NCBI RefSeq assembly: GCF_010731715.1
Contig: NZ_AP022587.1
Location: forward strand, 6,138,001 to 6,202,000
DNA: 64,000 bases
Reading direction: 5' to 3'
From: Mycobacterium stomatepiae
Lineage (GTDB): Bacteria; Actinomycetota; Actinomycetes; Mycobacteriales; Mycobacteriaceae
Below the pieces are notes generated by a model. It searched no databases, was not told the origin of the DNA, and saw nothing but the letters and a program-made list of their open reading frames with translations. The translations under genes and the position numbers were made by a program. Shown here piece after piece: positions 1-64,000 of this stretch; positions within the stretch are counted from its first letter, which is position 1, and each line of letters opens with the position of its first letter.

Positions 1-2
1 CC

Positions 3-137
3 GTCTACGGCAACGACCAGGACTTCATGTCCTTCAGGCACTATCGGCGCTATTGGCGCCGGCTCCTCGCTGAGGACCCAGGGTTGCTGAATTGCTTTCC
101 GGTATCCGCCGACTATCCACCCTACGGCGCGCGATGA
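3..137 (+). CDS. C-terminal end of an unidentified protein (cut by window edge)
   Basis: An open frame enters from the left edge and ends at a TGA at 135-137, giving 44 residues that look coding (VYGNDQDFMSF near the edge, then an Arg/Tyr-rich stretch and a PPYGAR end). Third codon positions are G/C-rich, as in neighbouring genes. The next gene starts 61 bases downstream on the same strand. I do not recognise the family from so short a tail. The antisense frame here has no supporting feature. Confidence 0.45.
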   Translation, partial: VYGNDQDFMSFRHYRRYWRRLLAEDPGLLNCFPVSADYPPYGAR

Positions 138-198
138 ACACCGGAATGTGCGAAAGCGATTCCACTGCAGCATATTCAGAGGAAGCGGGAGCTTGTCG

Positions 199-933
199 AT
201 GAAGACGAGAAATCAACTGATCTGCTTATCCAGCGGGTACGGATTCTTTGTGCTCTACCTGCTGGGACTGGTGCCGGTGGCCGGCTTCATCTCACCACCG
301 GCGCCAGACTGGGGCGACAACATCGTCGCTGCTTACTTCCACGCACGACATTTCCGCATTCTGGCGGGCATGTCCATCTGCGCGGTCGCATCCGCCCTGT
401 ATGTGCCGTGGGGTGTGGCCATTGCGGGTCAGATGCTGCGCATGGAGAAGGGCCGTTTTCCGGCTCTCACTGCCGTGCAGGCTATTTCGGCCGGGGCCGG
501 CGCCGTGTTCTTTGGCCTGTCGCCATTTCTGTGGCTGACCGTCGCCTACCGCGCCGGACATTCCGGAGACATTATGGTGGCGCTCAACGACTTCGCCTGG
601 ATCTCGTGGATCGTGAGTTGGCCCTTCTTCTTCGTACAAGCGGGGGCGTTCGCGCTCAGCGTGCTGATGTATCCGACTGTTGTCATCCCGCGCTGGGTCG
701 GATATCTGAGCCTGTGGTTCGCAATCAGCATGTTTCCCGCGAGTGCGATCGTGTTCTTCTACCACGGCCCGCTGGCCTGGAACGGTGTCTTCGCGCTTTA
801 TCTGCCACTGACATTATTTGCCCTGTGGTACAACGTGTCCGCGTTCTGGCTACTCAGGGCGATCAGGCAGGAGAGTCAGGCCACCACAGCGACTGCCGCG
901 CCACCTCGGGAAGTCGCGACAATCTCGCGTTGA
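199..933 (+). CDS. conserved multi-pass membrane protein
   Basis: 244 aa with about six hydrophobic segments (first at residues ~10-33, the others spread to ~225) and short charged loops. No enzymatic motif is visible. The upstream GTG at 148 would add 17 basic residues. ATG 199 is preferred because GGAAGCGGGAG lies just before it and the hydrophobic N-terminus then begins at once. It faces a convergent gene (940-1701) that encodes a clear paralogue: both share an RME(K/G) turn, a PRWVGYL motif and a GP(L/F)AW(N/Q)G motif in equivalent places. Function unknown; a small-molecule carrier or stress membrane protein is only a guess. Confidence 0.75.
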   Translation: MKTRNQLICLSSGYGFFVLYLLGLVPVAGFISPPAPDWGDNIVAAYFHARHFRILAGMSICAVASALYVPWGVAIAGQMLRMEKGRFPALTAVQAISAGAGAVFFGLSPFLWLTVAYRAGHSGDIMVALNDFAWISWIVSWPFFFVQAGAFALSVLMYPTVVIPRWVGYLSLWFAISMFPASAIVFFYHGPLAWNGVFALYLPLTLFALWYNVSAFWLLRAIRQESQATTATAAPPREVATISR

Positions 934-939
934 GGGCGT

Positions 940-1701
940 TCAGTTCACGTGCGCCAGGTCTTCTTGTTCAAGGCGGCGCACCGCGCGAAACGCGTAGGGC
1001 GTGACGGCAGCAATGAGGACGAAGAACATCACGAACACCGCCCAAAAGTTCAGCAGGCCCTGCCAAGCGAACGGACCCGTCCGGACAAAGGGCACCAGGC
1101 TCAGCGGAATATAAAGCGCCGCAGTGAAAAAGCACAAGTAGCCGACCCACCGCGGAAACAGTGGTTGCGCACGACGATCCAGCAGTATCGCGAAACCCAG
1201 TGCCACACTCTGCAGCAGCGAGAACATAAAGGTCAGGTCGAAGAACAGCCATCCGAAGTCGTATAGCGTCTGCACGGTTTCCGAAGAGCGAGCTTCGGCT
1301 CGGAACGCCGCCGTCTGCCACACTACCGCCGGCACAGCTGTGACGAGGCCCGTCATCAAGCCACCTAGCAGCTCGGTGGTCGAAAGAATCCCCGTCGGTC
1401 CTTCCATGCGACCGATCAACTTGGAGATGGCGGCACTCCAGGTGTAGTAGCAGGGTGCGCCGACAATCATCAACACCATCCCCACCTGAATGGCGGTGTG
1501 GTGAGTTTGGAAGTAGCGAGATATGGCCGAGGCGTCCAGCTGCTGTCCTGGCGGCGGCCAGAAACCGGCGAACACCGCGAAACCCAGCAGGCCCAGGGCC
1601 GCGTACACGCACACGGACCATAGGCCGAGGCGAAGGGTCGTGTAGTCGGCGCTCGTCGTCCGGGCATTCTCAACCGTGGTGTGTCGCGCTGTCGTTGTCA
1701 T
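940..1701 (-). CDS. conserved multi-pass membrane protein, paralogue of 199-933
   Basis: 253 aa from the ATG at 1701 (MTTTARH). An in-frame codon at 1746 would add 15 residues and intrude on the divergent promoter region. A polar N-terminal ~35 residues is followed by about six membrane spans. It shares the RMEG, PRWVGYL and GPFAWQG motifs with the convergent gene six bases away, so the two look like an inverted duplicate pair. It is divergent from the lipid operon that begins at 1895, with an AT-rich 190-base gap between them. Function unknown. Confidence 0.75.
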   Translation of the reverse strand: MTTTARHTTVENARTTSADYTTLRLGLWSVCVYAALGLLGFAVFAGFWPPPGQQLDASAISRYFQTHHTAIQVGMVLMIVGAPCYYTWSAAISKLIGRMEGPTGILSTTELLGGLMTGLVTAVPAVVWQTAAFRAEARSSETVQTLYDFGWLFFDLTFMFSLLQSVALGFAILLDRRAQPLFPRWVGYLCFFTAALYIPLSLVPFVRTGPFAWQGLLNFWAVFVMFFVLIAAVTPYAFRAVRRLEQEDLAHVN

Positions 1702-1894
1702 CGTGCCTCCCGAGTGTCGGATCGTGAGTCGCGTCGATGGGATCACTTGCCGGCCGCGGCCGAGAGAATTAATTTAACAAGCACTAGAAAAATCTGCTAG
1801 GGTGCGGATAGAATGCTCTTTAGCTGGTCTAATGCATGTCTAATGAGCCTTAAATAACTAGCTGGTGCCGTTCATCCGAAGGGAAATGGAAGCC

Positions 1895-3112
1895 ATGGCG
1901 CTTGACGCGTCGACGCCGTGGGAGGCCAACGTCGCCGCCATTCGCAGCCTGTACCGTGCATTGGCCGCGGGCGACCGGGAAACGCTGGGCAAGCTGTTGC
2001 ATCCGGACTTCATCGGTCGCGCCACGACGGGTCTGCCGCTGGGACTGGGAGGCGAGCACGTCGGGCCGGAAGCCATGCGCCGGCAATTCTGGTGGGAACT
2101 GGGTCGGCACTACGACGTCGCGGCGTATCCGGACACATTTCATGCCCTCGATGACGGCCGTCTGCTGGTGGCGGGCCGCTATCGCGGCCAGGCGCGCCGC
2201 TCCGGCAAAAAGCTCGACGCGGCTTTTCATCACGTAATCGGTTTTGCCGAGGACGGGCGTATGACGTCGCTTGATCAGCTGACCGACAGCGCACTGTGGG
2301 CCGACGCGCTCGACGAGCGATCGTCGCTGGAAACAATCGATTACCACGTCACCGATGGGGTGGCCACAGTTTGCCTGAACCGACCCGAGGACCGCAACGC
2401 AATCGACATGCGGATGGCGAACGAATCTCTAGTCGTGGCACGGCGAATCGCGGACGATCGGTCGGTTCGCGCGGTGCTGATCTGCGGTAACGGGCCGTCA
2501 TTGTCGGTCGGCGGCGACATCAAGTCGTTTCCCTCGGATCCGTCTACGGAATACGGTGACCTGCTGGAGCGGATGACCACACCGTTCCACGAAGCTTTCC
2601 GCATACTCAGCGGAATCGACGCGCCTATCGTCACCGCGGCCCGCGGGACCGTCGCGGGCGGCGGCTTGGGCTACGTGTACGCGGCCGAACAGGTCATCGC
2701 TGCCGAGGGTACCAAGTTCCTGACAGCGTTTGCCGCCCTTGGTCTTTCCGGAGATGGGGGCGGCACCTGGCACCTGCCGCGCCTGATCGGCGCGCGCCGC
2801 GCGGCCCAGGCGTACCTGCGCAATACGCCGATCGAGACGAACGACGCCCTGGCGTGGGGGCTGATCAACGAGATCGTGCCCGCCGACAAGCTGCGGGTGC
2901 GGGCCCTGGCGCTGGCCACCGAGTTGGCGCAGGGCCCCACCCGAGCGTTCGCGAAAATGCGAACACTGTTGCGCGAGTCCTGGCACAACGACCTGGCAAC
3001 GCAACTGAAATCGGAGACCGACGCACTAAGTGCCGCCGCGAACACCGCCGATGCCGCAGTCGCGCTTTCGGCATTTCGGGCCAAGCGCGCGCCGCGCTTC
3101 ACGGGAGGCTAG
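1895..3112 (+). CDS. fusion of a SnoaL/NTF2-like domain with an enoyl-CoA hydratase/isomerase (crotonase) domain
   Basis: About 405 aa. Residues ~5-140 form a SnoaL-like (NTF2-fold) domain (NVAAIRSLYRALAAGD, then a LHPDF segment). Residues ~150-400 form a crotonase domain: LNRPEDRNAI, the oxyanion-hole segment SVGGDIKSF, the second oxyanion segment AGGGLGY, and LSGDGGGTWHLPR, where an Asp sits as in PaaG-type isomerases rather than the hydratase Glu pair. ATG 1895 is chosen because AAGGGA lies 10 bases upstream; GTG 1865 and ATG 1886 are alternatives. It is the first gene of a three-gene operon, with 3 bases to the acyl-CoA dehydrogenase. A role in degrading an unusual CoA-thioester (isoprenoid or steroid-like) is inferred. 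The fusion itself is unusual, since these domains are normally separate proteins. Confidence 0.85.
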   Translation: MALDASTPWEANVAAIRSLYRALAAGDRETLGKLLHPDFIGRATTGLPLGLGGEHVGPEAMRRQFWWELGRHYDVAAYPDTFHALDDGRLLVAGRYRGQARRSGKKLDAAFHHVIGFAEDGRMTSLDQLTDSALWADALDERSSLETIDYHVTDGVATVCLNRPEDRNAIDMRMANESLVVARRIADDRSVRAVLICGNGPSLSVGGDIKSFPSDPSTEYGDLLERMTTPFHEAFRILSGIDAPIVTAARGTVAGGGLGYVYAAEQVIAAEGTKFLTAFAALGLSGDGGGTWHLPRLIGARRAAQAYLRNTPIETNDALAWGLINEIVPADKLRVRALALATELAQGPTRAFAKMRTLLRESWHNDLATQLKSETDALSAAANTADAAVALSAFRAKRAPRFTGG

Positions 3113-3115
3113 GAG

Positions 3116-4273
3116 ATGGGACTGATCAGTGATTCGCCCGAGCACGAGGCGATTCGCAACAGCGTTGCCGGGATTGCCGGTCGGTACGGCCCTGCCTACT
3201 TTCTGGAGCGGGCACGTACCGGCGGGGGAATCGAGGAGCTGTGGAAGGACCTCGGTGCCGCCGGGCTGCTCGGCCTGCACCTGCCCGAAGATTACGGCGG
3301 TGGCGGGGGCGGGATGTCTGACGCCGTGGTGGTAGTGGAAGAGCTTGCTGCGCAAGGGATGCCGCTGCTGATCTGGGTCATTTCGCCCGCGATCTGCGGG
3401 AGCATCCTGGCGTGCCACGCGTCGGACGAGATGAAGCAGCGGTGGCTGCCGGGTATCGCGGACGGCACCAAGAAGATGGCGTTCGGCCTCACCGAACCCG
3501 ATGCGGGATCCAATAGCCACAACATCAAGACCACCGCCAAACGCACTGAAACCGGCTGGACGATTTCGGGATCGAAGTACTATATCTCGGCGGTGGACCA
3601 ATCCGACGCGATACTGCTGGTCACCCGGGACGCGGATCATTCGTCCGCACAACAGAACCGACTCTCGTTGTTCGCGGTGCCGACAGACAGTCCGGGCCTT
3701 ACCTTTGCGCCCATTGATACCTCGATCGTTTCACCGGACAAACAGTTCACCGTCTACCTCGACGATGTCTCGGTTGGCGAGGAAGCCCTAATCGGGGTGG
3801 CCGGCAACGGTCTTCGCCAGGTTTTCGACGGCCTCAACCCGGAGCGGATCCTGGTCGGAGCGCTGTCCAGCGGAATCGGACGATATGCGATCGGCAAGGC
3901 CGCGGACTACGCGCGGCAACGCAGTGTGTGGTCGACGCCGATCGGCGCCCATCAGGGCATCGCCCATCCGCTGGCCGAATGCCACATCGCGGTCGAGTTG
4001 GGCCGGATGGCGACGCTGCGCAGCGCGGAACTGTTCGATGCCGGCGAGCCCGCCGGCGAGGCCGCGAACATCGCCAAATTCGCGGCCTCCGAGGCCGCGT
4101 TGAAGGCGCTCGACCAGGCGATCCAAACCCACGGCGGCAACGGTCTGTCGCACGAATACGGGCTTTCCGAGTTGTGGTTCGTCACTCGATTGATGCGCAC
4201 CGCGCCGGTGAGTCGCGAGATGGTGCTCAATTTCGTGGCCCACGCGTCACTCGGCTTGCCGCGGTCTTACTAG
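3116..4273 (+). CDS. acyl-CoA dehydrogenase (FadE family)
   Basis: 385 aa, the usual length for a flavin acyl-CoA dehydrogenase that introduces an alpha-beta double bond. Visible are the N-terminal helical domain, the FAD/substrate motif LTEPDAGSNSH (~residues 125-135), the ISGSKYYIS segment and the C-terminal QTHGGNGLSHEYG, whose Glu matches the usual catalytic-base region. The start ATG overlaps the ribosome-binding region GGCTAGGAG and lies 3 bases after the crotonase fusion, so translation is probably coupled. The next gene follows after 14 bases with its own AAAGGGAA site. The substrate cannot be read from sequence. Confidence 0.9.
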   Translation: MGLISDSPEHEAIRNSVAGIAGRYGPAYFLERARTGGGIEELWKDLGAAGLLGLHLPEDYGGGGGGMSDAVVVVEELAAQGMPLLIWVISPAICGSILACHASDEMKQRWLPGIADGTKKMAFGLTEPDAGSNSHNIKTTAKRTETGWTISGSKYYISAVDQSDAILLVTRDADHSSAQQNRLSLFAVPTDSPGLTFAPIDTSIVSPDKQFTVYLDDVSVGEEALIGVAGNGLRQVFDGLNPERILVGALSSGIGRYAIGKAADYARQRSVWSTPIGAHQGIAHPLAECHIAVELGRMATLRSAELFDAGEPAGEAANIAKFAASEAALKALDQAIQTHGGNGLSHEYGLSELWFVTRLMRTAPVSREMVLNFVAHASLGLPRSY

Positions 4274-4287
4274 AAAGGGAAACCTAG

Positions 4288-5598
4288 ATGCAATCAACAC
4301 GCTTCGATGTGATCGTTATCGGTGCCGGTGCGGGTGGTCTGTTCACCGCGGCTCGCCTTGCCCACCGTGGCTACCGGACCTTGGTTGTCGAACGCCTCGA
4401 CAAGGTCGGTGGCCGGGCATCTACCGACGACATCGACGGGTTCAAGGTCAGCACCGGTGCCATCGTGATCGAGGTGGGTGGGATCACCCAGCAGATCTGC
4501 GACGAGGTCGGCGCACCGTTTGATATCCGCGAGCCCAAACCGCCTCTGCTGTACCGGATCGGCGGCAAGGACGTCGACGTCACCGGCGGCGGGTGGGGCA
4601 TGCTGCTGAGCAAACTTACTCGTCAGGGCGCCAAACTGGTCGCCGGCATCGGCGCCGCCCGCCACGACACCGGTCTGCCCGAAGATCAGATCAGTACCGC
4701 CGAGTGGGTGTCTCGATACACCAAAAATGAACGCGTACACGGGATTTTCCGCAATATGTGCGCCTTGATTTTCGCGGTTGGCTCTGAGGATCTTCCGGCG
4801 CGAGTGTTTCTTACCTATTTCACCCGAAAGAGCGCGTTCAAGCGGTTTGGGTTTCGCCCCGAAGGCACGATTGGGTTGTGGCGTGGTCTGGCCGATGTCG
4901 TGCAGGCCCGCGGCGGCGAAGTATGGCTGTCGACTTCCGTCACCCGGATCCTCCTGGAGCGCGGCAGGGTGATCGGGGTGGAGTTGGTGCGTGGCGGCGA
5001 GGAGGTCAGCGTCTCGGCGCCGGTCGTCGTAAGCGACGTTGGACCCGCCGCGACGGTTGAACTTCTTGGCGAGCAGAACGTTCCATCCGAGTATCGGGAC
5101 CTGGTGAAAAAGGGAGATCGCCCGACGGCGATGATCTCGGTGAACTTCGCCAGTCGCGATCGCCTGGTTGAGGTTCCCGGGATGCTCAGCTTCGCTTCCT
5201 CGCGCCGGCTGGCCTACATCGCGAATTTCACCGATCGCTGTCCCGAGATGGCACCGCCCGGATGGCATCTCTACGTTGGGACGTCGGTGCCCAAGCCGTC
5301 CATCGGTGACTTCGACGAGGCGGCCGAAACGGAGCTGCTCCTCGAGGATCTCCGTGACAACATCGACGGCTTCGATGAGCGTGCGCGGATACTCAACGTT
5401 GCGGTCACCCGGGACGACTGGCCCCCGCAACGTGCGGTGGCTGGTTTCGATCTGCCACACGACACCCCGTTCGCCGGCCTGTGGAACGTCGGCGACGGGG
5501 TCAAGGAGTACGCCAACGGGGGTACGACGGCCTGCGCCGAGACGGCGCAGCTGGTGACCGACAAGATCATTGAGGCTTACCCTGTTGGGGCAAGTTGA
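4288..5598 (+). CDS. phytoene-desaturase-like FAD-dependent oxidoreductase
   Basis: 436 aa. The N-terminus has a dinucleotide-binding fold, VIGAGAGGLFTAARLA followed by VVERLDKVGGRAST, typical of the CrtI/amine-oxidase-like family. The C-terminus has the matching flavin-binding end LWNVGDGVKEYANGGTTA. The length fits the NAD(P)/FAD-dependent oxidoreductases of this family. It has a good ribosome-binding site (GAAAGGGAAACC) and is the last gene of the operon that starts at 1895. Because its neighbours act on CoA-thioesters, a hydrophobic polyunsaturated or isoprenoid substrate is plausible, but no other carotenoid gene is present. Confidence 0.85.
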   Translation: MQSTRFDVIVIGAGAGGLFTAARLAHRGYRTLVVERLDKVGGRASTDDIDGFKVSTGAIVIEVGGITQQICDEVGAPFDIREPKPPLLYRIGGKDVDVTGGGWGMLLSKLTRQGAKLVAGIGAARHDTGLPEDQISTAEWVSRYTKNERVHGIFRNMCALIFAVGSEDLPARVFLTYFTRKSAFKRFGFRPEGTIGLWRGLADVVQARGGEVWLSTSVTRILLERGRVIGVELVRGGEEVSVSAPVVVSDVGPAATVELLGEQNVPSEYRDLVKKGDRPTAMISVNFASRDRLVEVPGMLSFASSRRLAYIANFTDRCPEMAPPGWHLYVGTSVPKPSIGDFDEAAETELLLEDLRDNIDGFDERARILNVAVTRDDWPPQRAVAGFDLPHDTPFAGLWNVGDGVKEYANGGTTACAETAQLVTDKIIEAYPVGAS

Positions 5599-5636
5599 GC
5601 AAAGTACCGGAATTGCCTGGACGAGAACAGCTTCGA

Positions 5637-6290
5637 TCAGCCGACCGATGTCTCGGCGAGGCCATGCCGGACGAATGACTGTGCGTTGGCGACCACGGTG
5701 TCCAGCGAGCCGCGCCGCGGGTCCCACCATTCCACTGCCCAGTTCAACGCACCCAACACGAGCATCTGCGCCAGGTACAAATCGAGGTCGGCCCGCAAGG
5801 CACCCGAGCGCGCCATGTCGTTGATCAGTCGCCGCCAGATTTCGCCGTAGCGTTGTTCTTCGAGGATCTGACGCTTGCGGATCGCCTGCGGCACCTGGCC
5901 GGCGTTGCGGATGGCCGCGGTGGTGTAGTCCGAGATCTCGAGTTCGTGTCGCAGGTGAGCCTCGACCGCGGCGAGCAACCGATCCAGCGCCGAGACGTCG
6001 CTTGGCAAGCCGTCCAGCATGGCGATGACGTGTTCGCGCATGTCGGCGATGCCGGCCCACATCACCTCCTCGATGAGGTCATCGCGGGAGGGGTAGTAGT
6101 AATAGATCGCCGGTGCCTGCAGCTCGGCCTGCGCCGCGACGTCGTTCAGGCGTAATCCGGCGTACCCTTTGGCGCTCAAGACGTGGGCGGCCGCGTCCAG
6201 GATCCGCCGTCTGGTCAGCGCCGATTTGGACTCGGCGTTGGTGGCGGACACCGCCCCCCGTGCGGGAGCTACGTCGGTCGGCCTGGTCAT
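5637..6290 (-). CDS. TetR-family transcriptional repressor
   Basis: 217 aa. An N-terminal helix-turn-helix domain lies at residues ~24-70 (RRILDAAAHVLSAKGYAG, then LQAPAIYYYYPSRDDL), with a helical ligand-binding domain behind it. It converges on the end of the 1895-5598 operon, 38 bases away. It is strikingly similar to the TetR at 9022-9714 (shared AHVLSAKG, AEAHLRHELEISDY, LGALNWA), so the two bracket the thiolase/acyl-CoA dehydrogenase pair as paralogues. Acyl-CoA-responsive repression of the surrounding lipid genes is inferred. Confidence 0.88.
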   Translation of the reverse strand: MTRPTDVAPARGAVSATNAESKSALTRRRILDAAAHVLSAKGYAGLRLNDVAAQAELQAPAIYYYYPSRDDLIEEVMWAGIADMREHVIAMLDGLPSDVSALDRLLAAVEAHLRHELEISDYTTAAIRNAGQVPQAIRKRQILEEQRYGEIWRRLINDMARSGALRADLDLYLAQMLVLGALNWAVEWWDPRRGSLDTVVANAQSFVRHGLAETSVG

Positions 6291-6658
6291 TGACCAATTT
6301 TAGCCAGTGGTCGCCGGAATGCCGCGGTATGCCGGAAGAATTTTTATGTGAAATTTGACCGTGTTTGGGGCCTCTTGTTGCAGCGCGAGCCATAGATCAG
6401 GGCCGCACCAGTCCCAATTTCTACGCAACATTAAACAATGTCTTGCCGGAAGGTGTGGGTGATGCCGTGGCGGGGGATAACCTCACCCCGCCACGGCAAG
6501 CTCTAGATGCTTCTCGCCTTCGCGGAGCATCTGCTGCGGTGTGCTGCTCAGCTGGGTATGACAAAAGCGATCCATCCGACGCCAGGCATCTGACGCATCG
6601 ATTTAATATATATTAGATTACTCTGGTTGCGTTAGCGACAGCTCCGATGAAAGCGTTG
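6291..6658. other. 368-base gene-free stretch with a strong hairpin and an AT-rich tract
   Basis: No credible coding frame. It holds a perfect 13-bp inverted repeat at 6463-6498, a weaker one with AGATGCT/AGCATCT arms (6505-6511 and 6526-6532), and a very AT-rich tract at about 6598-6617. It lies between the end of the acyl-CoA dehydrogenase and the start of the TetR gene, both on the minus strand, so it probably carries the TetR promoter and the end of the upstream transcript. Confidence 0.6.
6463..6498. terminator. perfect 13-bp inverted repeat, possible terminator or RNA structure
   Basis: TGCCGTGGCGGGG (6463-6475) is repeated exactly as its reverse complement at 6486-6498 around a 10-base loop, giving a very GC-rich stem. 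There is no T-run on either side, so it is not a classical intrinsic terminator, although many mycobacterial terminators lack one. The position after the minus-strand acyl-CoA dehydrogenase fits transcript termination. A dimeric protein binding site is an alternative. Confidence 0.5.
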
Positions 6659-7807
6659 CTAGCCGGCGATCTCGCGCCCGATGAGTTCTTTCATGATTTC
6701 GGTAGTCCCGCCATAGATGGTCTGGGCCCGGGTGTCGAGATAGGCCCGGGCGACCGGATACTCGACCATGTACCCGTAGCCACCGTGCAGTTGCAGGCAT
6801 CGGTCGATAACGCGGCGCTGCAGCTCGCTGACGTACCACTTGCCCTTCGCGGCGTCGACGGGGGAGAGTTCGCCCGCATTGAACGCCTCAACCGATTTGT
6901 CGACGTATGCCTCGGTGATGTCGAGCTCGGTGGCGATGTCGGCGAGTTCAAAGCGGATGTGTTGCAACGCAGTGAGTGGCTGGCCGAACGCGTTGCGTTG
7001 CCGGCAGTACTCGACCGTTTGCTCGTAGATCGCGCGCGTGGTTGCGATGGCTTGGGCAACGACGCCGAGGCGCTCGCGCGGCAGATGGCTCATGAGATAT
7101 TGCAGCCCACGGCCTTCTTCGCCCAGCAGGTTGTCGCCGGGGACCAGCGCGTCGTCGAAGAACAGCTCGGCGGTGTCTTGTGCGGGCAGTCCAATTTTGT
7201 CGAGCTGACGTCCGCGTCGGAACCCGGGTGTGTCGCGTTCGACGATAAACAAGCTGAAGCCGCGGGAGCCGCCCTCCGGGTTGGTCCGTGCGGCGACCAC
7301 GACGAGGTCGGCCATGATCCCGCTGGAGATAAAGGTCTTCTGGCCGTTGAGGATCCAGTTGTCGCCGTCGCGCTGGGCGGTGGTGCGAATTCCTCTGAGA
7401 TCGCTGCCGGCGCCCGGTTCGGTCATCGCGAGGGCGCCGATCAGCTCGCCGGAGGCGAAGCCAGGCAGCCACCGTTGCTTCTGCTCTTCGTTGGTGAGGT
7501 CAAGCAGGTAGTGCAGCACCAGATCGTTTTGAAGGCTGACAGTCAGGCCGAACGAGAGGGCATTGACCTTCGCGATTTCCTCGCAGACCACCATGCGGTA
7601 GCGGTAGTCGTGTTCGCCGGCGCCGCCGTAGCGCTCCCCGATTTCCAGTGCGTAGACACCCGCCTTGGCGGCGCTGGTGAACACGTTCCGATCGATCTGG
7701 CGGTTGTGATCCCAATCATGCTGGTGGGGAACCACTTCCCGAGCCAGGAATTCTCGGACGGTCTCTCGGTACGCCTCGTGATCGGGGCCATACAGGGTGC
7801 GGCGCAC
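6659..7807 (-). CDS. acyl-CoA dehydrogenase (FadE family)
   Basis: 382 aa, canonical length. It has the flavin motif AMTEPGAGSDLRGI (~residues 122-135), the LNGQKTFISSG strand and the C-terminal LHGGYGYMVEYP followed by IYGGTTEIMKELIGREI, a complete FadE signature. It starts 3 bases after the thiolase stop, so the pair is one transcript. It would oxidise an acyl-CoA whose product could be cleaved by that thiolase. It differs clearly from the dehydrogenase at 3116-4273 and matches medium/long-chain FadE proteins more typically. Exact substrate unknown. Confidence 0.93.
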   Translation of the reverse strand: MRRTLYGPDHEAYRETVREFLAREVVPHQHDWDHNRQIDRNVFTSAAKAGVYALEIGERYGGAGEHDYRYRMVVCEEIAKVNALSFGLTVSLQNDLVLHYLLDLTNEEQKQRWLPGFASGELIGALAMTEPGAGSDLRGIRTTAQRDGDNWILNGQKTFISSGIMADLVVVAARTNPEGGSRGFSLFIVERDTPGFRRGRQLDKIGLPAQDTAELFFDDALVPGDNLLGEEGRGLQYLMSHLPRERLGVVAQAIATTRAIYEQTVEYCRQRNAFGQPLTALQHIRFELADIATELDITEAYVDKSVEAFNAGELSPVDAAKGKWYVSELQRRVIDRCLQLHGGYGYMVEYPVARAYLDTRAQTIYGGTTEIMKELIGREIAG

Positions 7808-7810
7808 CGG

Positions 7811-8962
7811 TTAGATCCTCTCGATGATCGTCACGTTGGCTTGGCCCCCGCCTTCACACATTGTCTGCAGCCCGTAGCGGCCGCCAGTGCGTTCCAGTTC
7901 GTGCAGCAGCGAGGTCATCAGGCGCGCCCCGGTGCAGCCGATGGGGTGCCCAAGGGCGATAGCCCCTCCGTTGACGTTGACGCGCTCGGGGTCGGCTTCG
8001 AGCTCGGCGAGCCAGGCAAGGACCACCGGAGCGAAGGCCTCGTTGATTTCGGTCCGGTCGATGTCGTCGATCGACAGCCCCGTTCGCTTGAGTGCGTGGC
8101 GGGTGGCCGGGATCGGGGCGGTCAGCATCATCACCGGGTCGGAGCCGAGCGCCGACATGTGGTGTATGCGTGCTCGCGGCGTCAGGCCGAACCGATTGAC
8201 GGTCTCTTCGGATGCGATCAGCAATGCGGCGGCGCCGTCGGAGATTTGGCTGGCCACCGCCGCGGTCAACACCCCACCCTCGGTCAGGGGCGACAGTTTG
8301 GCCATTTTTTCCAGGGAGGTGTCGGGGCGTGGCCCTTCGTCATTCACGACGCCGGCATATTCACTGATCTCACGGGTGAACCGGCCTTCGGCGATGGCCG
8401 CGGCGGCGCGTTGATGGCTGGTCAGCGCAAACCGTTCGTTGTCCTCGCGGGAGAGCTTCCATTGGCTGGCGATCAACTCCGCGCCGCGGAATTGCGAGAT
8501 CTCCTGGCTCCCGTACCGGGCTTCCTAGCCGCGGCATCCGGTCCAGGGGTCGGTCGAACCGAATGGCTCACCTGCGGTGAACGCGCTCAGAATGGGGTAT
8601 TGGCTCATCTTTTGCACCCCGCCGGCGACGATCAGATCCGCGGTGCCGCTCATCACCGCCTGCGCGGCGAAATGTACTGCCTGCTGCGCCGATCCGCACT
8701 GACGATCGATTGTCACACCGGGCACCGATTCGGGCAGGCCCGCGGCCAGGGCGGCCGGCCGTGCGATGTCGCCGGCTTGGGAACCGATGTTGTCCAAGCA
8801 GCCGAGGATTACGTCGTCTATGGCTTCGGGATCCAGGTCGTGTCGCTTGACCACGGTCCGGATTACGTGGGCGGCCATGTCGGCGGGGTGCTCGTCGGCA
8901 AACCCTCCTCCGCGCTTACCCACCGCTGTACGAACCGCATCGACAATGAACGCTTCAGTCAC
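7811..8962 (-). pseudogene. thiolase (acetyl-CoA acetyltransferase, FadA6-like) interrupted by an in-frame amber codon
   Basis: Read through, the gene encodes 383 aa and is a complete thiolase: nucleophile Cys89 in DRQCGSAQQA, the C-terminal GGAIALGHPIGCTGAR with the catalytic His, and CEGGGQAN with the second Cys. From memory it aligns well with mycobacterial FadA6, the thiolase of late steroid-ring degradation. Codon 146 is TAG (8525-8527) where the family has Trp in the segment before RYGSQEISQFRG; TGG to TAG is a single change, and the frame is identical on both sides. The start is GTG 8962 with an AT-rich TTAAAT/TATGTA region close upstream, suggesting a leaderless mRNA. Either a real nonsense mutation or a base-call error. 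Confidence 0.85.
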
Positions 8963-9021
8963 CTACATAATTTAACATAGAATCAAAAAGCTAGGCCAGC
9001 CGCGTCGAAGTGGTGATCGTC

Positions 9022-9714
9022 TCAGCGTCTGCTGGTTGTCGTGCGCGCCTTTCGGGTGCTGCGTGCCCGTGATTGCCCCTGCGGGCTCAGCCCGTGGCTC
9101 ACCAACGATTGAGCGGTGGCGACGATGCCGTCGACGGAGTCGCGTTGGGGGTCACGCCATTCGGCCGCCCAGTTGAGCGCGCCAAGAGCCAGCAGCTGCG
9201 CGTAGCGGAGGTCGAGATCGGCCCGGATTTGCCCGTCTGCTTGGGCATTGTCAAACAATCGGCGCCATATCCGTCCGTAGCTCGCTTCCTCTTTGAGTTG
9301 TCGAGCGCGGAGGTGCTGGGGGATCTGCCCGGAATTACGTATCGAGGCGGTGGCGTAATCGGAAATCTCGAGCTCGTGGCGCAGATGGGCCTCGACGGCC
9401 GTCATGATCCGATCCAGTGGCGAGGTCTCCGGTGGGAGCTCGTTGAGGGCGTCTTGCACGTTCCGGCGTAGTTCGGCGACGCCGCAGTACATCACCTCTT
9501 CGATGAGTTCCTCGCGAGAACCCAAATAGTAGTAGATTGCCGGCGCCTGAATCTCGGCATAGTCGGCAACATCGGAGAGCCGTGTGCCGGCAAACCCCTT
9601 CGCGCTCAGAACGTGCGTGGCGGCATCGAGGATGCGGGCACGTGTGCGGGCGGATTTGGAATCGGCGTCAGCAGTTCCGCGATTAGAAGCCGGCGTAGAT
9701 TTTTTAGGCGCCAT
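9022..9714 (-). CDS. TetR-family transcriptional repressor (paralogue of 5637-6290)
   Basis: About 230 aa from ATG 9714; a GTG lies directly in front. The helix-turn-helix is at residues ~22-68 (RARILDAATHVLSAKGFAG, QAPAIYYYLGSREEL). The rest is a ligand domain nearly parallel to the other TetR. It ends in a basic Arg/Ser/Thr-rich tail (~20 residues) that the paralogue lacks. It lies upstream of the thiolase on the same strand, 59 bases away, and is divergent from the MaoC-like gene at 9923. Control of the thiolase/dehydrogenase pair and of the MaoC-like gene is inferred from position. Confidence 0.88.
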   Translation of the reverse strand: MAPKKSTPASNRGTADADSKSARTRARILDAATHVLSAKGFAGTRLSDVADYAEIQAPAIYYYLGSREELIEEVMYCGVAELRRNVQDALNELPPETSPLDRIMTAVEAHLRHELEISDYATASIRNSGQIPQHLRARQLKEEASYGRIWRRLFDNAQADGQIRADLDLRYAQLLALGALNWAAEWRDPQRDSVDGIVATAQSLVSHGLSPQGQSRARSTRKARTTTSRR

Positions 9715-9922
9715 CACATCGTAGACGTGGATTTGAATCTAGGATCAGGCGCGCTAGCCCGTGTCGTGGAATGGCACTCCGCGCGACGGAAACTCGGGGC
9801 CGGCCGCCAGCGACTCGTTATGGCCAGGAGTTTCTTGGACGGGCGCATGAGTAACCGAAGATACGTTGCGCAGCAGCTTGTTCCGGCAGGCGTCGTTGAA
9901 ATGGGATCGCGTTGACCCGGAC

Positions 9923-10978
9923 ATGGATCACCTGCCAGCATGTGGCGTTGTGACTATCAACGGCCCTCGGGCTGGGTATCCGGGACAACGTCAGGGCGGC
10001 CCGTTCTTCGACGACCTGTCGGTAGGTCAGGAATTCGACTCGGCGCCTGCGATAACGCTGTCGTCCGGCTTGGCCGCTGCCCACCAAGCGATCGTGGGGG
10101 ATCGGTTGAGGCTGGCTCTCGACGCCCACCTGTGCTTGGGCGTGACCGGTGTTCCTGGCCCGCTGGCGCATCCGGCGCTGGTATGTGACGTGGCGATCGG
10201 GCAGTCGACGTTGGCCACCCAGCGCGTCAAAGCCAATCTGTTCTACCGTGGGCTCACTTTTCACCGATTCCCGATGATCGGCGACAGTGTCTACACGCGA
10301 ACCGAAGTGGTTGGGCTGCGCGCCAACTCGGCGAAACCTGGGCGCGCACCGACCGGAATGGCGGCGCTTCGGATGACGACGATCGACCAGGCCGACCGGC
10401 TGGTGCTCGACTTCTACCGGTGCGCCATGCTGCCCGCTAGTCCCGATTGGCGTCCCGGCGATGATCCAGGCGATGACCTTTCCGCCATCGGATCCGACGC
10501 ACCGGAGTCCGTTGTGAATGCGACCGCGCAATGGCAGGGGGAGGTGTTCCGGAAGCGGGTACCCGGTCCGCATTTCCACGCCGGTATGGCCGGCGCGGTG
10601 CTGAACAGCACCGGCGACGTCGTCAGCGACGCGCCTGAACTGGCCAGACTCACCCTGAACATTGCTGCGGCCCATCATGATTCGCGGGTCAGCGGGCGTC
10701 GGCTGGTGTACGGGGGCCATACCATCGGCTTGGCGCTGGCTCAGGTCACGAGGCTATTGCCCAATCTTGCGACGACCCTGGGCTGGGAATCCTGTGATCA
10801 CACCGGTCCGGTGTACGAGGGTGACACGCTGTATAGCGAGTTGCACATCGACGCCGCGGAACCCACTGACAACGGGGGAGTGCTCAAACTGCGGTCGCTG
10901 GTGTACGCGGCCTCCGAGTCGCCAGCTGAGGCCGATCGGCAGGTGCTGGACTGGCGGTTCCGTGCTCTGCATTTCTAA
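9923..10978 (+). CDS. MaoC-like double-hotdog hydratase/dehydratase
   Basis: About 351 aa, two hotdog halves. The first begins near GGPFFDDLSVGQEFDSAPAITL, the usual opening of MaoC-type (R)-hydratases, and the second half has HFHAGMAGAVLNSTG. The C-terminal part contains VYGGHTIGLALAQ and an EGDTLYSE strand typical of MaoC dehydratases that act on CoA-thioesters. ATG 9923 is chosen because the family starts about 20-30 residues before GPFFDDL; a TTG at 9866 would add 19 residues. It is divergent from a TetR gene, which likely controls it. It would hydrate or dehydrate an acyl-CoA in the same catabolic set. Confidence 0.8.
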   Translation: MDHLPACGVVTINGPRAGYPGQRQGGPFFDDLSVGQEFDSAPAITLSSGLAAAHQAIVGDRLRLALDAHLCLGVTGVPGPLAHPALVCDVAIGQSTLATQRVKANLFYRGLTFHRFPMIGDSVYTRTEVVGLRANSAKPGRAPTGMAALRMTTIDQADRLVLDFYRCAMLPASPDWRPGDDPGDDLSAIGSDAPESVVNATAQWQGEVFRKRVPGPHFHAGMAGAVLNSTGDVVSDAPELARLTLNIAAAHHDSRVSGRRLVYGGHTIGLALAQVTRLLPNLATTLGWESCDHTGPVYEGDTLYSELHIDAAEPTDNGGVLKLRSLVYAASESPAEADRQVLDWRFRALHF

Positions 10979-11044
10979 ATGGTCGTGGCAATGCCGCACG
11001 TTAGCTCCGGTGCCATAGCGGTTTGCGGTAACGGATGCGCACGA

Positions 11045-11683
11045 TCATATCGGCATGATGCCGGTCATCAGGTTGGTGAAACGGTCGGTGATGAGGTCCA
11101 GTTCGGTATTGCTGCTGAGGAACACGATGTAGAAAATCATTCCCCAGGTGATCGCTAACAGTGATTCGACCAAGAGCGGCGCTTCGATGTCGGTCCTTAG
11201 TTCACCTCGTTCGACAGCGCCGTTGACTGCCCATTGAACGAAGCTTCGGGTGTGCTTCGTCGCGTCGTGTTCGGTATCGCCGTTGTGCTGCGGGCGATGG
11301 CACGGCAGCAACGAGGTCACCAGAAATGCAGCAGCGGAACGATCCTCGGCGTCGACCTGAGCGGCGACATGAACAAACGCCATTAGCTGCCCGAACAATG
11401 TCGCAGCCTCACGGCCCCTTTGGATCCCGACTGCGACGACGAGCGCGTCGGTATGGTCGACGACGGCGCGGTAGAGTTCGCGTTTGCTTTTGAAGTGGTA
11501 ATTGAGCGCGGGGCGGGTCAAATTCGCGCGATGGGCGATGGTCGAAAACGTTGCGCCCTCATAGCCGACTTCGCTGAACACGCGGCACGCGTTGTCGATG
11601 ATGCGTCCGCGTGTCTCCGCCGCCGCGATCGCGGGCGGCCGCCCGGCTCGCCGTGCGACCGTTGATCGGCGTGATCCCGTCAC
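11045..11683 (-). CDS. TetR-family transcriptional regulator
   Basis: About 212 aa from GTG 11683. The frame stays open upstream to 11773, but those ~30 residues are not TetR-like. A basic AGRPP hook precedes the helix-turn-helix at ~20-70 (GRIIDNACRVFSEVGYEGATFSTIAHRANLTRPALNYHFKSKREL), a standard TetR reading head. The ligand domain ends in hydrophobic helices (ITWGMIFYIVFL). It converges on the MaoC-like gene. A near-perfect palindrome at 11787-11804 upstream is a candidate operator. Its targets are unknown. Confidence 0.85.
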   Translation of the reverse strand: MTGSRRSTVARRAGRPPAIAAAETRGRIIDNACRVFSEVGYEGATFSTIAHRANLTRPALNYHFKSKRELYRAVVDHTDALVVAVGIQRGREAATLFGQLMAFVHVAAQVDAEDRSAAAFLVTSLLPCHRPQHNGDTEHDATKHTRSFVQWAVNGAVERGELRTDIEAPLLVESLLAITWGMIFYIVFLSSNTELDLITDRFTNLMTGIMPI

Positions 11684-12073
11684 GCGCCTAACCCAGCAAA
11701 ATTGCTGCGTTCGGGGGTCACCACGATCATCACTTCCTCGACTAGGTGTCGCACTCGCCGCAGCGTGCTGCAAATTTTCGAGTTTAGAATAGATTAATCG
11801 ATTCGCTGCCCGCTAGTGCTGGGCTATTTCGACGTCGGACGTCATTTTCGTTGAATGCAACTCAATTGCGGTCAACCGCGATCCGCCAATCGGCTTTTGA
11901 ACCGACTTTCAGCCATGCGAATAATCGTCAGAAGCCTAGCCAAACTAGCAAGCTGATGCCCAGGCCGGAGGTGCGGCGAGAGCAACGCCACCGCGAATAA
12001 GCAAGCCAATTCTCGCAGTGGCCTTACCCTCGCCGGCCGGTCGTTCCAGGCCGGTCGTCAGACGTCGGCCCGA
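11684..12073. other. gene-free stretch between TetR and aldehyde dehydrogenase
   Basis: About 390 bases with no convincing coding frame. It holds the palindrome at 11787-11804 and, to the right, ordinary sequence leading to the 3' end of the aldehyde dehydrogenase. It probably contains the TetR promoter. I see nothing else. Confidence 0.5.
11787..11804. promoter_or_regulatory. candidate TetR operator
   Basis: GAATAGATTAATCGATTC matches its own reverse complement at 16 of 18 positions, with a perfect GATTAATC core. It lies about 100 bases upstream of the GTG 11683 start, or 14 bases from the longest possible frame. Autoregulation by the adjacent TetR is inferred. Confidence 0.4.
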
Positions 12074-13480
12074 TCAGAGTCCGATGTAGACGGCCTTGGT
12101 GTTGAAGTAGACCTCGATGCCCTTCCGGCCGCGCTCGCCGCCCCAGCCCGACTGCTTGTGCCCGCTGATCGGCATCGACGGGTCCGCCGCGAGCGAGGAG
12201 TTCACCCAGACCTGGCCCGCGCGAAGCTCGTTCACGACACGGTGGGCGCGGCTGAGGTTTTCGGTCCAGATGGAACCGGCAAGCCCGTAGTGCGTGTCGT
12301 TGGCGGCGGCGAGCACCTCGTCCTCGTCGTCGAAGGGGATCACGCAGCCGACCGGCCCGAAGATTTCCTCCTTGATGAGCCGCATGTCGGGCGTGGTGTC
12401 GGTGACGATCGTCGCCTCGTAGAAGTAGCCCTTGCGGTCCATCGGTTTGCCGCCGGTGATCACCTTCGCGCCGCCGGCCACGCCGTCGTTCACGATGCCT
12501 TCCACCCGCTTGCGCTGCTTGTCACTGATCAGCGGCCCCAGCACGGAGTCGGGATCGTCGCTGCCGCCCATTGGCAGCATTTGGGCGAAGCCGGCGAGGC
12601 TTTCCACGACCTGGTCGTAGATGCCGCGCTGGACGTAGATGCGCGAGGTGCACGAGCAGTTCTGCCCCGAGCCGGCGAGCAGGCCCATGCCCGCCCCCAT
12701 GATCGCCTTGTCGAGGTTGGCGTCGTCGAACATGATCAGCGGTGACTTGCCGCCGAGCTCGAGCGTCAGTCGCTTGAGGTTGCCCGCGGCCGCTTTCACG
12801 ATCAGCCGTCCGACCTCCGTCGAACCGGTGAACGAAATCTTGTCGACGTCGGGATGCGCGGTGAGCGCGGCACCCGTCGTCTCGCCGTAGCCGGTGATGA
12901 CGTTGAGGACGCCGTCGGGCAGACCCGCCTCGCGGAAGATCTCCTCCAGCTTCAGCGCGGTAAGCGGCGTCTCTTCGGCGGGTTTCAGCACGGCACTGCA
13001 GCCCGCCGCCAGTGCCGGCGCGACCTTGAGCATCGCGACGAAGAAGGGGCCGTTCCACGGGATGATCAGGCCGACGACGCCGACCGGCTCGAGCTGGGTG
13101 AAGGTGTGGTAGGTCTCCCAGTTGCCAAGCAGTCCGTCGGACACGAGATTGGCCGACTCGCCATGGATCTTGCCGACCCAGCCGGCGTAGTACTTCAGCA
13201 TGGCGACTGAGACCGGGATGATGTGACGCGCGGCCGTTAGGTTCATGCCGTTGTCCTGGCCCTCCAGCGCGGCGAGTTCATCGGCACGTTCTTCGATGAT
13301 GCGCGCGGCGCGGAAAAGGACATTCGCGCGGTGCGACGCGGGCGCCTTGCGCCACACGCCCGACTCGAACGTCTCGCGCGCCCGGGCCACCGCCGCGCCG
13401 ACGATCGCCTGGTCGGAGTCGGGGACCTCCGTGATCAGCTGCTCGTTGGAGGGGTTGTAGACCGCGATGCTGTCAGTCAA
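12074..13480 (-). CDS. NAD(P)-dependent aldehyde dehydrogenase
   Basis: 468 aa, normal for the superfamily. It shows the IIPWNGPFF cofactor loop (~residue 145), the FTGSTEVG Rossmann motif, the general base in LELGGKSP (~residue 241) and the catalytic Cys275 in GSGQNCSC. The KEEIFGPV segment in the C-terminal half is also intact. It oxidises an aldehyde to the acid in the cytosol; the substrate is not readable. A LacI repressor lies immediately upstream on the same strand, and a 14-bp palindrome sits ~60 bases before the start, so repression and induction by a small ligand are likely. Confidence 0.93.
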   Translation of the reverse strand: MTDSIAVYNPSNEQLITEVPDSDQAIVGAAVARARETFESGVWRKAPASHRANVLFRAARIIEERADELAALEGQDNGMNLTAARHIIPVSVAMLKYYAGWVGKIHGESANLVSDGLLGNWETYHTFTQLEPVGVVGLIIPWNGPFFVAMLKVAPALAAGCSAVLKPAEETPLTALKLEEIFREAGLPDGVLNVITGYGETTGAALTAHPDVDKISFTGSTEVGRLIVKAAAGNLKRLTLELGGKSPLIMFDDANLDKAIMGAGMGLLAGSGQNCSCTSRIYVQRGIYDQVVESLAGFAQMLPMGGSDDPDSVLGPLISDKQRKRVEGIVNDGVAGGAKVITGGKPMDRKGYFYEATIVTDTTPDMRLIKEEIFGPVGCVIPFDDEDEVLAAANDTHYGLAGSIWTENLSRAHRVVNELRAGQVWVNSSLAADPSMPISGHKQSGWGGERGRKGIEVYFNTKAVYIGL

Positions 13481-13540
13481 TGTCCTTCATCCTTTCGCCG
13501 AGCCGTTCGCTCGCGAAAATGGTGGGGGTGCCCGACAGAG

Positions 13541-13554
13541 GTTACGCGCGTAAC
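13541..13554. promoter_or_regulatory. candidate LacI-family operator before the aldehyde dehydrogenase
   Basis: GTTACGCGCGTAAC is a perfect 14-bp palindrome with the central CpG typical of LacI/PurR operators. It lies 61-74 bases upstream of the aldehyde dehydrogenase start and just downstream of the LacI stop. The half-site CGCGTAA recurs in front of the lacI-type gene itself. Confidence 0.6.
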
Positions 13555-13587
13555 TAGTAGGTGTCTAGTATGTCCCGAGCGCGTGGC

Positions 13588-14586
13588 TCAGGTGGACTCT
13601 CGGATGACCAGCGTCGCGATGTCCCGGGGATCCGCAGGTGACCCGTCGGGCAGACCGAGTTCGGTCAAAACCGCCGACAGTGCCACTTCGGCGATCGCCT
13701 CGCGGTCGAACACCACCGTGGTCAGCGCGGGGACGCTGAAGGGAGACAGGGCCGTCGCGTCCACGCCGATGACCGCGAGATCGTCGGGGCAGCGTAGTCC
13801 GGCGCGCCGTACGCCGTTGAGGACTACGAAGGCCACCTCGTCGCTCTGTGCGCAGACCGCGGTGACGCCCGCCGCGTGCAATTCACCGACCGCCTTGGCG
13901 CTGTCGTCCGGCGTCAACGCCTTCACCGCAACCTCGGGCAGTCCACGCTGGTGCGCGGCGCGTCGGACGCCGTCGATCCAGTAGTCGCCGAGTGCGCGCC
14001 ACCGGCGATCGCCCGAATACGCGAACGCCACATTGCGATGACCCCGCGAAACGAGATGGTCGACACGCATTTGGCCGACCGAATACTGCGGGTCTTGAAG
14101 ACCCGGCAGCGTGTGGACACAGATGTGGGGAATGGCTGCATCCGCGACGGCGCCAGATGCCTTGCGGCCCAAGGGGAAAAGGCTCGTCACCGCGATCGGC
14201 TGGAGGTGATTGATGGCGTCGACGACCGCGTCGTCTTGCTCGGTCTCGAAGAGCTGTACCTGCATGATCCCGCGGCGGGCCAACTCGGTGGTCATGTGAG
14301 TGCCGACCTGCATGGGCATCTCGCCACCGGCGAGCCGCGGCACGATGTACAAGATCACGCCACTTTTCCCACGGGCAAGATTGCGGGCGGCAAGGTTTGG
14401 GCGATACCCCAATTCAGCCGCCGCACTGTGCACCGCGGCACGCGTCTGCGCCGAAATGGTGCGCCCGACAGAGTTGTTGAGCACATAACTGACCGTCGCG
14501 GTCGAGACGTTAGCTCTCCGCGCAACGTCGGCCTTGGTGGGCCTGCCCTTGACGCTCAGTTCGACCTCCCGGCGCAGCCGTCTCAT
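13588..14586 (-). CDS. LacI-family transcriptional repressor
   Basis: 332 aa from ATG 14586 (MRRLRREVEL). The open frame continues upstream to 14952, but LacI proteins begin just before the helix-turn-helix. That domain is at residues ~14-60 (TKADVARRANVSTATVSYVLNN, the hinge-proximal RPNLAARNLA). A periplasmic-binding-protein-like sensor domain follows (residues ~70-330, with SRGHRNVAFAYSG and PDDLAVIGVD). It probably represses the adjacent aldehyde dehydrogenase and itself; matching half-sites occur before both starts. The effector is unknown. Confidence 0.92.
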   Translation of the reverse strand: MRRLRREVELSVKGRPTKADVARRANVSTATVSYVLNNSVGRTISAQTRAAVHSAAAELGYRPNLAARNLARGKSGVILYIVPRLAGGEMPMQVGTHMTTELARRGIMQVQLFETEQDDAVVDAINHLQPIAVTSLFPLGRKASGAVADAAIPHICVHTLPGLQDPQYSVGQMRVDHLVSRGHRNVAFAYSGDRRWRALGDYWIDGVRRAAHQRGLPEVAVKALTPDDSAKAVGELHAAGVTAVCAQSDEVAFVVLNGVRRAGLRCPDDLAVIGVDATALSPFSVPALTTVVFDREAIAEVALSAVLTELGLPDGSPADPRDIATLVIREST

Positions 14587-14598
14587 GTGCTGACTTAC

Positions 14599-14619
14599 CT
14601 TACGTGGCTCCCGCGTAAG
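14599..14619. promoter_or_regulatory. candidate autoregulatory LacI-type site
   Basis: CTTACG (14599-14604) and CGTAAG (14614-14619) form an inverted repeat with a 9-base spacer, 13-33 bases upstream of the repressor start. The arms resemble the half-sites of the palindrome at 13541-13554, although the spacing differs. Confidence 0.4.
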
Positions 14620-14773
14620 CAACCGGCGATCGCGGCCAATCGTGCCCACCCGGGGTCTTTTCTTTTGGCCTCTGTACAGGGAAAATGTGGCCAGTGTCCG
14701 CGGCAGACGGCTGGAGGTTTTGATCGGTAGCGAACTCGCCTCTCGGACGAAGCAGCGATCAGGAGAACACAAT

Positions 14774-15097
14774 ATGAAGCGAATCCTTGCCGGTGCTCTG
14801 CTGTCGGGTACCACCGCACTGGCCGGCTTGTCGCTCGGCGCGGGCACCGCTGCGGCCGACCCGGGCACAGGTATCTGTAACCAGCTAGCGGTGTGCAGCC
14901 GCATTTGGTGCCCCGGCAGCCCGCTGCCGTGGCCGAACGTGGTGTGGGACATGAACCGCTGCCACCACTACTACGGCGGCACGGTCGGTGAAAGGGGAAC
15001 CGCGGGCGGCGTTCAGGTTGGCACCGGCATCATCGAGGGAGATCCTTCCCCGGCAAGCACCTGCGACGGAGCACCCATCTGCTTGCCCGGCCTGTAG
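14774..15097 (+). CDS. small exported cysteine-containing protein
   Basis: 107 aa from ATG 14774, preceded by AGGAGA. It has a basic N-terminus (MKR), a hydrophobic core and a signal-peptidase-I site around TAAADPG, giving a mature secreted protein of about 77 residues. The mature part contains six Cys (in ICNQ, VCSR, WCPG, NRCHH, TCDGAP and PICL), likely disulphide-bonded. It resembles short mycobacterial secreted proteins of unknown function. The larger frame from 14642 is rejected because it would bury the signal peptide. Confidence 0.75.
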   Translation: MKRILAGALLSGTTALAGLSLGAGTAAADPGTGICNQLAVCSRIWCPGSPLPWPNVVWDMNRCHHYYGGTVGERGTAGGVQVGTGIIEGDPSPASTCDGAPICLPGL

Positions 15098-15197
15098 CGG
15101 CGGCAACGAATCGTTGAAGTCGGGCGGTCCGATGCGAAAGACTCGGTGCGGGCCATCCAGTCGCAGGACTTCGAGCAATGGTTGGTGATGGGACGCA

Positions 15198-16094
15198 GTG
15201 AACCGTAGCCAGGTACGCGGCGTGTCGTTCGCCGTGGCGATGATCGTGCTCGCGATCGTCGGCTGTTCACAGTCGATGGCGTCGCCGGCAACCACGATGC
15301 TCGCCGAGGCGCCGCCCCTGGGGGCGCAACCTCAACTGGCGTCCGATCCCGAGCAGTTGGCCAACGATCTCGTTGCTGACGAACTCGCGCTGCGCGGGCC
15401 GTCGACGCCGGAGGCTGCGCTGGCAGCGGCGGCACACCGCGAGCAAGCGGCCTATCGGGCCATCGGGCGGCATCCGGAATGGGATGCGGTCACCCGACCG
15501 CGAGTCCCGCCATCGCTGCTCGATGTCTACGACCGCAATGTCGACGCCCGTCGACAACTCCAGGCGATGGCACAAGTGCGAGACACGTTGCCCGCCTGGC
15601 GCATCGACCCCCCGATTCCGGCCGACGATCTGATCGGTTACTACCACGCGGCGGAGGCCGAGTCCGGTGTCGGCTGGAACTACCTGGCCGCGATCAACCT
15701 GGTCGAGACCCGCTTCGGCAGCATCAATGGCGTGAGCACCGCCGGCGCGCAAGGCCCCATGCAATTCTTACCGTCGACGTTCGCCTCCTACGGCCAAGGC
15801 GGCGACGTCAATTCGCCCCACGACAGCATCATGGCGGCGGGCCGCATGCTCGCCGCCGACGGCTTTGCCAACGACCGCGATCACGCCATCTACAGCTACA
15901 ACCACGCGCACCAATACGTCCAAGCGGTCGACGATTACGCCGCGCTGATGGGGGCCGACCCTGCGGCTTTCGTCACCTTCTATCGCTGGGACGTCTACTA
16001 CGTCACGACCGCCGGCGATATGCTGCTCCCCATCGGCTACGCCGCATCTTCGCCGATTCCCGTCGGGGACTACTTGGCGGCGCACCCACAGTAG
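15198..16094 (+). CDS. putative lytic transglycosylase lipoprotein
   Basis: 298 aa from GTG 15198. A signal peptide ends in a lipobox IVGC (Cys23), so the protein is probably anchored to the outer face of the membrane. Residues ~145-270 match the SLT/MltB-type lytic transglycosylase domain: the catalytic Glu in NLVETRFGSINGVSTAGAQGPMQ, then LPSTFASYG and a repeated SYNHAHQYVQ helix. It would cleave peptidoglycan glycan strands. It lies downstream of the small exported protein with a ~100-base gap, so it may have its own promoter. Confidence 0.85.
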   Translation: MNRSQVRGVSFAVAMIVLAIVGCSQSMASPATTMLAEAPPLGAQPQLASDPEQLANDLVADELALRGPSTPEAALAAAAHREQAAYRAIGRHPEWDAVTRPRVPPSLLDVYDRNVDARRQLQAMAQVRDTLPAWRIDPPIPADDLIGYYHAAEAESGVGWNYLAAINLVETRFGSINGVSTAGAQGPMQFLPSTFASYGQGGDVNSPHDSIMAAGRMLAADGFANDRDHAIYSYNHAHQYVQAVDDYAALMGADPAAFVTFYRWDVYYVTTAGDMLLPIGYAASSPIPVGDYLAAHPQ

Positions 16095-16281
16095 CGGTCG
16101 CGGCGGGTGCAAACCGGATTGTCGACTTGCCGAACCCGCCCGCCACGCAAACGTCATAGTTGTGGGCTATCCAACGAAAAGCTGGCGACGAGAGCGCGGT
16201 GAGTGGTTCTCTTGTGGAGACCGCAACGGGCAGCGGTAGGCGACCGCCTCAGGGTCTGAGCACATTTCGGAAGGGCTGGCA

Positions 16282-19200
16282 GTGGTTTTCCGGGCAGACC
16301 AGGAGATCGGCCTTGACCTCGCCGCCGTCGCCTGGGCGGCCACCCCCCTTGGGCCAGTGGAGGATTGGCCGCAAAGCCTCCGCACGGCGGTCAGCATCCT
16401 GCTTTCATCTCGGTTTTCGATGTGGATGGCGTGGGGCCCGGAGATGACGTTCTTCTGCAACGCCGCCTATCGCCTCGACACCCTGGGCCGCAAATACCCG
16501 TGGGCGCTTGGCCGCCCGGCCAGCGAGGTGTGGGCCGAGATCTGGGATGACATCGGTCCGCGAATCGAGAGCGTGATGTCGACGGGCGAGCCCACCTGGG
16601 ACGAGGCCTTGATGCTCATCCTGGAGCGGTCGGGCTACCCCGAGGAGTCGTACCACACCTTCTCCTACAGCGCGCTGCGTGACGAGGACGCCAGCATCGT
16701 CGGGATGCTCTGTGTGGTCCGGGAAGACACCGAGCGGGTGATCGCCCAGCGCCGGATGGCGACGCTGCGCGACCTTGGTTCCGACCCGAGCGTCGTGCGC
16801 ACCGAACGTCAGATGCTGGACCACGCGGCCCGGCAACTCGCGAACAATCCGTACGACCTTCCCTTCACGACGACCTATCTGTTCGGTGACCACGGCGAGG
16901 CGTTGCTGGCCGGGGTCAGCGGAATCGAGCCCGCGCATCCCGCGGTGCCGCGAATACTTCCCGCCGACGGCCTTTCCGCGTGGCCTATCGAGAAGTTGGC
17001 GCAGGGTGCGACCGAACTGATCGAGCTCGATGGCGATTCGTTGGAGCTGCCTACCGGCGCCTGGTCGGAGCCGCCCGGTCAGGCGCTCGTGGTGCCGCTG
17101 CTACAGCAGGGCGGAGAACCTGTCGGATTCCTGGTGGCCGGGCTGAACCGGTACCGCCCGCTCGACGACGGCTATCGCGGCTTTGTGGAGCTGGTGGCCG
17201 GTTACATCGCTGCGGGGGTGGGCAGCGCGCGCAGCTATCAGGCTCAACAGCAGCGCGCCGAGGAGCTGGCCGAACTCGACCGGGCGAAGACGGCGTTCTT
17301 CTCGAACGTCAGCCACGAATTCCGCACTCCACTCAGCTTGATCCTCGGCCCCGTCGACGAGTTGCGCGGCCGGGCAAGCGGGTTGGACGAGCAGGCGCGT
17401 CAGGAACTGGAACTCATTCACCGCAACGGCTTGCGGTTGGCGAAGCTTGTGAACACGCTGCTGGACTTTTCGCGCATCGAAGCGGGGCGAATGAAGGCGC
17501 GATTCGAGCCTGTCGACTTGTCAACTGTCACAGCGGATTTGGCAAGCGTGTTCCGTTCGGTCATAGAGAGGGCCGGCCTGGCGTTCACGGTGGATTGCCC
17601 GCCACTCGGCGAACCCGTTTATCTCGATCGCGAGATGTGGGAGAAGGTGATCCTCAACCTGCTCTCCAACGCGTTGAAGTTCACTTTCGACGGCACTGTC
17701 GGAATCGCCGTAAGCCGCGACGAGACCGACGCCATCGTCACGGTCACCGACACCGGCGTCGGCATACCCGCTGCCGAAATCCCGCGGCTCTTCGAGCGTT
17801 TCCACCGCATCGAAAACGCACGCGCGCGCTCCACCGAGGGCAGCGGGATCGGGCTGGCTCTGGTCAAGGAACTCGTCGGCCTGCATGGCGGCACCATCTC
17901 CGTCGACAGCCAGGAGGGCGTCGGGACCAGCTTCGTCGTCCGCCTGGCCTTCGGCTCGGCGCATCTTCCGATCGACGAGGTCTCGGCTCCGCCGGTGGGC
18001 CGTCCGACATCCGGCGCGATCGCCGAACCGTTTGTCCAGGAAGCGTTGCGCTGGCTTCCGGGCGATACCAGCGCCCAACCTTCCGACGCCGGCACAACCG
18101 CGATGATGACCGCCGCCGCGCCCGCCGGGAAGGACGGCGCACGGACGCGCGTGTTGATCGCCGACGACAACGCCGACATGCGTGAATACCTGACCAGCCT
18201 GCTACAGACGTCCGGCTACCAGGTCACCGGCGTCACCGACGGGCGCCAGGCGTTGGACACCATCCGCGCGCAGATTCCCGACCTGGTCATCAGCGACGTC
18301 ATGATGCCCGAGCTCGACGGTCTGCAACTGCTCGGGGCGTTGCGGAATGACTCGCGCACCGCCGCGCTGCCCGTGTTGTTGCTGTCCGAACGCGCGGGAC
18401 AGGAAGCCTCCATCGAAGGCTTGCTCGCCGGGGCGGACAACTATCTCGTCAAGCCGTTCGCCGCCGCCGAACTCCTCGCCCGGGTCCGGGCCAACGTCGA
18501 GCTGTCGCGGTTGCGCAGCCACCACGCCCAGTGGCGCACCGCCCTGGTGGATTCGCTGCAGGAAGGGTTCTTCGTCTGCGACGAAGACGGTGCCGTAATC
18601 GAGGTCAACGCCGCGTTCAGCGAGATCCTGGGCTATGGCCCCGAACAGTTGCCGTACGGCGCGCCCCATCCCTGGTGGCCGGACGCGGCGGCCGATCCCG
18701 AAGCGAACCGGCAAGTCCAAGGCGTCTTCGAGCAGCTGCTGAACGAAACCCAAGGCTCTTTCGCGGCTCCGGTAGTGCACCGGGACGGGCACCGGCTGTG
18801 GGTCGCGGCCAGCTTCAATCATGTGGACGACCCGGACACCGGCGGCCGGATAACGGTCGGCACCCTGCGTGACATCACGGCCGAGCACTACATCGTGCAG
18901 AGCCAACTTGCCCTGGCGGCGCTGAACCAGCAACTAGCACAAGCAGATACGCTTGACGACACCCTGCGGGGCGCGATCGGAGAACTACGACGGACGTGGA
19001 ACGCGCGCCGCGTTTTGGCCGCGACGTTCGCCCGCGACGTTCCCCGCGACGAGCCGCCGGCGCTGGTGTATGCCGGTGAGCCTTCTAGCTGGGATGAACT
19101 GCCGACGCGCCACCGGCTGCAGATCGAGGCGCTCCGCGATTCCGACCTGCTGACCACGGTCGCCGGAGAGGCTGGCACCGCGGGCATCTCGCTGCAGCAC

Positions 19201-20412
19201 CCCCTCGGCGTGCTCGTCGTGTGGATCGAATTGGTAGAGCTGCGCCCGTTCAGTTCGGAGGATCACAATCTGCTGAAGGTGCTGGGCGGGCGGCTCAGTC
19301 AAGGCCTGCACCGCGTCTATCAGTTGGACGAACAACGCGAAACAGCCCTGGCGCTGCAGCATGCGATGCTCGGCCCGGCAACTCTGCCCGGGGGCTTCGC
19401 GGTCCGGTATCACCCGGCCAGCCATCCGCTCCAGGTTGGCGGTGACTGGTACGACGTCGTCGATCTCGACGACGGGCGCGTCGCGTTGATAGTCGGTGAC
19501 TGTGTCGGCCACGGCTTGGCCGCCGCGACGGTGATGGGTCAGCTCCGCAGCGCGTGCCGTGCGCTGCTACTTGAGCAGCTCGGCCCAAGTGCGGTCCTCG
19601 CGGGTTTGGACCGCTTCGCCGCGCGTTTGCCCGGCGCGCGGTGCACCACCGCATTCTGTGCGGTGCTCACTGTCGACACGGGGGATCTGACGTACTCCAA
19701 TGCGGGTCATCCGCCGCCGATCATGGTGCACGCCAACGGAACTGCCGAGCAGCTCGATGGCGAGCATGGTCTGCCGCTGGCGCTTCGACCCGACTGGTTG
19801 CGGCCCGAAGTCCGCGTGACGATGCCGGCGCGGTCGACGTTGTTGCTCTACACCGATGGCCTGGTCGAACGTCGCGGCCGCTCGATCGATGAAGGTATCT
19901 CCAGCGCGACCGATCTGATTCAGGACCGTCGGTTCCAGTCGCTCGATGAGATGGCGGACGATCTGATGGTCCGGCTCGAACCTGGGGGCGGCTACCTGCA
20001 CGATGTGGCCACGCTGCTCTATCGGCAGCCTGCTCCACTGTCCATGCAGTTCGACGCCGACGTCGATCATCTCGCTCCGAGCCGTGATGCGCTGCGCGGC
20101 TGGCTGGCCCGGGCGGGTGTCGAACCCGATCAGATTCAATACGTGCTCACCGCCGTCGGTGAGGCCGTCGCCAACGCAATCGAACACGGTTACCGCGATC
20201 AACGCGCGGGCACCGTCTCGCTACGCGCGACCGCGGTCGTCGACGCGCTACACGTCACCGTCGCCGACGGCGGCACCTGGAAGACGCCGCGCAACATCCC
20301 TGGAGCCAACCGGGGCCGCGGTATCACCCTGATGCGGGGCCTCGTGGAGGACATCACGATTCGCTCCACTGAAGCCGGCACCACCGTTCACTTGTACGCG
20401 AGGATCGCCTAA
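16282..20412 (+). CDS. hybrid histidine kinase / response regulator / PP2C (SpoIIE-type) phosphatase / HATPase protein
   Basis: 1376 aa from GTG 16282 with GGAAGGG upstream. In order: a PAS-like sensor (~1-155), a GAF-like region (~160-325), HisKA with phospho-His345 in SHEFRTPL, a kinase ATP-binding domain (N-box ~454-465, DTGVGIP at 490), a receiver with acidic pair Asp628/629 and phospho-Asp672 in SDVMMPELDG, a second PAS (~750-870), a further sensor region (~880-1020), a SpoIIE/PP2C phosphatase (GGDWYD ~1053, GDCVGHG, NAGHPPP) and a C-terminal RsbW-like HATPase (EAVANAIEHGYR, RGRGITLMRGL). No membrane segment is evident. The stop overlaps the start of the STAS gene (TAATG), so the pair forms a partner-switching unit controlling an unseen sigma factor, combining two-component and PP2C logic in one chain. 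Confidence 0.9.
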   Translation: MVFRADQEIGLDLAAVAWAATPLGPVEDWPQSLRTAVSILLSSRFSMWMAWGPEMTFFCNAAYRLDTLGRKYPWALGRPASEVWAEIWDDIGPRIESVMSTGEPTWDEALMLILERSGYPEESYHTFSYSALRDEDASIVGMLCVVREDTERVIAQRRMATLRDLGSDPSVVRTERQMLDHAARQLANNPYDLPFTTTYLFGDHGEALLAGVSGIEPAHPAVPRILPADGLSAWPIEKLAQGATELIELDGDSLELPTGAWSEPPGQALVVPLLQQGGEPVGFLVAGLNRYRPLDDGYRGFVELVAGYIAAGVGSARSYQAQQQRAEELAELDRAKTAFFSNVSHEFRTPLSLILGPVDELRGRASGLDEQARQELELIHRNGLRLAKLVNTLLDFSRIEAGRMKARFEPVDLSTVTADLASVFRSVIERAGLAFTVDCPPLGEPVYLDREMWEKVILNLLSNALKFTFDGTVGIAVSRDETDAIVTVTDTGVGIPAAEIPRLFERFHRIENARARSTEGSGIGLALVKELVGLHGGTISVDSQEGVGTSFVVRLAFGSAHLPIDEVSAPPVGRPTSGAIAEPFVQEALRWLPGDTSAQPSDAGTTAMMTAAAPAGKDGARTRVLIADDNADMREYLTSLLQTSGYQVTGVTDGRQALDTIRAQIPDLVISDVMMPELDGLQLLGALRNDSRTAALPVLLLSERAGQEASIEGLLAGADNYLVKPFAAAELLARVRANVELSRLRSHHAQWRTALVDSLQEGFFVCDEDGAVIEVNAAFSEILGYGPEQLPYGAPHPWWPDAAADPEANRQVQGVFEQLLNETQGSFAAPVVHRDGHRLWVAASFNHVDDPDTGGRITVGTLRDITAEHYIVQSQLALAALNQQLAQADTLDDTLRGAIGELRRTWNARRVLAATFARDVPRDEPPALVYAGEPSSWDELPTRHRLQIEALRDSDLLTTVAGEAGTAGISLQHPLGVLVVWIELVELRPFSSEDHNLLKVLGGRLSQGLHRVYQLDEQRETALALQHAMLGPATLPGGFAVRYHPASHPLQVGGDWYDVVDLDDGRVALIVGDCVGHGLAAATVMGQLRSACRALLLEQLGPSAVLAGLDRFAARLPGARCTTAFCAVLTVDTGDLTYSNAGHPPPIMVHANGTAEQLDGEHGLPLALRPDWLRPEVRVTMPARSTLLLYTDGLVERRGRSIDEGISSATDLIQDRRFQSLDEMADDLMVRLEPGGGYLHDVATLLYRQPAPLSMQFDADVDHLAPSRDALRGWLARAGVEPDQIQYVLTAVGEAVANAIEHGYRDQRAGTVSLRATAVVDALHVTVADGGTWKTPRNIPGANRGRGITLMRGLVEDITIRSTEAGTTVHLYARIA

Positions 20413-20741
20413 TGCCCGCAGAGCTCACGCTGAAGACAGACACCGGCCCTGACGGGAACCCGCGGGTGACCGCGACGGGGGAAATCGATCTCAGTAATGT
20501 CGCCCAGCTCATTCAAGTACTCGGCACGGCGAGCGCGGGGACTCGAAGGCCGATCACCATCGATCTCAGCACCGTCAAATATCTGGATAGCGCGGGAATC
20601 AATGCGCTTTTCGACCATGCAGACAAAGTCGACGGCCTGCACATCATCGTCCACCGCTTGCTGGTTCGGGTCCTCACGATCACCGGTCTGGACAAGGTTG
20701 CGACCCTCGAAGCCGCACAGGCAGGCGACGATAACGCCTAA
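20412..20741 (+). CDS. STAS-domain anti-anti-sigma factor antagonist
   Basis: 109 aa. It has the STAS fold signature: GEIDLSNVAQL and the conserved TVKYLDSAGINALF, whose Ser is the usual phosphorylation site. Translation is coupled to the upstream kinase/phosphatase by a one-base TAATG overlap. The HATPase domain of that protein is the likely kinase of the Ser and its PP2C domain the phosphatase. The dephosphorylated form would free a sigma factor from its anti-sigma factor. No sigma gene lies in the window. Confidence 0.92.
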   Translation: MPAELTLKTDTGPDGNPRVTATGEIDLSNVAQLIQVLGTASAGTRRPITIDLSTVKYLDSAGINALFDHADKVDGLHIIVHRLLVRVLTITGLDKVATLEAAQAGDDNA

Positions 20742-20755
20742 AAGTGGTGCAGCAC

Positions 20756-21469
20756 CTAGTCTTCGGCCCAAAGCAGTGCGCCCGTGACGTGTGTGCCCTC
20801 GAAACGGAATTCGTGCGCGGGTCGGCGCAGCGGCTCGAAGGTGCCGTCCGGATGGACGACGACTCCGCCTCCGGACGGGATTCCGAGCCCCGTGGCTGCT
20901 CCCTGCAGCGACACAATTGCGCGGGATAGCCGCGCCCAATTCGTACGCTCGTCGTGCGTGTCGACAATCGTCGGGACGAGCTTGAACACGTCGAACAGCT
21001 CGGCCGCAGCGGATTCGGAAGCCTCGACGATTCCGTACTCTCCCAGCTGGACCGCGCCGGCCGAAATACCCACCAGGATCGCTCCATCGGCGTAGCGGCC
21101 GCGGATCGCCTCTTTCATCCCGGTCCTCTCGAACGTGGTCCAGCCGAGACGCACGTCGCCGCCTGCCAAGACGATCAACTCCGCGGCTTCCAGGAAGGCG
21201 CGGTCGTCTGGGCCGAACGACGAACCGATCATCCGACGGTTGCTGATTCCAATCGCATCCATCGCCGCCTCGAAGATTTCGTAGAACTGGGGGCTGTCCC
21301 CGTTGGACGCACCGATGTAGGCCGCGTTGGGCGGGGTGTCCCGAGTCAACCCATCGAGTGCCGTGTCGAGCAATGGTCGGTCCCGCTGCTTCCAGAACAG
21401 CAGCTGACTGTCCGCCAGCAGATAGATCGGTTGTAGTGAACCGCTCAATTCCCGATCAGTGCCGGACAT
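20756..21469 (-). CDS. peptidase S51-like protein (dipeptidase E / cyanophycinase family)
   Basis: About 237 aa from ATG 21469 (MSGTDREL); an in-frame start at 21502 adds 11 residues. The class-I glutaminase-like fold is visible: YIGASNGDSPQFY, VLAGGDVRLGW and the nucleophile elbow GISAGAVQLGEY with the catalytic Ser. A HDER segment and GLGIPSGGGVVV follow as in S51 hydrolases. It would cleave small Asp-containing peptides or similar amides in the cytosol. It converges on the STAS gene (15 bases) and is divergent from the membrane protein at 21709. Confidence 0.85.
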   Translation of the reverse strand: MSGTDRELSGSLQPIYLLADSQLLFWKQRDRPLLDTALDGLTRDTPPNAAYIGASNGDSPQFYEIFEAAMDAIGISNRRMIGSSFGPDDRAFLEAAELIVLAGGDVRLGWTTFERTGMKEAIRGRYADGAILVGISAGAVQLGEYGIVEASESAAAELFDVFKLVPTIVDTHDERTNWARLSRAIVSLQGAATGLGIPSGGGVVVHPDGTFEPLRRPAHEFRFEGTHVTGALLWAED

Positions 21470-21563
21470 GAGAGTCACCCTATCGGCGAAGGCGGCCGGC
21501 AAGCCCTTCGCGCTTCATTGATAAAGCCGGATCCTTGTTCGTCTCAATATCGCGAGTTACGAT

Positions 21564-21577
21564 AGTGATCGTTCACT
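21564..21577. promoter_or_regulatory. operator-like element, copy 1
   Basis: AGTGATCGTTCACT has perfect AGTGA/TCACT arms around four bases. A near copy lies 101 bases downstream (21665-21678). The pair sits in the gap upstream of the membrane protein at 21709. The spacing and symmetry suggest a dimeric TetR-type repressor, but no candidate is adjacent. Confidence 0.5.
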
Positions 21578-21664
21578 TTTAGGGCTTCGGAGGTGCCGGT
21601 ATGGATTCTGACTTCCAGCTGATGTCGGTGCGTCGATTCACCAATGCCGACGAAAGTGCACGCA

Positions 21665-21678
21665 AGTGATCGTTCGCT
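21665..21678. promoter_or_regulatory. operator-like element, copy 2
   Basis: AGTGATCGTTCGCT differs by one base from copy 1 at 21564-21577, and both are followed by TT. It lies 31-44 bases upstream of the ATG at 21709, where a repressor would block the promoter. Confidence 0.5.
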
Positions 21679-21708
21679 TTCTGACGTCAACTCCTTAGGA
21701 TTTCGCGA

Positions 21709-22446
21709 ATGTATGACGGACGACAGACCCTGACCGCCATCGACCATCACATGGTTGGGATCTTGGCGTTATGCGCGCTGGCGATGATCTTCAACTACAC
21801 CTGGTTCTTCGCCGCATACGTGATCGCCCGGCGCGAGAAGGTGTACTCGATCCCGATCTTCTGCACCCTGTTCTGGTTTGCCGGCGATGGGTCGTTCGTG
21901 GCTCACTACCACACCTGGTTTCACACATACCACCACTGGTATGTCGAATTATTCTGGTGCGCACTGGTTTTGACTGTCACGTTCGAGGTCGCCTACATCG
22001 TGCAGGCGATCCAGTACGGCAGGAAAGAACTGCTGCCGTCGGCGACTCCGGGCCAGTTCGCGGCACTGATGGTGGCCGGGGCCGTCGTTGCGGTCATCGT
22101 CTGGAATTTCCTCAATCATTTGATGGCTGACCCGATCGCGATCGCCTATTTCTCCATCGCGAACACCGCGCTCCCGTTGATGTATATCGGAATCCTGATG
22201 CGCCGCCGCAGCACTGCCGGGACGGCCCCGGTGGTGTGGTGGGGCTACCTCGGCATGATCAATTGCTGGTTTGTGGCCCTCACGCTGTTTTTCGGACCGG
22301 AATTCCGGTCGTTCTGGTATCTCGCGTTGTGGGCCGTCTGTAACGTCGCGGGCGTCGCTGTGCTGGTCGCGGTGCTGCGGCTGCCGAAAACGTCCCCACA
22401 ATCGGGCCCCGTACCGTCGACCCCTGGCGCATCGCTGGCGCACTGA
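21709..22446 (+). CDS. multi-pass membrane protein, function unknown
   Basis: 245 aa with about seven hydrophobic segments. His/aromatic-rich loops early in the protein (AHYHTWFHTYHHWYVELFW, residues ~65-83) are unusual and could bind a metal or haem. The C-terminal ~20 residues are polar and Pro/Ser-rich. Two operator-like repeats precede it. I do not recognise the family. It is not homologous to the paralogue pair at the left end. Confidence 0.75.
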   Translation: MYDGRQTLTAIDHHMVGILALCALAMIFNYTWFFAAYVIARREKVYSIPIFCTLFWFAGDGSFVAHYHTWFHTYHHWYVELFWCALVLTVTFEVAYIVQAIQYGRKELLPSATPGQFAALMVAGAVVAVIVWNFLNHLMADPIAIAYFSIANTALPLMYIGILMRRRSTAGTAPVVWWGYLGMINCWFVALTLFFGPEFRSFWYLALWAVCNVAGVAVLVAVLRLPKTSPQSGPVPSTPGASLAH

Positions 22447-22684
22447 ACCGAAGCCGTTCGTGCGGGCGGCAGGTTAGCGGCTCTATCTTTGGATTCTTCG
22501 CCGCCACTTCGGTGTTGACATAACCATGCCCGCGACGAGGATCAGCGGCGCGAACGCTGCGCAGCTGTGTCATAAACTTCTTTTCCGTGGACGACGTGAC
22601 AGACGTCGGCCACATATCGGAAAGCGCCAGTCGACTACGTTGCTGAGTCCTGGCAGTACAGAGGGGTTGTCGACCATCGACTCT

Positions 22685-24298
22685 GTGGTGATTCCGGACC
22701 AGGAGCGTGCCGGCGGCGGAAAGCCGTCGACGTGGGCGCCGTTGCGCAATCGCGTGTACCGGGGTCTGTTCATCGCCCAGTTCATCTCGAATATCGGCAC
22801 CTGGATGCAGGCGGTGGCGGCGCAGTGGTTCCTGGTGGAAAACCACAGCAGTGATGTCATCGTGGCGTTGGTTCAGACGGCGAGTTTGGGACCGACGCTA
22901 TTGCTGGGCTTGTTCGCCGGAGTACTTGCCGATCTGTTCGATCGGCGTCGGTTGCTGATCGTTCTGCAGTCGTATGCCGTGCTGGTGGCACTCGCCTTGG
23001 CGCTGCTGACGAACCTTGGTCGCCTCACCCCGACCGCGCTGTTGATGTTCACCTTGGCCATCGGGTTCGCTGCCGCGTTGACCGGACCGGCCTGGCAGGC
23101 AATTCAGCCCGAGGTTGTCCCGCGGGAGCAAATACCGGCGGTGTCGGTCTTGGGCAGCGTCTCGGCCAACTCCACCCGCGCGATTGGGCCAGCCATCGGC
23201 GGCGTCGTGGTGGCATGGCTCGGCCCGTCGGCCGTCTTCGCGATCAACGCAGTATCTTTCTCGGCGATCATCGTTGCTTTGCGAATGTGGAATCGGCCGA
23301 AGCAGATCGTGCCACTCGAGCGGGAACGCATCGGTCCGGCCATCATCACCGGGCTGCAATACATCGAGAACAGTCCGATTTTTCGCAGGATCCTGTTGCG
23401 GACAGCCCTTTTCCTGTTTCCTGCCTCGGCTATCCTCGCTTTGCTGCCGGTGGCCGCCGCGCACAAGTGGCACTTGGGCGCCGGCGGCTACGGTGTGGCG
23501 CTGGGGGCCATCGGTTTTGGCGCCATACTCGGAGTCATAGCTGCCGAGCGGTTGCACGCCAGAATGTCGGACAACGTGCTGCTCGCAGTCTCGGCCGCTG
23601 CATACGGTCTTGCGCCGCTGGCCGTGGTCTGGCTGCCGTTCGCGGCTGCGATTCCATTCTTGATCTTGTCGGGGATGGCGTGGCTGATCACCTTGACGAC
23701 GCTGAATGCGGCCGCGCAACTGTCATTGCCCCGATGGGTTCGAGCTCGTGGATTGTCGGTCTACCTGTTGGTCTCTACCGGATCTCAGGCACTTGGCGCC
23801 TATCTGTGGGGTGCCCTGGCCACGCGGTGGGGCCTTGACGACGCGATGCTTTGGTCGGCGGTCGCGCTGGGCGGGGCTGCCCTCAGCGTCACCGCGCTTG
23901 GGCTGCGGCCATGCACCGGGACGGTGAGCGTCGAGGTTTCCAGCGCCTGGCCGACACCGACGCTCGTGTTCGAACCATGCCCGCAAGACGGCCCCGTGCT
24001 GGTGGCGGTCCGCTACCACGTGCCGCCCGAGAATCTCGACGAATTCGTCGAAGCAATGCGGGATGTCAGGCAATCACGGTTGCGAACTGGCGGCCACAGT
24101 TGGCGGCTTTATCACAGTGTCGAGGAACCCAACTCGTTCCTCGAGCGGTTCACGGTGACGTCCTGGAGCGAATTTGAGCGCCAGCGCACCGAGCGCTGGG
24201 TGGACGTCGACCATGATGGCGTCACGAAGGCGGTCAGCTACACCGTCGACAATACCCGGCGGCATGAGTATTACGTCGCGTTGCGTACCCGCAAGTGA
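22685..24298 (+). CDS. MFS transporter fused to a C-terminal ABM-like (dimeric alpha/beta barrel) domain
   Basis: About 537 aa. Residues ~15-420 are an MFS domain of the EntS/MFS_3 type (FIAQFISNIGTWMQAVAAQWFLVE, the LADLFDRRRLL loop, GPAWQAIQPEVVP). After the last span, residues ~430-535 form a soluble domain (VLVAVRYHVPPENLDEFVEAMRDVRQSRLRTGG, FLERFTVTSWSEFERQ) resembling antibiotic-biosynthesis-monooxygenase barrels. This fusion is known in a subset of actinobacterial exporters. The start is uncertain: GTG 22685/22688 fits the protein, TTG 22667 follows a GAGGGG, and the frame is open from ATG 22526. Efflux of a small hydrophobic compound or siderophore is inferred. Confidence 0.82.
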   Translation: MVIPDQERAGGGKPSTWAPLRNRVYRGLFIAQFISNIGTWMQAVAAQWFLVENHSSDVIVALVQTASLGPTLLLGLFAGVLADLFDRRRLLIVLQSYAVLVALALALLTNLGRLTPTALLMFTLAIGFAAALTGPAWQAIQPEVVPREQIPAVSVLGSVSANSTRAIGPAIGGVVVAWLGPSAVFAINAVSFSAIIVALRMWNRPKQIVPLERERIGPAIITGLQYIENSPIFRRILLRTALFLFPASAILALLPVAAAHKWHLGAGGYGVALGAIGFGAILGVIAAERLHARMSDNVLLAVSAAAYGLAPLAVVWLPFAAAIPFLILSGMAWLITLTTLNAAAQLSLPRWVRARGLSVYLLVSTGSQALGAYLWGALATRWGLDDAMLWSAVALGGAALSVTALGLRPCTGTVSVEVSSAWPTPTLVFEPCPQDGPVLVAVRYHVPPENLDEFVEAMRDVRQSRLRTGGHSWRLYHSVEEPNSFLERFTVTSWSEFERQRTERWVDVDHDGVTKAVSYTVDNTRRHEYYVALRTRK

Positions 24299-24337
24299 GA
24301 GCCGCGCTATACGGCTGCCTCGCAACACAATCGGGAG

Positions 24338-24877
24338 TTAGCCGAGTGCTCGCGGCGGGTCCTGTTGCTCGCCGGGTCCCAGATCGAGTTGCATCCACGC
24401 GACGTCGTGCCAGCGCTCGTTCTTGAAATAAACCCGCGGCCAGGCGCCGATGTCCTCGAATCCGAGGGACCGGTGAAACGCGTTACTCGTCTCGTTGGGT
24501 TGGGTGATGCCGGCGAAGACCCTGCGGTAGCCGCGCTCGGCTAGCCGGTGCAGCACTTCCGAATAAAGTCGGCGTCCCCAGCCTGCGCGGTGACGGTCGC
24601 CGCTGATGTAAATGCCCGTCTCACATGACCATTTGAAGGAGGGCAGGCTGATCAATGCGTGGCCGTAGGCGAAGCCGATGACCTGATCGTCACGTTCGAG
24701 AACTAGCCATTCGTGCGCCTTTTGGGCGTTGGCGATGCGCGAAGCCATCTCGTCCGTGGTGGGGGCCTCGAGTTCCCAACTGATCGACGTGTTCTCGACA
24801 TACGGCCGGTAAATCGCAACGCAGGCGGCCGCGTCCTGGGGGGAGGCCGAACGCACCGTGCCGCTGATCGCTTGCAT
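24338..24877 (-). CDS. GNAT N-acetyltransferase, phosphinothricin acetyltransferase-like
   Basis: About 179 aa from ATG 24877 (MQAISGTVRSASPQDAAAC). It has the hallmarks of the PAT/Bar and methionine-sulfoximine acetyltransferase subfamily: AIYRPYVENTSISWELE near the N-terminus, then SCETGIYISGDRHRAGWGRRLY (the acetyl-CoA pyrophosphate loop) and the GITQPNETSNAFHRSLGF end. Related enzymes acetylate phosphinothricin or methionine sulfone/sulfoximine. It converges on the MFS fusion 39 bases away. The longer frame to 24970 is unlikely. Confidence 0.85.
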   Translation of the reverse strand: MQAISGTVRSASPQDAAACVAIYRPYVENTSISWELEAPTTDEMASRIANAQKAHEWLVLERDDQVIGFAYGHALISLPSFKWSCETGIYISGDRHRAGWGRRLYSEVLHRLAERGYRRVFAGITQPNETSNAFHRSLGFEDIGAWPRVYFKNERWHDVAWMQLDLGPGEQQDPPRALG

Positions 24878-25197
24878 GCCAGCAGTCTTCCAGCCACTCG
24901 TTTCGCGGGTGAGTCGCGGGTCCGGATATCGCAGCCTCATCGCGCACTGGCAATACTTGCAATCAGACAAATCCCATCCAGGCAGCGATCAGCAAAGCAC
25001 TCCAGGGAGGATTTGACGTAGCAAGGGTTGGGCGCACCGCGTCGTAACCGCCCGGATCACCGAGTCGTACTTTGTTGGGGACGTCCCGATAAGTCAGCGA
25101 ACCCCTCAATGCCGTAACGGGATACGCAGCGCAGATTTGGCGGCCCCGCAACTACGCGATGAGAAGCGAAGGGGCGCAATGGAAAAGGGCTCGGGAT
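24878..25197. other. gene-free stretch upstream of the acetyltransferase
   Basis: About 320 bases. Frames of up to ~62 codons exist on the minus strand but lack a ribosome-binding site or recognisable features. It presumably contains the acetyltransferase promoter and the end of the Gly-rich ORF transcript. Confidence 0.4.
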
Positions 25198-25359
25198 TTA
25201 GCGTCCGCCGCCGGCGCCGCCGCCGCGACCACCACCAGCGCCGCCACCACGTCCGCCGCCGGCGCCGCCGCCGCGACCACCACCCGCGCCGCCACCACGT
25301 CCGCCGCCGGCTCCGCCGCCGTGGCCGATGAATATTGCCCCGATGCTGTTGTTGATCAT
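25198..25359 (-). CDS. 53-residue Gly-rich protein of five GGGAGGGR repeats
   Basis: ATG 25359 follows TAGGGACC, an acceptable ribosome-binding site, and the frame ends at TAA 25198-25200. After 13 residues (MINNSIGAIFIGH) the protein is exactly five copies of the octapeptide GGGAGGGR, ending on the last Arg. The match between repeat boundary and stop codon, and the varied codons (GGT, GGC, GGA; CGT, CGC), argue for a coding repeat. It is divergent from the NAGGN operon at 25713. I know no described family. The repeat recalls RGG-type nucleic-acid-binding or structural Gly-rich segments, but the function is unknown. Confidence 0.55.
   Translation of the reverse strand: MINNSIGAIFIGHGGGAGGGRGGGAGGGRGGGAGGGRGGGAGGGRGGGAGGGR
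25201..25320 (-). repeat. 48-bp tandem repeat, 2.5 copies, inside the Gly-rich ORF
   Basis: The 120 bases encoding GGGAGGGR units repeat with a 48-base period (two octapeptides per unit); two point differences distinguish the copies. The repeat is in frame with the minus-strand 53-codon ORF and starts and ends at codon boundaries, so copy number could change without loss of frame. Confidence 0.7.
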
Positions 25360-25712
25360 GGTCCCTACCCTATCGCCGAATCCGACGCAGCGGCAATACG
25401 ATTCACCGCTAGCACCGGCCCGGGTGAACGGCGGTTTGAGCGCCGTTTAACAAAAGGGGTGGATTGCCGCCGGCGTTGCGTTCACAGCCCGATGAGGTTG
25501 TGGTATCCGGCGTTCCCGCCACTCGGGATCCCGGCTCGCGTTCGGCGTTCGCGGCAGTCACCAACTCAACGGCGCGCCTGATCGGTGGCCTGTCGTAGCG
25601 GTGCGCGACGGCTCTGTTTGACCAGGGCTGGCTGCACCCAATCCGAACGGGTCCGGCACGTAGCCGCGGTCCCGGCATCTCCTTTTCTGGGCAACGCGGT
25701 TAGGCTCGATTG
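25360..25712. other. divergent intergenic region before the NAGGN operon
   Basis: About 350 bases between the minus-strand Gly-rich ORF and the plus-strand amidotransferase. It should hold both promoters; osmotic induction of the NAGGN genes would act here. No clear palindrome stood out, and I see no further gene. Confidence 0.45.
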
Positions 25713-27518
25713 ATGTGCGGAGCCACCGGTGAGGTGCGACTCGACGATCGGGTGCCCGACGTAGCTGCGGTTTCGGCCATGGTTGCGGTGATGGCACCGC
25801 GGGGGCCGGACGGTGCGGGCGTGTGGTCGCAGGGGCGCGTTGCGCTGGGACATCGTCGACTGAAGATCATTGACCTGACGGAGCACGGCGCTCAACCGAT
25901 GGTCGATTCCGATCTGGGCCTGACGATCGCGTGGAATGGTTGCATCTACAACTACAAGCAACTGCGCGAGGAACTTAAAAGCCACGGTTACAGATTCTTT
26001 TCGACTAGCGACAGCGAAGTCTTGATCAAGGCCTATCATCGCTGGGGCGACGACTTCGTCAGCCGTCTCAAGGGCATGTTCGCGTTCGCCATCGTCGAGT
26101 GCGACAGCGGCCGGGTGTTGCTTGGCCGGGACCGGCTCGGCATTAAACCCCTGTACCTGACCCAGGACAGCAATCGCATCCGATTCGCCTCGACGCTGCC
26201 GGCGTTGCTGGCCGGCGGCGGTGTAGACACCCGGATCGATCCCGTCGCGCTGCATCACTACATGACATTTCACTCGGTGGTGCCCGCGCCGCTGACGATC
26301 CTGCGCGGCGTGCGCAAGGTGCCGCCCGCTTCGCTCATAGCCATCGAGCCCGACGGTCGGACTACCACCAAGACCTACTGGACGCCCGACTTCAGCAGGC
26401 AAGCGGATCGTTCTGACTGGTCGGAGCGGGACTGGGAAGACGCCGTGCTCGCGTCGCTGCGGACAGCGGTCGAGCGCCGACTCGTCGCCGATGTGCCGGT
26501 CGGATGCCTGTTGTCCGGCGGCGTGGACTCGAGCCTGATCGTCGGCCTGCTCGCCGAGGCGGGTCAACACGGCCTTGCGACCTTCTCGATCGGCTTCGAG
26601 TCGGTGGGGGACGTCCAGGGCGACGAATTCCAGTACTCGAACATCGTGGCCGAACGCTTCGACACCGATCATCATCAGATCCGCATCGGAACGGATCGGA
26701 TGCTGCCCGCGCTCGACGGTGCCATCGGCGCGATGAGCGAACCGATGGTCAGCCATGACTGCGTCGCCTTCTACCTGCTGAGCCAGGAGGTAGCCAAACA
26801 CGTCAAGGTTGTGCAGTCGGGTCAGGGCGCCGACGAAGTGTTCGCCGGCTACCACTGGTATCCGCCGATGGGTTCGCCGGCCGCGGCGTCCGTGGAAGGG
26901 GCCGTCGCCGAATACCGCGGCGCCTTCTTCGATCGCGACGCGGCGAGCGTCGGGGCCATGTTGGGTCCGGGGAAACACGCACCCGGCGATCCCAGCGGGC
27001 TATTCGTCAGCGAGCATTTCACTCGCGCCGGCGCCGAAACCGGCATCGATCGCGCGCTGCGGCTGGACACGATGGTGATGCTCGTCGACGACCCGGTGAA
27101 GCGGGTCGACAACATGACGATGGCCTGGGGTTTGGAGGGCCGGGTCCCTTTTCTCGACCACGAGTTGGTCGAGCTGGCCGCGACCTGCCCGCCGGAACTG
27201 AAGATCGCGCACGAGGGCAAGGGTGTGCTCAAACAGGCTGCGCGACAGGTGATCCCGTCGGAAGTCATCGATAGGCCCAAGGGGTACTTCCCGGTTCCCG
27301 CGCTGACTCACCTTCAGGGTCCCTATCTCGATCTGGTCCGGGACGCGCTTTACGCGCCAATCGCCAAGGAACGCGGACTGTTTGCCGCCGAGGCGGTCGA
27401 CGCGCTGCTGGCCGACCCCAACGGGAGGCTGACGCCGTTGCGCGGCAATGAACTCTGGCAGATCGGCCTACTCGAGTTGTGGTTGCAGCGTCACGGTGTG
27501 ACAGGGCCTGCCGCATGA
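25713..27518 (+). CDS. asnO: N-acetylglutaminylglutamine amidotransferase (asparagine-synthase family)
   Basis: 601 aa. The start is ATG 25713 rather than the TTG just before it, because processed class-II amidotransferases need Cys at position 2 (MCGATGEV). The N-terminal glutaminase domain (1-~205) has RGPDGAG, GHRRLKIID and WNGCIYNY. The synthetase domain has the pyrophosphate loop LLSGGVDSS (~residue 268) and SGQGADEVFAGY. The pairing with a downstream GNAT/ATP-grasp gene identifies it as the second enzyme of NAGGN synthesis, which amidates N-acetylglutaminylglutamine to the osmoprotectant dipeptide. ATGA overlap with the next gene. Confidence 0.9.
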   Translation: MCGATGEVRLDDRVPDVAAVSAMVAVMAPRGPDGAGVWSQGRVALGHRRLKIIDLTEHGAQPMVDSDLGLTIAWNGCIYNYKQLREELKSHGYRFFSTSDSEVLIKAYHRWGDDFVSRLKGMFAFAIVECDSGRVLLGRDRLGIKPLYLTQDSNRIRFASTLPALLAGGGVDTRIDPVALHHYMTFHSVVPAPLTILRGVRKVPPASLIAIEPDGRTTTKTYWTPDFSRQADRSDWSERDWEDAVLASLRTAVERRLVADVPVGCLLSGGVDSSLIVGLLAEAGQHGLATFSIGFESVGDVQGDEFQYSNIVAERFDTDHHQIRIGTDRMLPALDGAIGAMSEPMVSHDCVAFYLLSQEVAKHVKVVQSGQGADEVFAGYHWYPPMGSPAAASVEGAVAEYRGAFFDRDAASVGAMLGPGKHAPGDPSGLFVSEHFTRAGAETGIDRALRLDTMVMLVDDPVKRVDNMTMAWGLEGRVPFLDHELVELAATCPPELKIAHEGKGVLKQAARQVIPSEVIDRPKGYFPVPALTHLQGPYLDLVRDALYAPIAKERGLFAAEAVDALLADPNGRLTPLRGNELWQIGLLELWLQRHGVTGPAA

Positions 27519-29299
27519 CGGTCCTCGACCCTTCAGACGACCATCCCGAGGCGATTACGCTCGGCTTGCACGATGCGTCACCGCCCCACCTGGTGGACGC
27601 GATGGCCAAGGATGTCGACCTGGAATTGGGTTGGGCCGACTGATCTTCGGCCAGACGTTTGCCGATCCCGACACGCTGGCCGAGGCGCTGCGCCGAGAAG
27701 CGCCGGGGCGCCGCGACATCTGCATCTACGCGCGCGAGTCCCACGTGGTGGTCGCGAGGGCGCCAACCGAGCTCTTCATCGATCCCAGTCACACCTATCG
27801 GCTGCGCTTTACTCCTGAACACGAGAAAGAGTTGGCGCCGTCTCCGCTGGGCGTGACGGTGCGCACGCTCGTTGACCCCGCCGATGCCGATGCGATGAAT
27901 CGGGTGTTTGTGCGATGCGGGATGGTCCCGGCGCCGGTGGACACGATCTGGGACAACCATTTGCACGCAGACGCGGTGACCTACCTGGTCGCGGTGCGCG
28001 ACGAGGATGGCGAAGTGGTGGGCACCGTGACCGGCGTCGACCACGAGATGTTGTTCTCCGACCCCGAACACGGGTCGAGCCTGTGGACACTGGCGGTCGA
28101 CCCGGCAGCTGGGTTGCCCGGCATGGGCGAAGCCCTGACCCGCACGCTGGCCGAGCACTTCCGTAGTGCGGGTCGCGCCTACATGGACCTGTCGGTCGGC
28201 CACGATAACGCCGCCGCCATCGCCCTCTACGAAAAGCTGGGATTTCGCCGCGTTCCGGTGCTGGCGATCAAGCGGAAGAATGCCATCAACGAGCCGCTGT
28301 TCAGCCCGCCCCCGGAGACCGTGGACGACCTCAACCCGTACGCGCGGATCATCGCCGATGAGGCGCTGCGACGTGGAATCCGGGTCGAGGTTCTTGATGC
28401 CGAGACCGGCGAGATGCGACTGTCTCTCGGTGGCCGCAGCCTGATCACTCGCGAGTCGCTGTCGGAGTTCACCTCGGCCATCGCGATGTGCCGGTGCGAC
28501 GACAAGCGCCTGACCCGGCGCCTGGTCTCGGAGGCGGGCATCACCGTGCCGCGGGCCCGCCTGGCCACTTTCAACGATGACGACTACGCTTTTCTGCGCG
28601 AGGTCGAAGAGGTCGTCGTCAAACCGACTCGCGGAGAACAGGGTAAGGGCATCACCGTCGGTGTCGTCGCCGAAGATGAGCTCACGACGGCCCTGGCACG
28701 AGCGCGCGAGCAATACCCGGAGGTGCTGATCGAGCAGCGGGTAAAAGGCGACGACCTTCGATTAGTGGTGATCGATGGCCGGGTGATTGCCGCGGCGCTG
28801 CGGGTGCCCCCGGAGATCATCGGCACGGGGGAGCACAGTGTGCGAGACCTCATTGCCGCCGAGAGTCGGCGGCGCTCCGCGGCCACCGGGGGCGAGTCCC
28901 GCATCCCACTCGACGACCTCACCGAGGCGACGGTCGGCGATGCCGGTTGGACGCTGGACGACGTTCTGCCCGAAGGAATTCGACTCCGTGTTCGCCGTAC
29001 CGCCAATCTCCATCAGGGCGCCACGATCCATGATGTGACCGCCCAGGTGCATGAGGATCTGTGTCGGGTCGGGGTGGCGGCGGCCGAGGCGATCGGCATC
29101 CCGGTGACGGGCATCGATTTGATCGTTCCCGACGTCACCGGCAGTCGACTACGCCTTCATCGAAGCCAACGAGCGGCCCGGGTTGGCCAATCATGAACCG
29201 CAACCCACTGCCTCTGCTTTCGTCGACTTCCTGTTCCCTGGGCAGCCAGGCCAGCCGCCGGCCTGGACTCCCGAGGAGCCGGCGACTCACACCGATTGA
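27515..29299 (+). pseudogene. ngg: N-acetylglutaminylglutamine synthetase (GNAT + ATP-grasp), with two compensating indels
   Basis: The family protein has an N-terminal acetyltransferase domain and a C-terminal ATP-grasp ligase that together build N-acetylglutaminylglutamine. ATG 27515 overlaps the asnO stop, and the first ~41 codons lead to LELGW. The expected continuation GRLIFGQTF lies in another frame, consistent with loss of one G near 27632-27635. The middle (GNAT core LSVGHDNAAAIALYEKLGF, ATP-grasp VVVKPTRGEQGKG) stays in that frame to about 29145. There an extra base near 29143-29146 returns the frame to the original one, giving the expected DYAFIEANERPGLANHEPQPT end and a stop at 29297-29299. 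Total length is exactly 595 codons. If the indels are sequencing errors the gene is intact. Confidence 0.8.
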
Positions 29300-29667
29300 C
29301 GATTAGCCACGTACCGCGGACGCCAGAATCCCTGGCACCGCAGCGGGATTGCCCTGCGCGGCAAATTTGACCAGACGCCGCATCGTGGTCAAGGCCGTCT
29401 TGTTGGTTATGAAGAACACCGGTTTCGGCGAGAGTGTCAGCTCGCCGCCGAAGAAAGAGCGCGGCGCCGGACGAAAGGGCAGCCGCGAGCGCCCCAACAC
29501 AGATCCTCGAGCGCCTTTTCGAGCGCAGGTGTGTCCCCGTCGTCGTCCCCGCGGTCATCGTCGCCCTCCGATCGCCGATCCCTTATCCGCAAAAGTAGGC
29601 TCGCGCTCGGGCGATTCCACGGTGCCAGCAAATCGGCAAGCGCTGTTGTCAGAAGTTCTCGGTTCGC
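29300..29667. other. intergenic stretch with a possible gene remnant
   Basis: About 368 bases between the NAGGN synthetase and the end of the giant regulator. On the minus strand a frame at 29303-29500 ends in a protein-like segment (FFITNKTALTTMRRLVKFAAQGNPAAVPG) without a clear start or family. It may be the C-terminal relic of a lost gene. Otherwise I see nothing. Confidence 0.3.
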
Positions 29668-32600
29668 TCACCGGGCGAGTTCCTCGAAGCGGGCGAGCGC
29701 CATCTCGAGGTCCGCCTCGTCGAACATCTCGCAGTGATTGATCAGATCGCCATCAATCGTATAGACGCTGGTGATGCGCCATTCGGCGTCGAGGCCGTCA
29801 CGCGACGTGCCCTTCGCCACATGGGTAACGACCGCGCCACGACTGGTCGACCGGTGAACGGCCAGGATGCACAGGCTGTTGCCCACCGAGTCGTCCAGCG
29901 CTGCACGAAGGTAGTCCATCAGACGGCCAGGCTCCAGCGTTGCCCCGCGACGATGGTCGAAGTCTACCAAATCATCCGTGCTTTCGGGCATTTCACCCCG
30001 ATTCAGCGCGGCATAGCCGTGCATGATTATCGACCAGGTGTGTGCGTGGGAGGCGCGCGCGCCGTCGAGGTAGCGGGCGTCGAGTTCCGCGAAGGCGGCG
30101 TCGATATCGTCGAAATCGAAGATCACTACCGCCACGGCCTGGCCTTCGGTGTCGACCTGGAGGACGTGGAACACATCGACCTGGAACGCTTCGGGGCGAT
30201 GGCCCCCCTCGGACATGCGGACTCGCGTAAGCGCCAGGCGCTCACCGCGGGTCGCCACGACGGTAGACGTTGAGCTCTTGAACCCAGCTGCCACGCTGGC
30301 TTGTAAATCATCGATCGCGGCATCCCGGCCGTGTCGTATCCCGGCATTGACCCCATGTCGGCGATCGTCGACGGCAATGTCGACCGCGAGGATCTCAGCC
30401 ATCGCGCTCCAGTCGCGCGCCGCGTAGTGCACCTCAAAGTCTTTGACTACTTGGCTGGTGGCACTTTTCGGCCGCCGCAGCTGCGAGCGCAGTCCGTCGA
30501 ACCTCGCGAGTGCGGCGTCGACATCGGCTTCGTCGAAGACCTCGCAGCGGCTGAGCATGTCGCCCTCAGTCCTCAGCAGGCTGACCTCGCGCCACTCGGC
30601 TTCGAAGCCCTCGGGCGAGGTCCCGACCGCGGCATGGGTGATGATCGCGCCCTGCGAGCTTAGCCGATGCACCGCAGCGATTCGAACGGTGAGGCCGCTG
30701 GTCTGATCCAGCGCACTACGAAGGAAGTCGAGCAGTTCGCCGGGGGCCATCGTGGCCCCGCGCCGACGGTCGATATCCTCGAAGTCAGTTGTGGTCAAAG
30801 GGAGTTGGCCCCGATTGATCGCGGCGTAAGCTTCCACGATGGCGGACCACGTGTCAGACTGGGCAGCAGCTTCGCCGGCGAGGTAGCGGGTATCGAGCTC
30901 GGCGAAGGCGGCGTCGATGTTGTCCGCGTCGAACGTGATGACCGCGGCGATCCGCTCGTCGGCGTCGATCTCGACGATTGCGAGCACATCAAGGAAGAAT
31001 TCTTCGTTGCCTTGATCCTTGGCCACAGCGCCGATCATCAGCAGGACAAGTCGCTCCCCACGAGTCGCCAATGCTGTCGACTTCAAGTGTCTCAGCCATA
31101 CATCGGCGATCGCCTGCATGTTGATGATCTCGGCATTCCGTCCATGTCGGACTCCCACGCCCACCATGCGCCGCCGGTCATCGTTCGAATAACCCTCGGC
31201 CAGCATCCTTGACAGGCCGTCCCAGTCACCGGTCTCGAAACGATTCAGGAAGTCCTTGCTCACTCTGCGTGCGCCGTTTTCCAGGACTCGGGTTGGCTGG
31301 CTGAGCTGTTCGAAGCGAGCGATCGCGGCGTCGAGGTCTGCCTCGTCGAACGTCTCGCTGCGGTTGACCAAGTCGCCTTCGACGGTCGCGACGTGGATGC
31401 CGCGCCATTCGGCGTCGAAGCCCTCTTGCGACGTCCCATGCAATGCGTGAGTGACGACCGCCCCGAGGTCACTCAACCGGTGGACCGCCTCGACGCGGAA
31501 GTTCACGCCGGGAACCTGATCCAACAGAGCGTGGATGTATGCGACGAGGTCGCCGGGCGCGAATGGCGCCACCCGGCGGTGGTCGGCGCTCACCAAATCC
31601 GTTGTCACCGGCGGTAGTTCGCGGCGGTTGAGCGCGGCATAACCTTCCGCGACGACCGACCACGTGCCCGCATGCGCGGCCGCTTCGCCGGCGAGGTATC
31701 GGGCGTCGAGTTCCGTGAAGGCGGCGTCGATGTCGTCGAGGTCGAATGAAACTAATGCCACGAATTGATCGTCGGCGTTGACTTCGACGACGGTGAGCGA
31801 CTCTGTGAAGAACGACTTGGGTCCTTGATCGTGGAGCGAGAGGCATCCACGGGTGAGGACAAGGCGGTCGCCCCGCGTCGCAATGGGAGTCGATGTCACA
31901 TTGGTGATCCCGACGTGAGCAATCGACCGCAGGTCCGCCATCTCCGCATCCCGACCGCGGCGGACGCCCGCGCCTATGACCCGGCGGCGATCGTCGCTGG
32001 CAAAATTGTCGGCGAATGTCTCAGCCATGCCGGCCCAGTCGCCGGCGGCGAAGTGCGCCACAAAGCGCGCAGCCGCTTGGGTTGCCGTGTTTTCCAACCG
32101 GCCTGCTGGCTCGATTAGTTCCTCAAATCGGGCGAGTGCCGCGTCGAGGGCTGCCTCGTCGAAGATTTCACAGCGGCTGACCTTGTCGCCTTCGACCATC
32201 GAAAGGGTGATCGCCCGCCATTCGGCGTCGAAGCCGTCGTGGGAGGTTCCACGCGCCACGTAGGTGACGACCGCTCCGCGCTCGTTCAACCGATGCACAG
32301 CCTCGATATGAGTTGTAGCTTGGTCGATTTCGACCCCGGTACCGACGTAGGCAATCAGCTCGCCGGGGGCGAACGACACCGTTTGGCGGTGGTCGATGTT
32401 CACGAAGTCCGGGGCGATCGGTAACCGCTCGTGTCTGTTGAGCGCTGCGAAAACTTCCGTGATCACCGACCACGTGCGCGCGTGAGCACTCGCTTCGCCT
32501 GCAACATAACGGGAATCGAGCTCTGCGAAGGCGGCGTCGAGATCGTCGAGGTCGAACGTGACAAGCGCGACAATCTGCTCATCCGAGTCGACCTCGATCA

Positions 32601-35600
32601 TGGTGAGCCCCGAGACCTGGAACGCCGCAGTCGCTTGTCCCTGCCCCTCGAAGACGAAACGAAGGAGCGCCTGGTGTTCCCCGCGGGTGGCGACCACGGT
32701 CCACCCGACATTGGTGCTCAAGATATCGGCGGTCCCACGCCAATTCGCTATCTCGACATGTCGGCCGCTCCGAATCCCGGAATTTACCACCCGACGGCGA
32801 TCGTCTGAGCACATATCCTCGCTGAGGAGCTCCGCCATGGAATCCCAGTCGTGAACCCGATAATGTGCCAGGAACTGCTCGGCCATTCGGGTTGCCGCGT
32901 TTTCCAGCCGATGCGCCGGCAGGCTGAGCTGGTCGAACCGTGCGATCGCCGAGTCGAGATCTGCCTCGTCAAAGAGTTCGAAGTGATTGACCATGTCGCC
33001 CTCGAGTGTGCACACGATGACGTCTTGGAACTCGGCCTCGAAGCCGTCGCGCGAGATCACATGCGCCGTATGAGTGATGACCGTGCCGCGTTCATTCAGC
33101 CGATGCACGACCGTGGGGTGGATGTTGGTTCTTTGGCTTTGATCGATCGCGGTACGAAGGTATTGGAGGAATTCGCCTGGCGCGAATGCGGCCGCTCGGC
33201 GGTGATCAATCGTCACGGCGTCGGCTGTCATCGGGGGTAGTTCGTGCCGGCTCAACGCGGCGTAGTTCTCAGTGGTTCTCACCCATGTGTGTGCGCATGG
33301 TGCCGCTTCGCCGGTGTGATAGCGCGCGTCGAGATCGTTGAATGCCGCGTCGACGTCGTCAAGGTCGAAGATATCGACCAATGTGATCCGTTCGTCAGCG
33401 TCGATCTCGATGACATTGAAGGCATCGTTTTGTACTGTCTCTGGGTCGCCGCCGGCGGCGCGGACGCGTCCGAGAGCGAGGCGCTCGCCGCGCAGCGCCA
33501 CGACGTCAACCATCGAGATCGTGAAGAGGTCGGCAGCCACCCGCAGGTCGTCGATCACGGCATCTCGGCCACGCCGCATCCCGGCATTCACGACCCGTCG
33601 GCGATCCATACCGGAAACGTTCTCGGCGAGGGTTTCAGCCAGCGCCGCCCAGTCACGGGCCGCGTAATGCGACCAGAAGCGGTCGAAGACGAGTGTCGCC
33701 GCATTTTCCAACCGATGGGTCGACAGGCTGAGCTGCTCGAACCGCGCGAGCGCGGCTTCGATGTCCGTCTCGGCGAATATCTCGCCGCGGCTTAGCATCT
33801 CGTCTTTGACGGTCAGCAGCTCAATCATTCGCCATTCGGCATCGAAGCCCTCTTGCGATGTCCCGTGCGCCGCATGGCTGACGACTGCTCCGATGTCGGA
33901 AAGCTGGTGTACAACCTCGACGTAGGCGGTGATTCCTGGCATGGCATCCCATGCGGAATGCAGGTATGTCTCTAGTTCATGTGGTCCGATCGCGACGACC
34001 GGCCGGTGATCGACTGTTACCCAATCCGGCGCCATGGGGGGAATTTCGTGTCGGTTGAGTGTCGCGAAAGCATCAGCGATCGCAGACCACGTGTGAGCGT
34101 GGGGGGCCGCTTCGCCGGCGAGGTAACGATGATCGAGCTCAGCGATGGCGGCATCGAAGTCTTCGAGGTCATACGTTACGACGATCGCGATGCGGTCATC
34201 AGCGTCGATCTCAACGACGTTAAGAGCATCGTTTTGTGCCGTTTCCGGATCGTTGCCGCAGGCGCGAGTTCGTGCCAACACGAGACGCTCCCCGCGAATA
34301 GCCATGGCGCTCACCATCGATATCGCGAAGCCAACTTCGGCGGCCGCCTTTAGGTCTCTGATGACGACATCGCGACTATGTTGAGTCTCGGCACTCAAGA
34401 CCCGGCGGCGATCGATGCCGATGTAGTCGTTGGCCACGGCTTGGGCGATCGCGTCCCAGTCGCGAGTCGCCATGTGCGACCAGACATGCCGGAAGATGCG
34501 GGCTGCCGCGTTTTCCAGGTGTCGTGCTTTCGGACGCTCTGCTTCGAACCGGGCGTGCGCGGCGTCGAGTTCTGCAGTCGCTCCATCGATGTCGTCGACA
34601 TCGAACCACACATCCAGCGCGAACCGACCGTCCTCGTCGATGCCGACTAACTGGAGCACCTCGCCGCGCGGCGCCCCGGGACTGACATCTGCATTGGCTA
34701 ATTCCGTTTGATAGAGCGCCAACCGCTCGCCTCGCACAGCGACAACTGTGCGATGGAGTTGAACCGCTCCATCCATCTCGAGAGAACGTCGTGCGTCGTA
34801 TGGCCACCGGCCAGACCGAAGATCGGTCTTGCCGAAACCAAGTATCTTGCGGCGACTCTCGATGAGGATGTCGTCCGCGAAACATCCCTCGAACTCGTCA
34901 AAAGCCCCACGATGGAAAGCCGCATCTCCGCGAGCGACCGCTTGCACGCATGCATTGTCGAACCCGACGTGCGATGGCTCGGGTCGAGCGGAAGGCGCCG
35001 GGAGCGTGCGCTCGTCGAGAAGACCCCGCGCCATCTCCACCAGTGCTGTAGCGCCTTTGCGCTCGTACAGCCCGACCGCCTGTTCGGCGGCGGTTCGCGC
35101 CGCGACTGTATTGCCGGCAGCGCCCAAAACGGTTGCCAACGTGAGGCAAGCGTCGCCGTGGTCAACCAGGGCGTCAGTGCGCTCGGCCAACGATACCGCG
35201 GCCTCGGCAACCCGCCGGGCCTCCTCGTGGTCACCGCGGCGGGCCAGCAGGTGTGCCCGAAGTGTGCGCCACCCCATCGACGCCTTCAATGCGTGCCCGG
35301 CGAGACGCTCACTTTCCGAACACAATTCGTCTGCCTCGGCGTCGCGATCGAGCGCGAGGCAGGCCCGGCCCAGCAGCGCACCGGTCTCGGCGGTGTCGGC
35401 GTCGAGACCCATGCGTCGAAAGCCGTTGTAGGCCTTGCGCAGATACGGCTCGGCCGCGGCAGGGTCCCCTACCACGAGCTCGACGATGCCGGCGAACTGC
35501 TCGACTTCGAGTCGGGCGTGGCGCAAGCCGAGCTCGACGACGGTACGCCGGGCCGAGTCGATCATCCGCCGGGCCGCGGCGGCGCGTCCGCGGAAAGCCT

Positions 35601-35676
35601 CCAGCACGGCCTGACAACGGGTCGAGGTGGCTTCGACCGCGGGGGAGTCGGTCGTGATCCGCAACAGCCGCACCAC
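29668..35676 (-). CDS. giant SARP/STAND regulator, 3' part: TPR-like region and tandem NTF2/SnoaL-like repeats
   Basis: The last ~2000 residues of a ~3043-aa protein. The beginning (to about 34960) is helical TPR-like sequence (RRTVVELGLRHARLEVEQFAG, EADELCSESERLAGHALK). Then comes one lone NTF2-like unit and six repeats of about 270 residues (starts near 34515, 33705, 32905, 32090, 31275 and 30465). Each repeat has two NTF2-like halves: one around DW-x-x-(M/L)AE and DDRRRVV, the other around YAALNRHELPP and DHRR, ending FDEADLDAALARFEEL. The repeats are diverged, so the array is old. It is joined to the upstream part by a frameshift at 35686-35698. Such arrays could bind small ligands or self-associate; that is inference. 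Confidence 0.8.
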   Translation of the reverse strand: MVRLLRITTDSPAVEATSTRCQAVLEAFRGRAAAARRMIDSARRTVVELGLRHARLEVEQFAGIVELVVGDPAAAEPYLRKAYNGFRRMGLDADTAETGALLGRACLALDRDAEADELCSESERLAGHALKASMGWRTLRAHLLARRGDHEEARRVAEAAVSLAERTDALVDHGDACLTLATVLGAAGNTVAARTAAEQAVGLYERKGATALVEMARGLLDERTLPAPSARPEPSHVGFDNACVQAVARGDAAFHRGAFDEFEGCFADDILIESRRKILGFGKTDLRSGRWPYDARRSLEMDGAVQLHRTVVAVRGERLALYQTELANADVSPGAPRGEVLQLVGIDEDGRFALDVWFDVDDIDGATAELDAAHARFEAERPKARHLENAAARIFRHVWSHMATRDWDAIAQAVANDYIGIDRRRVLSAETQHSRDVVIRDLKAAAEVGFAISMVSAMAIRGERLVLARTRACGNDPETAQNDALNVVEIDADDRIAIVVTYDLEDFDAAIAELDHRYLAGEAAPHAHTWSAIADAFATLNRHEIPPMAPDWVTVDHRPVVAIGPHELETYLHSAWDAMPGITAYVEVVHQLSDIGAVVSHAAHGTSQEGFDAEWRMIELLTVKDEMLSRGEIFAETDIEAALARFEQLSLSTHRLENAATLVFDRFWSHYAARDWAALAETLAENVSGMDRRRVVNAGMRRGRDAVIDDLRVAADLFTISMVDVVALRGERLALGRVRAAGGDPETVQNDAFNVIEIDADERITLVDIFDLDDVDAAFNDLDARYHTGEAAPCAHTWVRTTENYAALSRHELPPMTADAVTIDHRRAAAFAPGEFLQYLRTAIDQSQRTNIHPTVVHRLNERGTVITHTAHVISRDGFEAEFQDVIVCTLEGDMVNHFELFDEADLDSAIARFDQLSLPAHRLENAATRMAEQFLAHYRVHDWDSMAELLSEDMCSDDRRRVVNSGIRSGRHVEIANWRGTADILSTNVGWTVVATRGEHQALLRFVFEGQGQATAAFQVSGLTMIEVDSDEQIVALVTFDLDDLDAAFAELDSRYVAGEASAHARTWSVITEVFAALNRHERLPIAPDFVNIDHRQTVSFAPGELIAYVGTGVEIDQATTHIEAVHRLNERGAVVTYVARGTSHDGFDAEWRAITLSMVEGDKVSRCEIFDEAALDAALARFEELIEPAGRLENTATQAAARFVAHFAAGDWAGMAETFADNFASDDRRRVIGAGVRRGRDAEMADLRSIAHVGITNVTSTPIATRGDRLVLTRGCLSLHDQGPKSFFTESLTVVEVNADDQFVALVSFDLDDIDAAFTELDARYLAGEAAAHAGTWSVVAEGYAALNRRELPPVTTDLVSADHRRVAPFAPGDLVAYIHALLDQVPGVNFRVEAVHRLSDLGAVVTHALHGTSQEGFDAEWRGIHVATVEGDLVNRSETFDEADLDAAIARFEQLSQPTRVLENGARRVSKDFLNRFETGDWDGLSRMLAEGYSNDDRRRMVGVGVRHGRNAEIINMQAIADVWLRHLKSTALATRGERLVLLMIGAVAKDQGNEEFFLDVLAIVEIDADERIAAVITFDADNIDAAFAELDTRYLAGEAAAQSDTWSAIVEAYAAINRGQLPLTTTDFEDIDRRRGATMAPGELLDFLRSALDQTSGLTVRIAAVHRLSSQGAIITHAAVGTSPEGFEAEWREVSLLRTEGDMLSRCEVFDEADVDAALARFDGLRSQLRRPKSATSQVVKDFEVHYAARDWSAMAEILAVDIAVDDRRHGVNAGIRHGRDAAIDDLQASVAAGFKSSTSTVVATRGERLALTRVRMSEGGHRPEAFQVDVFHVLQVDTEGQAVAVVIFDFDDIDAAFAELDARYLDGARASHAHTWSIIMHGYAALNRGEMPESTDDLVDFDHRRGATLEPGRLMDYLRAALDDSVGNSLCILAVHRSTSRGAVVTHVAKGTSRDGLDAEWRITSVYTIDGDLINHCEMFDEADLEMALARFEELAR

Positions 35677-35677
35677 A

Positions 35678-37677
35678 TCAAGACACCGCCCGCCCGCGCG
35701 GAACCGGGTTGGGTCCCCACAGCGCGGCGAGCGGCGCGCCCGCCAGCACCGCGTTCACTCGCCGGTGTTCACGGGCCCGCCGTGCCGCGGTCAACGCGTC
35801 GTCGAGCGCGATTTCACAGTCGCCGATTCGCCCGAGCCGCGCGAGGCACCCAGCGCGGACGGTATGTGCCTTCGCTTCTCCGGCAGCGTCGTCCAGTTGG
35901 GCGAGTTTGGCGGCGGCCGCACCCAACGCGACCTCCGCCTCGTCCAATCGCTCGGGGTGGATCAACATGGAGAGTTGGCCGTCGAAGCACGTCGCCCATG
36001 ACGTCAGCCGGGCCGAATCGATTGTCGTCTCCTGCAATTGAGAGACCGCACCCGCCGCAGAGGTCACGTCACCCGCGGCCAGCAGGGCCTCGCAGCGGGC
36101 AATCAGTAGCTCGGCGGTTTGGTCGTCGCGATCGGGCAGCTCGTCGTCAAGCTCCTCGAGCGAGTGCAGGGCATGGCGGTACAGGTCGGCCGCACCTTCG
36201 TAGGCGAGTCTCGCCATCGCCTGGTCTGCGGCACGCCGGCAGTAGAGGACCGCCTTGGCCGCGTTTCCAGCCCAGGCACATTCGTAATAGTGATGAGCCA
36301 ACTCGGCCAGCAGCTCGTCGTCGGTGCCCGGCAGCGTCTCCAGAGTCGCGGCGATGCGCTGGTGCAATCGCATGCGCCGCACCGATGCCAACTCGGCGAG
36401 CAGCGACTGGCGCACGAGGGCGTGGTTGAACCGGTAGTTGCCGCCCGGCTCTTCGATGACGATACCGGCTTGGCACGCCTCGTCGAACGCGTCGATGAGT
36501 TCGTCTCCGACCACCCGCTCGACCAACTCCAAGGCAAACCGGCTACCGACGACCGCGGCCGCGGCAAGCGCCTTGTTGGTCTCGACCGGAAGCCGAGAAA
36601 GTCTGCGGCTCACGGCTTCTCGTACACCCTGTGGCAGGGTGCTCTGATCCCACACCCCGCCACTCTCGTCGACGTGGCGCAGGGCCTCGATCAGGAAGAA
36701 GGGGTTACCGCCCGTGACCGACGCCAATGCGTGAGCGAGTTCCTCGTCGTTATAGCCCGCCTCGGCGACGTACGCGGTCACGTCCTCCTCGTCAAGGCCG
36801 CTGAGACTCAACCGGTTTGCGGTGCCGTCGCGGTGCAGGTCGGCCAGCGTCGCCGCCAGGGGCTGGGAGCGGTCCAGGTCCGTGCTGCGATACGTGCCGA
36901 CGATCTGCACCCGGGCGTGGTCGCCGAAGCGCAGCAGATGCCGCAGGAGCAGCAGCGTCGGCTTGGCCGCCCAGTGCAGGTCGTCGAGGATCAGCAGGAC
37001 CGGCGCACTCTTGGATGCGATTTCCAGCAGCGCAACGACGGCATCGAAAAGCGCATAGCGCTCGGTATCGGGATCGGGATGGGCCCTTGGGGAGAGATCC
37101 GGCACGATCTCGGTCAGCCCAGGCACGAGGGCTGGCAACGCTTCGACGCCGCGCAGTCCCCGCAGCCGGTCGGCTCCCATGCATGGCACGAGCGAACGCA
37201 GCGCTTCGGTGAACGGCTGGTAGGGCGCACCGAGGTCCTCGTCGCAGCGGCCGTACAAGACAACCGCCCCTTGCGCATAGGCGCGCTGCGACCACTCACC
37301 GGCCAGCCGTGTCTTGCCGACGCCCGGGTCGCCGGCGATCAGCACCGTGGGCGCCCCGCCCGCAAGCGCGGTCTGCCACACGGCCAGCAGCCGTTCCAGC
37401 TCGCGCCCACGTCCGACGAACGGCCCCGGTCCGACGAGTACCGCGGGCAGGCCGGGACGTTCCATCGGCGGTTCGGCCGTCTGCGGTTCGGGCTGGACCG
37501 ACGCGGTTTCGAGGCGTAGCTCGAACACGTGCTCGGGACGCGGGAGATTTCTCAGTTGACGCATGCCCAGGTCGTTGAGCATGACGTCGTCGGCCAGCGA
37601 GTCGATGACCAGCTCGGCGGTCGCACCGGAACACAGGATCTGACCACCCTCCGCCAGGGATCGCAGGCGCGCCACCC
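35678..37677 (-). CDS. giant SARP/STAND regulator, middle part: AAA/STAND ATPase
   Basis: This stretch continues the cyclase domain (VARLRSLAEGGQILCSGATAELV) into an AAA/STAND NTPase: GPFVGRGRELERLL, Walker A GDPGVGKTRL, Walker B VLLILDDLHWA, a sensor region (RRLSRLPVETNKALAAAAVVG) and a winged-helix/TPR linker (ANSRR-like helices follow). It is out of frame with the parts before and after. Loss of one base at about 37678 (AACCGGGTG expected, AACGGGTG present) shifts into this frame, and a +1 (or -2) change near 35686-35698 shifts out of it. It resembles cyclase-ATPase regulators of mycobacteria and AfsR of Streptomyces. Confidence 0.8.
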
Positions 37678-38799
37678 GTTGACCGCCCGGCCGAAGTAGT
37701 CGCCGTCGCGCAGCTCGACCTCGCCGGTATGTAGCGCCATGCGAATTCGGATGGGATCTCGCAAGGCCCACGGCTCGTGAGTGATGGCGTCTTGCAATTC
37801 GATTGCCGCGGCGGCGCCCGCCGACGGTCGTTCGAAGACCGAGAACGTCGCATCGCCCTCCCCACGCGTTTTGACCAGCCGTCCGCCGCGCGACGTGACG
37901 ACCTGCTCGACCAGCTCGTCGTGGCGTGCGAGTGCTTTCGCCATCGCGTCGGCGTCGGCCTCCCAGGCGGCCGTCGACCCCTCGATGTCGGTGAGCAGGA
38001 AGGTCACGGCGCGTGTCACCGATGGAAGATGCTGTGTCACAGCAACATCCAGTGACGAGTCTTGGGCAACGATTGCGGTTTCGAGCCGTCGAAGCTCCGG
38101 CCCGGGATCGACCCCGAGCTCGTCGGCGAGCAGCGACCGCACCCGTTGATAGGCCGCCAGGGCTTCGCCCTGGCGGCCGGCCCGGTAGAGGGCGAGCATC
38201 AGCTGGCCCCATCGTCTTTCGCGTAGCGGAGCCTCGGCCACGGCCGCCTCGAGGTCGCCGATGACTTCGGCGGCCCGGCCGGTGGCGAGCAGCGCGTCGG
38301 CCCGATCCTCGACGAGCGCGGCGTGACTCTCGATCCAGCGTGTCTTCTCGGACACCCCCCGCTGACCGTCGGGAAGTTCGGGCACTCCGCGCCAAAGGGC
38401 GAGCGCCGCCTCCAAGCGCACCGCCGCTTGGCTGGTGTCGCCGATGGTGGCCGCATCACGCCCCGCCTTGGCTGCCGACTTGTAGCGCGTCGCATCCACG
38501 TCGGCGCCGTCTAGCCGCCAGCCCGCTCCTTCGGTGACCACGAGGCCGTCGCCGAGGGCACGGCGCAGCGCCGAGATATGGGTTTGCAGGGCCTTGGCGG
38601 CGGTGCGCGGCGGATCGTCGCCCCACAGCAACTTGATCAACGCGTCGGCAGGCACGACCGATGCGTCGTTCAGTCCGAGCATCGTGAGGATGGCGCGCGG
38701 CTTGGCGCCCGGAATAGCAACGGGCGTTCCGTCCTGTCGGACCTGGAGAGGTCCCAAAACCCCCAGTTCCACCGATAAAAGGGTACTCACATCAGCCAT
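37678..38799 (-). CDS. giant SARP/STAND regulator, 5' part: OmpR-type wHTH, BTAD and nucleotide-cyclase domain
   Basis: The gene starts at ATG 38799. Residues ~8-95 are an OmpR-like DNA-binding domain (LGPLQVRQDGTPVAIPGAKPRAILTML, TAAKALQTHISALRRALG). Residues ~100-245 are a BTAD domain (ERRWGQLMLALYRAGRQGEALAAYQRVR). From ~265 there is a class III adenylate/guanylate cyclase domain with metal-binding TDIEGST and GEGD. Coding continues in this frame to the frameshift at ~37678; the frame then runs on without meaning to 37552. SARP-type regulators activate nearby clusters; the target is unknown. The next gene to the right is a divergent-looking exported protein on the same strand. Confidence 0.85.
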
Positions 38800-38894
38800 C
38801 GTCGGTGGCGGAATTCAATACCTGGTCAAGAACGAGTAAAGGCGCCGCTGCGCAATTCACCGCAGCTCTTGATCCGCAGCGCTAGCTAACGCCC

Positions 38895-39590
38895 CTACTC
38901 CGCCGGTGTGGGGGTCATCGACGCGATGTAGTAAACCTCGTTGCCCTTCGGATAGCCGCCGCCGCCCGTCGCGATGTGGACGTGGTCGTAGTGGTTGGCG
39001 GTCTCGTTTCCGAGGTCGGCCGTCCATGCTCCCGAGTTGGGACCCGGATAGATCTTCTGCCGCCAGATCACGTGGTTGATGCCCCATCGCTTCGCATTCG
39101 CCAGTGCATATCCGGCGATCTGGTTGCCGAGTTCGATGCCCTCCGGGCTGCCATGATTCGGGATCATCACATCGATCGCCAACCCGTTGGGATGCCACGG
39201 CAGGGCGTCTTGCCGGTACCCGTAGATCGTTTTGACCTGCGGAAACAGCACACCGATGACACGTGCCGCCCAGATGGTTTTGACCTGCAACCGGTCCTCC
39301 GACGCGACGCCGGCCGGCAACGGGAATTGGAAGCTCTGCGCCCCGGTCGGTGCGGTCGCCGCCAGCGCCGCCAACGATTCCACCTCCGCCGGGGTCGCGA
39401 CGTGTGGGCCCAGGCCGGTCGCCGAGTCTTTCGGGGGCGGAGCCGCGGTCACCGTCGGGCTTGCCGTGGGGGGTTCAACGGGCAGCGATGACTTTGTTCC
39501 CTGGGCGTAGATCATGCCGGCAGAAACAACGAGCGAAGCCGCGATCGCCATCCAACGGCTCCGGCCGATGGCTAACACGTTCCTGCTCAC
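38895..39590 (-). CDS. exported protein with a mycobacterial conserved C-terminal domain
   Basis: About 231 aa from GTG 39590 (VSRNVLAIGRSRW); the frame is open to ATG 39677, which would run into the divergent promoter. One hydrophobic segment (MAIAASLVVSAGMIYAQ) acts as signal or anchor, followed by a Pro/Thr/Ser-rich linker. The globular domain (residues ~95-230) contains YGYRQDALPWHPNGLAIDVMI, GIELGNQIAGYALANAKRWGINHVIWRQKIY and HYDHVHIA. His/Asp positions recall metal-dependent M15/LAS-like peptidoglycan hydrolases. It is common in mycobacteria as a hypothetical secreted protein; a cell-wall role is likely but unproven. Confidence 0.8.
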   Translation of the reverse strand: MSRNVLAIGRSRWMAIAASLVVSAGMIYAQGTKSSLPVEPPTASPTVTAAPPPKDSATGLGPHVATPAEVESLAALAATAPTGAQSFQFPLPAGVASEDRLQVKTIWAARVIGVLFPQVKTIYGYRQDALPWHPNGLAIDVMIPNHGSPEGIELGNQIAGYALANAKRWGINHVIWRQKIYPGPNSGAWTADLGNETANHYDHVHIATGGGGYPKGNEVYYIASMTPTPAE

Positions 39591-39691
39591 CCAGAGCACT
39601 TTAGTGTTGCGTGCGACGCGTGTGGTGATCTTGTCGTTTATGGTGACTGCTATCGAATTTCTGCTCTGGCGGGCCATTCAGGATGGGGGTA

Positions 39692-40555
39692 ATGGTGTCA
39701 TCGGATGGCGCAGCGCGTACCGAAGGAGACAGCTGGGACCTTGCCTCGAGCGTGGGAGCGACGGCGACAATGGTGGCGGCGTCTCGCGCGCTGGCGTCAC
39801 GCGAACCGGATCCGCTGCTCGACGATCGGTTCGCCGAGCCGTTGGTCCGCGCGGTGGGACACCCGTTCTTCACGCGCATGCTCGACGGCGATATTCCTCT
39901 CGACGACGCCGATGTACCCCTGACGGTCCGGCAGCGCTGCGAGCAGATGGCGGTGCGCACAAGGTTTTTCGATAACTTCTTCCTTGCTGCGACCGAGAGT
40001 GGAATCCGTCAGGTCGTCTTCGAGGTGGACCAGCCCGAGGTGATCGTGTTCAAGGGCACCACGTTGGCTCAGATCGGCGCCGAACCGGCCGCCGAACGCC
40101 GTGCGGTTGGCGTCGACCTGCGTGACGACTGGCCTACCGCCTTGCGCGACAACTTCTTTGACACCTCGGCCCCGACGGCGTGGATCGCCGAAGGCCTGCT
40201 GCCGTATCTGCCGCCAGACGCCCAGGACCGATTGCTGGACAACATCACCGCACTCAGCGTGCCGGGCAGTCGCCTCGCGACCGAAAACATCACCGACATG
40301 GGCGTGTTCACCGACGAGCGTGCGCGGGCCCTACGCAGCGGTTGGCAAAAGCACGGGCTCGATTTCGACGTCGCCGATCTGGTGTGGATCGGTGACCGTC
40401 GTCAAGCCGGCGAGCACCTGGCGGACACCGGCTGGACGGTCACGCAGCATCCCACCGAAGACCTGTGCGCCGAAAACGGGTTTGCGCTGCCGGAACACGA
40501 ACTGCTGGCCGAGTTTCGGCGCGCCATCAGCTACCTGAGCGCAGAACTGGGCTGA
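39692..40555 (+). CDS. TIGR00027-type SAM-dependent methyltransferase lacking SAM motif I
   Basis: About 287 aa from ATG 39692, preceded by AGGATGGGGG; ATG 39683 is an alternative. Family features are [59 protein letters not shown] and [25 protein letters not shown]. Between [14 protein letters not shown] and FEVDQPEV, about 21 residues are missing compared with relatives, including the glycine-rich ASGLDSRAYRL motif that binds SAM. The loss is in frame. The protein is probably inactive or has changed function. Its end overlaps the convergent glycosyltransferase by 29 bases. Confidence 0.85.
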
Positions 40556-41822
40556 CCGCCGACCGTTTCGGGCTGGCAAGCGCCTCGAGGAGATCGGCGG
40601 CGCTGGCAACGCTGGCGTCGGGTTTGCTCATTCGAGTGGCGAATTCGCGGGCTCGGGTCACGCATTCGGGAGCGAGGATCTGGCGCAGATCGGCGACCAA
40701 CGACTCGCGGTTCGTGTTCGCAAATCGTCGGGCCGCACCCACTTTCAGCCGGGTGATCTGAGCTCCCCAGATCGTCTGAACGAGGTCCATTGACAGGACC
40801 AGCGTGGGAACTCCGGCGCGCAGGCCCGCGGCCGTGGTGCCCGTCCCGCCGTGGTGCACGACCGCCCGGCAGGCCGGGAAAATCGCCGCGTAATTGAACT
40901 CGCCGACCACCTTGACGTTGTCGAAATGTGGCACCTCGCCGAAGTCGCTCCATCCGGAGCACAGCAGCGCCCGCTCACCGAGTTTCTCGCATGCCGCGCT
41001 GATCATCGCGACCGTATCGGCGGGAGAAGCGATACGCATGCTGCCGAAGCCGAAGCAAATCGGCGGCGTGCCCGCCGCAATCCACGACGCGACTTCCTCG
41101 TCGGCGTCCGTCATCAATTCCAAGGTCAGCGCGCCAACGAAGGGGCGCTGACGCTTCCATTTCGCCCATTCGGTCACCAGGCCGGGGAAGCATGCCTCGT
41201 CGTAGGCCTGGATCTCCAGCGATCCACGGTCGGCGATGCGTCGCGAGGCCGGACGAGTTGCGTTGGGCAGGCCCAGTTCACGGCGCTGCGCGTCCTCGAG
41301 ATGTTTCGTCATCCGCCATGTCAGCCAGTTGGACATGCTCATGGCCGAGCGGACCACTGGCGCGGGCATGATCGGGACGAGCCGCCCGTTGGCCCGGATC
41401 GGGACGTAGTGCAGGGTGGCCAGAGGTATGTCGTAGTACTCTGCGACGTTGGCCGCCGTCTCCATGAAACTCTCGCCGGTGAAGAGCACGTCGGCCCCTC
41501 GCGCCAGCGGCGTCAGCGTTTCGCTCATCTGTATGCAGCTCCGAATGACGGATTCGCGAAGTTCGCGCCACATGCTGATCAAGGAGGGAACTTTCCACGA
41601 GTTGTGGAACGCGGACGCCCAGAAGTCGCGGTACGTATCCAGCCATTCCTGGGTGTCGAGCCCGTAGGCGACCGCGGCGACGCCTGCCGCTTCGGCAAAG
41701 CCAACGAGGTCTGGTGAGACGGCCATCTGCACGTCGTGCCCTCGGCGCAGCAATTCGCGGCCGACAGCGACTGATGGCTCTGTATCCCCCCGAGTTCCAT
41801 AACTTGCGAGCACAAATCTCAT
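40527..41822 (-). CDS. GT1-family glycosyltransferase (UDP-glucosyltransferase / GtfA-like)
   Basis: 431 aa. The N-terminal Rossmann domain opens [31 protein letters not shown], as in macrolide, glycopeptide and mycobacterial glycopeptidolipid glycosyltransferases. The C-terminal half carries FGFGSMRI and the nucleotide-sugar motif [23 protein letters not shown] (~residues 315-340). It would transfer a hexose or deoxyhexose to a lipid or natural product in the cytosol. Methyltransferases lie on both sides (39692, 42112, 43512), suggesting glycolipid tailoring, but no peptide synthetase or polyketide synthase is in view. Confidence 0.9.
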
Positions 41823-42111
41823 TGCGAATCCCGGATCTTCAATTGTGGTGTGCCTGGTCCGACCTCAGGGGGCATCGGTGGAAATGTTGCTGCCGGCCCA
41901 GCGTAGCGTGCCGCGGTGTCGCCGCGAGCAAAGTCTGGGTGCATCCATATTCGTCCGCTTCGAGAACGGAAATTTGCGCGTTCGTCACGTCGGCACCACG
42001 CAGAGCGGGCGAAGTGGTTCTCAAAAGCGATAGTGCATGCGGTATCGCTGTGGCGGACGGCCACAGCCCTGCTCTCCCGTGACGCGTGGGATTCGAATCC
42101 GAGCACATACC

Positions 42112-42876
42112 TCATAGCGCGCGCGAAACGCGGTCGGCGCGCCAGCACCATGCGCGCATCGGGATATCGATCATGTCGGCACCGGGGAAGCGTGCTTGCA
42201 TCGCCTCGCGCGCCGCGTCGAGCGTCTGAGCGCGCTCCTCTGGGGCGGCGATGATCGCCCGGCTGTAGGTCGCCAGCATCGCCACGGCGCCCTCGAGCGA
42301 CATCGTCCGGACGAACCGGAAGATTTCGCGCTCGATGTTGTGGAAGATCTGCGGTTCGGGGAGGTCGAAGTGCAGGCGCTGGCGGAAGCGGTCTACCGAT
42401 TGGACCTCTTCGAGGTCCTGGCCCGGCAGCCGGCCGAGGTCACGCACCCAGTCCACCTCACGGTCGCGGCTCGTCCAGATCAGGCCGAAGCGACCGCCGT
42501 CGTGCAGCACCCGACCGATCTCGGGAAGGGCTCGTTCGTGGTCCATCCAGTGCCGCGCCGACGAGACGAAAACCGCATCCGCCGCGGCATCCGGGAGCGG
42601 TATCGACTCGCCGCGGCCCTCGAGTGCGCGGATTCCCGGGGATCGCTCGGTCAGCACTTTACGCATCCGCGCGTCGGGCTCTACCGCGATGACTTGGTCG
42701 GCTCTGTCCACCAGCGTGCGGCTGAACAATCCGGTTCCCGCCCCCACGTCGACGGCCACCTCGCAATCGGGCGGCACCAGCCAGCCCACCGCCTCCTGCG
42801 GGGCCTGGGGCCGCAGTCCGTCATAGTCTTCGGCGATCGATCCGAAGGACATTGCGCGTTCTTGGCGATCAGTCAC
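42112..42876 (-). CDS. class I SAM-dependent methyltransferase
   Basis: 254 aa. Motif I VAVDVGAGTGLFSRTL (~residues 41-56) and the following acidic end of strand 2 (VIAVEPDARM) are intact, with DAVFVSSARHWMDHE as motif II and GGRFGLIW as post-motif. The closest type is the small-molecule/lipid methyltransferase group (Methyltransf_11). It precedes the glycosyltransferase on the same strand with a ~290-base gap, so it has its own transcript end or promoter. Substrate unknown. Confidence 0.88.
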   Translation of the reverse strand: MTDRQERAMSFGSIAEDYDGLRPQAPQEAVGWLVPPDCEVAVDVGAGTGLFSRTLVDRADQVIAVEPDARMRKVLTERSPGIRALEGRGESIPLPDAAADAVFVSSARHWMDHERALPEIGRVLHDGGRFGLIWTSRDREVDWVRDLGRLPGQDLEEVQSVDRFRQRLHFDLPEPQIFHNIEREIFRFVRTMSLEGAVAMLATYSRAIIAAPEERAQTLDAAREAMQARFPGADMIDIPMRAWCWRADRVSRAL

Positions 42877-43211
42877 AACGCCACGCTAGTGCGCTTACCT
42901 GTGTCTGAACTTAGTGATTGCCATGTGCTGCAAGCGTTTCGTGCAATCGGCTGACCGATCCCCACAGGCAGAACTCGGGGCGGGCCCGCTGCAAGCCCGA
43001 TCGATATATTCCGGCCCCCGCCGTCGGCGGCTCGTCATCGAGGTGCGCGGCCCGGGCGGACCGGGCTTGCGGCACAGTTCCTTGGCGGAAAAGCAGGAGC
43101 CCGCGATGCCCGCCACCGGGCAGCCAAACGAATCCGGACCGCGAACGGCGCGGCAAGCGCAAAATAATATGGCCGGTCGCCGGCCGGACGTTTGCGGGGA
43201 GGAGAACCTAG
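42877..43211. other. intergenic region with a possible promoter for the GPG-tailed exported protein
   Basis: About 335 bases between divergent genes. Frames up to ~100 codons exist but are GC-driven and lack family features. A GGGGAGGAGAACCTAG segment just before 43212 is a strong ribosome-binding site. Nothing else is recognisable. Confidence 0.5.
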
Positions 43212-43502
43212 ATGACCAAGACGAATAGGGCGCTAGCTCGCCCGCGATTGCTACAGCGTTGCGCGATAGGCGTGTTGGCTCTCGTGTTGGCGGGGTTGCC
43301 GGCGGCCTGGATGGCCGCGCCCGTGTTCAGCCGGGCCGACCCGTACTGCGCCCCGGGCTGGGCCTGGAGCGTCGAGTTAAACCAATGCGTGTTCGTGCTT
43401 CCCGCCGCAAACGGGCCGGGCGGGCCGGGCGGACCTGGTGGCCCCGGCGGACCGGGCGGCCCTGGTGGCCCCGGTGGACCGGGAGTTCCCGGGCGGCACT
43501 AG
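43212..43502 (+). CDS. small exported protein with a GPG-repeat tail
   Basis: 96 aa. A basic N-terminus (MTKTNRALARPRLLQR) precedes a hydrophobic signal core, with cleavage around FSRADPY. The mature part has two Cys in the short sequence YCAPGWAWSVELNQCVF. It ends in a run of seven GGP units (residues ~68-90) and VPGRH. Strong ribosome-binding site GGAGGAGAA. The tail resembles collagen-like repeats without the usual X-Y variety. A similar tail occurs in the exported protein at 45023-45637. Role in the cell envelope inferred, not shown. Confidence 0.75.
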   Translation: MTKTNRALARPRLLQRCAIGVLALVLAGLPAAWMAAPVFSRADPYCAPGWAWSVELNQCVFVLPAANGPGGPGGPGGPGGPGGPGGPGGPGVPGRH

Positions 43503-43511
43503 ACATGTCAT

Positions 43512-44147
43512 ATGACCGCACCGCGACGTCGGGAGCTCAACCGTGCCGTCACCCGGATTTGGACTTTCCTAGCACCGGCCTACGACCAGCCGATGCTGCA
43601 GCAGTGGGTGTACCGTCCGCCGCACGACGAGGTGATCGCGCGGCTGCGTGATCATCAATCGCGCAGGATCGCTGACATCGCCTGTGGAACAGGAATTCTC
43701 AGCGACCGCATCGAGCGTGAATTACACCCCGAGGTCATCTACGGCGTAGACATGTCGGACGGCATGCTCGCCCAGGCGCGTGCCAGATCTGATCGGGTGC
43801 AATGGCGGCGCGGCCCAGCCGAGCAGCTGCCCTTCGACGACGGCACCCTCGATGCCGTCGTGACGACCTCGGCGTTCCACTTCTTCGACCAGCCGGCAGC
43901 GTTGCGAGAGTTTCATCGCGTACTGGCGCCGGGCGGACTTGTGGCCGTCTCCGCGCTCAGCACGCGACAAACCCTGCTGCATGTGTCGTCGGTGAATAGG
44001 TGGAAACCACAGCACAATGCGTCGCCCGCGGAGGTGCGCTCGACCTTCGAGGGTGCCGGCTTCACGGTTACCGATCAGCACCGCATCCCGCGGGCATTCT
44101 GGCTGCGCTTCGTATCCGACGTGGTGACCATCGGCATCAAAAGCTAG
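43512..44147 (+). CDS. class I SAM-dependent methyltransferase
   Basis: 211 aa. Motif I IADIACGTGILSDRI (~residues 53-67), the acidic VIYGVDMSDGML, and the motif II region LDAVVTTSAFHFFDQPAALREFHRVLAPGGLVAV are all present, typical of Methyltransf_11 proteins. It starts 9 bases after the GPG-tailed protein and may be co-transcribed with it. It differs clearly from the other two methyltransferases. Substrate unknown; lipid or quinone-like targets are usual for the group. Confidence 0.88.
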   Translation: MTAPRRRELNRAVTRIWTFLAPAYDQPMLQQWVYRPPHDEVIARLRDHQSRRIADIACGTGILSDRIERELHPEVIYGVDMSDGMLAQARARSDRVQWRRGPAEQLPFDDGTLDAVVTTSAFHFFDQPAALREFHRVLAPGGLVAVSALSTRQTLLHVSSVNRWKPQHNASPAEVRSTFEGAGFTVTDQHRIPRAFWLRFVSDVVTIGIKS

Positions 44148-44162
44148 GGGCCGGTCAGGAAA

Positions 44163-44858
44163 TCAGCACGGCGGGGGATCGGCATCCCATTCGGTCAATG
44201 TCCAGCCGTCGGAAGGATCTCCCGTGAGCACCACGTGACCCACGTTGGTCAACGACTGGGTCTTCAGCAACGACGGGTCCGCATTGCGCGCGTTCATCAA
44301 CACCCAGAACATGATCGCCGCGCTGTGTGAGAACGCGACCGGGTTCTGCTCTCCGGTGTCGTAGATGCGCTGGACCGCTTCGGTGAACCGCGCGTTGAAC
44401 TCGTTGCCATCCACGGAACCGGGGATCCGAGCGGTACGGTCGCCCTGTATCCAGCGCGCGGGAGCGGCGAAGTAGGTCTGGGGTATGTCGGCCTCGGGCG
44501 TGCCCTCGAACTTGCCGGCCTCGATCTCCCGCAGCCCGGGCAGCACGGTGATCTGTTCACCCAGCAATTGCGACGTCGGTGTGGCCGTCTCCTGAGTCCG
44601 GATCATGGTTGACGCGTAGACACCGTCGTAATGGTTGGGCGCCAACTCTGCACCCACCACGCTCGCCTGGCAGAAACCTCTCGGCGACAGTTCGGGGCCC
44701 GGGACCGTGGTGTCGATCAGTCCCGATGCATTGGCCGCCGACTGGGCATGTCGAACGAAAGTCAAGGTGATATTGCGATTGCCGGCGGCATGTGCGGGCG
44801 TCCAGCTCGCGGCCAGCATCGCGACGAGGGCGACCGCGACGAAACGTCGTATGTTCAC
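44163..44858 (-). CDS. exported histidine-phosphatase (phosphoglycerate-mutase-like)
   Basis: About 231 aa from GTG 44858 (VNIRRFVAVALVAML). A signal peptide ends near AHAAGN, so the enzyme acts outside the membrane. The catalytic signature LTFVRHAQSAANASG (RH motif with phospho-accepting His) is intact, and the second His lies in AFSHSAA. It is an acid-phosphatase-like member rather than a glycolytic mutase. The longer frame to 44966 has no signal-peptide logic. Convergent with the methyltransferase at 43512. Confidence 0.85.
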   Translation of the reverse strand: MNIRRFVAVALVAMLAASWTPAHAAGNRNITLTFVRHAQSAANASGLIDTTVPGPELSPRGFCQASVVGAELAPNHYDGVYASTMIRTQETATPTSQLLGEQITVLPGLREIEAGKFEGTPEADIPQTYFAAPARWIQGDRTARIPGSVDGNEFNARFTEAVQRIYDTGEQNPVAFSHSAAIMFWVLMNARNADPSLLKTQSLTNVGHVVLTGDPSDGWTLTEWDADPPPC

Positions 44859-45022
44859 GGCGATTTCACCCACACGCGCGAATACGTCGTCGTCATCCGC
44901 AGATTCACGCGAGAAGTGTAAAGCGTTGCGCGCAAGCGTGCCGCCCAAGGCCGCACAACAACGCACGACGCCCGCCTCGCCAGGCGGCGAAACGGGCTTC
45001 GTGTCGGGTCGAGGTCAACTAT

Positions 45023-45637
45023 TTACAGCGGAATCCAGACTCCGAAGAACCAGAAGCCCCAGGCGTTGAAACCGGGATCCCACACGGGAGTTTCCTGGTA
45101 GCCCCAGTAGTTGATCGGGCCATAGTTCCACGGGCCCCCTGGCGGCGGGAGGGGTCGATCCCACGCCGGCCGAGGCGGTTCACCCGGACCCCAAGGGGCA
45201 GGTCCGTTGCCCCATGGCGCGTTGTTGAAGTATCCGCGGTGCGGATCCCCGTGCCACGGCCCGCCAGGGCCACCCGGCCCACCCGGTCCGCCAGGTCCAC
45301 CCGGCCCACCCGGTCCGCCAGGTCCACCCGGACCATTGAAACCGGGGCCGCCGGGATGTCCGGGCCCACCAGGGCCATCGGGTCCGGGGCCGCCGGGACC
45401 ACCTTGAGGTCCACCGGGGCCACCTGGGCCGTGTTCTCCGGGACCACCCGGGCCGCCCGGTCCACCGGGGCCGCCGGGATCATTTGGGCCGGCCGGAGCG
45501 CCGTGGCCTCCCGGGCCAGGAGCGCCGTGGCCTCCTGGAGCCGCAGGTGGTGTACCTGGAGCGGCATTCGCCAATCCCACGCCCACGCCCAGCGCTGCTG
45601 CACTAAAGGCGCCGGTAAGCGTGGCCGCCGCAATCAT
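45023..45637 (-). CDS. exported Gly/Pro-rich protein (GPG repeats) with an aromatic C-terminus
   Basis: 204 aa from ATG 45637. A signal peptide (MIAAATLTGAFSAAALGVGVGLANAAP) is followed by ~100 residues almost entirely of GGP/GP repeats, with His and Asp interruptions. It ends in a Trp/Tyr/Phe-rich domain (WNYGPINYWGYQETPVWDPGFNAWGFWFF). The codon bias is so skewed that a second minus frame and a long plus-strand frame are also open; the signal peptide selects this one. It is likely a cell-surface or cell-wall structural protein. Its partner at 43212 has a similar tail. Confidence 0.75.
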   Translation of the reverse strand: MIAAATLTGAFSAAALGVGVGLANAAPGTPPAAPGGHGAPGPGGHGAPAGPNDPGGPGGPGGPGGPGEHGPGGPGGPQGGPGGPGPDGPGGPGHPGGPGFNGPGGPGGPGGPGGPGGPGGPGGPGGPWHGDPHRGYFNNAPWGNGPAPWGPGEPPRPAWDRPLPPPGGPWNYGPINYWGYQETPVWDPGFNAWGFWFFGVWIPL

Positions 45638-45934
45638 TTGCTTGAGTTTTATACTTTCCCCACGTATTTATCTAGTGGATAAATCGAACGTTGACCCCCA
45701 ACTCGCTCAAGGCTAGAAAGGCTCGCTATGAGTCGGCTGTGTCTTACGCCTGCGAGGGCTTTGGCGGATGTACGGTAGCCGCGGATCGACGGGCGGGCCG
45801 GCGGGCCGACGTCCTGCCGAGAAAGTCAATAGTGCTGAGCGCGTGGAGTTTCGACTAAATAACAACCGCATATCTCGCGGCCGGGAAGACGAACTGTAAC
45901 ATCTACTGTTGCTCACCTCACAGGAGGAATAGGG
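45638..45934. other. divergent intergenic region
   Basis: About 300 bases between the Gly/Pro-rich protein and the thioesterase region. It contains AT-rich stretches and, near its right end, CAGGAGGAATAGGG, a strong ribosome-binding site. No further gene seen. Confidence 0.5.
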
Positions 45935-45970
45935 ATGAAAGCTCAGTTCGCGCGGAGATTCATGTGGTGA
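45935..45970 (+). CDS. 11-codon leader ORF overlapping the thioesterase start
   Basis: ATG 45935 follows the strong AGGAGG-AATAGGG site, and the frame ends at TGA 45968-45970, overlapping the GTG pair (45964/45967) of the thioesterase. The thioesterase itself lacks a separate ribosome-binding site, so translation is probably coupled. Alternatively the two frames were one gene broken by a small indel. Too short to judge by composition. Confidence 0.35.
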   Translation: MKAQFARRFMW

Positions 45971-46809
45971 CCCGGCCGAATGCCCTGCCGGATGACGTCG
46001 ATTCAACGACGCCGCCGTACTTCATGCGCGACGAAAGTCGCTACGTGCCAACGGCAATGGCACGCGGCGGGTGGGGCCCGTCCATGAGTGGGCACGTGGT
46101 CGGTGGCATCCTGGCCGCGGCTCTCGAGGGTATGGTCGACGACCTCGAGTTCCAACCCGCACGGCTAACGGTCGACCTGCCCGCACCGGCCGCACTCGAG
46201 CCGTTCGACCTGCACACCAAGGTGCACCACGAACGCAGACGATTGCGGCTGGTCGAGGCGTTTCTCATCCAGCGGGGCGAACCGGTCGCACGCGCCAACG
46301 CGCTGTTCTTGCGGCGCGGCTCGCAGCCGGACGGCAAAGTGTGGTCGCAACCTTTACAGATGCCGCGGTTGCCCACCGAACTCGACGGAGGCGCGCCGAC
46401 GCTGTTCCTGCGAACCTACGGTTGGGGCGGCGAGCTTCAAAACCCCGATCCCGAATGGGACACGACCGGACCGAAGTACACCTGGCTACACGAAACACGT
46501 CCGCTGATCGATGACGAGCCCCTCACGCCGTTCACCCGCGTGGCACTGTGCGCCGATGTCACCGCCGCCACCGCCAACTGGGGCACGAAGGCGCTCGAGT
46601 TCATCAACGTCGACTACACGCTGACCCTGAGCCGACTTCCCGAGGGGCCGCACATCGGGCTGGCCGCGTTGACTCATTACAGCGACGATGGAGTGGCCAA
46701 CGGTTCGGCGGTGCTCGTGGACCACCTCGGACCGGTCGGCAGCGCGGTGTCGGCGTCGATCGCGCACTCCGGGTTTCTACCACCCTCGGACTTGCCGTCG
46801 GCTGGATGA
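45964..46809 (+). CDS. acyl-CoA thioesterase (double-hotdog, TesB-like)
   Basis: 281 aa from GTG 45964 or 45967. The family pattern is visible: an N-terminal hotdog (YVPTAMARGGWGPSMSGHVVGGILAAALEG, RLTVDLPAPAALEPFDLHTKVHHERRRLRLVEAFL) and a second half with FINVDYTLTLSRLPEGPHIGLAALTHYSDDGVANGSAVLVDHLGPVGSA. It would hydrolyse an acyl-CoA. Its stop overlaps the start of the acyl-CoA ligase gene (ATGA), so the two act as one operon that makes and removes CoA-thioesters. Confidence 0.85.
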   Translation: MVTRPNALPDDVDSTTPPYFMRDESRYVPTAMARGGWGPSMSGHVVGGILAAALEGMVDDLEFQPARLTVDLPAPAALEPFDLHTKVHHERRRLRLVEAFLIQRGEPVARANALFLRRGSQPDGKVWSQPLQMPRLPTELDGGAPTLFLRTYGWGGELQNPDPEWDTTGPKYTWLHETRPLIDDEPLTPFTRVALCADVTAATANWGTKALEFINVDYTLTLSRLPEGPHIGLAALTHYSDDGVANGSAVLVDHLGPVGSAVSASIAHSGFLPPSDLPSAG

Positions 46810-48361
46810 CGACCGGAGCCGACGTCACCTTCTGGACGTTGATCGCCGACGCGGCTCAGCGCCGGCCGAATCGACCGCTTTTCGCCGACGACTATGGCCG
46901 GAGCCAAAGCGCACGTCAGCTTCACGATGCCGCATGCGCGACGGCCGCCGCGTTGGCCGAACGTGGGATCCGTGCCGGAGCGATGGTGTCCTGGCAGCTG
47001 CCAACCACGCTCGAGACGGTGGTGGTCATGGCGGCCCTGGCGCGACTCGGCGCGGTGCAAAATCCGATCGTTCCGATATTGCGCGAGCGTGAGGTCGGCT
47101 TCATCACCGGGCAGCTGTCGACCGAATTCTTGGTGGTTCCTGAAGTTTGGCGCGGATTCGATCACGGCGCGCTTGCTCGGTCGTTGGCATCGGCGCAGGG
47201 CTTCGAGGTCATCACCCTCGACCTGGCGACACCTCCGCTGGCCGATGAGCTACGGCTGCCGCGTGCCGGCCTCGAGACGCTCACGGCGTCACCCGATGGC
47301 GACAACCAGTGGATCTACTACTCGTCGGGAACCACCGCGGCGCCCAAGGGGATTCGTCACACCGACAGCACGGTGATCGCCGGCTCGCGTGGGATGGTGG
47401 CCGCGATGGGCATCACCGCCGACGATGTGGATCCGATTGCCTTTCCGATCTCCCATATCGGCGGGGCCGCTATGGTGGCCGCCGCTCTGATGACCGGCAT
47501 GCGCCTGGCGCTCTTCGAGGTATTCGATCCGGTCGCGACACCGCTGGCGATCGCGGCGCACAATCCGACCTTCTTGGGCACGGCCACACCGTTTTTCGTG
47601 GCCTTCCTCGAAGCCCAGCGGGCCCATGGTGATCGGCCTCTCTTCGGCGCGCTGCGGGTTGCATAGCCGGAGGCGCGCCGATCACCGCCGAAGTGGGACG
47701 GCAGGTCCGCGAGACCTTCGGAATGCCCGGCATTGCCAACGCGTGGGGAATGACCGAGTTTCCCGTGGCGACCTCACCGCCGCTCAACGCCGCGCCCGAG
47801 GTGCTCGACTACACCGTCGGCGCACCGGTACCGGGAGTCAGCATCCGCGTGGTCGACAGCCGCGAGAACGAACTGGCCGTCGGCCAGGAAGGGGAGCTGC
47901 GACTCAAGGGACCGCAGTGCTTCCTTGGCTATGCGGACGCCACCCTCGACGCCGACGCGTTCGACGTCGACGGCTGGTTGCGCACCGGCGATCTCGGGCT
48001 GATCGACGCCGACGGCAACGTCCGGGTCACCGGCCGAATCAAGGATGCGATCATCCGCAATGCGGAGAACATCTCCGCCCTCGAAATCGAAAACGTGCTC
48101 GCCACCGATCCCGCCGTCGGCGACGTCGCTGTCATCGGGGTGCCCGACAGCAGCGCGGGGGAGCGGGTCTGCGCCGTCGTGGTACCTGCTTCGGCTGACG
48201 ACGTTTTGTTGGAATCCCTGGTGCAGCATTGCTATTCGCTGGGTCTGAGCCGTTACAAGCATCCCGAGCGCTTGGTCATCGTCGACAGCCTGCCGCGCAA
48301 TCAATTCGGCAAAGTCATCAAGAAGGGTCTGCGCGAGGCGTTCGGTCGAGACCAGCTGTGA
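46806..48361 (+). pseudogene. acyl-CoA synthetase (FadD-type AMP-forming ligase) with a one-base deletion
   Basis: ATG 46806 overlaps the thioesterase stop. The first ~285 codons contain the P-loop YYSSGTTAAPKGIRHTD. The frame then hits TAG at 47664-47666. Read with one extra T near 47659-47660, it continues in the second frame with CIAGGAPITAEVGRQVRETFGMPGIANAWGMTEFP, RTGDLGLIDADGNVRVTGR and the C-terminal QFGKVIKK lysine motif. That is a complete ~518-residue ligase that loads a carboxylic acid onto CoA. The deletion is in a TTT run, so a sequencing error is possible. Confidence 0.85.
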
Positions 48362-48403
48362 GGTCAATCGGAATGCGAAACCACATCTTCCTGTGACATC
48401 GGG

Positions 48404-49024
48404 CTACAGCCCCTTGGGCGCATCGCGGACGGCCTGCACCGCGGCCCCATCGCCGTCGAACTCGACGCGGGCCGCTCGCCCGACCGAGAACAGCAGCAGC
48501 TCTTCGGGCGCACCGGTCACGGTGACGGCCGGGCCGCTGCCCGCGATCAGCACCGTCTTGCCCTCCGGGAGACGCAATGCGACCCGGCCGGGAACTTTCG
48601 ATAGCGTCATCCGGGCCATCAGCGGAAGCGTGCGACGCAGGCTCTTGGCCAGGGCCGGCTCCAGGACGCGCGGCGTCCAGCCCGGCTGCGCACGACGCAC
48701 GTCCTCGTGGTGAATGAACATCTCGCCGATATTGGCCACCGGGTCGAGCAGCTTCAGCGGCGAGTAAACCGGCGGCCCGGACGCGACCTTGGCCAGCAGC
48801 GCATCCCAATCGGTCCGCTCCGCCACGTCGTTTTGCACCTTGGCAGTGTGGCCGGCGAAGAACGGGATGAGGATTTCGGGCGAGGCGTCGGGACGATATT
48901 CGCGAATCACAAGGTGAGCGGCCAAATCTCGGGTTGTCCAGCCGTCGCACAAGGTCGGCGCGTCCGGCCCGACGCTGCGCATGGTGTCGACGAGGGCGGC
49001 ACGCTCGCGTTGCGCAACAGACAC
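48404..49024 (-). CDS. TIGR03085-family putative metal-binding protein
   Basis: About 206 aa from GTG 49024, preceded by AAGGGAA. The N-terminal half belongs to the maleylpyruvate isomerase/DinB-like fold (ERAALVDTMRSVGPDAPTLCDGWTTRDLAAHLVIRE, with metal-ligand His residues further on in MFIHHEDVRRAQPGW). The family is common in actinobacteria and uncharacterised; thiol-dependent isomerase activity has been suggested for relatives. It is divergent from htpG, with about 70 bases between start codons. Confidence 0.85.
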   Translation of the reverse strand: MSVAQRERAALVDTMRSVGPDAPTLCDGWTTRDLAAHLVIREYRPDASPEILIPFFAGHTAKVQNDVAERTDWDALLAKVASGPPVYSPLKLLDPVANIGEMFIHHEDVRRAQPGWTPRVLEPALAKSLRRTLPLMARMTLSKVPGRVALRLPEGKTVLIAGSGPAVTVTGAPEELLLFSVGRAARVEFDGDGAAVQAVRDAPKGL

Positions 49025-49095
49025 CTGAATTCCCTTCACCGGGTGGGCTGACCCCTTCAGCGTAGAGCCCGACCACAACGGTAGATTTGGATCCC

Positions 49096-51033
<1,938 letters not shown>

Positions 51034-51104
51034 GCAGGCAAAACGCGCCCGCCGGTCGAAGTTCCAACCGATTGAAACTTGGCTGAAGGGGATAATCACC
51101 TCGC

Positions 51105-51317
51105 ATGGCCACGTTTCGAGCTATCGACCCGCATGGCGAGATAGTCGCGGCGAAGAATTTGGACAGCGCAGAGGCTGCCCACGCATGGTTTATGGACACC
51201 GTCGCGGGCAGTACTGAGCTGGGTTGGCGTATGGAGGTCGACGACAACGGCTCGTGGGCGTCCTTCGACGACACCGGGGGCTTTACTGCCCCGGCGAGTC
51301 GGCGTCCGCGCAACTAG
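51105..51317 (+). CDS. small conserved hypothetical protein
   Basis: 70 aa with a compact alternating pattern (TFRAIDPHGEIVAAKNLDSAEAAHAWFMDTVAGS, then WRMEVDDNGSWASFDDTGG), which looks like a real folded domain. It has a GGGG-type ribosome-binding site upstream. Its stop overlaps the end of the convergent DUF3556 gene by four bases. It resembles short mycobacterial hypotheticals next to htpG. Function unknown. Confidence 0.7.
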   Translation: MATFRAIDPHGEIVAAKNLDSAEAAHAWFMDTVAGSTELGWRMEVDDNGSWASFDDTGGFTAPASRRPRN

Positions 51318-53080
51318 TCGGCAGTGGACAGCCCTTCGGCCGCATCGCGCGTCAGGTGGACGGGGAACTCGTCGCCGGGCTCGGGCCACGGCTGACGCGC
51401 CAACATATCCTCGACGGTGACGTAGCCTTCCTCGATCACCCCGGCCTTCGCGTCCGCGATCCGATACCACTGCCGTTGGGTGTGGATGGGTTGGCCTTCG
51501 AGAATGACCACCCGGACGTCGCCCTCGTCGAACGAGCAACGCCGCTGCAACGCCTCCAACAGTTGCTCGTTGTGCAGGTGGCCTTCGCCGAAGTTCCAGC
51601 CGACCAGCGGGCCGGCGACGGCTTCGCCCTCGCGCATCCGGTACGCGGCCTCGTCGTCGACGGCGCGGGGCAGCAGCCCGTTGAGCGCGCGACCATGAGT
51701 GTGCATCGACCGAAACGCGCCGGCCTTGTCGATCGTGATCTCGGCGGTCGCCTCGTCGTACAGCCTGGTGAGTTGCTTGGCCGTGAGCGCAGAGCTTTTC
51801 ACGACGTTGGCTTCGATCTTCGCTTCGGCACCCGCGCGGAAGCACCACACACTGGTCGCCCAGTTGCCGGCGTAGTAGCCCATCGCTGGGAGGAATGAAA
51901 ACTGCTGGGGGAAAAGGTTTCCCAGAATCGGCACCACGGCCAGCGCGACGACGAGGATGGCCAGCAAAAGCGGCGACTGAAGGTCCGTCGCGTGAATTGT
52001 GTTGTAGTGCCCGAACAGATAGAACAGCGAGAAGATCAGGAACACATTCCACTCCAACGGAACCCCCATCGGCAGGTTGGAAATGATGTTGAGATGGAAG
52101 ATCACCATGAAGGCGATCAGAAACCACGCCCAGCGATGACCGTCCGCGAAGAAAACCAGAACCAGTGGCACCAGGAATTCGGCCGTGGTGCCACCCACGT
52201 GCGCCATGACTTTGGGCACCCACGACGGACGCAGATCATTGACCGGGTCGCGGTAGAGCCGGTGTTTGACCCAGTTGAACAGTTTGCTGCGCAATAGCGG
52301 GTGATTGCTCGTCATCACCGCTACGACGTACGGAAAATGATGGTTGAGCTTGGACGTCGCCGCGCCCCACCACAGCCCGAGCATGATGATTTTGAAGCCG
52401 GCGATCTGATCGGTGAAACCGAAGAAGAACACGAATAGGGTCAGCCAGTAGTGTTCGCCGCGCGCGGCCAGGAACGCCGTCTTGTCGCGCAGACCCAGCA
52501 GCGCCAGGGCGATGATCGCCGGCGTCAGCAGGGCCGGATCGAGCAGGCCGACATCGCCCGCCGCGGTGACCGGCCCGCCGCGGCCTGGTGACAGCAGCGC
52601 CCAGACGCCGGAGGCCAGCACGATCGCGTAGAGGACCACGTCGATGATCGAGCGACTATCGCCGCGGGTGAAAGGAACCACGTGCGGCCAGGGCGGCAGA
52701 CGAATCGTGTTCGGCCGTAACCAATAGAGAAATCCTCCGATTGGGGGCCAGAACCTTGCCGTGAGCGGCCCGGACCCGCAGCCCAGACCGTGCACTTCGA
52801 ATAGCAGCGTGTAGACCACGACCTTCTGGTACACGATCGGCTGGGTCCACCACTGTTCGATGCGATCCAGGCCGCCCAGGCCGGGGGTGAGCGAGATGAG
52901 CGCTGCGGCCCCGCCGGTGTACGCGGCCATCTTGAGCACATAGAGCAGATAGATCGCATACGGGGTGCCGAAGCCGTGCTCCACCCAGTGCCGCGTCACC
53001 ACCTGCATCCGCGTGGACCGGGGCAGCGAGGACCAGGTGTCGCGATCGACGTCTGGAAGGTCCGGCGTGATGAATCCCAT
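51314..53080 (-). CDS. DUF3556 membrane protein
   Basis: 588 aa from ATG 53080 (MGFITPDLPDVDRDTWSSLPRSTRMQ), a usual beginning for the family; the longer frame to 53311 is rejected. ~8-10 hydrophobic segments cover residues ~40-450. A C-terminal cytosolic region has RLYDEATAEITIDKAGAFRSMHTHGRALNGLLPRAV and GWNFGEGHLHNEQLLEALQRRCSFDEGDVRV. The family is mycobacterial and its function is unknown. It is divergent from the MFS transporter, with a ~300-base gap. Confidence 0.88.
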   Translation of the reverse strand: MGFITPDLPDVDRDTWSSLPRSTRMQVVTRHWVEHGFGTPYAIYLLYVLKMAAYTGGAAALISLTPGLGGLDRIEQWWTQPIVYQKVVVYTLLFEVHGLGCGSGPLTARFWPPIGGFLYWLRPNTIRLPPWPHVVPFTRGDSRSIIDVVLYAIVLASGVWALLSPGRGGPVTAAGDVGLLDPALLTPAIIALALLGLRDKTAFLAARGEHYWLTLFVFFFGFTDQIAGFKIIMLGLWWGAATSKLNHHFPYVVAVMTSNHPLLRSKLFNWVKHRLYRDPVNDLRPSWVPKVMAHVGGTTAEFLVPLVLVFFADGHRWAWFLIAFMVIFHLNIISNLPMGVPLEWNVFLIFSLFYLFGHYNTIHATDLQSPLLLAILVVALAVVPILGNLFPQQFSFLPAMGYYAGNWATSVWCFRAGAEAKIEANVVKSSALTAKQLTRLYDEATAEITIDKAGAFRSMHTHGRALNGLLPRAVDDEAAYRMREGEAVAGPLVGWNFGEGHLHNEQLLEALQRRCSFDEGDVRVVILEGQPIHTQRQWYRIADAKAGVIEEGYVTVEDMLARQPWPEPGDEFPVHLTRDAAEGLSTAD

Positions 53081-53383
53081 GCTGGCCTCGTTCCGCATTG
53101 AACCTAGTAGGCGATTACTCAATGTAGCGCCACCACGCCATCTAATCGTGAGCTTGGCTTCGAATGCGGCGATCAAAACTCGACAGCCGAACGACAACAC
53201 GCATTGCCTTCTGATGACACGCTCATTGTGGGTCTTCGCTAGCGCGTTGTAACGAAATACGCTGTGGTGACACGTTTGCCATCGCACCGTGCTCGAAGCG
53301 CGGACCGCCATAGCGACTTCAGCTCTGCCACTTGCGTGCTACGCGATGGTCGTTCAGTGGATGTTGTTCAGCGAGAGGGCGAA
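53081..53383. other. divergent intergenic region
   Basis: About 300 bases between the DUF3556 start (minus) and the MFS start (plus). Frames extend into it from both genes, but family starts exclude them. It presumably carries two promoters. No clear palindrome or gene seen. Confidence 0.45.
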
Positions 53384-54685
53384 ATGAGTTCAACGACAGA
53401 ACAGGCAGTGCCCGCACGCCATCGGACGCCGCTCAACCGCTCACAAATCGTGGGTTTCTGGGGCGCGTGGACCGGTTGGACGCTCGATGGGATGGATTCC
53501 TTCATCTACGCGCTGGTACTCGCGCCCGCGCTGACCGAGCTGTTGCCGCGATCGGGGATATCCGCAACCTCGGCCAATGTCGGGTTGGTGGGCTCGGTTC
53601 TGTTCGCCCTGTTTCTCGTGGGGTGGGGTCTTTCCTTCATCTGGGGGCCGATCGCCGACCGCTTCGGGCGGACCAAGGTACTGGCGGCGACCATCTTCAC
53701 TTTCGCGATCTTCACCGGGCTTTCGGCCATGGCGGAAAACGTCTGGGAGCTTGCCGTGTTCCGTTTCATCGCGGGTGTCGGGATCGGGGGCGAATGGGCC
53801 CTCGCCGGGACCTATGTGGCCGAGGCCTGGCCAGAGGATCGGCGCAAGATGGGTGCGGGCTATTTGCAGACCGGTTATTACGCGGGCTTCTTCTTGGCCG
53901 CGGCGCTCAATTACACGATCGGAGTTCACTTCGGTTGGCGCGCAATGTTTCTGATCGGCGCGGTACCAGTGGTGGTCGCAATTCTGATCCTGACGCGGGT
54001 GAAGGAGACCGAGAAATGGCAGCGCGTCGAGGCGGCGAGCTCGGTCCAGACGAATCCCCTGCGTGAAATCCTTGGCGTGCGCTACCGGCGTCGCACGTGG
54101 GTGGCGTGCGGGCTACTGACGATTGCGATCGTGGGCTTGTGGGCGGGCACCGTTTACGAACCGACGGCCGTGATTCAGCTCGCCCAGCACGCGGGTCTGG
54201 GCAGGGGTGACGCGACCAGAACGGCTTCGTGGGCGACGGGCTTGTTGTCGATCGGAACCATCCTGGGCTGTCTCGTCCTGCCGGTGATCGCGGAGCGCGT
54301 CGGACGCAGGAAGACGTGCGCGATCTATTTCGAGGGAATGGCGGTCGCGATCACGGGCAGCTTCGGCTGGGCGTTCTATCTGCCCAACGGCCTCGCGCCA
54401 TTTATCGCGTGGCTGTTCGTGCTGGGCTTCTTCGGCGGCAAATTCGCGCTGTTCAGTCTCTGGCTGCCCGAGCAGTTCGAGACGCGGGTGCGCGCAACGG
54501 CGTTCGCATTCTGCACGTCGATCAGCCGGTTCGTCGGTGCCGGCGTGAACTTCTTGCTCGGCGCGGCAGTGCTGCACTCATACACCCTGGGCTTCCCCGT
54601 TGCTCTGACGGCGATCGTGTTCTTAGCCGGACTGTTCATCATTCCGCTGGCGCCCGAGACGCACGGCGAGATGCTGCCCCAGTAG
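53384..54685 (+). CDS. MFS transporter, metabolite:H+ symporter type
   Basis: 433 aa from ATG 53384, with GAGAGGGCGAA upstream. About 12 spans. It carries the MFS loop motif GPIADRFGRTKVL between TM2 and TM3 and the FRFIAGVGIGGEWALAGTYVAEAWPEDRR motif of the TM4-5 loop, as in aromatic-acid and sialic-acid symporters. An ERVGRRKT repeat of the motif opens the second half. It would take up a carboxylate or similar nutrient with protons. The end overlaps the convergent PadR gene by 47 bases. Confidence 0.9.
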   Translation: MSSTTEQAVPARHRTPLNRSQIVGFWGAWTGWTLDGMDSFIYALVLAPALTELLPRSGISATSANVGLVGSVLFALFLVGWGLSFIWGPIADRFGRTKVLAATIFTFAIFTGLSAMAENVWELAVFRFIAGVGIGGEWALAGTYVAEAWPEDRRKMGAGYLQTGYYAGFFLAAALNYTIGVHFGWRAMFLIGAVPVVVAILILTRVKETEKWQRVEAASSVQTNPLREILGVRYRRRTWVACGLLTIAIVGLWAGTVYEPTAVIQLAQHAGLGRGDATRTASWATGLLSIGTILGCLVLPVIAERVGRRKTCAIYFEGMAVAITGSFGWAFYLPNGLAPFIAWLFVLGFFGGKFALFSLWLPEQFETRVRATAFAFCTSISRFVGAGVNFLLGAAVLHSYTLGFPVALTAIVFLAGLFIIPLAPETHGEMLPQ

Positions 54686-55319
54686 GGGATTCGTCGCCGT
54701 CTTGCGCGGGCCAGCCTGAAGTGAACGAATACGGTGGCACCGTAGCGCCGGTCGCCGGCGTGACGCCGGTCCATTCCGCAAGCGCGTCTTCGGCCCAGCG
54801 AGCCCAGCGGATAACCGCCTCGTGTTGTCCCATCAGTAGCTTGCCCGTGATCGCGGCGACGGGCAGGCGATCAGGGAATGGCCCACCCGTGGTGGTGTAC
54901 TCCGTTGATCTGTCCATGATTTCAGCGAGTCGCGCCTCGGCGTCGGCCCGGATTTCGGCCACCGTCGAGCGGAACTGATCGACGTCGCCGGCGTCGGCGA
55001 ACGCCACCTTGATCATCGCTTCGGATTCCATCCGCATCCCGGCGGCGGGTGCATCCAGCCAGTCGCGCAGCGCGTCGCGCCCGGCGTCGGTGATCTCGTA
55101 GACGGTGCTGCGCCGTTTGCCCGTGAAGGTGACCGTCGAGTCGGCTAGGCCCGCGGAGGCCAGCTTCTTCGGCTCCTCGTAGATCATGCTGGCCGCCCGT
55201 GGCCAGAACCAGCTCAGTGCCCGCTCCATCTGTTGTGCGAGTTCATAAGTCGTGAACGGCCGGATAGAGAGCAGCCCGAGGATCGCGAAGGATGTCGGGC
55301 TCAGCTGCTTGCGAGACAT
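54639..55319 (-). CDS. PadR-family transcriptional regulator
   Basis: 226 aa. The PadR winged helix is at residues ~8-85 (SFAILGLLSIRPFTTYELAQQMERALSWFWPRAASMIYEEPKKLASAGL, then a wing with GKRRSTVYEITDAGRDALRDWL). The C-terminal helical part mediates dimerisation, ending in a polar Ser/Arg/Ala tail. It is divergent from the nitronate monooxygenase gene with 70 bases between starts and an inverted repeat in the gap, so it probably represses that gene and itself. Confidence 0.9.
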   Translation of the reverse strand: MSRKQLSPTSFAILGLLSIRPFTTYELAQQMERALSWFWPRAASMIYEEPKKLASAGLADSTVTFTGKRRSTVYEITDAGRDALRDWLDAPAAGMRMESEAMIKVAFADAGDVDQFRSTVAEIRADAEARLAEIMDRSTEYTTTGGPFPDRLPVAAITGKLLMGQHEAVIRWARWAEDALAEWTGVTPATGATVPPYSFTSGWPAQDGDESPTGAASRRASRAPAE

Positions 55320-55353
55320 GGGTTGAGAATACTCCAGATCGGACTAATATGGA

Positions 55354-55376
55354 AAATGCTCCGATATGCAGCATTT
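55354..55376. promoter_or_regulatory. candidate PadR operator in the divergent promoter
   Basis: AAATGCT (55354-55360) and AGCATTT (55370-55376) form a 7-bp inverted repeat with a 9-base spacer, 14-36 bases upstream of the nitronate monooxygenase ATG and next to its GAGGAGG site. PadR proteins often bind such ATGC-containing inverted repeats. Confidence 0.5.
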
Positions 55377-55389
55377 CTGAGGAGGCGGC

Positions 55390-56454
55390 ATGCCCGATTC
55401 GACCGACAACGCGCCTCGCTTTGCGACGCGGTTGACCCGCGAATACGCCCTGCGCTACCCGCTCGTTGGCGCGGGTATGGGATTCATTGCACACGAACGG
55501 CTCGCTGCGGCGGTCACCAACGCCGGCGGATTGGGTGTACTCGGCGCCTCCCCGGATCCTGCCGAAAGCCTGTCCGTGATGGTAGAACGGTTGCGCGCCT
55601 TGACCTCTGGCCCGTTCGGCGTCGATCTCATCTGTGCCAACACGGGGCTCGGCCCGGCCAGCACCGACGAACATGTCGACGAATGCATCCGCCTGAACGT
55701 GCCCCTGGTCGTGTTTCACCACGACCCGCCCCCGGCGCACTGGGTCATGGCGCTGCGCGCGGCGGGAATACGCGTGTGGATGCAGGCGTCGTCACCGGAG
55801 ATTGCCGCAATGGCAATCGGATTCGGCGTCGGCGGAATCGTCGCGCAGGGCAGCGAAGCAGGTGGCCATGCCCGCGGACGCACACCGTTGGACGCGCTGT
55901 TGCGTATCGTCCGGCACAACTGGCCCGACATGCTTCTGCTGGCGGCCGGCGGTATTTCCGACGGTACGGCCGCAGCCGCCGCTCTACGGGCTGGTGCGGA
56001 CGGGGTATGGGTGGGCACCGCCCTGGTCGCCGCGACAGAAGCCAATGCGCATCCCGAGTACCAGCGTCGACTCATCGATATGCCCGGTAAGACGTTGCGT
56101 ACCAGGGCCTTCGGACCTGAGTGGCCCGATCAACCCTACCGGCTTCTGGCGACCCCCGCGGTGCATAGCGCCGAGGCAAGCGCTGCTCAGCACAACGGGA
56201 CCATCGGGCGCACACGACTATTTCCGCACTCGGTCAACCTGCCCTACGACCTGCCGGCGAGGTCGGCGCTGCCCCCGACTCCCGAGACCAGCGGTGATTG
56301 GGAGTCAATGGTCTATCCGGCCGGGCAGGGAGTGGGCGCGGTTCGGCGCATCGCGCCCGCCGCCGAGATCATCGAGCAGATGATGAGCCAGGCGCGCGCA
56401 TATTATTGCCGTCCACGTCAAGGCTCAGCGGGTGGTAATGCCGACATTCAGTAG
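55390..56454 (+). CDS. nitronate monooxygenase (2-nitropropane dioxygenase family)
   Basis: 354 aa. FMN-dependent TIM barrel: YPLVGAGMGFIAHERLAAAVTNAGGLGVLGAS at the N-terminus, VPLVVFHHDPPP, then GVGGIVAQGSEAGGHARGRT (the FMN phosphate and active-site region) and LLAAGGISDGTAAAAALRAGADGVWVGTALVAATEANAHPEYQRRL. It oxidises nitronates such as propionate 3-nitronate or related alkyl compounds. Strong GAGGAGG ribosome-binding site. The end overlaps the start of the VOC remnant. Expression is likely PadR-controlled. Confidence 0.92.
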   Translation: MPDSTDNAPRFATRLTREYALRYPLVGAGMGFIAHERLAAAVTNAGGLGVLGASPDPAESLSVMVERLRALTSGPFGVDLICANTGLGPASTDEHVDECIRLNVPLVVFHHDPPPAHWVMALRAAGIRVWMQASSPEIAAMAIGFGVGGIVAQGSEAGGHARGRTPLDALLRIVRHNWPDMLLLAAGGISDGTAAAAALRAGADGVWVGTALVAATEANAHPEYQRRLIDMPGKTLRTRAFGPEWPDQPYRLLATPAVHSAEASAAQHNGTIGRTRLFPHSVNLPYDLPARSALPPTPETSGDWESMVYPAGQGVGAVRRIAPAAEIIEQMMSQARAYYCRPRQGSAGGNADIQ

Positions 56455-56818
56455 GGTCTCGCACATTTCGTTCTCCGTTCGGGACGCCGAGGTCAGCGCC
56501 CGATGGTGGGCCGCGCTATTAGACCTGACCGAAATCGACCGGGTGGCCGGTGATGGATGGCGCGGGATCTTGCTGATGCATCCGACTACGCGGACCATCA
56601 TCGAGTTCCAGCAGCACGACGCTAATCAGGGTGAGACATTCGATAGACGTTCACAGCTGAGGGTGCTTCGTGTGGCCTGTGCCGGGCGCATGGCGATCGC
56701 CCATCTCAGTTGCGAGTCCGATTGCTACGTGCTGGCCAACATTCGTTGTTTGGTCTGCACACTCGCCCTGCTGTCCATATTTGTCTTAGCGGTGGTTTGG
56801 GTTTGCAGTGGGCCGTGA
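56438..56818 (+). pseudogene. truncated VOC/glyoxalase-fold protein
   Basis: From ATG 56438 (or GTG 56432) the first ~70 residues are a normal VOC half: FSRVSHISFSVRDAEVSARWWAALLDL through IIEFQQHDANQGETFD. The family normally continues with a second half beginning with a DHLGF-like strand. Here the sequence changes abruptly after about 56645 to unrelated, partly hydrophobic residues and ends at 56818. So the second half is missing or replaced. The gene overlaps the nitronate monooxygenase end by 17 bases, suggesting it was once a co-operonic partner. Confidence 0.6.
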
Positions 56819-56832
56819 CTCGGCGCGGGCCG

Positions 56833-58440
56833 TCAGCGGCGCGTATCCGCGCGTGGACACCTGGAATTCTTGATCAGGTCGGCGCCTTTTTCGGCGATCA
56901 TTACCGTCGCCGCGTTGGTGTTCCCACTGATGATTGCGGGCATCACCGACGCGTCAACGACCCGAAGTCCCTCGACGCCGCGAACTTTGAGCTCGGGATC
57001 GACCACGGCGCGTTCGTCGACACCCATCGCGCAGGTACCAACCGCGTGGTATTCGGTCTGCGACCAGTTCCTGGCGTGAGCGGCCAGGGCGGCTTGGTCC
57101 AGATTCACCTCGGTGGGCAGGTTCATGCCTTTGAAGAACTTCCGCAAGGAAGGCTGCTGCGCGATCTCGATCGCCGCGCTCAGGCCTGCGATGGTTTCGT
57201 GAATATCTGCCGGATCGGAGAAGTAGGCGGGATCGATGCGAGGAGGCTTCAGCGGGTCGGCGTGGCCCAGCCAGAGCCGGCCACGGCTGCGCGGGTGGGT
57301 TACGGCGGCGTTCATCGTGAAATTGGACAGCGGCGGGCTGAAGCGGCCATGGTCGACGAATGATGTTGGTCCCCCGATGAATTGGATGTTTGGGATGCCG
57401 TCGCCAGAGGTGGATAGGAATCCGCCGACCTCACCGCCGTTGGAGGCGAAGGGGACACCGCGCCGGTCTTGCCAGATCGCAAGATTTTCCGGGCTAGCCA
57501 TCTCCAGCAGATCCGTCGAACCCTGGGTTGCCCAGACGATCGGGGTCATCGTGTGATCGTGCAGATTCTCCCCGACGCCCGGCACGTCGACTTTCACGTC
57601 GATCCCTAGTGCCCGCAGCGGGTCGGCCGGACCGATGCCCGACAGCAGCAACAGTTGCGAGGAGTTGACGGTACCGCCGGCGAGAATCACCTCGGCCCCG
57701 GCATAGGCGGTCGTCTCTGCGTCAGCGTGCAGGTAGGCCACGCCGGTGGCGCGCGTCCCCGACAAGAGAACCCGGGTGGCAAGCGCGTTGACCCGCACGG
57801 TGAGGTTGGGGCGCCCGAGCGCCGGTCTCAGATAGCCGTCGGCGCCCGACCAGCGCCAACCTTCATGACAGCTGACTTGATAAGCGCCCGAACCGATCTG
57901 GGCGGCACCATTGAAGTCGTCGGTGGTAGCCAGACCCCATTCGCTCGCCGCGCTGATCCAATTGTGCGAAAGCTCATGCGTGAACATCCGGTCCTCGACG
58001 TGTAGGGGACCGCTCTGACCGTGCAGCGGTTCGCCGAGTCTGCTGTTGTTCTCTGCCTTGATGAAATAGGGCAGCACGCTGTCGTAATCCCAACCAGCGC
58101 AGCCGCGTTCGCTCCAGCCGTCGAAGTCGGAGCGGTCGCCGCGGATGTAGACCATCAGATTGATCGAGGATGAACCACCCAGCGTCTTGCCGCGCGGGTA
58201 GGCCATTGATCCCTGATAGTTCGTCTGCGGTTCGAGGCGATAATCCCAGTCGACTTCCGTCCCGAATAGGGAACTGAAGATGGCGGGGACCCGAATTGCG
58301 TCCTGGGTGTCCTCGGGGCCTGCCTCCAGTAAGAGCACTTGAACCGACGGGTCTTCGGACAATCGATTGGCCAGCACGCACCCGGCGCTACCGGCTCCGA
58401 CTATCACGTAGTCGAAAGAATTTTGCGGTGAAGATGTCAT
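56833..58440 (-). CDS. GMC-family flavin oxidoreductase (choline/alcohol dehydrogenase-like)
   Basis: 535 aa, normal for the family. The FAD fold VIVGAGSAGCVLANRLSEDP (~residues 12-30), the GMC signature PRGKTLGGSSSINLMVYIRG and the C-terminal catalytic region WSQTEYHAVGTCAMG (active-site His) with SGNTNAATVMIAEKGADLI (second catalytic Asn) are all intact. It would oxidise a primary alcohol or polyol. A TetR gene is divergent 128 bases away, with a perfect palindrome between them placed to block this promoter. Confidence 0.93.
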   Translation of the reverse strand: MTSSPQNSFDYVIVGAGSAGCVLANRLSEDPSVQVLLLEAGPEDTQDAIRVPAIFSSLFGTEVDWDYRLEPQTNYQGSMAYPRGKTLGGSSSINLMVYIRGDRSDFDGWSERGCAGWDYDSVLPYFIKAENNSRLGEPLHGQSGPLHVEDRMFTHELSHNWISAASEWGLATTDDFNGAAQIGSGAYQVSCHEGWRWSGADGYLRPALGRPNLTVRVNALATRVLLSGTRATGVAYLHADAETTAYAGAEVILAGGTVNSSQLLLLSGIGPADPLRALGIDVKVDVPGVGENLHDHTMTPIVWATQGSTDLLEMASPENLAIWQDRRGVPFASNGGEVGGFLSTSGDGIPNIQFIGGPTSFVDHGRFSPPLSNFTMNAAVTHPRSRGRLWLGHADPLKPPRIDPAYFSDPADIHETIAGLSAAIEIAQQPSLRKFFKGMNLPTEVNLDQAALAAHARNWSQTEYHAVGTCAMGVDERAVVDPELKVRGVEGLRVVDASVMPAIISGNTNAATVMIAEKGADLIKNSRCPRADTRR

Positions 58441-58456
58441 GCGCCGAACGTACCTC

Positions 58457-58472
58457 TATCTGGATACAGATA
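58457..58472. promoter_or_regulatory. candidate TetR operator in the GMC/TetR divergent promoter
   Basis: TATCTGGATACAGATA has perfect 6-bp arms around GATA. It lies 17-32 bases upstream of the GMC oxidoreductase start and about 100 bases before the TetR start, inside the likely promoter of the former. Confidence 0.55.
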
Positions 58473-58568
58473 CAATCAGATGATGACTGCCTTCACATAG
58501 TCTGGCGCTAACAGCGCAGGTTGTCCTAGTCTTTGCATCATGGGACGCGTGCGATCAGAAGGTTTGGA

Positions 58569-59186
58569 ATGAGGGATTACGACGGGAAGACCGCGACGGA
58601 GCGGGTCGCCGAGCGCCGTGCCCGGTTGGTCGACGCGGGCATCGAGTTGTTCGGCGAACAGGGCTACGCCGGCACTTCCATCCGGGCGGTGCTGCGACAA
58701 GCTGGGCTGCGCGATCGTTATTTCGGCGAGAGCTTCGCCGATCTGGACGCGCTGCTGGCTGCCGCCTACGACCAACTCATCGACGAGGAAGTCAGCGTTT
58801 GCCGTGTCGCGATCGACGCCACCAGTGGGGCCTCGGAAGGGGCGCGGGCGATGATCGATGCGATCAGCCGCGCGCTGGACGGTAAGCCCGGCCACGCGCG
58901 CATCAAGCTTCGCGAGGTGTTTGCGGGCGGGCCCATCGTTGCGGTCCAACGCGAGGTAGGGCTTCGCAAACTGGCCCAGCTCGTCGCCGATTTGTTGCCG
59001 GCGGCGGGCGGCGTCGACGACCGCAGACGGTTGTTGCTCGGCGTCGGGGTGGTGGCCGCAGCCGACGCGTACTTACTCGCCTGGCTGGACGGTGAATTAA
59101 AGGTGACGCGTGAAGAAGTGGTCGACCTCGTGACGCAAGTATTCGATTCGCTGGCGGCCGACATGGTGGTCAGCCCGTCGGGATAG
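58569..59186 (+). CDS. TetR-family transcriptional regulator
   Basis: About 205 aa from ATG 58569 (MRDYDGKTATERVAERRARL); ATG/GTG codons further upstream lack TetR features. The helix-turn-helix domain spans ~12-62 (ARLVDAGIELFGEQGYAGTSIRAVLRQAGLRDRYFGESFADLDALL). The ligand domain is helical and ends AADMVVSPSG. It is divergent from the GMC oxidoreductase and probably represses it. The effector, likely the oxidoreductase substrate, is unknown. Confidence 0.88.
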   Translation: MRDYDGKTATERVAERRARLVDAGIELFGEQGYAGTSIRAVLRQAGLRDRYFGESFADLDALLAAAYDQLIDEEVSVCRVAIDATSGASEGARAMIDAISRALDGKPGHARIKLREVFAGGPIVAVQREVGLRKLAQLVADLLPAAGGVDDRRRLLLGVGVVAAADAYLLAWLDGELKVTREEVVDLVTQVFDSLAADMVVSPSG

Positions 59187-59330
59187 CAGTCAGATGGCCG
59201 TCGACTTGCAGCAGGGCGTGGGCTTTCAGCGTCGACTTGGGCGCAGCTAGGGTATTCACCGGCGCGTGTTGTCCACGGTGTGCCAGTATCCCTGGTCCGC
59301 GATCGCGCCAGTGGCGGTTGCAAACGCTCG

Positions 59331-60185
59331 TCAGTAACCGATCGACGCCAGGCAGGAACCGCGTGGTTCTTGGTAGTACCCCAGCGCCATCAGGTTCAGC
59401 ATGTAGACGACGCGCAAACCGTGGTCGAAACACCATCGCAAAAGCTCCGCGTTGCGCAACGGAACAAGAAATCCATTCCAGGAGAACGCGTTTGCGTCGG
59501 CGATCAACGCCATCAGATCTTCGTTGCTCACGGCAACAGAGTGGCCGGTGAAACCGACGTCGGTCGTGTACGCGGTGATCTGGCCGTCGCGTTCGACGAC
59601 CTTTGCCGATCCGTGCGCGATCGCATCGCGCAGTTCGCCACTGCGGTCGTGGCCGTGCACCTGTAGACAGAGTTTGTCGCAGTCGGCCAAATCCGCTTCG
59701 TGGGCCGCGCGCACGTCGAATCCGCTGATCTGCATCGACAGGGGTTTGCCTTGGATTGCGGCGAGGGGTTCACGGACCTGGAAGCCGAGCTTGGTGTAAA
59801 GGCTCATCGAACGGTTGTGATATGCGACCTGTACCAGCCGCACTCCCAATGCCTGCTGCTCGGCGCTTCGGTCCAGCACGGCCTGCATCAAGGCGCGGCC
59901 GACGCCGCTGTCCTGGACATCGGTGGCCACGCTGACCGGGCCCACGCCGAAGATTGCCGAACGTTCGTCGAGAAAATTGCTACCAACGACCCGATCGTCG
60001 GATTCGGCTACGACGCTGAAGTATCCGGGGTGCGGCTGTAACGCCGCGACGAGATCATGGGCTTGCTGCACCGAGCGGAAATCCGACGGAAAGTTGTGCC
60101 GGGCAGCGATCGCGTTGAAAGCCTTGTAGCAGATGCGCGCGCCCTCGTTGGCGTCCGCCTGCGTCATGGGGCGTATGCGGGTCAT
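59331..60185 (-). CDS. GNAT acetyltransferase (two GNAT-like halves)
   Basis: About 284 aa from ATG 60185 (MTRIRPMTQADANEGARI). The first half has a standard acetyl-CoA site (VATDVQDSGVGRALMQAVLDRS, then YHNRSMSLYTKLGFQVREPLAAIQG). The second half (from ISGFDVRAAHEADLADCDKLCLQVHGHDRSGELRDAI) is a degenerate GNAT-like domain. Double-GNAT proteins of this size occur in actinobacteria; substrates are unknown. It converges on the TetR gene with ~145 bases between ends. Confidence 0.85.
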   Translation of the reverse strand: MTRIRPMTQADANEGARICYKAFNAIAARHNFPSDFRSVQQAHDLVAALQPHPGYFSVVAESDDRVVGSNFLDERSAIFGVGPVSVATDVQDSGVGRALMQAVLDRSAEQQALGVRLVQVAYHNRSMSLYTKLGFQVREPLAAIQGKPLSMQISGFDVRAAHEADLADCDKLCLQVHGHDRSGELRDAIAHGSAKVVERDGQITAYTTDVGFTGHSVAVSNEDLMALIADANAFSWNGFLVPLRNAELLRWCFDHGLRVVYMLNLMALGYYQEPRGSCLASIGY

Positions 60186-60345
60186 CTGGTGTCCTTTATC
60201 CGTCGCCAGCACTAACGACGTAGCCTACCTAGTTGACCGGCAGCTAAACACCCTGCGGCTGAAAGGCTTACGCTTCCAGTAAGGAGCGAGTGTCTTTCAG
60301 GGAAGCGAAAACACAAGGGGGAGAGCCCGGTACGTGAGGAGGTGC

Positions 60346-60854
60346 CTAACCGCCGATTACGAAGCAGCGACCACTGCTCGTCGCAAGCAGGACCTCTTGG
60401 ACCGCGGACTTGTCGATCGTCGAGAATTCGAAGCGATGGGTTTGTTGGCCGGCCTCGATGGCAGCATCCTGAGACTCGTTGGTGCCGTCCTTCTTACGCA
60501 CGATCGCAGTGACCTTGTCCGGCTTCGACAGATTCTGCGGCTCGTGGAAATACCAAATCTCGATACCCGCTCCGGCTGAATTCGCTTGCCAGCCATCGGG
60601 TAGTAACACGCCGGGTTGCCCTCGGCGTCCGGCGGAGGCGGTGTGCAGATCGATAAGCCGACGCAATCGGGCGCTGCGCTGGTCGTTCCCGCCGGCACAA
60701 CGGTCGTGGCGGGGGCAACGGTGGTGCTGCTGCTAGCCACGGGTTTCGCTGAGCTGGAGCCCGATGTGTTGGGTCCAGAAGCCTGGTGCGAGCCACAGGC
60801 GGTGACGGCAACCCCCAGTGCTATTGCTGCGAGGGGGAACAAGCTGCGAAGCAT
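60346..60854 (-). pseudogene. small lipoprotein with a one-base deletion
   Basis: From ATG 60854 a lipoprotein signal peptide ends in VTAC (Cys20), followed by a Ser/Thr/Pro-rich linker and CVGLSICTPPPPDAEGNPACYY. Just after ACYYP the frame is wrong. The expected DGWQANSAGAGIEIWYFHEPQNLSKPDKVTAIVRKKDG continues in another frame to a stop at 60346, consistent with loss of one C near 60600. With the base restored the protein would be ~169 residues. The family was not identified. Confidence 0.7.
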
Positions 60855-60956
60855 CGTCTTAGGCCTTCTATTAGCGAAGCGGCGTCAGTTGCTGACGAAT
60901 ACAGAGCTAACACTCGACGCGCTCGCATGGCAAGAGGCCCGGCGGTACACCGTCGC

Positions 60957-61463
60957 CTAGGAGTGGTCGGCGATCCAAGTGGTGGTGAAGCGCTGCACCG
61001 CGGGGATGCTCTCAGACAAACCTTCGCCGAGGGTCTTCTCGAGCTTGCCGCCCACCAAGGGGATTTTGACCTGCACTTTGACCGCGAACCGCAACTGGGT
61101 GCCATCGCCGGTCGGTTCCAGCCACGCTTCCGCGCGAGCCCCGCCCACCCCGGGCGAAGTCGAGACGTTGACCTGTCCGAGAACCTGACCGTCATCGGCC
61201 GGTTTCCACGTCTCCTCGTGCACGAGTTTCAGTTCGCCCGGTGCGAATTTGGCGACCGGGCCGGGCAAGAGCTGCCGCCCCAGGTGCTGAGTTACGCGCA
61301 CTGTCACGCTGCCGTCGGGGTCGACATTCAGCGAGTCCAGGGTGGTGGTCTTGGTATCCCCGAGAGCGATCCGGGCCAGCCAATAGTCCTCGCGGCTGAA
61401 CGCCGCGTGGATTTGTCGAACACTGGCAGGCGATTCAGTCACGATGTCGAATGAGCGGGGCAT
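60957..61463 (-). CDS. DUF2505-family protein
   Basis: 168 aa. MPRSFDIVTESPASVRQIHAAFSREDYWLARI opens it, and WIADHS ends it; this fits the DUF2505 actinobacterial family (START/Bet v1-like fold). No export signal, so it is cytosolic. The function is unknown; lipid or polyketide binding is the usual suggestion for the fold. It lies between lipoprotein genes on the same strand without tight spacing. Confidence 0.85.
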   Translation of the reverse strand: MPRSFDIVTESPASVRQIHAAFSREDYWLARIALGDTKTTTLDSLNVDPDGSVTVRVTQHLGRQLLPGPVAKFAPGELKLVHEETWKPADDGQVLGQVNVSTSPGVGGARAEAWLEPTGDGTQLRFAVKVQVKIPLVGGKLEKTLGEGLSESIPAVQRFTTTWIADHS

Positions 61464-61550
61464 AGCAACTCATTCTTACCAAAGTCGCGGCCGACGTGTT
61501 GGGCTTGCTCGAATCGATTGAACGTCAGGGGAACTAGCGCGCGATGACGA

Positions 61551-62305
61551 CTACTGCTTGTCGACTTTGGCAACGATCTGTTTGGCGGCGGTGACACCCG
61601 CGTCACCCGGATCCTTTCCGCACGCCTCGGTGTCAATCACAACGTTGTTCCGAACCGTCAGCGCCCGTTGACAGGTCTGGGACATCGAGTCGGTGCCCTT
61701 GCTCAGACTCACGCTTACGGTAGTGCTGAGTATCCCGTTGGCATTGGAAACCGGTCCCACCTTCCATTGGATGTTCGGGGCGTCCGGTTCGCCGCCGGGA
61801 ACGGTTTCCTGGCGGTTGGCGCAGGTGGGCCAGCGCTGGGCCGAGGTGTTGAAGAAGGCGCTCGCCTGGTCGGCGGACGGAAACAACACCACGAACTGGG
61901 TGACATCGGGGTTCGGATCGTTTGAACCTGGGGGGATGGGCGCGAGGTCACGCTCGCCGTGCACCGCGGTGTTGCCGCTGCCGCCATAGATGGGCGCTAA
62001 GCCCTCGCCGGTGATGAAGAGGCACTCGGCGGGGAACTTGTACCCCTTGGGGAATACCTCGGCGCTTTTGTCCTCTTGCAGCGTGTCGAAGGTCTTGTCG
62101 GCCTTGGAGCCCGTGGCCCCCAGCACGGTGTCGACTTCGGCGGGAGTCAGCAAGAGGTTCGCGAGCGCGGCTTGCGCGAGGGAGGCTTCGATGACGTCGT
62201 GGTTGTGGTCGACGACGAAGCCGTGCCACCCTCGTTGCCACCGCCGCAGGCAGCGACCAATATCCCGGTAGTGGCCACGGCGGCGGCGACTGCAAATTGA
62301 CGCAT
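61551..62305 (-). pseudogene. PknH-sensor-like lipoprotein with a one-base deletion
   Basis: From ATG 62305 a signal peptide (MRQFAVAAAVATTGILVAACGGG) with a lipobox Cys20 is followed by a Ser/Thr linker. Near 62185 the frame breaks: one C of a CCCC run appears lost. The remaining frame (61551-62153) encodes a PknH_C-like sensor domain: LLTPAEVDTVLGATG, CLFITGEG, VVLFPSADQASAFFNTSAQRWPTCANRQ and TCQRALTVRNNVVIDTEACGKDPGD, with four Cys typical of the family. Total length is 755 bases, one short of a multiple of three. The protein would be an exported ligand-binding lipoprotein. Confidence 0.8.
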
Positions 62306-62495
62306 CGTTGGTGCCTTTCCTGCTCGACTCGACAGGGTTCCGCGCGCCCGCGCGTCAGCTATCGACTGATTGTTTGCGGATGGAGCATACGACAGCTGCC
62401 AGCGTCCCGCGGTGTTTGCGGACGGAACGACACGCTCAAAGCTGCCGGTGAGATCGCAGCGTGAACTACCGGATTCGTGCCGGCGGGCGCGGTGC

Positions 62496-63250
62496 CTACT
62501 GTTTGTCGACTTTGCCGGCGATCTGATTGGCGATGTCGATGCCCACGTCTCCGGGGATCGGGCGGCAACCGTCGACGTCGATCGCGATGTTGTTGCGCAC
62601 GGTCAGCGCCCGCTGACAGCTTTTATCGATCGTCTTGCCGTCCTTGGTGAGGCTTATAGACACGGTCGTACTGAGAACTCCGTTGGCATTGGATACCGGT
62701 CCTACTTTCCAACCAAAGCCCGAAGACTTCGCGCTATCGGGGACTGTGCCTTGACGGTTGGCGCAGGCGGGCCAGCGTTGGGCCGAGGTGGTGAAGAAGG
62801 CACTCGCCTGCTGGGCGGACGGGAACATCACCACGTATTGGTTTGCGTCAGGGGTCGAACCATCTGACTCGGGCGAGGGGACGCTGACTCTCTCCCCGCG
62901 AACCCCGGTGTTCCCGCTGTTGGAATACACCGCGCGAGGCCGGGACCGGTGATGTACAAGCATTCGTCGGGGAACCTGAATCCCGGCGGGCCCACGCCCG
63001 CGGTTGGGTCTTCCTGCAACGAGTCGGACACTTTGTCGGTCCGCGAGCCGGTGACTCCCAGGACACCGTCGACGTCGGTCTCGCTGAGCAACAGATCCTG
63101 CAGGCTGCCCGGCGGGAGCGCCTGCTTGGTGGAACTCGACGGGGCCGTCCACGAGGACGTGGTGCCGGTGCCGCCCCCGTTGCTATCGCATCCGGCGATC
63201 AGCATCGCGGCGGCGGCGACCGCGACCAGGGCGGGTAGCTGACGCGTCAT
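62496..63250 (-). pseudogene. PknH-sensor-like lipoprotein, paralogue, with a one-base deletion
   Basis: ATG 63250 begins a lipoprotein signal peptide (MTRQLPALVAVAAAAMLIAGC). Linker and sensor start follow (QDLLLSETDVDGVLGVTG, ECLYITGPGLA). Near 62932-62936 one base is missing, and the rest (AVYSNSGNTGVRGERVSVPS, YVVMFPSAQQASAFFTTSAQRWPACANRQ, SCQRALTVRNNIAIDVDGC) lies in another frame to the stop at 62496. The gene is also 755 bases, exactly like its neighbour, but broken at a different place. Clearly a tandem duplicate of 61551-62305. Confidence 0.8.
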
Positions 63251-63338
63251 TGCGTGCCTTCCTGCTGGAGTCGATTCGGGTGAGCATACGACAGCAGTTG
63301 GCCGCCACCGCAGAACGACCGAGCTGTCAAACTGTGGT

Positions 63339-63707
63339 GTGCCCGAAATCTGCTTCGCCTCGGTAGCGCCGATCGTTCCCGTTCGAGATCTCGACATCGC
63401 GTTGGATCGTTACCGCCGATTGGGGTTCGATGCCCGCGGCTACGACGGGCCTGAGCGCTACGGTTTTGTCGACCGTGGGGCGGTATCGATGCACCTCACC
63501 GAGTGGGCCGAGCATGATCCGCTGCGCACGGCAGCCGGCGTGTACCTCTACGTCAGCGACGCCGACGCCCTCTACGCGGAATGGGCGGCGCTGCAGGATC
63601 TCGGTGGGCGCCTGGTGGAGCCCGCCGATACTCCTTACGGCTTAAGGGAATTCGCGTACATCGATCCCGACGGGACCTTACACCGCGTCGGTTCGCGGGG
63701 AAGTTGA
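63339..63707 (+). CDS. VOC-family (glyoxalase/bleomycin-resistance-like) protein
   Basis: 122 aa from GTG 63339. Two beta-alpha-beta-beta-beta halves: FASVAPIVPVRDLDIALDRYRRLGFDARGYDGPERYGFVDRG and VYLYVSDADALYAEWAALQDLGGRLVEPADTPYGLREFAYIDPDGTLHRVG. The second half ends with the usual FAYIDPDG strand. Relatives act as drug-binding resistance proteins or small metal enzymes; the first metal-ligand His (SMHLTE) is present. It overlaps the end of the DMT transporter on the other strand. Confidence 0.85.
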   Translation: MPEICFASVAPIVPVRDLDIALDRYRRLGFDARGYDGPERYGFVDRGAVSMHLTEWAEHDPLRTAAGVYLYVSDADALYAEWAALQDLGGRLVEPADTPYGLREFAYIDPDGTLHRVGSRGS

Positions 63708-64000
63708 TCGCTCGCTCGACGCATCGGTGGTTGGGGATTCGGCGGCCTGGCTGTGTGCGAGCGCCACCGCCGCCGCGATCATCACCGCGACAGACACACC
63801 GAGCGCGACCATGCCGATGTGGTCGGTGCTCAACGTCTCGCCCAGCACGGTGATGCCAAGCACCGAGCCGACGAGCGGCTCGGCGACCGTCACCGCGGGC
63901 AGTGACGCGGTCAGCGGTCCGGCCCGAAACGCGGACTGCTCCCAGGCCGTCGCGGCGATTCCGATCACCGCCCACACGTAGAACTCGGGCGTCCGCAACA
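63678..64000 (-). CDS. DMT/EamA transporter, C-terminal part (continues beyond the window)
   Basis: The last ~107 residues of a drug/metabolite transporter. AFRAGPLTASLPAVTVAEPLVGSVLGITVLGETLS is the classic second EamA repeat (PAVTVAEPLVGSVLGI, LGE). TM spans follow, and a cytosolic polar tail ends it. The N-terminal half lies to the right of the window. It overlaps the VOC gene end by about 30 bases. Confidence 0.85.
   Translation of the reverse strand, partial: LRTPEFYVWAVIGIAATAWEQSAFRAGPLTASLPAVTVAEPLVGSVLGITVLGETLSTDHIGMVALGVSVAVMIAAAVALAHSQAAESPTTDASSERSTSPRTDAV

Follow-up and report, generated by a model that had tools for sequence, protein, structure and literature searches.

Known STAND regulators sense with WD40, TPR, ANK or LRR repeats. 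EmbR of M. tuberculosis has an FHA domain. The large Streptomyces SARP AfsR (PMC10936776; PDB 8hvr, 8k60, 8jke) combines an OmpR-type DNA-binding domain, a BTAD, a STAND/NOD ATPase and a TPR domain; according to the accessible text, it is inhibited by its NOD and TPR parts and ATP relieves the inhibition. All four elements recur in the mycobacterial family described here, and the SARP part of the window copy matches the AfsR structures with E values of 1e-37 to 3e-36. The family inserts a cyclase between the BTAD and the STAND domain and appends a long array of NTF2-like domains. Three proteins score far below the equivalog cut-off (1430 bits) of the NCBIfam AfsR model NF053617, with 158 bits for the window protein P0003 and 134 and 157 bits for the intact relatives P0046 and P0060. 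EmbR (PDB 2fez), the best PDB match (E 4.5e-41), has similar DNA-binding and BTAD domains, but consists of only 388 residues and lacks cyclase, STAND domain and array.

Similar comparisons can be made with other protein families. The mycobacterial Mclx proteins (Rv0386, Rv1358, Rv2488c) are described, in the accessible text of PMC4452763, as fusions of a class III cyclase with AAA/NB-ARC and DNA-binding domains that frequently decay by frameshift, as the window copy probably has. Their LuxR HTH is C-terminal, whereas the SARP part is N-terminal here, and that text names no NTF2 array for Mclx; Pfam profiles found no LuxR HTH in the window proteins P0001 to P0003, in which the array forms the C-terminus. 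The ECF41 and ECF56 sigma factors are likewise transcription factors with a fused C-terminal SnoaL_2/NTF2 domain that affects activity (PMC3426412, PMC7730460, accessible text), but this domain is single, and the available part of PMC7730460 names neither STAND, array nor allele exchange. Fungal NLRs pair a STAND switch with a C-terminal WD, ANK or TPR array whose repeats differ in number and undergo shuffling (PMC4986451, accessible portion). The literature searched holds no description of a STAND-SARP-cyclase protein with an NTF2 array, in agreement with the preliminary description, which knew of no function for it.

Reading frames of the window copy

The window, a 64,000-nucleotide stretch of the Mycobacterium stomatepiae chromosome, had been thought to contain one gene of exactly 3044 codons. 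This span lies on the minus strand and its coding signal falls into three pieces, 38799-37678, 37678-35696 and 35700-29668 (Table 1). The first frame is interrupted by 14 internal stops between codons 416 and 1015, and two frame changes separate the pieces, the third being back in the first frame; because these changes cancel, the length remains divisible by three. The internal stops and frame changes, evident from tblastn pieces and ORFs alike, rule out a single gene: the window copy is three ORFs. The first (P0003) reads on in the wrong register until it meets a stop at 37552, and the close relatives listed among its matches align with it only to residue 375, with the exception of G218, which matches to residue 414 with 3 stops. 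The third (P0001) encodes 2002 aa of TPR-like helices followed by the array.

Table 1. Features of the window locus
Feature	Position	Strand	Content or basis
Piece 1 of chassis	37678..38799	(-)	OmpR-type DNA-binding, BTAD, first part of class III cyclase
OmpR-type DNA-binding domain (Trans_reg_C)	about 38703-38548	(-)	Pfam 31.4 bits vs cut-off 26.2, E 2e-7
BTAD	38499-38071	(-)	Pfam 139.3 bits vs cut-off 22.1, E 1.6e-40
Class III cyclase (Guanylate_cyc)	from about 38013	(-)	E 6e-4, slightly under Pfam cut-off
First frame change, within cyclase domain	37670..37690	(-)	tblastn pieces meet at 37678
Piece 2, another frame	35696..37678	(-)	Remaining cyclase, STAND/AAA_16 ATPase, TPR-like helices
STAND/AAA_16 ATPase	37423-36908	(-)	AAA_16 E 8e-29, over Pfam cut-off; Walker A and B by eye
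Second frame change, within TPR region	35685..35705	(-)	tblastn pieces meet at 35696-35700
Piece 3 start, TPR-like helices	34924..35700	(-)	P0001 residues 1-251; possible GTG start at 35676
Lone A-type NTF2 half	34543..34923	(-)	27-36% identity to A halves, 15-21% to B halves
AB unit 1, 269 aa	33736..34542	(-)	Unit alignment
AB unit 2, 268 aa	32932..33735	(-)	Unit alignment
AB unit 3, 270 aa	32122..32931	(-)	Unit alignment
AB unit 4, 271 aa	31309..32121	(-)	Unit alignment; AlphaFold-modelled
AB unit 5, 271 aa	30496..31308	(-)	Unit alignment
AB unit 6, 275 aa, and stop codon	29668..30495	(-)	Unit alignment

The domains proposed earlier are present: Trans_reg_C, BTAD, AAA_16 and SnoaL_2 (E 7.6e-18, six stretches) exceed their Pfam cut-offs, with Guanylate_cyc and TPR_12 (E 2e-5, 25.3 bits against 30.1) slightly below. 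The OmpR-type domain and BTAD at the N-terminus place the protein in the SARP family; the STAND/NOD ATPase and TPR that define large SARPs occur together with them in one protein at 53 of 66 related loci, and in other reading frames in the window. The second metal motif of the cyclase is GEGD instead of the usual GDG, so that, judged from sequence, cyclase activity of the chassis is doubtful. The cyclase sequence matches Ma1120 and 3mr7.

Since the chassis is split into three ORFs, this copy has probably been inactivated recently. The two breaks could also be sequence errors, and the reading in which both arose in assembly and the strain itself has an intact gene deserves a little less than even credence. 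Its appeal is that the window pieces are 85-90% identical to an intact relative right up to the breaks, that G+C-rich runs lie at both, and that the two cancel. However, frames of 6,793, 4,183, 4,135 and 3,709 aa are open on the same chromosome, which gives no support to a generally poor assembly; five other loci (L025, L051, L071, L081, L086) are also broken, elsewhere in the gene; and the related mclx genes often decay by frameshift (PMC4452763, accessible text). A programmed frameshift as a family feature is rejected, as broken loci break at differing residues and the chassis forms one tblastn piece in 53 of 66 loci, a count to which L031 and L075 are extra (each with a second match next to an unbroken copy) and which may hide in-frame stops, L029 and L054 matching fully while their array ORFs are without part or all of the chassis.

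Architecture of the NTF2-like array

In the 2002-aa ORF the array comprises one lone and twelve paired NTF2-like domains, that is, six AB units of 268-275 aa with 41-52% mutual identity. The preliminary description of six repeats of about 270 residues, each in two halves, plus a lone unit thus holds, and the motifs it quoted, DDRRRVV and YAALNRHELPP among them, are kept across 510 units of relatives. Pairwise sequence comparison shows no clear likeness between A and B halves: the scores of three A-B pairs, and of the lone half against B1, do not exceed the highest of 300 shuffles, and A4-B4 scores 3.5 s.d. above the shuffle mean. The NTF2 fold anticipated for the repeat is borne out by a confident AlphaFold model of unit 4 (pLDDT 92.7, pTM 0.88), in which each half has the a-a-b-b-a-b-b-b-b order of the superfamily, with helices on a strongly bent sheet. 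The proposal of an AfsR-like regulator that ends in tandem NTF2/SnoaL domains was correct. A three-unit model reaches a pTM of 0.50, and the predicted arrangement of units along the array is unsure; its fold search returned the same families again and no match to the array as a whole.

Fold neighbours of the unit include ketosteroid isomerase (KSI), Rv0760c with estradiol, and Lsd19. The top Foldseek matches to the whole unit are the Lsd19/MonB epoxide hydrolases (PDB 3rga, 4rzm, 9kw6), which, like the AB unit, have two NTF2 domains per chain; the relative placement of these domains differs (rmsd about 12 A), and the enzymes have neither array nor regulator. A unit profile searched against PDB sequences found three matches, all weak, the best of them at E 0.06.

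At 53 of the 66 related loci the chassis is in one ORF with the array: 47 have a single array ORF, in five the array is broken and continues in another, and L075 carries a further copy of the gene. The order in relatives is OmpR-type DNA-binding domain, BTAD, class III cyclase, STAND ATPase and TPR, then a lone NTF2 domain and A-B pairs, which number from 2 to at least 22 among the 47; the longest relative has 7,523 aa. Alternation of A and B is regular in 102 of 120 proteins (14 of the others start with B and four are irregular), in a comparison in which the maximum protein length searched capped the unit counts. Of 248 genomes sampled across the genus, 110 contain the family, and among 101 genus genomes that match the chassis N-terminus at E<=1e-90 the array was also matched in 100. 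Some of the profile searches scored only 6 to 10 candidates per genome. The 53 loci have no constant neighbour gene that would hint at a target, the commonest flanking family occurring at 16. At nine of them a SpoIIE/HATPase gene adjoins the array, and at 11 a STAS gene.

Turnover of array domains between close relatives

The new point, which the preliminary description missed along with the broken frames, is that the chassis is conserved and the array variable between close relatives. Proteins with 98.8-99.4% identical chassis have most array domains in common at 88-100% identity, but 3-6 of 15 domains find a best partner in the other array at only 44-88%. In 13 of the 14 closest pairs the chassis is 92-96% identical (dN/dS 0.07-0.12), and matched units are 53-98% identical (pS 0.035-0.64); these unit identities come from best-partner alignment and are, if anything, too high. 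The identity bins cover 548 of 1,378 pairs, those with three or more matched units. Between L073 and L049, nucleotide identity switches sharply near A/B borders. In-register replacement, by domains to which the other array offers no close match at any position, affects B2-A3 and B14 in P0060/P0069, and A0, B2 and A3 in P0046/P0059. Among P0046, P0059, P0080 and P0085, alleles of domains 1 and 3 occur in all four combinations.

Comparison position by position overstates replacement where units have shifted: with gaps allowed, the domains shared at 88% or more rise from 5 to 9 of 15 in P0055/P0088, from 10 to 11 in P0092/P0097 and from 1 to 3 in P0081/P0100. The best explanation and its extension to strain-specific receptor repertoires are graded slightly lower for this reason. 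From these alignments, modules are gained, lost, shifted and exchanged between close relatives, and because part of the array difference is unit shift by gain or loss, some apparent exchange could be differential loss. Concerted evolution within one array is not supported, the best within-array identity (median 54%, highest 79%) being lower than the best identity to another locus (67%). The idea that units were recently transferred wholesale was rejected: among 74,305 between-locus unit pairs only 5, from two locus pairs, reach chassis-level identity.

Possible role of the array

On balance, we lean towards reading the window locus as a mycobacterial transcription regulator of the STAND type, present here in a frame-broken copy, with an array that would be a ligand-pocket sensor reassorted between strains. 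By analogy with proposals for AfsR and MalT, the C-terminal region would keep the protein in an off state; a ligand in one or more NTF2 pockets would release it, after which ATP would bind and the SARP part would activate promoters, while the cyclase may contribute a nucleotide signal. Each unit lineage would keep its own pocket specificity in such a sensor, and recombination would reshuffle these specificities among strains. That the array could detect several lipid or polyketide signals is plausible, given the fold neighbours KSI, Rv0760c with estradiol, and Lsd19.

An NLR-like conflict or allorecognition receptor, whose array would sense non-self (phage or competitor products) with alleles held by frequency-dependent selection, is unlikely. 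A STAND ATPase with a highly variable array that turns over its domains between near-identical chassis would fit such a receptor, as would the parallels with hypervariable, shuffled fungal WD repeats (PMC4986451, accessible text) and with putative sensors diversified by DGRs (PMC10907252, likewise). But the fungal type has repeats more than 85% identical within the array and under positive selection, against the within-array values given above. The roughly 270-aa units are under purifying selection within lineages (pN/pS 0.26, 30 independent pairs), and positive selection was not found in these pairs on the presumed pocket face (0.18; all reported values 0.18-0.27). The choice of the two strand faces was made in part with the entropies already known, so the entropy contrast is not independent and pN/pS is the fairer test. 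The N-terminus, moreover, is a transcription activator with a cyclase and not a killing domain, and the sole match from a PADLOC search of the defence library was a weak one to a Pycsar cyclase (E 4e-4).

It is improbable that the units, rather than forming a sensor, are enzymes or carriers of substrates that resemble KSI, epoxide hydrolases or polyketide cyclases and are mounted on a regulator. Position 110, which we take to be the column of the second KSI acid, D99, is among the most variable (G/N/S/Q/D/V, H 3.6 bits), so that acid is not kept, and the array is fused to a DNA-binding STAND switch. For enzymes speak the Lsd19/MonB match and the near-invariant D44 of A (98%), with D180 of B (98%) in a like place: D44 occupies the KSI D38 column, aligned with the DPVGS Asp of 6p3l (a weak match, E 0.06), and this motif fits tKSI D38-P39-V40-S42 as named in PDB titles. 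Least probable, by a hair, is a loosely constrained repeat under neutral expansion, contraction and recombination, to which the range of unit numbers, the unit shifts between close relatives and the lack of a confident inter-unit geometry would be agreeable, but against which stand frames open up to 7,523 aa, the near-invariant motifs, the pN/pS of 0.26 and the regular alternation.

The sensor reading can be extended, more tentatively, to a constant STAND-SARP-cyclase switch carrying an exchangeable array of NTF2 pairs, in which populations would pool single-domain alleles and recombination would reassort them into strain-specific sets of detected molecules. If true, this would make the system a bacterial analogue of combinatorial receptor repertoires. 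The repeats in this family consist of entire domains with a ligand-pocket fold, and they differ between proteins whose switch is nearly the same. Copies with broken reading frames also occur and are easily mis-annotated, which calls for caution. The sensor reading offers a working hypothesis for a widespread mycobacterial protein family, and a directly testable system in which one chassis comes with naturally swapped units, each of which can be produced singly for ligand screens.

Constancy of the chassis and variation of the array

The portion of the gene preceding the array, with its DNA-binding, BTAD, cyclase, STAND ATPase and TPR parts (the chassis), is well conserved: the window's chassis modules are 66–93% identical to those of other loci, and the median chassis identity between 53 loci is 82.7%. 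The array consists of a lone A half and units with two NTF2-like halves, A and B. In the 548 of 1,378 locus pairs for which three or more units were matched (paired between two loci by alignment), these units average 55–58% identity at a chassis identity of 75–90% (525 pairs), with means of 67.6% at 90–95% (20 pairs) and 80.6% above 95% (3 pairs). Chassis dN/dS is 0.07–0.12 in 13 of the 14 closest pairs and 0.31 in the fourteenth, which is almost identical. Across those 13 pairs, the pS of matched units extends from 0.035 to 0.64, and for Mycobacterium parascrofulaceum (L073) and M. scrofulaceum (L049) alone it extends from 0.035 to 0.53, against 0.22 for the chassis. Therefore, the units within one gene differ in history. 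Between the same two loci, nucleotide identity jumps near the A/B border inside units 1 and 5:6, rising in the latter from 40–80% in A to 91–100% over most of B; the neighbours of this unit share 96–98% protein identity.

Six groups of related proteins with 15 domains each were compared per domain, by position and with gaps, a domain being considered partnerless if its best identity anywhere in the other array was below 88% in the gapped comparison; one-species status is indicated by a shared name for P0055/P0088 only (both M. scrofulaceum). In the six pairs measured, whole-chassis identity is 98.9–99.4%, with every 100-residue stretch at 97% or more. Over the last ~650 chassis residues, pairs of the foursome P0046, P0059, P0080 and P0085 are 98.8–99.2% identical, with P0081/P0100 (97.0%) and P0029/P0079 (94.7%) further apart. 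Partnerless domains number 3 to 5 in the six pairs of the foursome (best identity 52–63%), 6 in P0055/P0088 (48–88%), 4 in P0060/P0069 (51–78%), 4 in P0092/P0097 (44–82%), 12 in P0081/P0100 and 10 in P0029/P0079. Some changes are like-for-like and in register (B2-A3 and B14 in P0060/P0069; A0, B2 and A3 in P0046/P0059; A1, B2 and A3 in P0046/P0085). Shifts account for others, such as a run of five domains matching one unit off in P0055/P0088, and domain 5 of P0080, a close relative of domain 3 of P0059 and P0085. In the foursome, the alternatives at domain 1 and domain 3 are combined in all four possible ways without any change of position, which favours recombination, although gain and loss may have contributed. 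Contigs of 5.6 and 6.7 Mb belong to the P0060 and P0097 clusters, and so not all array differences rest on short contigs. The window's closest relative by its TPR part (P0041, 90.5%) has 13 domains, as does the window, and these are 36–87% identical position by position.

Array size is likewise variable. A single ORF contains all five chassis modules together with array domains at 53 of 66 loci, five of which (L040, L062, L068, L069, L084) have the array then split into a second ORF; a single array ORF, found in 47, holds 2 to 22 units (2 reach the contig end), and L075 has a second gene copy. The longest frame among these loci, 7,523 codons with 46 NTF2 domains, belongs to Mycobacterium sp. 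1164966.3 (L045:473-23041), while a frame with 47 NTF2 domains at L039 is cut by the contig end. An order of one or a few A domains followed by A-B alternation fits 102 of 120 proteins; 14 start with B and 4 are irregular.

Reading frames of the window copy

The preliminary description took this region as one gene of exactly 3044 codons. In the frame of its start, the span has the end stop at 29668 and 14 internal stops from codon 416 to 1015, and it is made up of three coding pieces; since the two frame changes cancel, its length is still divisible by three.

Pieces of the array gene and other genes in the window
Feature	Coordinates	Strand	Remarks
Piece 1: DNA-binding, BTAD, first part of class III cyclase	38799-37678	-	
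Piece 2: cyclase remainder, STAND ATPase, TPR-like helices	37678-35696	-	other frame
Piece 3: TPR-like helices and array	35700-29668	-	first frame again; 2002 codons from GTG at 35676
SnoaL_2 fused to enoyl-CoA hydratase/isomerase domain	1865-3112	+	415-aa ORF; adjoins acyl-CoA dehydrogenase gene
ORF without a Pfam match at 1e-4	6647-8980	+	777 aa
Hybrid: GAF, histidine kinase, receiver, PAS, SpoIIE phosphatase, anti-sigma-like HATPase	16282-20412	+	1376 aa

Close relatives listed match piece 1 only to residue 375, the point at which the window leaves frame, with the exception of one sampled genome (G218) whose own copy has 3 stops. Up to the breaks, the pieces still share 85–90% identity with an intact relative, and so the breaks are either recent or errors. 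Very long frames otherwise stay open on this chromosome, and breaks occur in other loci at different places. The M. lepraemurium copy (L081) has many frame changes in both chassis and array; M. ahvazicum (L040) shares much of the window's gene neighbourhood and has its frame break within the array, not the chassis. Frameshift decay is common in the related mclx genes, with at least one truncated in 51.3% of a panel (PMC4452763). Relatives of the 1376-aa hybrid occur in the flanking regions at 9 of 53 array loci; in 9 loci, a divergent SpoIIE/HATPase gene stands ~80 bases upstream.

Distribution

Named proteins among the 120 listed of 1,288 matches are mycobacterial, and 65 of 66 loci are named mycobacteria or Mycobacteriaceae, the other (L039) being a metagenome bin named Actinomycetota; the unit profile is also matched by fragments in bins that bear the names Ilumatobacteraceae and Candidatus Cybelea. 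Within the genus, the window's array piece is matched in 110 of 248 sampled genomes (E≤1e-20) and the chassis N-terminus in 101 (E≤1e-90), both occurring in 100, the chassis only in 1 and the array only in 10. The unit profile is matched in 13 of 251 genomes (1 of 31 genera) in the family sample, 14 of 394 (1 of 137 genera) in the class sample and 7 of 396 (2 of 236 genera) in the phylum sample, where the single outside genome, G869, reaches only E 1e-28. Outside the genus, 7 of 296 genomes drawn from the class match the chassis N-terminus, in ORFs of 1097–1324 aa that are too short for chassis and array. Judging from these counts and short ORFs, the array probably originated within, or spread mainly among, mycobacteria. 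Three arrays of divergent units (E 1e-17 to 1e-28), at G092:C12:601777-605850 (ORF of 2452 aa), G011:C1:4778119-4781364 (2498 aa) and G869:C10:210150-212147 (1877 aa; another class of the phylum), are possibly a sister repeat family.

The open-access literature searched has no paper that brings together SnoaL and BTAD, or SnoaL, adenylate cyclase and AAA, in mycobacteria, and a description may exist elsewhere; among the matches listed, judged by title and abstract start, none concerned a tandem SnoaL regulator in Mycobacterium. Kaur et al. (PMC7159879) mention neither SnoaL nor BTAD and name NTF2 once, as a ligand-binding domain, and the DGR paper (PMC10907252) is without NTF2, SnoaL or Mycobacter-. 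Passages of a 2004 cyclase survey (PMC2447327), in whose text BTAD occurs twice, are a possible early mention of the BTAD-cyclase fusion.

Putative function and selection on units

In AfsR, the NOD and TPR parts hold the protein down and ATP releases it (PMC10936776). The chassis here is AfsR-like, and the array occupies the place of the sensor in STAND proteins. In ECF41 sigma factors, activity is affected by a fused SnoaL_2 domain (PMC7730460, PMC3426412). In the proposed mechanism, a ligand would be bound in the NTF2 pockets, its binding would release the STAND part, and the released switch would activate promoters through the SARP part, perhaps with an additional cyclic nucleotide signal from the cyclase. 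Given GEGD at its second metal motif, the cyclase may be weak or silent.

Over 30 independent unit pairs of 80–98.5% identity, pN/pS is 0.26 overall, with 0.18 for the presumed pocket strand face (aligned with ketosteroid-isomerase pocket residues, the faces being chosen partly by eye), 0.21 for the other face and 0.27 elsewhere. Over 510 units, the presumed pocket face is the more variable, with a mean entropy per strand of 2.5–3.1 versus 0.8–1.6 bits. On this combined evidence, the presumed pocket differs between unit lineages but is kept within each. This pattern of difference between lineages and constancy within them speaks against fast adaptive mutation of the presumed pocket and for unit lineages whose putative specificities would be distinct and maintained.
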